DNA from: Calothrix sp. PCC 7103
GTDB taxonomy: Bacteria > Cyanobacteriota > Cyanobacteriia > Cyanobacteriales > Nostocaceae
Assembly (NCBI RefSeq): GCF_000331305.1
Contig: NZ_KB217483.1
Coordinates: 3,621-42,840 of the forward strand
Direction of reading: 5' to 3'
Length of the DNA: 39,220 nucleotides
Shown here: piece after piece, positions 1 through 39,220 of the stretch
Layout: each line of letters begins with the position of its first letter
Position numbering within the stretch: the first letter of the stretch is position 1
Notes under the pieces: model-generated
The model's input: only the letters and a program-made list of their open reading frames with translations
Told to the model about the DNA's origin: nothing
Database searches by the model: none
Made by a program: the position numbers and the translations under genes

Positions 1-223
1 GCTAGATAGAAGAAAAAATAGGTACATCTTTTGTACTAAATTCTATTGCTGCAAATTATACCACTAGAGAGGAAAAAAACCCTTCTACCAGCAAGCTGAA
101 TAAAAGGGGTACTGTTGTCTTTTATATATAACCAAGTCAAATTATACAGCCGTAATAAAAAATCCCTCTCACGCCAAGGAAAGAGGGGAGTTATCAGGTC
201 GATTTTGTAATCGATAGAACCAA

Positions 224-358
224 TTATAACCGTACAGTTAAAGTATCACTAGCAACTAGAAGTTGTTCCTGCGCGACTCGTGGTACATATGTAATTTGAG
301 TGTAGCCAAAGCGATTGGTACTTGCCCCTTCAGAGAATAGTAAAAGCCAGAAACGACT
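224..358 (-). pseudogene. C-terminal remnant of an unrecognised protein
   Basis: Read on the minus strand this stretch gives about 44 residues ending in a TAA stop (224-226), with protein-like composition (SRFWLLLFSEGAS, then FGYTQITYVPR and LLVASDTLTVRL). Directly upstream in the same frame are a TAG (359-361) and a second TAG nine codons further, so only a 3' coding remnant survives. I do not recognise the family. It lies in an otherwise gene-poor stretch and has no start codon of its own. It could be chance, but the composition argues for a decayed gene. Confidence 0.35.
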
Positions 359-754
359 CTACTGGTCTGTGGTCGGAGGATTCAACTAAGCAACCAATTT
401 TTTGATTACTTGGTTTTAGGGTGCATCATTCTACTGTATCTAGGGATAGAGGATACAATTAGACAACATTAGATATAGAGGACGAGAATAGTTAAAAGGA
501 ATACATCATAGCAAGCACTATAACATGAGCCATCTGGTTAATTTAGTAGTTTTGACCTCTTTTACCTAACTGCCAGATTGAAACCTGAAGTTACAGTACC
601 GCCTCGCTTTAATTTAAATATTCTCTATTAACCTCATAGATAAGATTCAATATCAGTCATAATTTAGCCTTTAGCTTTGGGTATCCTAAGTTTAAGAAAT
701 GTTGCTTGGCAATAGCATCAATTCTTTGTTGCCTGTAAGTTTACGGATACTTAA
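359..754. other. Gene-free stretch
   Basis: No convincing coding sequence or RNA gene is visible here. An AACCAA...TTGGTT inverted repeat followed by TTTAGGG near 391-420 could be a weak hairpin. Nothing else stands out. Confidence 0.4.
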
Positions 755-1363
755 ATGTTAAACGGACTACTAATTGCTGCCAATAACGTCATCTAGATTT
801 GTTATTTCGTTATTGCCTTCTTAATGTTGCTGCCATACTTGCGCGGAGAGCAAAAAACCTCGCTAGTGCTGGCAACTATTCTAGTCTTTTTCAGTTGCGC
901 TCTTGGGCACGGGGGACACGTGTTGATGATGGCATTCCCTGACACTACCTATTCCCCATTGCTGCTAAAACTACAAATTGTAATTGATTCTATGACAGCC
1001 TGCATCGCTCTCACCTATGTTGCTCTGCGTCGCTACTTTTCTTTTCTAGTCGATGGGCCGCTGCTGCTGAACCAAACACAGGAAAAGTTAGAAAAAGCCA
1101 ATAGTGAATTGCTTAATCTCAACGCTAAATTAGAATCCTTAGTGTTGCAACGCACCCTTGAACTAAGTAAAGCTAACGAAGAATTAGAAGCAATCGCCAG
1201 CGAGCGCAAACAGATGATTGCCGCCCTTAATCGCAGTAACGCTTTTTTGAAAGCCCAGCAAGAAGCAGGTCGCGACGGGATTTTAGTCGTTGATGAAAAT
1301 ATGCAGGTACTTTTTTACAATCAAAACTTCCAGCACCTCTGGCAAATTGTATCCGCTCAATAA
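755..1363 (+). pseudogene. Truncated membrane sensor histidine kinase, N-terminal part
   Basis: Reading from ATG 755 gives MLNGLLIAANNVI, then an in-frame TAG at 794-796, then ICYFVIAFLMLLPYLRG and the rest of the frame to 1363. Three membrane segments can be seen. The second contains SCALGHGGH, a Cys-x3-His spacing like the copper-binding Cys/His pair of ETR1-type ethylene-binding domains. A long coiled coil follows (about LLNQTQEKLEKANSELL to NEELEAIASERKQ), then the start of a PAS domain (GRDGILVVDENMQVLFYNQ). The rest of the PAS and the whole kinase core are missing. The 5' nonsense codon and the 3' loss both make this a dead gene. The sensor assignment is from architecture; a ligand is only a guess. 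Confidence 0.7.
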
Positions 1364-1655
1364 ACAGGGGTAGCGGCAATGTGCGAGTACACGGTGCCAA
1401 CATTTACATGTAAAGTAAACATATCGTCATGCCCAGGCGGTGATATTGCCCTATTGTTTCCTGGTAAAATCAGGCGCCTTATGTCGTTCACATATCAGAT
1501 ATGGAACGAGCGTTACAATAAAAGGCTCAAAGGCTTGCAGCATACATGTACAAGGCAGCTAATAAGGAGTCAACAGCAAAACAATAATAAGAAACCAGGT
1601 ACAACTCATGTAGTTTGGGATGGAAAGTACACAAGCGCGTTATAGAATATAGTAC
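1364..1655. other. Gene-free junction between kinase remnant and transposase
   Basis: A short open frame (1379-1645) has unconvincing composition and no ribosome-binding site, so I do not call a gene. The left end of the IS66-like element must lie here, because the kinase similarity stops near 1350, but I could not identify its terminal repeat. Confidence 0.4.
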
Positions 1656-2375
1656 ATGACGCAAAAACATGAGAGTGAAAAATTAGTACCCCAATTGCTG
1701 CAAAACATTGACCCAAGAGAAATTGCAGACCCTTCCATGCGTCAAACGATAGAAATACTGTTGAACTTCATAGAAGAGCTAAACTCAAAGGTAAAACGTT
1801 TAGAAGAAGAAAACCAAAAGTTACAGGATGAAATCAATCGCCTCAAGGGAGAAGATGGCAAGCCAGATATTAAAGCTAATAAAACTAAAGGATTCAAGAA
1901 AGACCATTCGTCAGAGAAAGAACGAAAAGCACCTAAAGAGCATACTAAAAGTAGTAAGAATGTTAACATCACAATAGATAGAAAAGAGATATTACCGTAT
2001 CCTAAGTCGGAGCTACCGCCCGATGCAGAGTTTAAGGGTTACGAAGAAGTAATTGTTCAAGACATCTTACTTAAAACAGATAACGTATTATTCTTAAAAC
2101 CGAAATACTACTCGCCTTCAGAAGGTAAAACATACTTGGCACCATTACCAGCGGGTTATGATGGTGAGTTCGGTCCTGGAGTAAAAGCATTAGTACTGAG
2201 TCTGTACTACGGAGCCAACATGACTCAAGGTAAACTTTTGGAGTTTCTAGAAGATATTGGTATCTCAATGTCAGCAGGATACTTGTCCAATCTACTAATT
2301 AAAAAGACAGAAGATTTTGAGATTGAGTTAAACGAAGTATATATAGAAGGTTTAGCTAGAGCGCCAGTCCAGTAG
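1656..2375 (+). pseudogene. IS66-like transposase, N-terminal part (interrupted)
   Basis: The product starts MTQKHESEKLVPQLL, carries a coiled coil (about residues 35-65: ELNSKVKRLEEENQKLQDEI), a Lys-rich linker, then a region typical of IS66-like cyanobacterial transposases (GYDGEFGPGVKALVLSLYYG, then the helical GANMTQGKLLEFL...SAGYLSNLL). Genuine coding ends at 2359; the last residues before the stop belong to an inserted IS1182-family element. Joining 2355 to 4909 across the insertion and removing one CTAG copy restores EGLASTPWQHLDQTSAR, the expected catalytic-domain entry. The gene was therefore intact when the element landed. Confidence 0.8.
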
Positions 2376-2672
2376 AAGGCGTTGACGAATCAAACATACT
2401 ATGTATACGCAAAATTTTAAGTTTTAGCAGTGCATATGAATTAATTAGGTTTTTTCAAAAGGGTGAGCATTTCCCGTATTTTATTATCCCAATTAACATT
2501 ACTACCTATATGCTGCTCAGATTGATTTCAAAACATTCAACCCATCATAAATTATAAATAACGCATACTGAAAACCAAAATTAAAATAATACATAAGTAC
2601 TATCTTATCAAACACAACGCTCTTCGGAGGGTGCGTTTTTAAGCGTGCCGACGAAGAAAGGCGCCTGTTCGC
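2360..2672 (+). repeat. Left arm of about 300-bp imperfect inverted repeat
   Basis: This arm pairs with 4600-4909. The best conserved blocks are the outermost 21 bp, the AATCAAACATACTATGTATA region, GAGCATTTCC and TATTTTATTATCCCAAT, AGATTGATTTCAAA, and the innermost GGAGGGTGCGTTTTTAAGCG. Drift between the arms is spread through the less conserved parts. Confidence 0.75.
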
Positions 2673-2785
2673 GTAAGTAAAACTTATGTAATAAAAGAAG
2701 CCCTAACTTTGGTAGTAGTTGACAAAAGCTACATTTTTTAGTGAGCTTAAAGATAAGCAAAAATATTATTAGGAGTGCAGCGACT

Positions 2786-3658
2786 ATGCGTCCAGAAGTT
2801 TGGAACCCACCAATAGAACTATCATCTAAAGAAGAAAAAATTATAAAACGTATACGGAGAGCAAAATTATTTGTATTTTTAAGGCAAATACGTCACGAAT
2901 TATTCGATTTGGAATTTCAAGAAGAATTGGCAACAGTTTTTAAAGACAGTAGTGTTGGATTATCCCCAGTACCACCCGCACAATTAGCACTTGCAGTAAT
3001 TTTGCAAGCATACACAGGGGTTTCAGATGACGAAGCAATCGAAGCAATTGAAATGGATAGAAGATGGCAATTAGTTTTAGATTGTACTGATTGCGAACAA
3101 GCACCTTTTGGTAAAGGAACATTTGTCAGATTTCGTGCCCTTTTAATATTAAACTCATTTGACCGAAGACTAGTAGAAAAAACAATTGAAATGGCACAAA
3201 AATCAAAAGGTTATGATTCACGTTCTCTAAAAGTAGCATTAGATTCAAGCCCACTTTGGGGAGCCGCGCGAGTTGAAGATACATATAATTTATTAGGTCA
3301 TGCGCTAAGAAAAGCTTTATCCGTAATTGCTAAAGCTCAACAGCTTTCTTTAGCAACAGTTGCTGTAAATGCAGGAGCAGAAATTATAACAGGAAGCAGC
3401 TTGAAAGCAGCTTTAGATTTAGATTGGGATGACCCAACAGAACGAAAAGAAGCGCTATCTACAATATTACAATCATTAAACTCAGTTGAGTCCTGGGTGG
3501 AGCAAAAAAATGATTTGAGTTCAGAAGTAAAAACTCAAGCACAAAATAGTATTAAAGATGCAAGGCAAATTGAAGCACAGGATGTTGAGGAGGAATTAGA
3601 TGGTTCCCCAAAGCTAACTAAAGGTGTTGCTAAAGATAGGCGTATTTCAATCTTATGA
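2786..3658 (+). pseudogene. IS1182-family transposase, N-terminal part
   Basis: The start is ATG 2786 (MRPEVWNPPIELSSKEEK) because AGGAG sits at 2771-2775; an upstream GTG is less likely. The protein shows the IS1182-type N-terminal DNA-binding domain (LSPVPPAQLALAVILQAY, then FGKGTFVRFRALL) and the first catalytic Asp region (LKVALDSSPLWGAARVEDTY). The frame ends at a TGA right after KDRRISIL, where family members continue into (Y)DEDMRHGRKS. The continuation lies in the +1 frame at 3657 onward, so a one-base insertion in ATCTTATGA split the gene. Programmed frameshifting is possible but not supported by a classic slippery site. Confidence 0.8.
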
Positions 3659-4382
3659 TGAGGATATGCGTCATGGGCGCAAAAGTCGTAGCCAAAAAGT
3701 TGATGGTTACAAACGCCATATTCTAAAAGACTTGGATTTGCAAATGATAAGGGCTGTTGGTGTTACAAAGGCAAATGAGCCAGAAGCGTTTGTAACTTCA
3801 GATATTGAACTCGATTTAAATGCACAGCATTTGACTATTCAAGACATTAAAGAGTTACAGATTGATCGTGCATATCTAGTTAGCGATTGGGTTAAAGAAC
3901 GTAATGATAATATGACTATTATTTGCAAAGCATGGAAAGTTAAAAACGGCAAGTTTTTTGATAAGAATGCTTTTGTTCTTGATTGGGAAAATTATTTGAT
4001 TCGTTGTCCTAATGGAGTCAGTTTACCTTTTGATGAAGGAACTGTTATTCGTTTCCCCAAACATGAATGTGAAACTTGTCTCCTACGCTCTCAATGCACG
4101 GAAAGCAAGAATGGTCGTAGTATCTCTATTCATCCTGATGAATCTTTACTTGTGGAACTACGAGAGCGTCAAAAATCAGAAAGTGGGCGTGCTAAACTCC
4201 GTGAACGTGTTAGTGTTGAACACAGCTTGGCTCACATTGGTCAGTGGCAAGGAGATAAAGCTCGTTATCGAGGGTTACGTAAAAACCTTTTTGATCTTCG
4301 ACGTATGGCTGTTATTCACAACCTCCACGTTCTTGCTCGCATATCTGAGAATAATGCCCAACAAAATTTCTCACTTCAATAA
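3624..4382 (+). pseudogene. IS1182-family transposase, C-terminal part
   Basis: Real similarity begins at SYDEDMRHGRKSRSQKVDGYK (about 3650). The part contains the second acidic region (ELQIDRAYLVSDWVKE), a Cys-rich segment (CPNGVSL...HECETCLLRSQC) and the C-terminal catalytic Glu region (RERVSVEHSLAHIGQWQGDK, then RKNLFDLRRMAVIHNLHVLAR). It is fused in function to the upstream frame ending at 3658. As it stands the two halves are not in one frame, so the element is probably not autonomous. Confidence 0.8.
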
Positions 4383-4599
4383 CATATTCTTTGTTTAAAT
4401 GATACTAACATACATGTTTATAAAGCAAGCCAAAACTATTGGTTCGTTGCTTAGTATTTGTGTGTTTGCCATTTGTTGTATTACTTTTAAAATTTTGATA
4501 TCAATATTTACTGTCTTTATTAGTTAATTAATTTAAAAATTAAATTATTAAATACTAATCTTGTATAGATAAAATCTTTTATTATATGAGTTTTGCGGG

Positions 4600-4909
4600 A
4601 TTGACCAGGCGCCCGGAGCGTCGGCGCGCTTAAAAACGCACCCTCCGCCTCTTTCATGTTTGAGAAAATAGTATTTAAATATTGTTATGATTTTGGTGTT
4701 GAGTATGAGTGTTTATAATTTTTGATGAGTTGAGTAGTTTGAAATCAATCTGAACAGTATATATGTAGTGATGTTGATTGGGATAATAAAATACGGAAAT
4801 GCTCATCCTTTTCAAGCGACTTAATTAATTCATATGCACTGCTAAAACTCATGGTTTTGTATATACATAGTATGTTTGATTCGTCAATGCCTTCTACTGG
4901 ACTGGCGCT
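4600..4909 (-). repeat. Right arm of about 300-bp imperfect inverted repeat
   Basis: Read on the minus strand from 4909 inward, this arm repeats the left end of the element, including the inner GGAGGGTGCGTTTTTAAGCG block near 4620-4645 and the GGGCGCCTGG close to its inner limit. Together with 2360-2672 it could fold into a very long hairpin. Confidence 0.75.
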
Positions 4910-4913
4910 CTAG

Positions 4914-5721
4914 TACTCCCTGGCAACATCTAGACCAAACGTCCGCACGTGTAAAAGGTGTAAATCACACCACGAATGTAATTTGTAACCCATTGTATAC
5001 ATTTTATTCGACGACACTGAAAAAAGACCGATTAAGTGTACTTGGCTGCTTACAGAACAAGCAAGAACTCCAATTTATAATCAGTCCACTTACTTACGAA
5101 TTACTCGATAGCCTAAATGTACCAACAAAGTGGAAAAATAAACTCAAATTATTACCTCAAAATACAGTGTTCACAGAGCCAGAGTATAACACTTTGCTTG
5201 ATACTTATTTAAGCAAACTCGGTTCTCAACATCGTACTCGTGTATTAGAAGCAGCAGCAATTAGTTTTTATCATCAGCAAACCGAAATTCCAATAATACA
5301 GACCCTCGTGTGCGATGATGCTCCGCAATTCAAGCTATTAACTGACAGTTTAGCATTGTGCTGGGTGCATGAAGGGCGCCACTATAAAAAAATGACTCCA
5401 TTTATTCCTTGTCATCAAGAGATTTTAGACAAGTTTCTAACGGAATTTTGGGATTATTACCGAGAGTTACTTGCTTATAGGGATTCTCCTTCCCCCAAGA
5501 GAAAAGTTGAGCTTCAGTCACGATTTTGGGAAATTTTTAGTACTGAAAGTGGTTATAAGCAGTTAGATGAGCGCAAACAGCTAACAGCAGCCAAAGTTTC
5601 TGAGTTGCTTCTAGTTTTAGAGTATCCTGAACTGCCATTACATAACAACCCTGCTGAACTAGTACACGGCGGCGGAAATAAACCCACCATTACGAACCTT
5701 GAAAAAATCTCCATTCGCTAG
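4914..5721 (+). pseudogene. IS66-like transposase, central part
   Basis: This continues the transposase begun at 1656 after the IS1182-family insertion. It contains the catalytic-domain entry (STPWQHLDQTSARVKG), a region rich in conserved family signatures (LVCDDAPQFKLLTDSLALCWVHEGRHYKK), and the C-terminal ELPLHNNPAEL motif. Genuine coding stops at 5662, where a 95-bp MITE adds a premature stop at 5719-5721. Deleting the MITE plus one CTAG gives PAELAARTMVQRRN, the expected continuation. Confidence 0.8.
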
Positions 5722-5757
5722 GTTTGAAAATGGTAGACGTATTTACGCCGCACGGTA
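5663..5757. mobile_element. 95-bp palindromic MITE with CTAG target duplication
   Basis: It is flanked by CTAG at 5659-5662 and 5758-5761. The ends are imperfect inverted repeats (TACACGGCGGCGGAAATAAA against TACCGTGCGGCGTAAATACG read from the other end), and pairing continues inward (ACCATTACGAACCT against ACCATTTTCAAACCT), so almost the whole element can fold on itself. It codes for nothing. Its target site matches that of the IS1182-family element in the same gene, but its ends differ, so the helper transposase is unknown. Confidence 0.75.
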
Positions 5758-5761
5758 CTAG

Positions 5762-6039
5762 CTGCTAGAACAATGGTGCAACGACGCAACATTAGTTATG
5801 CGACTCAAACGATTCAGGGTACTAAAGCTTGGGGCATTTTTATGTCTCTTGTCGCAACGACTCGTAAATTAGGAATAAGCTTTTTTAAATATATGCAAGA
5901 CCGTATTTCTTTGAAAAGCGTTCACGAAGTGTCTCCGCAGGAGAAAATTCCGTCATTGGGAACTATCATTAGAAATATATATTTTCAAGAGCCAATGCTT
6001 CTTAGTTGCCAAGAAGAATTACTTTGTATGTCAGGGTAA
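5762..6039 (+). pseudogene. IS66-like transposase, C-terminal part
   Basis: This continues the transposase after the MITE. It shows the usual C-terminal end (QRRNISYATQTIQGTKAWG, then MSLVATTRKLGISFFKYMQD). The expected short linker after DRIS is replaced by LKSVHEVSPQEKIPSLGTII. The extra codons are encoded by a cyanobacterial-type dispersed repeat (5917-5945) that kept the frame open. No start codon of its own is supported. Confidence 0.75.
5917..5945 (+). repeat. Small dispersed repeat inserted in frame
   Basis: AGCGTTCACGAAGTGTCTCC followed by GCAGGAGAA resembles the short GCGTTC...GTCTCC-type dispersed repeats of Nostoc-group genomes. It sits in frame inside the transposase C-terminus and adds about nine residues. 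Only one copy is visible in this window, so the family assignment is from memory. Confidence 0.4.
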
Positions 6040-6424
6040 ACACTTTTAAGAGCGTTGGTTAGTTCATTAAATTCAAAACTCATAACATTTGATATGGGAT
6101 ACGTTTAATCGTGCTGCATAAAAATTTATGCGGTTGCAGTGCCGTGCGAAACATGTTTTGTGTTTAAAAAAAACACATTATTATATTCGTGCTATGGTAG
6201 TCTACATTTTTCCATTGTTGTATAGTTAATTCTTCTCTGAATTGACGCGCGCACTGTGCGCTCCATTCGTTAAAATACCAGGGTCTGTAACTACAAAAAT
6301 CTTGTATTTTATTTTTTATCTTCGTTTTCTGGCGCAGCGGGCGCAGGGCGCCCGCATGGCTTAAGTTATTTGTATGAAGAATAAATTTTTTTCCATAACA
6401 CCGGATATTATTACTTACCCCAAC
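6040..6424. other. Gene-free stretch with two GC-rich palindromes
   Basis: No gene is supported. Two compact palindromes stand out against AT-rich surroundings: GCGCAC-T-GTGCGC at 6249-6261 and GCGGGCGC-AGG-GCGCCCGC at 6337-6355. Neither has a T-run behind it, so they look like REP-type hairpins rather than terminators. The right end of the IS66-like element should lie in this stretch but was not identified. Confidence 0.45.
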
Positions 6425-6544
6425 TTATTGAGCCGATACCGCTACAGGTTCTTCTGCACACTTTGAAAGCTGTTCCAAATCTGGTAACATCGCCTTGGTT
6501 ATTTCGGCAGCGCTTGCTTTTAAAGTTGTTTGCTCAATGCTCAT
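6425..6544 (-). CDS. Possible 39-residue small protein
   Basis: An ATG at 6544 opens a 39-codon frame (MSIEQTTLKASAAEITKAML, then PDLEQLSKCAEEPVAVSAQ) ending in TAA. The composition is helical and protein-like, with one Cys and no membrane segment. There is no clear ribosome-binding site, only an A-rich stretch upstream. It points the same way as the operon above it. It is unrecognised and could be a small regulator, a peptide precursor or a chance frame. Confidence 0.3.
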   Translation of the reverse strand: MSIEQTTLKASAAEITKAMLPDLEQLSKCAEEPVAVSAQ

Positions 6545-6727
6545 ATACTTTTTTTGGATAAAGTGTGAGATATATAAATTATGCTAGCAAACAAAAGACA
6601 CCTCTGTTGTAATGCCAGTTTACTACCAAGTCGCATAGTCTGGCGCCCGTGCAACATATTTTTGCAATAGGGGATTTGTTACATTCAGGCGCCCAGAAAA
6701 GCAGATATTTAATCTCAATTTCCGTGA

Positions 6728-6979
6728 TTACTTATTAACGCTTTGTGTCAATTGTTTCTCCATAGCTATTACGTGTGCTAACTCTAGCTCTAGTGCTTGC
6801 TTGCGCTTACGAATTCTTTCTAACCGTTGCGCTTGTACTTCTTTACTAAAAAATCTTTCAACCAAAGTTTCTTGTTGAGTTGGAGTTAATCGTCCGATAC
6901 CTGGGTCTTTATCTATTTCATCAAGAACCTGCCACATTTTAAGTTGTTGTTCTGTTGGAGTGTTATTAGTTTGACTCAT
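6728..6979 (-). CDS. Small coiled-coil hypothetical protein
   Basis: I chose ATG 6979 (MSQTNNTPTEQQLKMWQVLD; 83 residues) over a TTG five codons upstream because it lies only 7 bases after the stop of the preceding gene, which suggests translational coupling. The protein is charged and helical: DKDPGIGRLTPTQQETLVER resembles a short EF-hand/bacteriocin-regulator-like helix pair, and RLERIRKRKQALELELAHV is a likely coiled coil. There are no Cys residues, signal peptide or membrane segment. I do not recognise the family. Position suggests it works with the 208-residue protein upstream. Confidence 0.6.
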   Translation of the reverse strand: MSQTNNTPTEQQLKMWQVLDEIDKDPGIGRLTPTQQETLVERFFSKEVQAQRLERIRKRKQALELELAHVIAMEKQLTQSVNK

Positions 6980-6986
6980 GGTTTTA

Positions 6987-7613
6987 CTAATCAAATAATT
7001 GAGATGAACGACGGTAAGCTTGGTTAGCGAGAAATCTTTCTGCTAATTCTCTTGTAAGCAACATTTCTCCTGAACCATCAGTTTCTATGAACCCAATTTC
7101 ATTGTAACGGTATTTGGCACGAGGAATAGTAAATAATTTAACAACCCCACCAAATTGCTTAGATTGACTCTCTTTTACAATTTCTTCCACCAAAGAAGTT
7201 GCGGAGCCTTTCTTTGTTTCCGCTTGTATTTGCTCGATAACATTCCAAGGGCTATTTGTCAAAGATTCGATTGCTATAGCTCTTAATCTTTCCCCTTCGT
7301 ACTCTACTTCTACCTCTTTTATTGCTGCAATAGCTTGAAGAACTTGGTTATTATCAACTACTCCTCTGAAATCATCGATTGTTATGTCTTGGTCTCCAAA
7401 TTGTATTGCATCACTTAAAAACTGTATTTTTGATACACAATCCCAAAAAGCAGTGTTACGAGTGTTTTCTCTATTGCCTTCAAAGTAAATGTTGATGTAT
7501 TCTTGAGCTTTTAATGCCCATTCATCTAAAATGTTGACAACATCAATTGAATTTCCTGTAACGTAACTAAAAATGTTCATTATTTTGAAAAATCCCAAAT
7601 TAATTAACTTCAT
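6987..7613 (-). CDS. Hypothetical protein (208 aa)
   Basis: A soluble, acidic, mainly helical protein with no motif I can name. Features are a Trp-containing N-terminal helix (VVNILDEWALKAQEYINIYF), an acidic centre (FGDQDITIDDFRGVVDNN) and a C-terminus that looks like a small sheet domain (RYNEIGFIETDGSGEMLLTR). ATG 7580 (MNIFSYVTGNS) is an alternative start; neither start has a strong ribosome-binding site. An AT-rich stretch (7614-7740) upstream may hold its own promoter, for example TTGAAT and TTATTA about 17 bases apart. The gene is followed closely by the 83-residue gene. Confidence 0.65.
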   Translation of the reverse strand: MKLINLGFFKIMNIFSYVTGNSIDVVNILDEWALKAQEYINIYFEGNRENTRNTAFWDCVSKIQFLSDAIQFGDQDITIDDFRGVVDNNQVLQAIAAIKEVEVEYEGERLRAIAIESLTNSPWNVIEQIQAETKKGSATSLVEEIVKESQSKQFGGVVKLFTIPRAKYRYNEIGFIETDGSGEMLLTRELAERFLANQAYRRSSQLFD

Positions 7614-7784
7614 TTTATTATATTTTACAATAAAAGTAAAATATTAATTTAATGTTTATACAAATAATAATCTATTTAAATAATAGTCATTCAAAATTTA
7701 TTAAATAACTTACATTAATTAATGGTCATAATGGGCATTTATACAACGAAAAACCTCATAGCTTTCACAGTTACTGCATTTTTA
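7614..7784 (-). promoter_or_regulatory. AT-rich intergenic region, probable promoter
   Basis: This 170-bp stretch is extremely AT-rich. Read on the minus strand it contains TTGAAT followed about 17 bases later by a TATT-rich -10-like sequence, in a position to drive the 208-residue gene. The assignment is by composition only. Confidence 0.3.
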
Positions 7785-8138
7785 TCAATACTCATCTATA
7801 ATTCTTCCGGAAAGTAATAGGCGTTCTTCAGGATAAAGAAAGTAATACTCCTCTTGAGAAAGGCGTCTATAATTATGTTGCCCATGTAACAAAAAGAAAG
7901 TTTCTGTTGCTTTATTTTCGACTCTGCTGACTGGACACTGTGCTAGAACTAATCCTTTATAAAAACCAGTCACCATCACAGGAAAGAAAGTGCTGGCAAA
8001 AATACCTACCCCATTTCTCACCTCATATTCTCTACCAAGTTCCAAGTTGCCATCAATTTTACCTAGTGGAAATAGAACGCGCGGCTCTTGGCTTGGGATA
8101 ATAGGAGTGTATGGAAGAGGTAAATAAATATCAGGCAT
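7785..8138 (-). CDS. Hypothetical protein (117 aa) downstream of the Ubl operon
   Basis: The start is ATG 8138, with GGAGGA just upstream at good spacing. The protein (MPDIYLPLPYTPIIPSQEPR...) is Pro- and Tyr-rich at the N-terminus, then has alternating hydrophobic strands (GVGIFASTFFPVMVTGFYKGLVLAQC) and ends in EEYYFLYPEERLLLSGRIID. It looks like a small all-beta protein. No family is recognised. It follows the JAMM-E1 gene after 147 bp that contain a possible pseudoknot. Same strand and good ribosome-binding site suggest a partner or accessory of the ubiquitin-like system. Confidence 0.7.
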   Translation of the reverse strand: MPDIYLPLPYTPIIPSQEPRVLFPLGKIDGNLELGREYEVRNGVGIFASTFFPVMVTGFYKGLVLAQCPVSRVENKATETFFLLHGQHNYRRLSQEEYYFLYPEERLLLSGRIIDEY

Positions 8139-8200
8139 AAATTATCCTCCAAATATTTGTTAAATTGTACTCGCACACTTTAAACAGTGCCAAATCATTA

Positions 8201-8259
8201 GTGGTTAATCAAAAATAGTTAGGTTGGGTAAGGCGCCATTGAGATTAACCACAACCTAA
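8201..8259 (-). promoter_or_regulatory. Possible H-type pseudoknot after the E1 gene
   Basis: Two interlocked inverted repeats lie in the spacer. GTGGTTAATC (8201-8210) pairs with GATTAACCAC (8243-8252), and TTAGGTTG (8219-8226) pairs with CAACCTAA (8252-8259). Read as minus-strand RNA the order is S1-S2-S1'-S2', the topology of an H-type pseudoknot, with one shared base. It starts about 27 bases after the E1 stop codon. A role in transcript stability or in setting expression of the next gene is inference. Confidence 0.45.
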
Positions 8260-8285
8260 AACATTATGTTGATAGTAGTGTAAAA

Positions 8286-9749
8286 TTATTTACTACTTGA
8301 TGGAGCTTCTAGCATTCGACAAGGCAAACGGAAGCGGTCGCCTCTAGCCCGACGGCTTCTATTACTGTCGCTACAGTCTAAGCAATTCGGGTCAGCACGC
8401 GGACCTACTTCGCTAGTTTTCCTTTCTCGTGCGAAATGCACTTGATGCCGCAACTGAACTTCAGGTTTGTACAGTCCAGTAAACATCATTTTAAAATCGT
8501 TTACTGCTTGCTCGGCAGACTTAACGTTAAGTGTAATTACGCTGGGTTGAGCAATATTTTCATCTTCGACATACTGCTGATTTCGGCGTTCTGTTTCACT
8601 TAATGTTTCTTGTTGCAAGCGACCTGGCGGAATTAATTCATGACATTGCAAGCAACCGGCGTAAGCATAGGGAAGTACAGGACGAGTTGCTGTAAATATA
8701 TCACCAACTTGTTTTGTTTGCTTATCAACGGGAACTTTGGCACCTATCTGAATTCCAGGAATTAGATATTGATGTAGAATCGCATTGAAAACCAAACGGC
8801 TTTGCATCGAGTCTGTTGCTAAAAATATGAAATCAGTGTCCACTAACAACTTTGCTATTGATTCATCAACAATGTTTCCAACAATAGCGTCGTAGTGAAT
8901 GGAAGGATTAGCTTGCTTGGCGACCCTTCGAGCAACATGGACTTTATAAGCAGCCAAACGTTTGCCAAGTTTTTCTAACCAAGGAATACCTGATTTAGTA
9001 AGCCAAGTCATTGCATCCCGGTGGGTGGCGCCAACAATGCGGGGCAGATTGGTTAATTCAACTCGGTCAAAATCGATAGCGACAATATGCTCTACTCCCA
9101 AACGCGATAACCATTCATTAATCAACGAACCTCCCCCACCAAGACCAATAATTCCTACTTTTAAATTCGAGAGAATTTCTTGTCCGACATCACCAAACAT
9201 ACGTGAGTGACGGTCATACATAGGGTTGGCGATAGGCGAACGCTTTCGAGGAGAAGGATAGAGTTTGCGGATATTTGCACCAATAATAGTCATATGCTCA
9301 AGTTTATACCGACCAGAAGGAGTCCAAATATCTCCAGCTACTGCGTTTTTGGCAAATACCAACGCTCCCACTGGACCACCACGAGTGATATCAAGTAGTG
9401 CTGGGTAACCGCGTTCGTGAGATGCCATGTCATCGCTAGAGAAACTAACTTCGTCCTTACCACCATGACAATGTACGGCAACATAACAAAGGTTTTCTTT
9501 TGCACAGTAACCAGATGTCTCAGCAACAAATCTCGCCGTTAAAGCACGATAACCATGTTGACCAGGTACATAATCAATTCCATCGCGCGCTAAGAAAACT
9601 TCTCGTGCTAACAAGCGTGTACCGCGAGGAGTTTCGACTATACCAGCGACAATTACGGCGCCATGTTCGTCTCTGTCACCAGGAAAGAGATGATTTTCGA
9701 GTTTTTCAAACAATGGCGCATCGATTCTAAGTTCTAGAGGTTCTTTCAT
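8286..9749 (-). CDS. JAMM (JAB/MPN) protease-E1/ThiF adenylyltransferase fusion
   Basis: The likely role is to trim the ubiquitin-like protein (or remove it from targets) and to activate its C-terminus by adenylation. Residues 1 to about 160 form a JAB domain with the Zn motif H93-x-H95-x8-S104-x2-D107 (VHCHGGKDEVSFSSDD) and an upstream Glu (E28). Residues from about 185 form the E1 domain: GLGGGGS (202-208) for ATP, IDFDRVELTNLPR (Asp-x-Asp...Asn..Arg), and paired cysteines in AGCLQCHEL and PNCLDCS for a structural zinc. The start at ATG 9749 has AAGGAG and overlaps the end of the E2 gene by 4 bases. All key residues are present, so I expect an active enzyme. Confidence 0.88.
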   Translation of the reverse strand: MKEPLELRIDAPLFEKLENHLFPGDRDEHGAVIVAGIVETPRGTRLLAREVFLARDGIDYVPGQHGYRALTARFVAETSGYCAKENLCYVAVHCHGGKDEVSFSSDDMASHERGYPALLDITRGGPVGALVFAKNAVAGDIWTPSGRYKLEHMTIIGANIRKLYPSPRKRSPIANPMYDRHSRMFGDVGQEILSNLKVGIIGLGGGGSLINEWLSRLGVEHIVAIDFDRVELTNLPRIVGATHRDAMTWLTKSGIPWLEKLGKRLAAYKVHVARRVAKQANPSIHYDAIVGNIVDESIAKLLVDTDFIFLATDSMQSRLVFNAILHQYLIPGIQIGAKVPVDKQTKQVGDIFTATRPVLPYAYAGCLQCHELIPPGRLQQETLSETERRNQQYVEDENIAQPSVITLNVKSAEQAVNDFKMMFTGLYKPEVQLRHQVHFARERKTSEVGPRADPNCLDCSDSNRSRRARGDRFRLPCRMLEAPSSSK

Positions 9750-10129
9750 AAACTCCTTAACCAGACTAGTACTTTACTTAACTTAGTTGCAGCAGTATCA
9801 ATGGTGGCATTCCACCGATTTGAACGCCGTGACACTTGGATTACTTGACGGTTATGCCAATTCACAGGAAACTGTAATCCAGCACCTTGAATAAGACCAT
9901 CAATTCGGCGCAATGACCCATCAAGATAATGCGGGTAAACATCCGCATAAGGATATTGGTAAGAAATTGTAAAACCAATCCAAGAGGTAGAAGGTAAGTA
10001 ACGTTCGCCAATAAGCAAATCATGAACAATGACGTATGCTCCTCCCTGCCCTTCAGATGTAACTTCGACGCGATGCTTCGGAAAAGTTTGCTGAATTTCT
10101 TCAATTGCTCGTTGAACTTCTGGTGTCAT
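9746..10129 (-). CDS. E2-like (UBC fold) conjugating protein without cysteine
   Basis: The 127-residue protein has E2/UBC-family features: an N-terminal helix (MTPEVQRAIEEIQQTFPKHR), strands GGAYVIVHDLLI and STSWIGFTISYQYP, a YPHYLDGSLR turn in the position of the conserved E2 proline/loop, and a C-terminal helix. Position between Ubl and E1 genes supports the call. The protein contains no Cys at all, so a classic thioester intermediate is impossible; a Ser, Thr or other route, or a scaffold role, must be considered. The start ATG 10129 has AGGAGG. It begins 10 bp after the Ubl stop and overlaps the E1 start. Confidence 0.78.
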   Translation of the reverse strand: MTPEVQRAIEEIQQTFPKHRVEVTSEGQGGAYVIVHDLLIGERYLPSTSWIGFTISYQYPYADVYPHYLDGSLRRIDGLIQGAGLQFPVNWHNRQVIQVSRRSNRWNATIDTAATKLSKVLVWLRSL

Positions 10130-10138
10130 TGGTGCCTC

Positions 10139-10417
10139 CTATGAGTTATCATCAGGTGCAGTTGCGCGAAAACGCTGTCCCTCATGCAGAGTAATGGTTT
10201 CGCAATCTCCAATTTGGTTAAGTTCAGAATCGCATTTGACCTCAAAGAGTACGAAATCTTCTTGAATGGCAACACACTGCTTGATCGCAGTTTGTTTAAT
10301 TTCTAAGCCTGTAACCTTATGATTCGAGAACGTTACAGGACGTTCGTTAACTGTAACAGTAATGGTTTTTGGCTTTTTCGCCAATAATTCTGCATTTTGT
10401 ATCGATTCAACTTGCAT
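10139..10417 (-). CDS. Ubiquitin-like protein (multiubiquitin-type beta-grasp)
   Basis: This 92-residue protein is the probable modifier of the system. Residues 18 to about 85 match the multiubiquitin-type beta-grasp pattern: KTITVTVNERPVTFSNHKVT (two strands), GLEIKQTAIKQ (helix), then a Phe/Val strand and TITLHEGQRFRATAPDDNS at the end. It holds a single Ubl unit. The C-terminus is DDNS and not the GG of eukaryotic ubiquitin, so processing or activation may differ. The start at ATG 10417 has AAGGAG 8 bases upstream. First of three tightly packed genes (Ubl, E2, JAMM-E1). Confidence 0.85.
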   Translation of the reverse strand: MQVESIQNAELLAKKPKTITVTVNERPVTFSNHKVTGLEIKQTAIKQCVAIQEDFVLFEVKCDSELNQIGDCETITLHEGQRFRATAPDDNS

Positions 10418-10458
10418 GGAAAACTCCTTGAGAATTTAATTTTGGTTTTGGGATTCGA

Positions 10459-10494
10459 TTTTTGGGGAGTACCTGATTTTGCACTCCCCAAAAA
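10459..10494 (-). promoter_or_regulatory. Long hairpin between the YjzC-like and Ubl genes
   Basis: TTTTTGGGGAGT (10459-10470) pairs perfectly with ACTCCCCAAAAA (10483-10494) around a 12-base loop. There is no extra T-run beyond the stem, so a plain intrinsic terminator is not certain. Since the T5/A5 parts belong to the stem, it may act as an attenuator or RNA-stability element between the first gene and the Ubl-E2-E1 part. Confidence 0.5.
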
Positions 10495-10514
10495 GAAATT
10501 GTTCGGAAAACGAA

Positions 10515-10703
10515 CTACTTAGAGCGCTTGTGCTTGGTTGCGTCAACCAGCTTATAACGCTGACCTGCTTGCGGAGTTGGAGGTAGAGGTTCGCCTTTGG
10601 TAACAGTGCGTTCCTCTCCTGTCCCACCGCCACGAGGTCCAGTAATCTCGTATTGACCAGACTGTTTTGCGATTTCGCCTGGTTTCTTTAGTTCGTCAGC
10701 CAT
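10515..10703 (-). CDS. YjzC-like small basic protein
   Basis: ATG 10703 (MADELKKPGEIAKQSGQYEI) is chosen because AAGGA lies at proper spacing; an upstream TTG (10733) falls in the regulatory repeat. The protein is 62 residues with the pattern KPGEIAKQSGQY..GPRGGGTGEERTVTKGEPLPPTP..GQRYKLVDATKH, typical of small YjzC-type proteins. Function is unknown; the fold may be a small beta barrel. It is first in the minus-strand ubiquitin-like operon, 98 bp ahead of the Ubl gene and separated from it by a strong hairpin. Confidence 0.75.
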   Translation of the reverse strand: MADELKKPGEIAKQSGQYEITGPRGGGTGEERTVTKGEPLPPTPQAGQRYKLVDATKHKRSK

Positions 10704-10714
10704 AGATTTCCTTT

Positions 10715-10837
10715 TTGTTTGATTATCGGACAATAATAGCTTGATACTAACACACTGTTTTAAAATCTAACAATAGGATGAGTGATTTTATGATCAAATT
10801 GTCTTAGAATCAAGGTATATGTCCGATAATCAAACAA
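10715..10837. promoter_or_regulatory. Divergent promoter region with inverted 30-bp repeat
   Basis: GTCCGATAATCAAACAA occurs at 10821-10837 on the plus strand and, inverted, at 10715-10731. The similarity reaches further upstream (ATCAAG then TAT-rich) to about 30 bp per copy (10809-10837 and 10715-10745). The two copies lie just ahead of the divergent YjzC-like and XRE-ImmA genes, so they are good candidates for an operator bound by the XRE protein. On the minus strand TTGTTA and TAGTAT 18 bases apart could be a promoter. Binding is inferred, not shown. Confidence 0.6.
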
Positions 10838-10855
10838 CGCTTAGGTTACAAGGAG

Positions 10856-12067
10856 ATGAATTACGCAGAACTAGGTCGCCGGATTCGCGTAGCTAGGGAG
10901 GAAGCTTCGCTGTCTCAAGATGCCGTAGCACAGCATCTTGACATGCCGCGTTCTGCTGTGTCTTTAATTGAGAGTGGCAAACGTAAGGTAGACAGTCTGG
11001 AACTCGAACGATTCTCCCGTTTAGTTGGTAAAAATATCCTGTTTTTTTTTGATGAAGTTTCTGAAACTACAGAAAAAAGTAATTCTGAGGAAGATGACCC
11101 AACTCAAATTCTTTTTAGTGCCAATCAAGTAGTCGATATTTCGCCGGATAAGGAGCAAATTGAGCGATTTCGTAAGTTTCACCGCAATTTTGGCGATTTA
11201 GCTCGAAAGCTGAATCGTATAAGTGAACCATTTTCTATGGAACCGCTACACAACGTATTTAAACCTACTCCGGCAGCAGCTAAGTGGATGGCAACGCAAG
11301 AACGTGCCCGATTAGGAATTTCAATTTTCAGCCCTATTAGAAATATGTGGGAGATTTTGGAAAATGAAGGTGTCAGGGTGATGGCATGGAATCTAGCAAC
11401 ACCTAAATTAGGGGGATGTTTTATTTTTTCTCCTTTGCTTGGTTCCTTTGTTTTAGTTAAAAGGAATTTGGGGGATTATTCAGCTAATATGCTGAATTTT
11501 GTCTTAGCACATGAATATTGTCATCACTTAATTCATCGTCAGCAAAAAGGTATCGCTTGCGATCCTAATGGTAATTATCGCCGACCGGAAGAGTATTTTG
11601 CTCAATGGTTTGCTGCTAATTTCCTTATGCCAGAAGAAGCAATTGTTCCAAGATTGACTAATTATTTGGAGAAATCAGATGGAGAAATTACTGCTGAAAT
11701 TGTTATGCACTTGGCTTTAGATTTTGGAGTTAGTTACAAAGCAATGCTCTTCCGTCTAGCAGACAAAAGAGTTGAATTAATTGACAAAAGCGTCTCTCAG
11801 AAACTCGCTAAAGCAAAACCAAAACAACTTCTTGAGACAATTGGTCGTTCTGTTCCTCGTTTGGAAAAAATCAATCACTTTCCTAATGAATATATGGAGA
11901 TGAACTTTGATGCATATCGACTAGGCTATATCAGTTTGAGTAAATTAGCAGAACTGCTGGAAATTACTGTGGAAGAAGCAAAAAATCTATTAAATGCAAG
12001 AGAGATTCCTATTGATTTAGGTGTTAATTCTGAGTTAGAACTTTTAAGCGATATTGAAAACGCTTAA
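10856..12067 (+). CDS. XRE-family regulator fused to ImmA/IrrE metallopeptidase
   Basis: Residues 1-60 are an XRE helix-turn-helix (LGRRIRVAREEASLSQDAVA, then MPRSAVSLIESGKRKVDSLE). The centre (about 150-290) is an ImmA/IrrE (COG2856) Zn-peptidase with HEYCHH and a downstream Glu in RRPEEYFAQWFAANFLMPEE. The C-terminus carries another small helical DNA-binding-like segment. AGGAG directly abuts the ATG, an unusually short spacing, so a different start or atypical initiation is possible. It is divergent from the Ubl operon and shares its repeat motif, and it precedes a PIN-domain gene by 34 bp. Such fusions often de-repress stress or defence genes by proteolysis; that is inference here. Confidence 0.85.
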   Translation: MNYAELGRRIRVAREEASLSQDAVAQHLDMPRSAVSLIESGKRKVDSLELERFSRLVGKNILFFFDEVSETTEKSNSEEDDPTQILFSANQVVDISPDKEQIERFRKFHRNFGDLARKLNRISEPFSMEPLHNVFKPTPAAAKWMATQERARLGISIFSPIRNMWEILENEGVRVMAWNLATPKLGGCFIFSPLLGSFVLVKRNLGDYSANMLNFVLAHEYCHHLIHRQQKGIACDPNGNYRRPEEYFAQWFAANFLMPEEAIVPRLTNYLEKSDGEITAEIVMHLALDFGVSYKAMLFRLADKRVELIDKSVSQKLAKAKPKQLLETIGRSVPRLEKINHFPNEYMEMNFDAYRLGYISLSKLAELLEITVEEAKNLLNAREIPIDLGVNSELELLSDIENA

Positions 12068-12101
12068 TTAATTAGTGTGAGAAGTAAACGGGAACAAAAT
12101 A

Positions 12102-12680
12102 GTGGAGTCAAAAAGTAAAGAATCAGAGGCATCGCCAATAATTTTTGATAGCGCTGTACTGAGTAATTTTGCTATTGCACAGGTTTTCCATGTCCTTCAA
12201 AGGCTCTATACAGGTAGAGCCTTTGTTCCTAAAGCTGTCCAACGCGAAATTCAAGCACGTATTAAAGGTGCTTCCACGTGTGCTAGTGCGAAAAATCTAA
12301 CGCAACTGGAAGAAATTAATCAGGCGTTAAATTGTGGTTGGTTACAGATACCTCCAGAGCAAGTTAACCCGAACGATGATGCTATTGAGTTGCGGCTACA
12401 ATTAGAGTACAGCAAAAGGTTTAGTATGGGAGAGTCTGAAGCAATGGCGATTGCTCGTAACCGGAACTGGGTTTTTGCTTCTGATGATGGGGCTGCTAGA
12501 AATTTTGCTAAAGAACGAGATATTCGTCTAACAGGAACTCTAGGTATTCTTATCAAAGCGGTTCAAACTAAAATTCTTTGTCTATCTCTTGCCGATCTCA
12601 TTCACGCGCAGATGATTGATGAAGGTTATTGCTCTCCTTTATCATATGAAAATGGCATTTCTAGCTATCGCAATCTATAA
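12102..12680 (+). CDS. PIN-like domain protein (DUF3368 type)
   Basis: The 192-residue protein has the PIN acidic residues: IIFDSAVLSNFA (first Asp near the N-terminus), MGESEAMAIAR (Glu), and FASDDGAARNFA (Asp pair). DUF3368-type PIN proteins are predicted Mg-dependent ribonucleases and often pair with XRE or ImmA-type partners as toxin-antitoxin-like modules. A GTG start (12102) follows the upstream gene by 34 bp, so the two are probably co-transcribed. Here it may be an effector or RNA-level regulator of the cassette. Confidence 0.75.
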   Translation: MESKSKESEASPIIFDSAVLSNFAIAQVFHVLQRLYTGRAFVPKAVQREIQARIKGASTCASAKNLTQLEEINQALNCGWLQIPPEQVNPNDDAIELRLQLEYSKRFSMGESEAMAIARNRNWVFASDDGAARNFAKERDIRLTGTLGILIKAVQTKILCLSLADLIHAQMIDEGYCSPLSYENGISSYRNL

Positions 12681-12761
12681 TACTCAATCAAGTATGGTTA
12701 ATATTTAAATGAATACTATAAATTGCAATAGAAAATATTGGTACTTTTTAAAGGCATATAA

Positions 12762-12935
12762 ATGAACAATAAACAAGCATTAATCAATAAACAAGAACAG
12801 CTTCGTGCGATTACTTATAGTATGGATTTATTGATGCCGGGATTATATTTTTGGTGCCCGTATTTTACTATTAGAATTGGCGGAGCAATACCTGATGATA
12901 ACCCTTATAGATACCCTGGTATGATTCACAGCTGA
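12762..12935 (+). CDS. Possible 57-residue protein
   Basis: The open frame gives MNNKQALINKQEQLRAITYS, then MDLLMPGLYFWCPYFTIRIG and GAIPDDNPYRYPGMIHS. The composition is protein-like, but only a weak AAAGG lies upstream. It ends about 100 bp before the 3' end of a group II intron and may be the start of a longer gene cut by intron insertion or deletion. I do not recognise it. Confidence 0.35.
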   Translation: MNNKQALINKQEQLRAITYSMDLLMPGLYFWCPYFTIRIGGAIPDDNPYRYPGMIHS

Positions 12936-13035
12936 CTGCCTGACAGAAGTCTGAAAACCCAGTAAAATCAAGGCATTTAATAAAAGGTCAAGAAACATGA
13001 GATGGTAAAGTTACTACACCTACCAAGTGCATCAT
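12936..13035. other. Short spacer, likely 3' exon flank of a group II intron
   Basis: No gene is seen. It borders the predicted 3' splice site of the minus-strand intron at 13036, so its right part should be the exon that the intron interrupted. Confidence 0.4.
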
Positions 13036-13138
13036 GTCAAACTCGACCCAACTATATAGTGTTAGGGTCGAGGGGAATATTACTATTCCACCCCTCCCAT
13101 CCGAAACCGTGCTTGCGACTTTCACCGCACACGGCTAC
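13036..13138 (-). ncRNA. Group II intron domains V and VI, 3' end
   Basis: On the minus strand, right after the maturase stop codon, CCGTGTGCGGTGAAAGTCGC and AAGCACGGTTTCGG form the classic domain V hairpin (about 13102-13136). Domain VI is CTCGACCC (13042-13049) pairing with GGGTCGAG (13065-13072). The intron most likely ends at GAC, 13036. Domain V is the catalytic core of the ribozyme. The 5' domains are not seen because the intron is broken upstream. Confidence 0.8.
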
Positions 13139-14470
13139 TCAACATGTATCCTTTTTGTCATTACAAGACTTCCCTGTTTTATGACCTTTATAAAACGGAA
13201 TATCGTTTACCCACTCCCAGTCAATTTTTTCCCAAAATTGGAATAGTTTTTCTTGTATATTGGAGTGTTTCTTCTTCCGAATTTCTATTAAGTCAATGGC
13301 AGTTTTTTCATCATGACAATGCCGATGGAGAAGTTGTTTATTTTTCCATTCATCCTTACCGCCGTTTGCTCTAGGGATTAGATGGTCTTCTTCAATTACA
13401 TCTCCATCTTTGAAGTGCAATCCGCACCAGGGACATTTACCTTTTTGCTTTTTCAACAATTCTGCCTTATAATTAGGCATTTCCGGGTGTTTCCCTAGCC
13501 TTGTACTCCAATATACTAGGTCGCCATCATAAAGGCTTTTATCGCCTTTAACTTTTACATAATCAGTACTACTGCAACTGAATTGACTATGCTTTAGTAA
13601 CCGTAGGGGGTTCGCGTCCCCTGACCTGGTTGCGAATACCCAGTTTTCGTTTTCTATGGTCGTCCAGTATTTGCTGTGAGCATCTTTACTGTTACCACAT
13701 CTACGTTTTGCCCAACGTCGAAGTTTCAGGTATGTGAGGTTATCTTGTTTTGATAGTTCTCCGGTTGATTTAGCATCGGAGTTTATGTAGTAGGAAGTCC
13801 ATCCCCTGATGACAGGGTTTAGGTCTTTGATGAGTGCCGCTTGGGGCGATGACCTATGTTTGAAAATGACTCTTCCAATTTCCTCAGTATGTGCCTTACT
13901 CGCCTTCGCGGTTGGGGTGATGAGGGTGTTAAAACCTAATATTGTCCCGTAACTATTTTTGTTACTACGGTACTTCCCAGCGGGGTATTGTTTTATATGA
14001 TGACCGAGGAAGTCAAATCCAGCAACACCATCCTCACTTAATTCAGGTTTGAATGTATGAGTTAGTCGGGTTTTAGAGGGTTTTAATTCAAGTCCTATGC
14101 CAGCTAACCATTCCGAGATAATTTCTCGGCATCTTTGGACGACGGCTTTATCTTCATGTAATATCACAAAATCGTCCGCATAACGTATAACGTCTGGGGT
14201 GGCAAAATATTTACCTTTCTTGTGATACCAGGTTTCTCTGCCGCGTTTTGACATTGCAGGAAATTCCTGTTTTATCAAATTTTCTATGCCGTGGAGGGCA
14301 ATATTTGCTAACAGTGGCGAAATCACGCCACCTTGCATCGTGCCCTCAGATGTAGCAGTAAATACCCCTTGGTCTACGACTCCAGATTTAAGCCAAGCTT
14401 TTATTTGTTGCCTGATTTTTCCTTTTATTTTCAACTTTTGGAGTAAATAATCATGGTTGATGCCGTCAAA
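13139..14470 (-). pseudogene. Group II intron reverse transcriptase/maturase, C-terminal part
   Basis: The frame begins at FDGINHDYLLQKLKI, with no valid start. It contains RT motifs TMQGGVISPLLANIALHG and VIRYADDFVILHED (YADD active site), a maturase X domain (IRGWTSYYIN) and a C-terminal HNH endonuclease (CPWCGLHFKDG, EEDHLIPRANGGKDEWKN, HRHCHDEK). The first RT part (RAGRSCHDAIEAI... to DISKCFD) lies at 16920-17122 on the same strand, beyond a serine-recombinase element. Removing that element would rejoin the CFDGINH motif. The N-terminus upstream of IPT is lost. Confidence 0.82.
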
Positions 14471-14541
14471 CAATCCCCAATGTTAATGCCCACGTCAAGA
14501 ACCCGGCAGAGGATTTAAGACAAATTGAGGTAACTGACCCA

Positions 14542-14850
14542 ATGCATCCACTGTTTGGACGGCGGTTTTTTGTAGTATCGACATCGACCCCACGAAGTGG
14601 CACAGGTCACGTGGTTGTTATCTATAAAGAACATATGCGCTTACGCATTGAGACAGAAGCAACGCAACTTGTTGTTCAAAAACACTGTTTAGGTACTAAG
14701 CTCACATTAGAAAGCGTGACTGAATTGGTCACACTCGCGACTGAATGTGAGGTTTTATGCCCATCGAACCAGGCGCCGTCTGGAGTCGTCTTACCCCAGA
14801 ACTCCAAGAAGCAATCATCGAAGAAATCCAAAGCGTCCTCCGTGAGGTGA
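14542..14850 (+). CDS. Small HPLFGRRF protein of the recombinase element
   Basis: The protein starts with the family-like motif MHPLFGRRFFVVSTSTPRSG and TGHVVVIYKEHMRLRI, which resembles the HPLYGQ-type small proteins (DUF5372-like) found ahead of such recombinases, including the one at 17165. The ATG lies inside this motif; a coding-looking stretch (KNPAEDLRQIEVTDP) precedes it in frame without any ATG, GTG or TTG. The real start may be an unusual codon or may have been lost at the junction. The tail is Ser/Lys-rich. Its role is unknown; it could bind DNA or help the recombinase. Confidence 0.55.
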   Translation: MHPLFGRRFFVVSTSTPRSGTGHVVVIYKEHMRLRIETEATQLVVQKHCLGTKLTLESVTELVTLATECEVLCPSNQAPSGVVLPQNSKKQSSKKSKASSVR

Positions 14851-15011
14851 TTTATGACCACATCCGAACTGGTGACCCTCGAACATGTGAACCGCAAAGC
14901 GATAATATACATTCGTCAGTCAACTCCACACCAATTAATCAGCAACCAAGAAAGTCTGCGCCTGCAATACGCTCTGCGCCAAAGAGCTATCGAATTAGGT
15001 TGGTCAGATAG
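14757..15011 (+). CDS. Small overlapping protein of the recombinase element
   Basis: ATG 14757 follows GAGG and gives MPIEPGAVWSRLTPELQEAI, then IEEIQSVLREVIYDHIRTGD and a Ser/Pro-rich tail (84 residues). The VWSRLTPELQ...EVI pattern matches, from memory, the middle gene of related three-gene cassettes. It overlaps the gene before it by 94 bp and the recombinase after it by about 158 bp in other frames. Such nested overlap is unusual but the protein part before residue 40 looks constrained. The function is unknown. Confidence 0.5.
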   Translation: MPIEPGAVWSRLTPELQEAIIEEIQSVLREVIYDHIRTGDPRTCEPQSDNIHSSVNSTPINQQPRKSAPAIRSAPKSYRIRLVR

Positions 15012-16899
15012 CAACATTGAGGTAATTGATTGTGACTTAGGAATAACTGGGGCTTCTGCCGAGCAGCGACCAGGCTTTAAAGATATGTTAGCTCAGGTAA
15101 CATTGGGGGTAGTAGGGATTATACTTTCCTATGATGTAACACGATTGTCACGCAATTGCTCAGATTGGTATCCCTTATTGGATTTATGCGGTTACAAAAA
15201 TTGTTTGATCGCTGACCGAGATTCTGTGTATAATCCAGGTAATGCTAATGGTCGTTTGTTACTCGGACTAAAGGGACAAATCTCAGAGGTTGAGTTGCAT
15301 ACAATTCGGGCAAGATTGACAGCTGGGATTATCAGCAAAGCCCAGCGCGGAGAGTTAGGGCTAACGTTACCTGTTGGTCTAGTTCGTGATGAGTTAGGAG
15401 TCGTACATAAAGACCCAAATCGTGAAGTACAAGACCGAATTGACCTGATTTTTCAGAGTTTTTTGAAGCTAAGATCAGCTTGTAAAGTGTTGCGGATGTG
15501 CAACGAGCAAAACTTATTAATCCCCAGACGCGACAGATTTGGAGACATTATATGGCGCAAGCCGAGCGTGGCTGCAATCATATCAATGTTAAAAAATCCT
15601 GCTTACGCAGGCGCATTTGTTTATGGTCGCACACGTGCGGTGAGAAGTGGGTTGGCGCCGTATCAATCGCAGCAACAGCAACAGCCGATAGAAGAATGGA
15701 AAATTCGGGTTAACGATAAATATCCGGCTTATATCAGCTGGGAAGTTTACGAACGTATTCAAGCTCAACTTTTAGATAACTATGCTGAATATGACCGCAA
15801 CAAAACCCGTGGTATTCCCCGTCAGGGTTCAGCTTTGCTGCATGGCTTAGTTTACTGTGGAGAATGCGGTCACAAAATGGTTGTACAATATAAAGGAGCT
15901 ACGCGCTATATTTGTAATTATCTACGCCAACAATATGGCGTTCCTGTCTGCCAGTATATTCCGGCGGATGCAATCGATGAACACGTCGTTCAGGCGTTTT
16001 TTGCTGCGATGAAAGCAGTGGAAATTGATGCTTACCAAAAAGCTGTGAAAGCTCAAAAAGAAACGGATGATGCCATAGAGCGAGCGCATTGTCAGCAAAT
16101 CGAACGCTTGCGCTATACTGTCGCGCTCTGTGAGCGACAATTTAGTCGAGTAGACCCAGATAACCGATTAGTTGCGGCAGAATTGGAACAACGTTGGGAA
16201 AATGCCTTACGTGATTTGAAGCTTGCAGAAGCGGCTTATACCAAACAAAAGCCATCTAAAAATGCGACTTCAATACCTACCGAATTAAAAACTGCTTTGA
16301 GTGCTATCGGGCAGAAACTTCCTGAGCTTTGGTCAGGTGAAACTCTGACTCGTGTACAGAAAAAAGCCTTGTTGCGTTGCTTGATTGATAAAGTAGTTAT
16401 TCATCGTATTGTTCGCGACCAAGTTCGTACTCGTATTATTTGGAAAGGTGGTGACACTACAACTGTTGACCTTCCAATCCCTGTTGGTTCACTCGCAGAA
16501 CTTACAAAAGCAGATGAATTAGAAGCCCAGGTTGTTACTCTCAGCACTGAAGGTTTCGATGACGAACTTATTGCCCAACAACTGACCGCACAAGGACATC
16601 GCTCACCGCTATGCAAAACTTTATTACCTAGTACAGTTAAAACTATCCGACTTAAACATCACATTTTTCACAATCACAGTCAGTCTCATCCCCGTCATAT
16701 TTCTGGCTGTCTCACAATTCCCCAAGTTGCCACAGCTGTTGAGGTTCCACCACATTGGATATATGATCGTATTCATAAGGGAACGATTCAAATCAAAAGA
16801 GATCAGACAACAGGGCTTTATCTATTCCCAGATTCGCCGGATACATTAGTACAAATTAATCAGCTAAAAACTGGACAAATTGACAACTTATGTTTTTGA
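14854..16899 (+). CDS. Large serine recombinase (681 aa)
   Basis: This enzyme probably moves the element that carries it by site-specific recombination. Residues 15 to about 150 are the resolvase catalytic domain, with the nucleophile in YIRQSTPHQL and the arginine-rich LSYDVTRLSRNCSDW. A Recombinase domain follows (LKNPAYAGAFVYGR), then a zinc ribbon (LVYCGECGHKM ... CNYLRQQYGVPVC), a long coiled coil, and a C-terminal helix-turn-helix (LTIPQVATAVEVPPHWIYDR). Length fits TnpX-like recombinases. GAGGTG lies upstream. It is the third gene of the three-gene cassette. Confidence 0.85.
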   Translation: MTTSELVTLEHVNRKAIIYIRQSTPHQLISNQESLRLQYALRQRAIELGWSDSNIEVIDCDLGITGASAEQRPGFKDMLAQVTLGVVGIILSYDVTRLSRNCSDWYPLLDLCGYKNCLIADRDSVYNPGNANGRLLLGLKGQISEVELHTIRARLTAGIISKAQRGELGLTLPVGLVRDELGVVHKDPNREVQDRIDLIFQSFLKLRSACKVLRMCNEQNLLIPRRDRFGDIIWRKPSVAAIISMLKNPAYAGAFVYGRTRAVRSGLAPYQSQQQQQPIEEWKIRVNDKYPAYISWEVYERIQAQLLDNYAEYDRNKTRGIPRQGSALLHGLVYCGECGHKMVVQYKGATRYICNYLRQQYGVPVCQYIPADAIDEHVVQAFFAAMKAVEIDAYQKAVKAQKETDDAIERAHCQQIERLRYTVALCERQFSRVDPDNRLVAAELEQRWENALRDLKLAEAAYTKQKPSKNATSIPTELKTALSAIGQKLPELWSGETLTRVQKKALLRCLIDKVVIHRIVRDQVRTRIIWKGGDTTTVDLPIPVGSLAELTKADELEAQVVTLSTEGFDDELIAQQLTAQGHRSPLCKTLLPSTVKTIRLKHHIFHNHSQSHPRHISGCLTIPQVATAVEVPPHWIYDRIHKGTIQIKRDQTTGLYLFPDSPDTLVQINQLKTGQIDNLCF

Positions 16900-16919
16900 G
16901 AGGAGTATCAAGATGCCCA

Positions 16920-17122
16920 ATCAAAACACTTTGATATGTCGGCATCTAACACAAATTTGGGTTTGTATCTAATGCAGTTAAAAATTGCCTCGATTGCATC
17001 ATGACATGACCTTCCGGCTCTAAACCCGTATGAGTTAGGTTCAAATCGCGCTTCCCATTCTGGCTCTAAGGCAAAAAGGACGAGTGCTTGCAAGGCGCGG
17101 TCTAAAATTGTAGGCACGCTAT
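16920..17122 (-). pseudogene. Group II intron reverse transcriptase, internal fragment
   Basis: This is the RT part that precedes 13139-14470: VPTILDRALQALVLFALEPE, then RFEPNSYGFRAGRSCHDAIE and KPKFVLDADISKCFD. It breaks off at IPT, where the second recombinase element begins. About 90-120 N-terminal residues of the maturase are missing and are not found beyond that element, so a deletion has also occurred. Confidence 0.78.
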
Positions 17123-17164
17123 AATAACACTGCACATAACTTCAAGTCTCTTTTGGGAAGTTGT

Positions 17165-17602
17165 GTGACAATCACCAACTCCATCCACCCGTTGTATGGT
17201 CAGTCTGTTGAGATACTACAAATCCGCAAAGTTGGGCAAGAGACAAAAGTCACCATAAAAAGTCCGTTGGGAGGATTTTTGTCTCTTCCAGCTTCAGAAA
17301 CTGACTTATGGATGCAACAAGCAAGCATTACCCAACGATCTGAGAAATTTTCACCACAAAAACTATTGCGTTTGAGTGAATGGGTAGGAGAGCGCAAAAA
17401 ATATTTTACGGAAGAATTTTCTTGTGTCTCCGAAAATAAAGGAGTCGAACACAGGAAAAAAAATCATGGTACAAAGGCATCTACTACCAACTCAAAACCC
17501 CGAAAACTCAGAAAGGCTAGGTCGTCTAACTCTTCTAACAGCACGGTTAGTGGACAAGATGCTCAGAAACCAAAGTCCCGACCCGGCGATTGCAAGGAGT
17601 AA
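17165..17602 (+). CDS. HPLYGQ-type small protein of the second recombinase cassette
   Basis: I chose GTG 17165 (VTITNSIHPLYGQSVEILQI) because conserved sequence starts there; an upstream TTG (17153) is less likely. The N-terminal 70 residues form a DUF5372-like unit (HPLYGQ...FLSLPASETDLWMQQ). The remainder is Lys/Ser-rich and probably disordered or DNA binding. It parallels the first gene of the 14542 cassette. It is followed with overlap by a short gene and then by the recombinase. Confidence 0.65.
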   Translation: MTITNSIHPLYGQSVEILQIRKVGQETKVTIKSPLGGFLSLPASETDLWMQQASITQRSEKFSPQKLLRLSEWVGERKKYFTEEFSCVSENKGVEHRKKNHGTKASTTNSKPRKLRKARSSNSSNSTVSGQDAQKPKSRPGDCKE

Positions 17603-17615
17603 ACCAGATGAATAG
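17466..17615 (+). CDS. Small overlapping protein ahead of the recombinase
   Basis: ATG 17466 gives MVQRHLLPTQNPENSERLGR and LTLLTARLVDKMLRNQ, with a compact helical pattern (49 residues). It overlaps the end of the HPLYGQ gene and the start of the recombinase. Its place matches the middle gene of the 14757 cassette. The protein itself is unrecognised and could be partly spurious. Confidence 0.45.
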   Translation: MVQRHLLPTQNPENSERLGRLTLLTARLVDKMLRNQSPDPAIARSKPDE

Positions 17616-19686
17616 TAAAATTAGAACAACGCATCTGGAACGGCGTGCAGTTGTGTACTTAAGACAATCAACACCTAACCAAATAGAATTACACCGTGAA
17701 AGTACAGAAAGACAGTATGCTTTGGCTGACCGTGCGTTAAACTTGGGCTGGGACAAAAGCCAAATATCCGTTTTAGATAGTGACCTAGGTAAAAGTGGTC
17801 AAACAACAACAGGACGGGAAGATTTTCATCGACTAATGGCTGCTGTTGGTTTAGGAGAAGTCGGGGCTGTTTTAGCTTTGGAAGCTTCAAGATTTTCTCG
17901 TTCGCAAGCAGATTGGCATAAACTATTAGATATCTGTGCCCTAACAGATACATTAGTAATTGATCACGATGGAATTTACGACCCAAATGATTTTAATGAC
18001 CGAGTAATATTAGGGTTTAAGGGAACTTGGAGCCACACGGAACTGCATGGTATGCGTTTACGCTTACAAGGCGCCAAACTAAATAAAGCTAAAAAAGGAG
18101 AGTTGCGCTGTTCTCCACCTACTGGCTATGTATACGACCCAGAAGGACAACTGGTGCTAGACCCAGATGAAGGTGTAGTTGCAGCAATAAAGCTAGTTTT
18201 CCAAAAGTTCCATGCTCTTGGAACAGCATTCAAGGTAATGCGCTACTTTTGTGTCAACCAAATTCCTTTTCCAAGAAGACGTTGGCGACCTGGGCACATA
18301 GGCACACTTTATTGGGGACCAGCTAACCTTAGCCGTATAACAGCAATTCTGCGTAATCCAACCTATACAGGAACTTACGTATATGGTAGACGGCGTAGTC
18401 TAAATGTAATTGAGAATGGGCAAATAACCAAGGTGAAAACCCAATTATTACCCCAAGAAGAGTGGAAAGTTGTAATCCATGATGCTCACGAGCCTTACGT
18501 TAGTTGGTCTGAATATTTAGCTAATTGTGAACAACTCAGACGCAATAACACAGGCTATATATCTGACGGATGCCAAAGAACACCAAGAGAGGGTTTTGCT
18601 CTTCTTCAAGGTTTAGTTATTTGTGGTAAATGCGGACGACGTATGAGTCCTCGCTACCACGGTGATGGTGGCAAGAGAGTGGCTTACGAATGTACACAAG
18701 CTCGAAAACAAGATGGTAGCGTGGGTGTTTGCTGGAGCGTTGCAGGTGCAGCAATTGATACAGCGGTTGAGGCACACGTACTTGAAGCTTTAACTCTTGA
18801 ACAACTCAATATTTCTCTAGCTGTACTTTCCGAGCTTGAACATCAAGCACATGAGGCAGATAAAACATGGCAACTCAGGTTAGAAAGGGCACATTATGAA
18901 GCTGATAGAGCTTTCCGGCAATATGATGCTACCGAGCCAGAGAATCGTTTAGTCGCCCGTACACTAGAAAAGCGATGGAATGAAAAATTACAACAGTTAA
19001 CGGAATTAGAAGAGGCATATAATAAGGCGCACCAAGTAGAAAGGTTGGAATTGACGGAAACTCAAAGGCAACAAATATTACAATTAGCCAATGATATTCC
19101 AACAATTTGGCACGCAAGTAGCACTACTCACCAAGAGCGTAAAGAGATACTAGGGTTGTTAGTAAAACAAGTTGCGATTACGCCAATAGATACTCCAGAA
19201 CGCTCTACTCGTATCCAAATACTTTGGCATACTGGAGCTATAAGTGAGCTAATTGCAATACGTCCAACAACTACAGAAAAATACCGAACACCCAACCAAG
19301 TGATTCAACTAGTTGAAGAATTAGTTCCTGGTCGAACTGATACTGAAATTGCTTTGGAACTAAATCGTCGGGGTTTACTTAATACTACTGGGCGACCTTT
19401 TACCAAAAAAGGTGTTGCTTGGCTTCGCTGGAAATATGGTCTTGATAAACCTTTAAGTGCCCCACTTGTTGCAAAATCAGGGATTAGCCCTGAAGGTTAC
19501 TATTCTACTAGTGCCCTAGCCGAAAAATTGGGTGTTGGAATTCATACCATCCATTATTGGCGAGAAAAAGGCATTATCCAGGGTTTTCAAGAAAAGGATA
19601 AAAGCCCTTGGTGGTATATAGTTACACCTGAAGTTTTAGAAACTTTACGTGACAAAATCCGCCGTGTGCCAGTTAAATTTGAATAA
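17608..19686 (+). CDS. Large serine recombinase (692 aa)
   Basis: The start is ATG 17608 (MNSKIRTTHLERRAVVYLRQ) with AAGGAG 8 bases upstream; a TTG at 17590 lies inside this site. Catalytic domain: VVYLRQSTPNQIELHRES with the nucleophilic Ser, and EASRFSRSQADWHKLLD. Then a Recombinase domain (LRNPTYTGTYVYGRRRS), a zinc ribbon (LVICGKCGRRM ... CTQARKQDGSVGVC), a long coiled coil, and a C-terminal MerR-like helix-turn-helix (YYSTSALAEKLGVGIHTIHY). It is a relative of the 14854 recombinase and ends the second three-gene cassette. It seems intact. Confidence 0.85.
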   Translation: MNSKIRTTHLERRAVVYLRQSTPNQIELHRESTERQYALADRALNLGWDKSQISVLDSDLGKSGQTTTGREDFHRLMAAVGLGEVGAVLALEASRFSRSQADWHKLLDICALTDTLVIDHDGIYDPNDFNDRVILGFKGTWSHTELHGMRLRLQGAKLNKAKKGELRCSPPTGYVYDPEGQLVLDPDEGVVAAIKLVFQKFHALGTAFKVMRYFCVNQIPFPRRRWRPGHIGTLYWGPANLSRITAILRNPTYTGTYVYGRRRSLNVIENGQITKVKTQLLPQEEWKVVIHDAHEPYVSWSEYLANCEQLRRNNTGYISDGCQRTPREGFALLQGLVICGKCGRRMSPRYHGDGGKRVAYECTQARKQDGSVGVCWSVAGAAIDTAVEAHVLEALTLEQLNISLAVLSELEHQAHEADKTWQLRLERAHYEADRAFRQYDATEPENRLVARTLEKRWNEKLQQLTELEEAYNKAHQVERLELTETQRQQILQLANDIPTIWHASSTTHQERKEILGLLVKQVAITPIDTPERSTRIQILWHTGAISELIAIRPTTTEKYRTPNQVIQLVEELVPGRTDTEIALELNRRGLLNTTGRPFTKKGVAWLRWKYGLDKPLSAPLVAKSGISPEGYYSTSALAEKLGVGIHTIHYWREKGIIQGFQEKDKSPWWYIVTPEVLETLRDKIRRVPVKFE

Positions 19687-19732
19687 TTCCCGACTGTGTG
19701 GCTATTGAATAATTGTTTTGAAAAGTGTTTAA

Positions 19733-19764
19733 CCTTTTGAGTAAAAAATTACTCAAAGGGTTTT
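19733..19764 (+). terminator. Rho-independent terminator after the recombinase
   Basis: CCTTTTGAGTAA and TTACTCAAAGGG form a near-perfect stem around a short A-rich loop, followed by TTTT. It lies 46 bp after the recombinase stop and is a good intrinsic terminator. Confidence 0.65.
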
Positions 19765-20037
19765 ACTGTATATGAGAATTAGCCTTTGAGACAAATTTTT
19801 GACCATCAAAGTACCAAGCGATTCTATCTGGGTCATGTCCAGAAGTCCATTGTCCAAAATTGCGAGCGTTTTTCTTGTGGCGAAGAGTACTGGGAGAAAC
19901 ATTTAGCCTTCTTGCTAATGCTGCACCAGTTAGTTCGATAGGCGCCAACGAATTTTGATTTTCTTCTGGTTTAAGTGAGCTATCTTGTAAATCACTTGAT
20001 GGCTCACTATTTATAATAGTGACAATTGCTTGATTAT
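19763..20037 (-). pseudogene. C-terminal fragment of a helix-turn-helix protein
   Basis: The minus-strand frame gives a linker (NSEPSSDLQDSSLKPEENQN), then LTGAALARRLNVSPSTLRHK (a helix-turn-helix) and QWTSGHDPDRIAWYFDGQKF. This is a pattern I associate with C-terminal ends of cyanobacterial accessory proteins of unknown job. The N-terminus is cut at 20038 by a small palindromic element. A TTG at 19948 could start a 61-residue product but is probably not a real start. Confidence 0.45.
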
Positions 20038-20207
20038 CGCTCTTTTATGTCTCTGGCGAGAGAAAAATAATATGCAAACCTTGAATCTACCTTAAATCCT
20101 TGATTCTAAATCTTGTTTCCACGTCGAAGCTAAAAATTCTGATTTTTAACCAAGTACGGAAAAACAAGGGTTTTAATTTTTATCTAGCGAGAGTAATAAA
20201 AGAGCGC
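20038..20207. mobile_element. 170-bp MITE-like element
   Basis: The ends are inverted repeats: CGCTCTTTTATGTCTCTGGC at the left and, read inward from the right, CGCTCTTTTATTACTCTCGC, with pairing that continues less well for about 20 more bases (GAGAGAAAAATAA against TAGATAAAAATTAA). The interior codes for nothing. It separates a helix-turn-helix remnant from a 5'-truncated alcohol dehydrogenase. A target duplication is not evident. Confidence 0.55.
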
Positions 20208-20217
20208 TAAGTTCAAG

Positions 20218-21060
20218 GAAGGTGATTTAGCGGGTGTAGGCTGTATGGTTAACTCGTGCCAGTCCTGTTCACCCTGTCGGGAAGGCTTAGAGCAGTACTG
20301 TGAAGGACCAAAGGGATGGACTGCTACTTATAACGGACCCCAAAAGCCAGACGGTACGAATACTTACGGTGGATATTCTAACAATATCATTGTTAGCGAA
20401 AAATTTGTGCTGAGAATTCCTGATAATTTAGATATCAAAGCGGTGGCGCCACTGCTTTGTGCAGGCATTACAACTTACTCGCCACTGCGTCACTGGAAGG
20501 TGAAACCAGGACAAAAGGTGGGTGTGGTAGGACTCGGTGGATTGGGACATATGGCTATCAAACTTGCAAAAGCAATGGGTGCCAACGTAACTGTTTTTAC
20601 TACGTCACCACAGAAAAAAGTGGATGCTTCCCGACTAGGTGCTGATGATGTTGTCCTTTCCACCGACAAGGAAGCAATGAGTAAATACGAACTCAGCTTT
20701 GACTATATATTAAGTACAATTCCGACCTCCCACGACATCAATCCTTATGTGAACCTTTTGAAGCGTGATGCCACTTTAACACTTGTAGGAGCGCTGGAGC
20801 CATTAGAGCCAGGACTGAACAATAGCCAAGTAGCCTTTCACCGTCGTAGTATTACAGGATCGCTAATTGGTGGCATTGCAGAAACACAGGAGGTGCTTGA
20901 CTTCTGTGCTAAACACAATATTGTCTCGGATGTGGAGATTATTCCAATCCAACAAATAAATACAGCGTATGAACGTATGCTGAAGGGTGATGTGAAGTTT
21001 CGCTTCGTCATCGATATGGCTTCGTTACAGCAAGATAGCGATCAGGAGATTTTTTCATGA
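20218..21060 (+). pseudogene. Zn-dependent alcohol dehydrogenase (YahK/CAD-like), 5'-truncated
   Basis: The frame enters at GGDLAGVGCMVNSCQSCSPC, the middle of the N-terminal catalytic domain, and continues to the normal end. The structural-zinc cysteines are present (CQSCSPCREGLEQYC), as is the NADP-binding motif GVVGLGGLGHMAIKLAKAMG. The first about 95 residues, holding the catalytic zinc ligands (Cys-x-x-Cys-His and Gly-His-Glu), are missing. So the product from ATG 20245 should be inactive as a reductase. It overlaps the aldehyde dehydrogenase by ATGA. Confidence 0.8.
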
Positions 21061-22568
21061 CAACAACAATTCCAAAACAAACAACTAACTCAAACTCAAA
21101 TTCGCCTACTCCTTACACAGGATTCGATCAACTCTTCATCGGTGGACGTTGGGTTAAAGGTCGCTCTGAACATAAACTGCAACCTATCAACCCGTACCGC
21201 CAAACCGTGATTTTGGAAATTCCTGCGGCAGATCAACGTGACCTCGAAGATGCCTACCAAGAAGCCCAACGCGCTCAAGTGTCGTGGGCAGAGGCATTAC
21301 CAAGCGAGCGCTCTCTTGTGATGCGTCGTGCGGTTGAAATTATGGATGCTCGCCGTGAGGAAATTATTTCGTGGTCAATTCGGGAAGCGGGCAGCCCGCG
21401 CAAGAAAGCAATGCTGGAATGGAAGGCTGCGCGTGATGTCATGGAACAAGCTGTTTCAGCTCCCTATGGTGCTGAGGGGCGCCTTCTCCCGTCTGACATA
21501 CCAGGTAAGGAAAGCCGCGTCTATCGCCGCCCAGTAGGTGTGGTGGCTGTCATCAGCCCGTGGGACTTTGCTCTAAACCTCGCCAATCGCTCGGTCGCCC
21601 CAGCCCTAGCACTTGGAAATGCTGTTGTGGTGAAACCGCCCTCAAATACTCCTATTTCTGGCGGTCTGATATTTGCTAAGATATTCGAGGAAGCTGGACT
21701 TCCATCTGGCGTACTCAGTATTGTAGCAGGCCCAGCCCGTGAAATCGGCGATGCGTTTGTAAGCCATCCGATCCCACGTGTCATTACTTTTACTGGTTCA
21801 ACAAAAGCAGGTCGGCATATTGGTGAACTGGCGATGTTCAGCCCCATTATGAAACGTGTTTCGCTCGAACTAGGTGGTAATAGTCCACTAGTTGTTTTAG
21901 ATGATGCCGATTTGGAATTAGCGGTAAACGCTGCTGTGTTTGGTAAGTTTTTGAACTCAGGTCAGATATGCATGAGTACAAATAGGCTAATAATTGATGA
22001 GCGCATATATGATGAATTCGTCGAGCGCTTTGTTGATCGTGTTCGCAATCTAAAGATTGGCGATCCAAACGACGCAAATACTGACATTGGCCCTATCATT
22101 GATGAAGCTCAATTGAATTCACATCTCAAGCACATTCAAAAAGCACGTCAAGAAGGCGCCCGTCAACTACTTGGTGGTGATCCTGATGGACTGGTATTAC
22201 CACCGCATGTTTTTGTCGATGTTAACAATCAGATGTCGGTCGCACGGGAGGAGTTATTCGGTCCTATCGCTCCCATTATTAAAGTCAGTAACGAAGCAGA
22301 AGCGTTACAGGTAGCCAACGACACAGAGTATGGTTTATCGAGTGCAGTGTTTACCCGCGACGAGGGACGAGGACTTCGATTTGCACTGAAAATGGAAGCG
22401 GGGATGACGCATATCAACGATCAGACGGTCAATGATTTACCGAACGCTCCCTTTGGTGGCGAGAAGAATAGTGGAATTGGACGTTTTGGTGGCAATTGGG
22501 GGATCGAGGAATTCACGACCGATCATTGGATTACCGTTCAACACAGTCCACGTACCTACCCATTGTGA
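21057..22568 (+). CDS. NAD(P)-dependent aldehyde dehydrogenase
   Basis: The protein oxidises aldehydes to acids. It has full length (503 residues) and key motifs: coenzyme binding PWDFALNLANRSVAPALALG, FTGSTKAGR, the general base Glu in SLELGGNSPLVVLDDADLE, the catalytic Cys in FLNSGQICMSTNRLI, and EELFGPIAPI near the end. The closest relatives by pattern are benzaldehyde/vanillin-type dehydrogenases (NDQTVNDLPNAPFGGEKNSG), so an aromatic or lipid-derived aldehyde is likely. It shares an ATGA overlap with the truncated alcohol dehydrogenase, with which it was once an operon. Confidence 0.88.
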   Translation: MTTTIPKQTTNSNSNSPTPYTGFDQLFIGGRWVKGRSEHKLQPINPYRQTVILEIPAADQRDLEDAYQEAQRAQVSWAEALPSERSLVMRRAVEIMDARREEIISWSIREAGSPRKKAMLEWKAARDVMEQAVSAPYGAEGRLLPSDIPGKESRVYRRPVGVVAVISPWDFALNLANRSVAPALALGNAVVVKPPSNTPISGGLIFAKIFEEAGLPSGVLSIVAGPAREIGDAFVSHPIPRVITFTGSTKAGRHIGELAMFSPIMKRVSLELGGNSPLVVLDDADLELAVNAAVFGKFLNSGQICMSTNRLIIDERIYDEFVERFVDRVRNLKIGDPNDANTDIGPIIDEAQLNSHLKHIQKARQEGARQLLGGDPDGLVLPPHVFVDVNNQMSVAREELFGPIAPIIKVSNEAEALQVANDTEYGLSSAVFTRDEGRGLRFALKMEAGMTHINDQTVNDLPNAPFGGEKNSGIGRFGGNWGIEEFTTDHWITVQHSPRTYPL

Positions 22569-22756
22569 TCTCAAGAAAGCATTTGTTTAAATAATCTTTT
22601 AATTTTAAACCAGTGCTGACAACTTCCGCTTGGAGTCCGCTCCGTAAATCTTTGTTCTGTGATCGGGTGGTTGCCGTTTATTGGGCTACGTTTAATTTCT
22701 ATTTCGGAACCACCGGAACCGTGACTGGGGCGCAAAGGCCGTAGTGCGGGATTTCC

Positions 22757-23428
22757 CTATAAATTGAAAAGAGCTTTTAACCCCTCTCGAAGTGATGTAG
22801 GCTTTCGCCCAAGCAGGTTCTCCAGATCGGAGCTTACTTCTTCTTCCTGCCCGTTTTTAATGTCGGTTAGAAAACCTGTAACCCTCTCAATCATAATTTC
22901 GGGGACGCTGCGTTCTTTCATTTGCGCCTCAAATGTTGATTTCTCAGTAGGTGTATAATCTACCTCTTTGCCTGATAAGTCGGTTAAGGTAGCCGCGACA
23001 TTGTCAAAGGAATAGCACTCACTTCCTGTCAGTTTGTAGATTCGGTTAGCGCAACCGCTCTCTAACAGTGCATTCGCAATGGCTTCTCCCATTTCGCTTC
23101 TAAGGGCAAAGGGAACTCTTCCCATCGCTGTTGGTAAGTTGATACCCGTATCAAAAACTTTTTCCCCTACGAACTGCGGAATAGTGTCCATATACAAGAC
23201 ATTGCGAAATATCGCATAGTTCAATCCACACTTTTTGATGTAATCTTCCGTCTGAAAATGACCCTCCATCAACTTGTTTGCCCTGTGGATAAAGTCGAGC
23301 GGAGAGAGGAAATAAACATTGTAATTGTTGATGGCAGCGATGCTTTCTGAAAATAGTCCAACAGGTAGATTTTTCTGTGATGGTAAGCCTCTACTTTGGT
23401 AAGCATGGTTCCAAAAATGAACCACCAA
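22757..23428 (-). pseudogene. NmrA-like NAD(P)-binding protein, N-terminally truncated
   Basis: The protein resembles the C-terminal two thirds of NmrA/QorB-type atypical short-chain dehydrogenases (GHFQTEDYIKKCGLNYAIFR, then RSEMGEAIANALLESGCANR and YKLTGSECYSFDNVAATLTD). The usual N-terminal GxxGxxG nucleotide-binding Rossmann part is absent. The frame begins at a TTG only 23 bp from the divergent CurA-like gene, so the gene is cut by a deletion. It is unlikely to bind cofactor. Confidence 0.7.
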
Positions 23429-23451
23429 ATCAAAGAAACTAGGAATTGTGA

Positions 23452-24471
23452 ATGTCTAGTTCAATCAACCAACAAATCTTACTCAAAAACCGCCCAAAGG
23501 GAGAACCGAAAGAGAGTGATTTCGTCCTTGTCGAAACCACCGTTCCAGAACCTGGCAAGGATGAAGTACTGAATCGCACAATCTACTTATCCCTCGATCC
23601 TTACATGCGAGGTCGTATGAGTGATCGTGAGTCTTATGCTGAGCCGGTAGCATTGGAAAATGTTATGGTCGGTGGCACTGTGAGTCAAGTGATAAAATCT
23701 AATCATCCTCAATTCTCAGTCGGAGATTTTGTTCTCGGTTATGATGGCTGGCAAGCCTATGGCGTTTCAAAAGGTGAAACGTTGCGTAAGCTTGACCCTA
23801 ATCAAGCTCGGATTTCCTATGCCTTGAGTGTAATGGGAATGCCCGGTATGACAGCATATTGTGCGCTGCTGGATATAGGACAACCTCAAGCTGGTGAAAC
23901 AGTTGTTGTTTCTGCGGCATCTGGTGCAGTCGGTTCCATAGCAGGTCAAATTGCTAAGATTAAAGGCTGTAGGGTAGTGGGAATAGCTGGAAGTGATGCG
24001 AAATGTGATTATGTGCTGAAAGAATTAGGGTTTGATGCCTGCATTAACCGCAAAACTCAAGAACTGAGTTCCGCACTGAAGGACGCTTGTCCTAAAGGGA
24101 TCGATATTTACTTTGATAATACAGGCGGTTCAATTTTAGAAGCTGTATTGCACAACATTAATCTGGGGGCAAGAATTCCATTAGTTGGTATGATTTCGCA
24201 GTATAACGCCGAAAATCCGCCTTCTGGTCCGAATTTGATGCCACTGTTGAATAAACGTGCTTTAATCAAAGGATTTCTGGTTGGGGATTATGAACATCGT
24301 CGCTCAGAGTTTATCAACGATGTTTCTCAGTGGTTGCGCGGAGGTAAGTTGAAGTATAAAGAAGACGTTATAGAAGGTTTAGAAAATGCCCCCCATGCTT
24401 TTATCGGTTTACTGGAAGGGAAAAACTTCGGGAAGCTGATTGTTAAGTTCGCTAAGGATTCAACACAATGA
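23452..24471 (+). CDS. NADPH-dependent CurA/LTB4DH-type reductase
   Basis: A complete 339-residue medium-chain dehydrogenase/reductase without zinc ligands. Family signatures: LSLDPYMRGRMSD near the N-terminus, MPGMTAYCALLDIG, the NADPH motif AASGAVGSIAGQIAKIKG, and YFDNTGGSILEAVLHNINLG. Such enzymes reduce the C=C bond of alpha,beta-unsaturated ketones/aldehydes (quinone, curcumin or alkenal reductases). The start at ATG 23452 has AGGAA upstream. Neighbours are other carbonyl-handling enzymes, so reactive-electrophile detoxification is plausible. Confidence 0.87.
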   Translation: MSSSINQQILLKNRPKGEPKESDFVLVETTVPEPGKDEVLNRTIYLSLDPYMRGRMSDRESYAEPVALENVMVGGTVSQVIKSNHPQFSVGDFVLGYDGWQAYGVSKGETLRKLDPNQARISYALSVMGMPGMTAYCALLDIGQPQAGETVVVSAASGAVGSIAGQIAKIKGCRVVGIAGSDAKCDYVLKELGFDACINRKTQELSSALKDACPKGIDIYFDNTGGSILEAVLHNINLGARIPLVGMISQYNAENPPSGPNLMPLLNKRALIKGFLVGDYEHRRSEFINDVSQWLRGGKLKYKEDVIEGLENAPHAFIGLLEGKNFGKLIVKFAKDSTQ

Positions 24472-24505
24472 AGAGACTTACAGTTTTTCCAGACTTGCTG
24501 CTTTG

Positions 24506-25659
24506 AAACCCATATTCCGCACCCCCTAGCTATCACCCAACTGTCACAAGGTCATTAGTACTTAAATAATTATCATTATTTAGTATTTAATAACTATATA
24601 GTATTTTTATATAGAGATATTTTCAAAACTTAATGAGAATAAATTCTATTATTCCTTTATTAGTATCAAGCGATAGCGCCATCGGGTAATGCACGAAGAT
24701 ATTGAGTTCTTAAAAGTTAGGATAAGCGAGAATTGAAAGTAAATTTTTAGACACAAAAAATGTGAAAATATGACAGACGCTGTTACTTTATCATATCGCT
24801 ATGTCTAATCTGAAAAATGTTGAAATACAGAGCATAGACCATTTGGGTATAATCGCAGGAATTATTGACTCAATTGGGTTAGTAGAAATTATTAATGAAA
24901 TAGTTGGGCAGGCGCCTGACGAAAAAGTAAGTGCGGGACATGTAGTTAAGGCGATGATATTAAATGGAATGGGTTTTGTAAGCAGCCCCCTATATATGTT
25001 TCCTGAATTTTTTCAAGATAAAGCTTGTGAATATCTAATAGGAGAAGGAGTAAAACCTGAATATTTGAATGATGATAAACTAGGTAGAGTCATGGATAAA
25101 TTGTTTATTAAAGGTTTGACAGAGATGTTTTTCGCTATTAGTGTAAGTGTGATGAAACAATTTAATATTAGTTTAAAATCGTCACACTTAGATTCGACTT
25201 CAATGCATTTACATGGTGAGTATAGCACTAATTTACCAGACGTAATTTTTGAACATTCATCAGGTATTAAAATCAAGGCGCCACAAGCGATTGAGATAAC
25301 CTATGGCTACTCTCGCGACCACAGACCTGATTTAAAGCAATTTATTATAGAATTAATATCGCTACTGAGATGGAGATATACCAATATTTTTAAAACCTGC
25401 ATCTGGAAATCAAGCAGATTCTTCAAGCTTTGCTCAAATATTTTGGTTCTTGCGTATGTAGCGTGCTAAATTTTAATTATAATCGAGAGTTTTCCTTTAA
25501 AATCAAGGCTTACAGGCACTTATAGTTGAAATTTTAGGAATTTTATTTTTTACAAAGGTAATAATGGCTGCAAGATAGGCATAGCAAGATTTTCAAGCTA
25601 TTTTATCAATACATTTAGCACGCCAAGTACGGAAGAGCCGGGGTGCGGAATGTGGGTTT
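24506..25659. mobile_element. Degenerate IS1634-like element
   Basis: AAACCCATATTCCGCACCCC (24506-24525) and its inverted near-copy (25640-25659, one mismatch) bracket a decayed IS1634-type transposase. The element is shorter than normal, so an internal deletion is likely. Confidence 0.6.
24801..25469 (+). pseudogene. IS1634-family transposase remnant
   Basis: The start (MSNLKNVEIQSIDHLGIIAG) and following QAPDEKVSAGHVVKAMILNG, LDSTSMHLHGEY and ITYGYSRDHRPDLKQFIIEL match the N-terminal half of IS1634-like transposases, with the first catalytic Asp in LDSTS. At about 25365 the frame is lost; the continuation (GDIPIFLKPASGNQADSSSF) lies in another frame and breaks at 25446. More than half the protein is missing. 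Confidence 0.75.
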
Positions 25660-25761
25660 AAGGCAATTGGTGAAATAACTACGCTTTCTTCCACACTATT
25701 ATAGTGTCTTTTACTCACATTAACTCCTGTTTTTCTAACAGTTTGGACAATACAAAATGTA

Positions 25762-27132
25762 CTACCATACAACAACAGCGTGAGTTCCTTTATCAACATC
25801 AATAATATAGTTTGTCCGTTCGAGCGCAAATTTATCAGAGCGCGCCACGCGCCAAATTTCTATGGCGCCAGTTTTTTTAGGTTTGAAGTATTTAGATACG
25901 GCTATTGCTAAGTAGTCACCACTTGCATCAAAGTGAATACCTTTAGATAACACTCCCTCTACGCGAGATGAGGCAGCTTTGGTTAACTGACCAGTTTGGG
26001 GATCAAGCTTAAATAAGGAAACTGAAAAATCTTTACTTAAGTACTTAATATCTTCGGGATAGGAAGTAACAAGCTTATTAGCTGTAGCTACCAAATCACC
26101 ATTAGCATTAATAGCCATACCCTCTTGGCAATCATCTGCTACTACTGTGGATACAATTTGGTGTTTAGCATTTGATGGAATGTTTCCCTCGTTGGCAAGT
26201 CGGATAACAGACAGTGTTTCCTTTGGCTGTTCTTTGGCAAATCTTTTATAGTTGAATTGTCTTTGAGTACTGAAGAAACATTGGACATTATTGGTGATGA
26301 AAAAGCGACCATCTGGCGTGAATTTACCTGAAAACGGGTTTGTAACTTCAACAGGTTTGCCCCAGTGTACTAGCTTGATATCTGCACCATTGCGCTGGAC
26401 TTTGTAGAAAATTACTTGATTGCGAGCGGGCATAACTGCTGCAATATAGTCACCATCTGGGTGCCATTCGATGTGCGTAACTTCCGAGCCTTTTCTAGAG
26501 TCTGCTTGAATACCAATAATTGGAAATGATTTGGGCATACCAAATTGGTTATTTTGTACGGGAACGAAAGTAATTTCTTGACCGATTTTTGTTGGAATTG
26601 CCAATAAATCACCATTCGGATTAACATTGACTGATTTAGGATTGTAATCTAGTTGAATTGTATCAGTAGCCTTGGGATGCCCTAAGTCGGATAAGTCTAT
26701 TGCTGTCAGCTTGCTTCCGGGCATTATCCGCGAAGGATTTGAGGCGCCTTTTGCATGACCCAATGCCTCAATAACAAATATAGTTTTTCCATCTGGGGAG
26801 GTAGCCATAGGAAAAGTAGAGCTTCTCACTGCGTTAGAAACACTTATTTGCGCTGATGGTCTTTTGTAACCATTTAAGGGTAAGGGGATTATCGATAGTT
26901 TATCTGTGGCAGGCTGCGAAGCTTTTGGGTAGTTTTCATTCTCACTGATAAAATCGGCATCAGAAAGTGTAGCTATATAGCGTCCAGCAAAATCGATGCT
27001 GCCAAACTTGTACTCCTCCTCACTAGATGAGCATACCTGTCCACTAGTCGTAAGCCCCGCGATTAACAGCGCCATAGCTCCAATCAGAGGAATTATAAAA
27101 TTGATGTAGAGTTTTCTGAACTTATGTATCAT
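25762..27132 (-). CDS. Exported beta-propeller protein (YVTN/lactonase-like)
   Basis: The 456-residue protein begins with a basic segment and a hydrophobic stretch (FIIPLIGAMALLIAGLTTSG) just before a Cys, so it is a likely signal peptide, perhaps lipoprotein type. The rest shows repeated blades with SPDGKTIFVIE, NPNGDLLAIPT, HPDGDYIAAVMP, TPDGRFFITNN, NANGDLVATANK and DASGDYLAIAVS, typical of a seven-bladed propeller. The function is unknown; lactonase or binding roles exist in the family. It follows the formaldehyde-dehydrogenase-like gene on the same strand after 178 bp. Confidence 0.75.
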   Translation of the reverse strand: MIHKFRKLYINFIIPLIGAMALLIAGLTTSGQVCSSSEEEYKFGSIDFAGRYIATLSDADFISENENYPKASQPATDKLSIIPLPLNGYKRPSAQISVSNAVRSSTFPMATSPDGKTIFVIEALGHAKGASNPSRIMPGSKLTAIDLSDLGHPKATDTIQLDYNPKSVNVNPNGDLLAIPTKIGQEITFVPVQNNQFGMPKSFPIIGIQADSRKGSEVTHIEWHPDGDYIAAVMPARNQVIFYKVQRNGADIKLVHWGKPVEVTNPFSGKFTPDGRFFITNNVQCFFSTQRQFNYKRFAKEQPKETLSVIRLANEGNIPSNAKHQIVSTVVADDCQEGMAINANGDLVATANKLVTSYPEDIKYLSKDFSVSLFKLDPQTGQLTKAASSRVEGVLSKGIHFDASGDYLAIAVSKYFKPKKTGAIEIWRVARSDKFALERTNYIIDVDKGTHAVVVW

Positions 27133-27263
27133 GTGATTGGTTTTGAAGGTACAGTCGAACTCCAGAGACAGAATCTTCTCAACGCTCTCTCGCTATCTGG
27201 AAAGCAGCGTTGTTGACAGTGCGCTTCTTGCTGGATAAATATACATATTTCACACATTTGATC

Positions 27264-27286
27264 AACGGCAAATAAGGACTGCCGTT
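27264..27286 (-). terminator. Possible hairpin after the FDH-like gene
   Basis: AACGGCA (27264-27270) and TGCCGTT (27280-27286) form a perfect 7-bp stem 25 bp after the stop of the minus-strand dehydrogenase. No T-run follows, so this is a weak terminator call. Confidence 0.35.
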
Positions 27287-27310
27287 AATCATGGTGTTTG
27301 TACGTGGGTT

Positions 27311-28489
27311 TCAAGCAGCCTGACCCGGCTTGAGTACGACCTTGATGCAGTTGTCCCGCTTATGCTTGAAAATTTCATAGGCGTGCGGGGCTTGCTCTAG
27401 CGGCAGACAGTGGGTGATCACAAACGAGGGGTCAATATCGCCGTTTTGAACGCGATCAAGTAAAGGCTGCAAATACCTATGTACATGCGTCTGTCCTGTT
27501 TTCATGGTTAAGCCTTTGTTCATGAAGGCGCCCATCGGTATTTTGTCTACAAAGCCTGTGTAAACACCAGGAACCGACACTGTGCCCCCTTTACGGCAAG
27601 CAACGATCGCTTGACGCAATACATTGGGTCGATCCGTTTCCATTCGCACCGCTTGCATTGTTTTGTCATAAAAGCCTTCCAAACCCATACCGTGAGCTTC
27701 CATCCCCACCGCATCCATGACCGAATCGGGCCCCAGACCCCCAGTCATTTCTTTGAGAGCTTCACCCACCTCAATTTCTTCATAGTTCAAAACTTCTGCT
27801 CCGCCGTCTAATGCCATCTGGAGCCGTTCTCTAACGCGATCTATCGCAATCACACGCCCAGCACCCAGCATAAAGGCACTTCTGATCGCAAACTGCCCAA
27901 CAGGGCCGCAACCCCAAATCGCAACCGTATCTCCTGGTTGTATATCACAATTTTCTGCTGCCATATAACCAGTAGGAAAGATATCGGTAAAAAACAGGAC
28001 TTGTTCATCCGCCAGTCCATCGGGAATCTTGAATAATCCGACATCGGCAAAGGGAACGCGAGCATATTCAGCTTGACCGCCCGCATAGCCTCCCGTCAAA
28101 TGGGAGTAGCCGAAAAGACCCGATGGGGAATGACCCATAAGTTTTTCCGCCATCCAAGCGTTGGGGTTGGAGTTATCGCACAGCGACCATAAATCCCGAT
28201 TGCAGAAGAAACACGATCCGCAGGAAATCGTAAAGGGGACAACCACCCGATCACCAACTTTTTTATTCTTAACGCCGCTGCCTAGTTCAACGATCTCTCC
28301 CATAAATTCATGCCCCAAGATGTCGCCTGGTTTCATAGTGGGGTTGTAGCCGTCATACAGATGCAAATCAGAGCCGCAGATTGCTGTTGACGTAATCTTC
28401 ACAATTGCATCACGTGAATTAATAATTTTGGGATCAGGTACAGTTTCAACTTCTACCTTATTCGTACCTTGCCAGCAAACTGCTTTCAT
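27311..28489 (-). CDS. Zn-dependent formaldehyde-dehydrogenase-like alcohol dehydrogenase
   Basis: A full-length 392-residue medium-chain dehydrogenase of the glutathione-independent FDH subgroup. Catalytic zinc ligands: [11 protein letters not shown] and ILGHEFMGE. Structural zinc: [15 protein letters not shown]. The typical subgroup insert follows ([20 protein letters not shown]), then the NAD motif [20 protein letters not shown] with Asp after it (AIDRVRERL), implying NAD. GAGGA lies upstream of ATG 28489. It may act on formaldehyde or other short aldehydes/alcohols. It belongs to the redox cluster. Confidence 0.87.
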
Positions 28490-28851
28490 TGTTTTTCCTC
28501 TTTTAATTAATTTATAATCGCTATTTTTGATTAATCGCGATTAACCATGAGCAATATCTATCAACCTTCAGTGTGGTGTCAGGTAAGTGCGTTGTATACT
28601 ACGTGTCGATAGGAGGACTCCAAGCGTGGCTAGACGCAAGCAAATTGCCTCCATACTTTTGAACATAATTATCCTCTAAGTTATGATTGAACTGTGCTGA
28701 CACCAAAATTCTCGTTTAAAAAACTCAATACTAGTCAACTAATAACAATGTAAGTAACTTACACAAGTAAGCATAGAAACACTAAAGCCACCTGTCCTCT
28801 AGCGCCAGTTGGTAATGCCTAAGTTACTAATCTGTCTAAAGAGATAAATTA
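28490..28851. other. Gene-free promoter region
   Basis: No gene is seen. TGGTGTCAG (28574-28582) and CTGACACCA (28697-28705) form a 9-bp inverted repeat 114 bp apart, which could mark a tiny mobile element or a regulatory site. The part near 28490 should hold the promoter of the FDH-like gene. Confidence 0.35.
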
Positions 28852-29028
28852 ATGCTAAGTAAAAATGTGATTGTGAATACAAAAGCACAAAGCATTGGTT
28901 TTTATTGCCTCGATTTTATTAGCTACCTGTATCGTAATAACTTGCGTAATTTTAGGGAAACAAGCTTTAATAGTAGTGGCGCTACTTATTCAAAGTTAAC
29001 ATTAGCAGGATGGTCTGTTTTATCTGAA

Positions 29029-29052
29029 GGGGCAGGCAAGGATGCCTACCCC
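29029..29052 (-). repeat. REP-like hairpin after the aldo/keto reductase
   Basis: GGGGCAGGCA-AGGA-TGCCTACCCC is a 10-bp stem with one mismatch and a 4-base loop, 13 bp past the stop of the minus-strand reductase. GGCAAGGATGCC-type hairpins recur in Nostoc-group genomes. It could stabilise the transcript end or act as a terminator, although no T-run follows. Confidence 0.45.
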
Positions 29053-29065
29053 ACAAGAAAATCAA

Positions 29066-29971
29066 TTAAGCTACTGCTGCATGAGGCAGAGCAGGTGACA
29101 GCACTTCATCAATTTTTTGCAACACATCATCGCTCAACTTCACACCAGATGCAGCAGCATTATCTACTACTTGTTCAGGACGACTGGCGCCAATAATAGC
29201 AGAGGATACTCGCTCGTCTCTTAAAACCCATGCTAAAGCAAGTTGAGCCATCGAAATATTTAAACCTTGAGCAATTGGCTTAAGATTTTGAACTGCACTA
29301 AGTACTCGCTCGGTTGTAATGTCACCCATAAATCCATTCATTTGGCTATTTGCCGCGCGGGAATCTTGAGGTGAAACTTCTCCGGGTTTATATTTTCCGG
29401 TGAGAACACCTTGAGCAAGTGGAGACCACACTATTTGACCAATGCCATTGGTTGCACATAATGGAAATACTTCAGTTTCAGGTTTGCGCCATAACATTGA
29501 ATATTGCGGTTGACTAGATACAAATCGTTCCACATTCTTCATATTTAATGCCGCTTGAATCTGTGCGCTCATCCATTCACTAAACCCAATGTAACGAGCT
29601 TTCCCTTGTTGTACAACATTGGTCAAAGCTTCCATTGTTTCTTCTAATGGCGTATTCACGTCATAGCGATGGCACTGATACAAATCTACGTAATCCGTGC
29701 GTAATCGTTTTAATGAAGCATCAATTTGTTTATGTATTTGAGCGCCAGATAATCCTTGGTCAGTAGAAGACATGGGGAAATAAACTTTAGTGGCTAAAAC
29801 ATAGGATTTGCGGTCAATACCCTGTAAAATTTCACCCAAAAGTGATTCTGCGGCACCTCTACCATATACATTTGCAGTATCAATAAAATTAATACCAACA
29901 TCAAAGGCTTTGTGAATGCAAGCTTCTGCCTGTTGCCGCTCGACACCACCCCCATAAGTCAACCATGACCC
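29066..29971 (-). CDS. Aldo/keto reductase, 5' end cut by an IS4 element
   Basis: The protein is of the potassium-channel-beta/YghZ-type aldo/keto reductases, which reduce aldehydes and ketones with NADPH. The catalytic tetrad is present: Asp and Tyr in NFIDTANVYGRGAAES, Lys in VLATKVYF, and His in YQCHRYD. The frame opens at GSWLTYGGG, directly against the IS4 end at 29973, so about 20 N-terminal residues (first strand, including the usual LGxSGLKVS) are missing. The C-terminal cofactor loop (IIGASRPEQV) is intact. Without the first strand it is probably not functional. Confidence 0.82.
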   Translation of the reverse strand, partial: GSWLTYGGGVERQQAEACIHKAFDVGINFIDTANVYGRGAAESLLGEILQGIDRKSYVLATKVYFPMSSTDQGLSGAQIHKQIDASLKRLRTDYVDLYQCHRYDVNTPLEETMEALTNVVQQGKARYIGFSEWMSAQIQAALNMKNVERFVSSQPQYSMLWRKPETEVFPLCATNGIGQIVWSPLAQGVLTGKYKPGEVSPQDSRAANSQMNGFMGDITTERVLSAVQNLKPIAQGLNISMAQLALAWVLRDERVSSAIIGASRPEQVVDNAAASGVKLSDDVLQKIDEVLSPALPHAAVA

Positions 29972-30021
29972 TCAATACTGCTCGGTTAAGGAAAAAGGAA
30001 GGGTAAAAGGAAGAGAATTTT

Positions 30022-30044
30022 GTTCTCGTGTTTAAAACGAGAAC
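30022..30044. repeat. Left subterminal hairpin of the IS4 element
   Basis: GTTCTCGT-N7-ACGAGAAC, 49 bp from the left end. The same motif recurs at 31673-31695 (perfect) and 32115-32137 (imperfect). Confidence 0.65.
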
Positions 30045-30196
30045 TTAGTGAAGTTTATATAAACACATAAAAATCCGCGCGCGTGCAAGCGAGATTATCC
30101 TTCTTCACTCGTTGAATGTGTATAGATTTGTTTAAAATAACTAGAAAAAACTTAAATTCCTTTTATGGACTGGGTTGTCTACGCACGCACGTAGTA

Positions 30197-31614
30197 CTAC
30201 GCACAGCCAATAGCAACAGTTTTAAAAATTCTAAAAGATAACCGTTGTTTAGTAGTGCCATTCCCTCGATTATGTCGCTTTTTACTCTTAAATTTACAAC
30301 GAGTTTTTTTCACAACTCTTGGATTGCTTCTCTGCTGTGGTGGTGGTATTTCTAATTCTAAGATTTCCCAAATGAACCAGCTATAATATATATTAACTAG
30401 TTCTAAATCAGTTTTATTTTCAATTCTTTGAAACTCTGGAACTGCGCGCTTCAAAACTTGTAGGCTTCCAGTAAAACTTAAGCGTAAAGGGGAGATACCA
30501 GCCACCGTAGCACTTTGAAACATCAAAGAACGTATACAATAATGCCCTAACAGCCAGCCATAAATTTCCTGAATTACTTCACGAGGGTTTTTAGAACGTA
30601 TAGGAATTTTACGACCATTCAAATGAACTTTTAATTCATCCAAAGTATTCTCTGCTTCCCAACGTTGATGATATTCAATTGCTAAAAGCTGTGCTGGGAA
30701 AGTAACAATATCCGTTAAATCTCTAATTAAACGGTAAACTTTTTCAACACCATCTTCTTCAACTATATATTCAATTACACGCACTGGTAATCGAGTGGCG
30801 CCCTTCTTTCTAGATTTTCCATCTGGAGCAATCCATGATAAATAAGAGCCATCTGGAAAAGTTTTAACAACTTCAAATTTTACATGAGCAGGAACACGAC
30901 CTAAAACATGACATCCCTTTTTTATTGCTGCATTAAACATCTTGAATGAATGCAACCCCCTATCCCACATTAATAACATACCTTCAGAAACGCTGCGTAA
31001 TAGTTTTAAAGCTCCTCATATGACCCCAATTTTATAAGGACAACAAAATGCATCTATTATTAAATGCGTACCTGCTTCTACGCGCAAAAACTAATCTTGC
31101 TTTTGGGAAAGCTGGATATGTGCCAGGTCTAGAGCCAGGATAACCAAAAACCCTAGCATTTTCATCTGTTTCTGGAACATCAAAAACTGTTCCATCCATT
31201 GCCATTACTCTTAAACCGCCTAAAAAAGCTCCTGGTGTTTGAGGAGAAGCTAACGGTTTAGCAACAGTCTCAAATAAACGAGTCATTACAGCAGGACCTG
31301 ATATGAGTCGGGCTTCGCTTATTGATGAAGAAGTTGGCGCCTTTAAACGTATTTTTTCAGGAATTTGTAACGAACTCAAACCATGAGTCAAATTTTTAAA
31401 CACATCAACTATTGAATCAGACGACCAAAAACTCATAGCAATAACTAGGGCTACCACTACATGTGTAGGAAGTATTCGTTGTATGAAGCTCAGACGAAGA
31501 AGTAACAGTAATTGCCAATTCAACATCTGAGGCTGAAATCACTTGTTCTATAGCACCGAGCAAGTGTTCCGGTTCTATACAGTAGTTTTGTACGTCAAAA
31601 TTTATTAATGCCAT
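30197..31614 (-). pseudogene. IS4-family transposase, frameshifted
   Basis: The start is MALINFDVQNYCIEPEHLLG (ATG 31614). The family pattern continues in three frames: RILPTHVVVALVIAMSFWSS, then MDGTVFDVPETDENARVFG (first catalytic Asp), LLMWDRGLHSFKMF (second Asp), and the YREK signature YHQRWEAENTLDELK with the catalytic Glu. Frame breaks lie near 31490, near 31075-31085, and near 31020-31030. Each half is recognisable, but no single frame encodes a whole enzyme, so the copy is dead. Confidence 0.83.
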
Positions 31615-31672
31615 AGCCACCCAAAGAAGAATAATATACTTTTTGTGGTAAAATAATATTAAACTTCTATAA

Positions 31673-31695
31673 GTTCTCGTTTGCAATACGAGAAC
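31673..31695. promoter_or_regulatory. Central hairpin between transposase and passenger gene
   Basis: GTTCTCGT-TTGCAAT-ACGAGAAC is a perfect 8-bp inverted repeat with 7-bp spacer, lying 59 bp before the transposase ATG and 19 bp before the passenger ATG. This position makes it a candidate operator for both divergent genes. Confidence 0.6.
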
Positions 31696-31713
31696 AAAGC
31701 TAGTTCACGAATA

Positions 31714-32095
31714 ATGACCACAAAAAAAGATGACATCATAAACAGGGCTGAACTCTTACAACAAGGGATTGCAACTTTACAGTTGCAAATCCAGCATTCT
31801 CATTGCATCGGGAGAGGTGGCGCCACCTGGTTGTTGCGTTCTTCGTTACCAAGCGCGTGGTCAAAAAGGTACTTACTGGTACTATAAACTACATGCAACT
31901 GAACCAATTTTTCCGGCGGCTCAACCTGAAAAACTAACTAAATATAAGCATCTGGGTAAAGCTGGGACTCCCGCTCATGTCAACGCTGTAATTTCTGTGG
32001 CAAGGAGAATTCAAATCGATTACTTGCAATCGTGTATTGACTCTCTCAGGCAAAACTGGGTGGACTTATACGAAAGTCTCAAAGAGAAAAAATAA
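31714..32095 (+). pseudogene. Passenger gene of the IS4 element (frameshifted)
   Basis: ATG 31714 gives MTTKKDDIINRAELLQQGIA and LQLQIQHSHCI, then the coding pattern moves to another frame near 31808 and continues ASGEVAPPGCCVLRYQARGQ, KGTYWYYKLHATEPIFP, KYKHLGKAGTPAHVNAVIS to a stop at 32095. The joined protein would be about 125 residues and looks like a small nucleic-acid-binding protein (aromatic, basic centre; helix at the C-terminus). The function is unknown. It is divergent from the transposase. It may regulate it or assist transposition. Confidence 0.55.
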
Positions 32096-32114
32096 ATATA
32101 ATTAAAGAAATTTG

Positions 32115-32137
32115 GTTCTCGTATTTTAAACACGAAC
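32115..32137. repeat. Right subterminal hairpin of the IS4 element
   Basis: GTTCTCGT, spacer, ACGA-AC: an imperfect third copy, 48 bp inside the right end, which mirrors the spacing of the left copy. Confidence 0.5.
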
Positions 32138-32185
32138 AAATTTTCCCTTGTTTTACCCACTTTTTTCCTTAACCGAGCAGTATTG

Positions 32186-33309
32186 GGAACCATTCGACAA
32201 TTTCTTTTGCGTATTCTTGCGGCCAGAGAACATGCATTACCTCGTCGAAATCCCGACCAATCAGGTCAGGGATATTTCCAAATACTGACAGCGCAATCGG
32301 ATTTACCTGGCTAATGCGGAAATCTTCGTCAACCAAATAAATACCCAGTGGTGCTTCATCAAAAAGCGTCTGCAACTGCTCAGAACGTGCCCTATGAACA
32401 AGCTCGGCGCGATTACGCTCGAACACAATGCTAGCAACTTGGGCGCCAAAATTAGCCAGTTGGTATTCCCAATCAGTCGGTTGTCGTGCTTGATCGAAAC
32501 ATAGCATCAAAGAACCTAGGGGTAAACTATCCACGCCTAACACAGGTGCTGAATGACACGCTAGTATCCCGTGAGCCACACATAAGTTGCGCCAGCCAAT
32601 AGACCAGCGCTCGTCATTGGCAATATCCGCACAAGTAACGGGCTGGCCGCTGTATACTGCCTCACCGCAAGTACCAATACATAATACATAAATTATTAAT
32701 CGGAGCATCCTTAACTGCTTGCCCAAACGATGGCGCCAAGTCTGGGGTAATAAAGCGTTGAAAAGTAAGCCGTTCGGCATCAGGTAACAAAAAGCAAGCG
32801 CGCGTACTTTTACTCAGCAGAGATATCGAGGCACACACAGCTTCTAAACATTCATCCATTGGGCGCCCTAATGCAATTAATTCCAGTAGTCGCTTCTGTT
32901 CGATCAGCATCCTAGACGCGCGTTTATGCTGAATACGTTCTTTGGCTTCTCGTAATGCTCGTTCGACAGATGGTACTAACCGCTCTAACCGTGATTTGAG
33001 TACATAATCTGTGGCGCCACTTTTGAGCGTTTCAATCGCCAACTCCTCGCCCAAACTGTTAGATACAAAAATAAATGGAATTTCAGGACACTTGTTGCGG
33101 GCTATTTCTAAAGCAGATAAACCATCAAAATCTGGCAACACATAAGAAGCCAAAATCAGATCAAAATCATTATTATCAAGTGCTGTAACAAAGTTGGAGC
33201 GGGTTTCGACTCGAAGCAATTCACAGTTAATGTTACTCGATAGCAGAGCTGCTTTTATTACCTCTGCATCTCTTGAATTATTGTCAAGCAAGAGGAAGCG
33301 AAGTGCCAT
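32186..33309 (-). pseudogene. Receiver-GAF-PAS sensor protein, frameshifted and truncated
   Basis: ATG 33309 follows a strong AGGAGG. Residues 1-125 form a receiver-like domain (DFDLILASYVLPDFDGLSAL), but the phosphorylation Asp position is Ser (AS in place of SD) and the acidic pair is DN, so it should not be phosphorylated. A GAF domain follows (LLELIALGRPMDECLEAVCA to the CxG-rich CIGTCGEAVYSGQP and WEYQLANFGAQVASIVFERN), then a PAS domain (LFDEAPLGIYLVDEDFRISQ). A 7-bp tandem duplication (AATACAT at 32676 and 32683) shifts the frame. The IS4 element cuts the PAS, so no kinase core remains. Confidence 0.8.
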
Positions 33310-33339
33310 TATTTTTTCCTCCTACTGTTTAAGTAACAA

Positions 33340-33406
33340 TCATTTAAACGTGGCGCCTTGCTCGACTCCAACAGCCCAGGTACATTTACCATGCCAAACA
33401 ATAATT
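33340..33406 (-). pseudogene. C-terminal tip of a histidine kinase
   Basis: The minus-strand frame reads IVWHGKCTWAVGVEQGATFK then TGA. This resembles the G2-box end of histidine kinases (HGG..WAVGVEGQGATF). It ends 31 bp before the receiver-GAF-PAS gene, a usual kinase/regulator order. The upstream part is replaced by the IS701-like element. Confidence 0.5.
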
Positions 33407-35182
33407 TTGGACTTTGGACAAAAACGTTCGTTTCCGTACTAAACTTGTGGACAACATTTAAATCATTTTTATTTATGCTTTTCAGGCTATTAAATTAATT
33501 CTAATAAATAATTAGCATGAACTTAGTCGAACAATAGTACTTAATTGTTGGATTATAAAAATAGCTATCAGCATTTCAATACATAGTATTATCTAAATGT
33601 ACTATCTACTAAATCTACTGATAAGCTATGCAAAAAATAAACCATAATCAATTAATAGCGCAACTACGCTCTTTTCGACAACATTTACGTAAATTATTTA
33701 AGTCATACAGTGATAGTATAATTGATTTAATTGATGCTTTAGCTAGTAATTCAAACAGTGCTTCTTCTCCTGTTGAATTATCTTTAAGTCCTTTGTTTGA
33801 AAGAACTCACAATTCTGTTTATAAAGCAATTAATCAATCATTTAATTTTAATGATGACAAGAAAAAGAAAAGAAAAAAGTTGAAAAATTTAACTAGGTTG
33901 ATAGCTGAAGTAACGCCACAGCCAGAAAAGCGCCCTTTTTATTTATTTACAACAGATATAACTCCTCATCCACGCCCTTACTCTCCAACTCTAAGAGAAA
34001 GAAGTTATATTTATCAAGCAAACACTGTTGCAGGTAATAAGCCCATCGGCATTGGTCATGCTTATTCATTTGTCTCACTGTTACCAGAAAAAGAATCCCA
34101 AAATTCGGCACCCTGGTCAATTCCACTGTCGGCAGAAAGAGTTCCAACTGATAAAAAAGGTATAAGTGTTGGCATTAATCAAATTAATGCATTGATGTCA
34201 GATGAATCGCTTCCGTGGCACGGTAAATTATCAGTATTAACTGCTGATAGTGCTTATAGTCAACGCTCATTCCTATTTAATTCATCCAAACACAAAAATT
34301 TGGTTGTAATTGCCAGAGTTCGTAGTAATCGAATTTTTTACTCTTCACCACCAACACAACAAGAAGAGAAGAAACGTGGATGTCCAAAAAAATTTGGTGA
34401 ACGTTTCGACCTTGCTCTTGAAGAGACTTGGCGTCCACCTGACGAGACAACAGAAGTCAAAAGTACTACCAAGAAAGGTCGTCAATTCACAGTAGCCCTT
34501 AAAGCTTGGCACAATATGCTGATGAGAGGAACTCAACAAGAACAAATGTATAAATGTCCATTTACCCTAGTCCGGGTTCATGTTACTGATGATACTGGCT
34601 GTGCTGTTTGGAAACCGATGTGGTTGGTAGTTATAGGCGAGCATCGCGGACGTATTTCCCTCGAAGAAATCTATTCTTGCTATCGGCAACGGTTTGATAT
34701 CGAACATATGTTTAGATTTCAAAAGCAACGCTTGCTAATGACTAATTTCCAAACTACCGAAGTAAAGCGTGAGGAAAATTGGATACGTTTAGTAATGCTT
34801 GCCTACGTACAATTATGGGCTGCAAAAGAATTATCTAATTATTTACCAAGGCCTTGGGAACGCTATCAAAAGCAAAATAATGATAAAATTATTTCACCTA
34901 GCTCCGTGCAACGTGACTTTCAAAGAATTATTTCGGAGGTCGGAAAACCAGGGAATTCACCGAAACCCAGAGGAAATGCGACTGGTCGGGTGAGGGGTCA
35001 GACCCAGACGAAAAAAGCTAAGTATCCTGTTATCAAAAAAAGCAAAAAATCCAACACCCCACAGCCTCTAGCTGCGTAGTTTTTCTGTAAATATACTTGT
35101 TTTACTCGGTTAATTTCATAACTGGGATAAGAAAGCTGCGTCTTTTTTAGTTCATGAACGTACTATTTTGTCCAAAGTCCAA
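33407..35182. mobile_element. IS701-like insertion sequence
   Basis: TTGGACTTTGGACAAAA lies at 33407-33423 and inverted at 35166-35182. The element contains one intact transposase. Its left flank is a kinase remnant and its right flank is an ABC exporter gene, without a clear 4-bp duplication, so the sides were probably joined by deletion. Confidence 0.75.
33628..35079 (+). CDS. IS701-like DDE transposase
   Basis: A 483-residue transposase of the IS4/IS701 superfamily. The acidic triad is visible: FTTDITPHPRPYSPTLRERS, SVLTADSAYSQRSFLF, and SLEEIYSCYRQRFDIEHMFRFQKQRL with the catalytic Glu. A Lys-rich tail follows. The frame is complete, with no stop or shift, so this copy could be active if its ends are functional. 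The start at ATG 33628 lacks a strong ribosome-binding site. Confidence 0.82.
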   Translation: MQKINHNQLIAQLRSFRQHLRKLFKSYSDSIIDLIDALASNSNSASSPVELSLSPLFERTHNSVYKAINQSFNFNDDKKKKRKKLKNLTRLIAEVTPQPEKRPFYLFTTDITPHPRPYSPTLRERSYIYQANTVAGNKPIGIGHAYSFVSLLPEKESQNSAPWSIPLSAERVPTDKKGISVGINQINALMSDESLPWHGKLSVLTADSAYSQRSFLFNSSKHKNLVVIARVRSNRIFYSSPPTQQEEKKRGCPKKFGERFDLALEETWRPPDETTEVKSTTKKGRQFTVALKAWHNMLMRGTQQEQMYKCPFTLVRVHVTDDTGCAVWKPMWLVVIGEHRGRISLEEIYSCYRQRFDIEHMFRFQKQRLLMTNFQTTEVKREENWIRLVMLAYVQLWAAKELSNYLPRPWERYQKQNNDKIISPSSVQRDFQRIISEVGKPGNSPKPRGNATGRVRGQTQTKKAKYPVIKKSKKSNTPQPLAA

Positions 35183-37096
35183 TAAATAGGCGCCGACCCA
35201 TAATAAAAGTAAGCTGGATAATTTATTGAGGAAGTTAGATAATGAACCTGCTGTATTGGATGTGAGTACATTATCAAAGCTGGCACTGATATATTTGCCA
35301 TAGCGTTGTTGCCACTGCCATCTTGAATTTAGTTCGATATTCTGTGCTTTGACTGTTTGTATACCAGATACTACTTCAACTAAATACGATTGAGTTTCTG
35401 CATTACGTTCAGCTTTAGTACGAGTTTGACTGCGAATAATTGGAGCAAATATAAATGTTAATAATGCAAATAATGGTACAGTGGCTAGTGCTACTATAGT
35501 GAGTAACCAACTGTAAAATATCATCACTACGATATAAATTACCGAGAAGATAGCATCTAGTACAACCGTAAGGGCAGTACCAGTTAAGAATGAGCGAATA
35601 TTCTCTAATTCGTTAATCCTTGATGATATTTCCCCTACTGGTCGTTTCTCGAAGTAGCGTAATGGTAATCTCAATAAGTGGTCAATGACTTCACTACCTA
35701 ATGATAAATCAATCCTATTGGTGGTATCTACAAATAAGTTAGTACGCAACCAAGTGATTATTCCCTCGATGATTGCCATTGCTATCAACACAAATCCCAA
35801 TACGTTGAGGGTGTTGACACCATTTTGGATGATAACTTTATCAATAATTACTTGAGTAACGAGTGGGTTAGCAAGTCCTAATAATTGTACAAATAATGAT
35901 GCTATAAACACTTCGATTAATACGGTTTTATGTTTCTTGATAGCAGGTAAAAACCAGCTTAGATTAAATCGCTTCTTGGGTGTTTCTGGTGTAGATTGTA
36001 TAAGGAGTACTTGTCCATCTTCACCCCAGATATCGATAAAAGCAGCTGGCTTTTTACGAACGATACCCTGTTCGGGGATAGCGAGTACTAATTCTTTTTC
36101 GGTAGCATGGTAAAGAATTGCAAAGCTGTCTTGCCAAGGAATTAATACTGGTGTGGGTAATTTAGATACTGCAACTCCTGGTACTTCTACAAGCTGTGAT
36201 TTAAACCCCATCAATTCGGCAACGGCGCCACACAATTCAATTGATATTTTACCAGTACGTTGGAAATTACTATCGAGCGCGCGTTTGATTACATCCCTTT
36301 TCCACGGTGTGTTCCAATATTGCGATAGCATTTGGAAGCAAGCAAGCGTTGCATCAATTGGCCCTCGACCATGAATGTAGGGGTATTTGGTTTGTTTTGA
36401 TTCTTGTTGTTCCGGCGCCTCTGGTTTTTCTGGTGCGAATGGTACACTATCCCAAGGATTGGAATTGGTGGTTGTTATTTCAAGAGTATCTGTGGTTGTG
36501 GGTTGCTCAAATGATAATGTATGGTCAGCAAACCCGATAAGGCGAACTCCCTTACCAGTAGATTGAATATCATTCCCAGTCGAAGGATTGATAATACTAC
36601 CAACTGGATAATTACTACCTTCACTGCTAACGAACCATAGTAAATTGGGGTCAATCTGATTCAGTGGAGTTTTACCATTAGGTAAGTTTAAAATAGTAGC
36701 ATGATGTATTGCTTTGGTTGCTAATTCTTTGAGGTCATGAACTACTTTACCTCGGCGATTAAGTTCGGCGCCTATTAAGTCGAATATTTCTATTAAATTA
36801 ATTTGGTTACGAAAGATAGTAGCTATGTCAGGCTGTTTGGTTAATAATTCGATAAAATCAGATACTTTGATGGTGAGGCAGACTGATTCAACTGATGCAA
36901 TAACTGTTTCACATGGTACATTTCTGATAATACTAGTGGCGCCAATTACTGCACCCGCTTCGAGTCTCTCCAACGTTTGTGGCGCCTCTATGCCAGGTTG
37001 ATATCCTAATAACCGTGCTTGCCCAGAGTATAAAATATAAATGTTAGCAGGCAGGTTATTTTTGGCAAAAATTGTCTGTCCCATCCGATAGCGCAA
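35147..37096 (-). pseudogene. HetC-like peptidase-domain ABC exporter, cut at both ends
   Basis: Order: cyclic-nucleotide-binding-like domain (about residues 1-110: LPANIYILYSGQARLLGY, LEAGAVIGATSI), linker, C39-like peptidase domain (about 245-375: GPIDATLACFQMLSQYW, then HATEKELVLAIPEQGIVRKK), and ABC membrane domain (about 390-640, with LRYFEKRPVGEISSRINELE). In the peptidase the Asp-Cys-Gly of active C39 enzymes is Asp-Ala-Thr, so it is non-catalytic. The ATPase domain is missing: coding runs into an IS701-like end at 35182. The N-terminus (PTYLLELIVNKVEP in frame upstream of the TTG) is cut by the IS630 element near 37150. Not functional. Confidence 0.83.
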
Positions 37097-37168
37097 TGGT
37101 TCTACTTTGTTGACAATTAGCTCAAGTAAGTAGGTGGGCAGAAAAATTCATAGTTATGTAACAAAAGC

Positions 37169-37823
37169 TTAACCTAAGCTATTTTTGTTAAATTTTACAC
37201 GTTGTGTACTGTAATTCCCTTTTTTACCTCTGGTCTCAATACCATCAATCACAGCGTAAGCAAGGTCTAGTTCGTCATCAAAACTTTGCCCGCGTAATTC
37301 GTCTTTTTTAAGGTGCTGCCACTCCAACTCAATTGGGTTCAATGAGCGAGCAATATTTGGGCAAGAAAAAAATGTATAAACCCATCTGTTCCCATTTTGT
37401 CCATAATTGTTGGACTTCTCGGCACCGATGTATTGGTCCATTATCTTGCACGATTACTCTCATGCGTCCTAATTCTTGTGCTTCCTGTGCTTCTCGTTCC
37501 ATCATATTGATATATGACCAGCGGTTAACACCTCCAATTACAAGCCCATAAACAAAACTTATCAACGGTTGGAGAAATCCAATAATGCTTAACCTGCGAC
37601 CACGACGTGCTGTTTGTTCCACACGTTTTTGCTCACCTTTAAAGTAGTACGTATAGCTTGGTTCACTCCATGCACAAAAACCTGATTCATCCAAATACTT
37701 TAAGTCTATTTCTCCGGCGCCTGCTGAAAGTTCCAGCATATCTAAGTCTGCTTGCTTGTTCTCTCGTACTATCGGGTCTTGTTTTCTTTTGTGACTTTTC
37801 CTTGTTCGCTTCCAATTGACCCC
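37169..37823 (-). pseudogene. IS630-family transposase, catalytic part
   Basis: In the frame entered after a -1 shift at A7G5 (37820-37831), the coding is GVNWKRTRKSHKRKQDPIVR, then EIDLKYLDESGFCAWSEPSY (first Asp), RVIVQDNGPIHRCREVQQLW (second Asp) and FFLPKYCSL. One extra base near 37340 moves the rest (LNPIELEWQHLKKDELRGQS, with the catalytic Glu) into another frame ending at 37169. The A-run shift may be programmed as in other IS630 elements, but the second break is a true mutation. Confidence 0.8.
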
Positions 37824-38130
37824 CTTTTTTTGAGTACCCGCCTTATTCTGTCGGGACTCAGCTTTATCGAGTGTTCGTGTTCTAATTTCTGGGCGAGTTG
37901 AAGGCTATTGTATGTACGCGGTTCTTCTCGAAGGCATTTTTCCAAAAACACGATGTCGGTTTCCGTCCATTTTGGCTTTCTACCCCTACCAGGTTTCTCC
38001 CAAAGCGCTTCTAGACCAAGATTCTCCCATTTGTTTAAAACCTCTCTCACGGTTTGAGCAGTCAAATCAAAGTGAGCAGCTATTTTTTCCACATACCAGC
38101 CATGCGCGTTCAGCCTAATTATTTCGTCGG
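37769..38130 (-). pseudogene. IS630-family transposase, N-terminal part (exon)
   Basis: The protein part reads PDEIIRLNAHGWYVEKIAAH, FDLTAQTVREVLNKWENLGL, WEKPGRGRKPKWTETDIVF and RIRRVLKK, the helix-turn-helix pair of IS630 transposases. The 5' exon is out of the window, since a group II intron interrupts the gene at 38131. The frame continues by -1 shift into 37823. Confidence 0.8.
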
Positions 38131-38202
38131 GTAAGATTGGCAGGTCGCCCTGCCGCACTCCCCTAAGAACCGGACATGACAGTTACCCATCATCCGGCTC
38201 AA
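38131..38202 (-). ncRNA. Second group II intron, domains V and VI
   Basis: Minus-strand GAGCCGGATGATGGGTAACT and GTCATGTCCGGTTCT form domain V (about 38163-38202). Domain VI is GGCAGG (38139-38144 on the plus strand) pairing with CCTGCC (38149-38154). The intron probably ends in ...TTAC at 38131. Its 5' part is beyond the window. Confidence 0.82.
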
Positions 38203-39220
38203 GCCTCAGTGACTACCCAATCATTATCTGTTAACTCAGGTTTATCCTTTTTAGACCCCTTAGTATGAGTTATCTTGTGACAGGCTTCATGCATCCAAAC
38301 TAAGTTTTCCAGTTTATCCGTACCGCCTTTATTTACTTGATTAATGTGATGCAGATGAAGTGGCTCTCTGTTGTGGATGTGTTCGCCGCATACTGGGCAT
38401 TTATTGCCTTGTCTTTTGGCTATCTTTTCATTTTTGCTATTAGCTGCGAAAATAAATTTACCATATTGTGTGGCTCTGTTTTCCCAGTATTTAATCAAGT
38501 TAGGGTCATCTGAAGAGTTTCTGCCCGCTACTTTAACGTGTCTGACTATCCCAACAGAAGAAGCTTTGAATAAAGCGAGTACTTTTTCTTTTCCTCTTCG
38601 GTCTTTAGTTATTGTTAGGAAGTCCCATTTATTATACTCTGGGTGTTTTATGCCGACATTGAAGTATCTTTTTACTACTTCTTTACGACTTAAGCCTCCG
38701 TGCTTTCTGCGTGCCCAGTTATATAGTGCCTTCCATATTTCCTTATCAAAGTAGCTGAGAACTTCTTTGGAGCAAACAGTTCGGTAGTAATATGCAAATC
38801 CTCTAATAATGGGGTTTAAGTAGTTGATAACAGCTGAAACGGATATATTATTGTTGTTTTTCAGCCATGTCTTGATTTCTTGGATTTTTTCGAGAACTTT
38901 TTGTTTTTCAGGTTTAATGATAGTTTTACCATTGTATTTCCTGATATTAAAACCTAGATAATCAATACCTTGTTCGGTATGTCTTATCTTAGTTTTTTCG
39001 ATATTAAGTTCCAGACCTCTTTCTTGAAGTAAGGTGGTTATATGAGCTATAACTACCTCCATACATTCAGCGTTAGGTGCTGTCACGATAAAGTCGTCGG
39101 CGTATCTAATGAAACCAAATGGACATTTATCTTCAACTTTTTTTACCTGCGGTTTGCCTTGATTTTTACCTTGTCTGTTAATGACTACGTTGCCATCTTT
39201 GTCCTTTTTGTAGCGCTCAA
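38199..39220 (-). CDS. Group II intron reverse transcriptase/maturase (partial, runs off the edge)
   Basis: The frame is open to the right edge and includes the RT active site at about 39100-39110 (FIRYADDFIVTAP), then RGLELNIEKTKIRHTEQGID and YLGFNIRKYNGK, a maturase X domain (LNPIIRGFAYYYRTVCSKEV), and an HNH endonuclease (CPVCGEHIHNREPLHLHHIN, NLVWMHEACHK). It is intact where visible, so this intron may be active. It is a different lineage from the one at 13139: domain V and protein sequence differ clearly. Confidence 0.85.
   Translation of the reverse strand, partial: ERYKKDKDGNVVINRQGKNQGKPQVKKVEDKCPFGFIRYADDFIVTAPNAECMEVVIAHITTLLQERGLELNIEKTKIRHTEQGIDYLGFNIRKYNGKTIIKPEKQKVLEKIQEIKTWLKNNNNISVSAVINYLNPIIRGFAYYYRTVCSKEVLSYFDKEIWKALYNWARRKHGGLSRKEVVKRYFNVGIKHPEYNKWDFLTITKDRRGKEKVLALFKASSVGIVRHVKVAGRNSSDDPNLIKYWENRATQYGKFIFAANSKNEKIAKRQGNKCPVCGEHIHNREPLHLHHINQVNKGGTDKLENLVWMHEACHKITHTKGSKKDKPELTDNDWVVTEA

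Follow-up and report, generated by a model that had tools for sequence, protein, structure and literature searches.

The window analysed, 39,220 nt of Calothrix sp. PCC 7103 (GCF_000331305.1, NZ_KB217483.1, positions 3,621-42,840 of the forward strand), contains all nine open reading frames described by an initial annotation (Table 1). The tight operon proposed there is confined to the Ubl, E2-like and JAMM-E1 genes. The last two overlap by 4 bp (9746-9749), as originally noted, and Ubl and E2-like are separated by 9 bp, not 10 bp, while the remaining intervals are wider (97 bp between the YjzC-like and Ubl genes, 147 bp between the E1 and 117-aa genes, and 171 bp between the 117- and 208-aa genes). 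Comparison with relatives gave dN/dS values of 0.07-0.21 for the YjzC-like, Ubl, E2-like, E1, XRE-ImmA and PIN genes, indicating that these six main genes are more than chance reading frames. The value for the 83-aa gene was 0.15; those for the 117-aa gene (0.60) and the 208-aa gene (0.89, with few changes) are not telling.

Table 1. Features of the locus, in window coordinates.
Feature	Position	Strand	Remarks
Small YjzC-like protein (62 aa), leading the operon	10518-10703	-	Pfam YjzC 0.02, below cut-off
Ubl (BubA-like), one beta-grasp domain, C terminus APDDNS	10142-10417	-	Multi_ubiq 1.5e-9, over cut-off
E2-like protein (BubB-like), 127 aa	9749-10129	-	Prok-E2_E 3.8e-4, below cut-off
JAMM-E1 fusion (BubCD-like), 487 aa	8289-9749	-	ThiF 1.1e-26; 9ea4 BubCD 3.2e-20
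117-aa protein, without family	7788-8138	-	No match in family searches
208-aa protein	6990-7613	-	Weak matches only, none over cut-off
83-aa protein, last gene	6731-6979	-	Homology to L004 stops at its stop codon (6728)
Controller, 403 aa: XRE HTH, M78/ImmA metalloprotease with HExxH at 219, and a UPF0175 antitoxin-like domain at the C terminus	10856-12064	+	
PIN-domain RNase-like protein (DUF3368-like), GTG start	12102-12677	+	PADLOC PDC-S70 1.1e-16
Operator arm 1, adjoins YjzC-like start	10715-10732	+	Forms a perfect 18-bp inverted repeat with arm 2
Operator arm 2, adjoins XRE-ImmA start	10820-10837	-	Forms a perfect 18-bp inverted repeat with arm 1
Fragment matching part of a gene group in the Hma array slot (91.5% identity over 200 bp)	6439-6634	unstranded	L028 13074-13270

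The JAMM-E1 protein aligns with BubCD (9ea4) over residues 12-419. Its N-terminal JAMM domain received no Pfam call; the JAMM residues H93, H95, S104 and D107 are kept in 121/121 sequences, and E28 of the same domain in all 119 sequences ungapped at this position. The ATP-site residues of the E1 are likewise conserved in the alignment. No cysteine occupies the canonical place in the E1 of the window. C477, present in 117 of 119 sequences, could be a clade-specific cysteine; as it is absent from L013-L016, it is not put forward as the active site. The E2-like protein contains no cysteine whatsoever, which rules out a classical cysteine E2, and its S100-R101 pair is invariant. Sequence searches of the PDB with the Ubl and the E2-like protein found no relative, and a fold search was required; this search revealed a BubB fold for the E2-like domain, with cysteine-less UEV folds ranking second in the structure list. 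The gene set, the kept active-site residues and the relationship to BubA, BubB and BubCD are all seen at the sequence level. The E1 was found in only 1 of 386 genomes of a phylum-level sample, that of the window, and in 3 of 388 genomes of an order-level sample; the argument is therefore carried by counts within the family.

The Ubl is a single-domain member of Multi_ubiq; the available passages of Iyer 2006 note a single-domain Ubl of type 6e for one species. DDNS forms the C-terminal end of 68 of the 76 Ubl homologues, and Ser is the last residue in 71. The terminal Ser shares an alignment column with the Gly of L116, L118 and L119, and the C-terminal Gly present in Citrobacter BubA and the Synechocystis Ubl is absent from the window protein. 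As judged from these alignments, the Ser of DDNS occupies the place of the terminal Gly in other Bub Ubls. The Ser-ended clade extends across cyanobacteria, actinobacteria, rhizobia and Deinococcus, and no DUF6527 gene is annotated in the seven Ser-ended plasmid loci that were inspected. As the passages available to us do not give Gly as a defining feature, the system is termed ‘Bub-type' and the Ser-ended clade is not placed as Bub proper.

The missing cysteines of the E2-like protein and the canonical E1 place, the Ser in place of Gly and the UEV-like folds would all suit a Ubl that is activated without being conjugated to protein, serving as a carrier or a small product, or binding non-covalently while the E2-like protein holds it. 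We consider this unlikely, as the JAMM residues intact in every sequence argue for a bond to cut, and the title of the Bub paper refers to protein conjugation in a diverged pathway.

The controller scored above the Pfam cut-offs for HTH and Peptidase_M78, and the HExxH motif of its ImmA domain is kept in 5/5 aligned controllers. The match to UPF0175 in the window protein (7.5e-6, 26 bits) falls just below the cut-off of 27.9; this domain was matched in all five controllers at 1e-3, the best at 3.1e-9. Similarly, the PIN protein matched Pfam DUF3368 below cut-off (0.01). Its acidic residues are complete (D16, E49, E111, E113 and D128-D129). In the PIN alignment, comprising the window and four other sequences, Gly replaces D16, the first catalytic Asp, in L026 and Ala replaces E111 in L011. 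The YjzC-like protein (dN/dS 0.07-0.09) has copies of 89-92% identity, all at Bub loci: L009, L011, L012 and L025, which carry the 403-aa controller, and L034, where the copy is degenerate (89% over 53 residues). A view of YjzC as a Bub-only domain was rejected, as domains of ∼45-58% identity end proteins of ∼225 aa elsewhere in the family; a standalone copy of 65% identity (G405) has no Bub gene within 3 kb.

A conserved, predicted paired operator occupies the divergent promoter region. In base shuffles, 2 of 1500 reached ≥18 bp when palindromes overlapping themselves were included in the count; the case for the operator therefore rests on its conservation at the window, L009, L011, L012 and L025, and ahead of CBASS genes in L026. 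A sigma-70 scan found 20 promoter-like sites against 17.1 ± 3.8 in shuffles, showing no excess.

XRE-ImmA, PIN, the YjzC-like gene and the 18-bp operator are common to five Bub loci, the window included. Two of these are damaged: PIN and E1 are truncated in L009, and in L012 the XRE frame is broken and Ubl-E2-E1 partly lost. In five other loci, two of them near copies, the place of the controller is taken by split CapH/CapP-like genes. These loci lack the YjzC-like gene, and none has this PIN in intact form (L005 retains two PIN fragments), indicating that the tagging core needs neither. The position of the controller is thus conserved while its type changes, and fused and split kinds are exchangeable between loci; as inner support in the core tree is weak (50-76 at several nodes), the case for swapping rests on that tree only in part. 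The controller pair and operator also precede a type II CBASS operon (L026), so the pair does not belong to an invariable conjugation apparatus. The 117-, 208- and 83-aa genes were found, among the fetched loci, in the sister genome L004 alone, to which the 208-aa gene is 99% identical at the nucleotide level. The initial annotation had regarded the whole as one regulated system with these three as partners; a general role for them is unsupported and the fixed nine-gene system was abandoned. The recurrence of controller, PIN, YjzC-like gene and operator upholds part of that proposal, while the exchangeable regulator and its appearance before CBASS do not. XRE-ImmA and PIN as conserved neighbours hold for L009, L011, L012 and L025, and not for the CapH/CapP-like loci.

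The same pair could be an ordinary type II toxin-antitoxin (TA) that holds the island in place, with the Ubl operon hitch-hiking and tagging uncontrolled by the pair. Its position beside CBASS, the remains of the pair beside p142 in L096, where the Ubl operon is lacking, and the listing of XRE-COG2856 with PIN as a predicted TA type in the part of PMC2701414 available fit this view, as do further annotated TA genes in these arrays. We nevertheless hold it to be rather improbable: the pair, transcribed divergently from the Ubl operon, takes the place that CapH/CapP-like genes have in sister loci, and the cargo-side operator arm is kept even ahead of the unrelated CBASS genes.

Judging from gene neighbourhoods, the usual home of the operon in relatives is an Hma array. 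In 9 of the 12 close loci, window counted, it is cargo within such an array (DUF499/DUF1156/helicase), and in relatives the flanking genes encode the DUF499 ATPase, DUF1156 methylase and helicase. This setting was unexpected, as was a Ubl ending in DDNS. PADLOC HmaB and HmaC models match the relatives' array; an ARMADA identity was set aside, as PADLOC and the portion of PMC12839542 consulted point to Hma/DUF499. L009 has no Hma neighbour, and no Hma gene lies in the 18 kb fetched around G545 (E1 identity 33%). Neither PMC12839542 nor PMC12458937 has any word beginning ‘ubiquitin' in its main text. Among the matches listed, with subscription papers outside the scope of the search, there was no report of Hma or DUF499 paired with a Ubl, which does not show absence.

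In the window genome the array is split. The window holds one half and contains no HmaA, HmaB or HmaC; the Hma half lies ∼390 kb from the operon on the same contig, and the split maps to an interval of ∼85 bp. A gene group, part of which resembles window positions 6439-6634, now occupies the Hma array slot at about C12:405 kb. Group II introns lie on both sides of the operon. Transposases and recombinases are also visible by eye on both sides. The window copy, cut from Hma among mobile DNA, could be stranded. That it is a decaying remnant of the array which no longer works would agree with this severance, the mobile DNA and the visible damage in three relatives (L009, L012 and L034), but seems doubtful given that every core frame is full length, with active-site residues kept, and that dN/dS is low, although these values reflect shared history.

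On balance we favour a Bub-type, cysteine-poor Ubl tagging operon, made up of the YjzC-like, Ubl, E2-like and JAMM-E1 genes and governed by a portable switch that combines repressor and antitoxin. In the resting cell the controller would bind both operator arms, silencing itself and PIN as well as the Ubl operon, and its UPF0175 tail may mask PIN. Damage from phage attack, probably single-stranded DNA as for CapH+CapP, would trigger the M78 protease; cleavage of the controller chain would then induce the Ubl operon and free PIN. The E1 would adenylate the Ubl C terminus (Ser92), the E2-like scaffold may help to join Ubl to proteins, no thioester forming on it, and the JAMM domain would remove Ubl again, while PIN, as a second line, may cut RNA. 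The relatives' tagging unit would come after the restriction-like Hma front line. Bub homology, the catalytic residues, the kept operator, the conserved position of the controller, its UPF0175 matches and the Hma setting count for this reading, as do CapH+CapP or CapW beside Bub (PMC13373217, in part) and the ties of XRE-COG2856 and COG2886 to PIN toxins (PMC2701414, in part). The absence of YjzC and intact PIN from CapH/CapP-like loci, G16 in the L026 PIN, the sub-threshold matches of the window proteins to UPF0175 and DUF3368, the possible stranding of the window copy among mobile DNA, the so far undemonstrated phage protection by Bub (PMC13373217) and the lack of promoter excess count against it.

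If correct, this reading adds to the ubiquitin-like modifiers a clade whose members lack a terminal glycine, and provides a concrete test of the part played by a cysteine-less E2 in tagging. The locus would exemplify defence systems stacked in one array around a shared slot, with Hma in front, Bub, nothing or other genes as cargo, and interchangeable switches; as the same operator precedes Bub and CBASS, the switch is directly testable. The Bub cascade reportedly runs via an oxyester intermediate. A more speculative proposal, to which we give little credence as a whole, is a thioester-free cascade in which DDNS and the E2-like Ser-Arg perform oxyester-type or direct-adenylate transfer, and a single repressor-protease-antitoxin chain releases both the tagging operon (or CBASS) and the PIN RNase in a single cleavage, forming a second line after Hma.

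The operon shares Ubl, E1, E2 and JAMM components with Bil (BilABCD), which the initial annotation had named as an example. In Bil, however, catalysis by E2 and E1 relies on cysteines (PMC11354881, in the passages available), which the window proteins lack at those places; membership of Bil was thus rejected, and Bub is the closest known pathway. With Bub, type 6e of Iyer 2006, the locus shares, according to the passages available, the Ubl, the cysteine-less E2-like fold, JAMM fused N-terminal to E1, a sporadic and often plasmid-borne distribution and an adjoining XRE/M78 controller. It differs in its single Ser-ended Ubl, separate E2-like gene, YjzC-like gene and, in the seven loci inspected, no annotated DUF6527, while the relatives' loci differ in lying inside Hma. 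According to the accessible part of PMC13373217, 219 of 544 Bub operons have CapH+CapP or CapW as neighbours, and phage protection by Bub is so far undemonstrated. With the Hma, or DUF499-centred BREX-related, systems (PMC12839542, in part), relatives share the flanking DUF499, DUF1156 and helicase genes, whereas the window has no Hma genes. The proposed CapH/CapP-style control is retained for the XRE repressor and M78 protease divergent from the operon; as these form one 403-aa chain, not two, the controller ‘works like' CapH+CapP rather than being it, and additionally carries a UPF0175 tail, with a PIN gene following it. The three-component XRE-COG2856/PIN TA (Makarova 2009, PMC2701414, in part) shares the fused HTH-protease and PIN toxin in one operon, while the window pair faces a Bub or CBASS operon across a paired operator. 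Finally, VapKSC/CapKS (PMC13373217, in part) is a damage-sensing control pair ahead of Bub/CBASS, or in its other form with a VapC-type PIN toxin, and uses kinase-STAS chemistry; the window has a protease-HTH switch, and joins toxin and immune-type operon at a single locus.

tblastn against the fetched loci of relatives places the ubiquitin-like tagging (Bub) operon inside a predicted defence array, Hma, in the order HmaC (DUF499), a 142-residue protein (DUF7680), E1, E2-like protein, Ubl, (YjzC-like protein), the controller, (PIN), HmaB (DUF1156) and an HmaA-like helicase. HmaB and HmaC matched their PADLOC models (1.7e-71 and 1.5e-95, respectively), while the helicase matched several defence helicases in PADLOC, HmaA being among them and not at the top. 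The family search covered 217 genomes. E1 turned up in 12, of which 11 are close (77-100% identity); 31 had an HmaC match at E <= 1e-100, with an identity of only 33-35% in some of them. E1 and HmaC lie at most 10 kb apart at eight of the 11 close loci, and at nine of 12 once the Nostoc linckia NIES-25 plasmid is added (L006 and L010 being near copies). The remaining three are the window genome, where about 390 kb separates the two genes, L034, a degenerate locus with an HmaA-like fragment (by eye), and L009, which has no Hma neighbour.

In the sister genome Calothrix sp. HK-06 (L004) the array is, on sequence matches, still in one piece. There is a 94% match between L004 57-3142 and window 9814-6728 and a 95.6% match between L004 3227-7023 and L028 (C12:392-412 kb), locating the break point inside the 84 bp between the two L004 segments. 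The cargo slot in L028 now holds four ORFs, none matched by PADLOC and the 294-residue one without a Pfam match; 200 bp of this stretch also occur at window 6439-6634. Relatives of the 185/115-residue pair are found in L104 and L105. Among 12 Hma stretches showing both borders, L091 (123 bp), L104 (188 bp, with a PIN fragment) and L105 (123 bp) have an empty or nearly empty slot, and three hold Bub, having been selected for that. In L006, L010 and L012 a 96-residue/PIN pair (p96, PIN165) occupies the hmaB start, and 49 codons resembling the beginning of hmaB remain upstream of the pair. At L096 1524-3701 a PIN gene, the C-terminus of the controller and both operator arms adjoin a DUF7680 gene, a relic of a second array.

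Mobile-element-like features of the window and the ORFs in the L028 slot
Feature	Position	Source or place
Group II intron end	window 13061-14473	Rfam
Group II intron end	window 38126-39086	Rfam
Two large serine-recombinase-like ORFs, tandem	window 14854-19686	by eye
Four ORFs, one strand (294, 136, 115, 185 aa)	L028 11878-14221 (C12 about 404-406 kb)	Hma slot

All nine ORFs of the initial annotation are present where it placed them, and its divergent XRE-ImmA and PIN pair was confirmed. The proposed tight operon holds for Ubl-E2-E1 (a 9-bp gap, then a 4-bp overlap) and fails for YjzC, 97 bp upstream of Ubl, and for the 117-residue gene, 147 bp beyond E1 and followed after 171 bp by the 208-residue gene. 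A YjzC-like domain also forms the C-terminus of ~225-residue Nostocaceae proteins (L036, L049 and others). The window occupies C12:3621-42840 (C12 is a 1.56-Mb contig of an 11.58-Mb genome), and its surroundings look mobile, with two group II introns (Rfam) and, on inspection of the ORF list by eye, two large serine recombinases and remnants of transposases. Next to both intron ends are ORFs that, by eye, resemble HNH-ended reverse transcriptases, and a small ORF precedes each serine-recombinase-like ORF. The 208-residue gene (window 6990-7613) shares 99% DNA identity with L004, against 94% for nearby E1 (dS 0.016 compared with 0.183); its history differs from that of E1.

Across the window E1 and the 120 listed of 3722 matches, JAMM residues H93, H95, S104 and D107 are conserved in 121/121 sequences, E28 in all 119 ungapped ones and the four zinc-type cysteines in at least 118/121, and the ATP-site residues checked are conserved except for one S208A and single gaps. 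Alignments place no cysteine at the usual E1 cysteine position. Cysteine is absent from the E2-like protein of the window and from 28 of 43 aligned E2-like sequences; S100, R101, S103 and K116 are invariant in all 43. By eye, the motif serine recurs in Citrobacter and Synechocystis (both WSRH) and in L116, L118 and L119, where the motif reads FSWH.

The C-terminus is DDNS in 68 of 76 Ubl homologues, and the last residue is Ser in 71; the eight without a terminal DDNS comprise two DDKS and one DHCS, which keep the Ser, two with short tails past DDNS, one DISY and two apparently frameshifted or truncated. Of 15 more distant plasmid loci, chosen by us from 40 listed of 111 records, seven encode a Ser-ended Ubl (six DDNS, one HEDS; L013, L014, L111-L115), seven a Ubl with Gly at its C-terminus or close to it (L015, L016, L116, L118-L121) and haloarchaeal L117 lacks a separate Ubl gene. 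In an alignment the Ser shares a column with the Gly that ends the Ubl in L116, L118 and L119. In the PLSDB gene tables, which are incomplete, a DUF6527 gene is annotated near all seven Gly loci and none of the seven Ser loci.

The controller unites XRE, M78 protease and UPF0175 in one chain, and was found in 5/217 family genomes (E <= 1e-60) and 2/72,556 plasmid records (E <= 1e-30), one of which is a plasmid already counted within one of the five genomes. Five of the six controller loci carry Bub and the sixth, L026, a type II CBASS operon (cyclase, E2-E1, JAB, SAVED-nuclease); the PIN there has G for D16 and may be inactive. The 18-bp operator arms (window 10715 and 10820) are conserved at all six, with 0-3 changes. 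Five Bub loci, L005-L008 and L010, have split CapH/CapP-like genes, and the core tree, with weak inner support, is not sorted by controller type.

Other toxin-antitoxin-like pairs occupy the controller position at three of the 15 distant loci, among them HigA-M78/HigB at L115. That pair (4646-6113, Rhodococcus aetherivorans plasmid), a fused HigA-M78 with a HigB-like toxin, is divergent from a DDNS-type Bub operon; Xre/RES genes (L119 2066-3156) and Fic genes (L120 2111-2901) are divergent from Gly-type operons. In Mesorhizobium huakuii (L113 2447-5800) a UvrD-like helicase that also carries PD-(D/E)XK and an N-terminal M78 protease domain lies immediately upstream of a Bub operon.

From this anatomy we infer induction, tagging and PIN release at the window locus. 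According to PMC13373217, protection by Bub is not demonstrated; CapH+CapP or CapW adjoin 219/544 Bub operons, and the related CapKS/VapKSC logic has been demonstrated.
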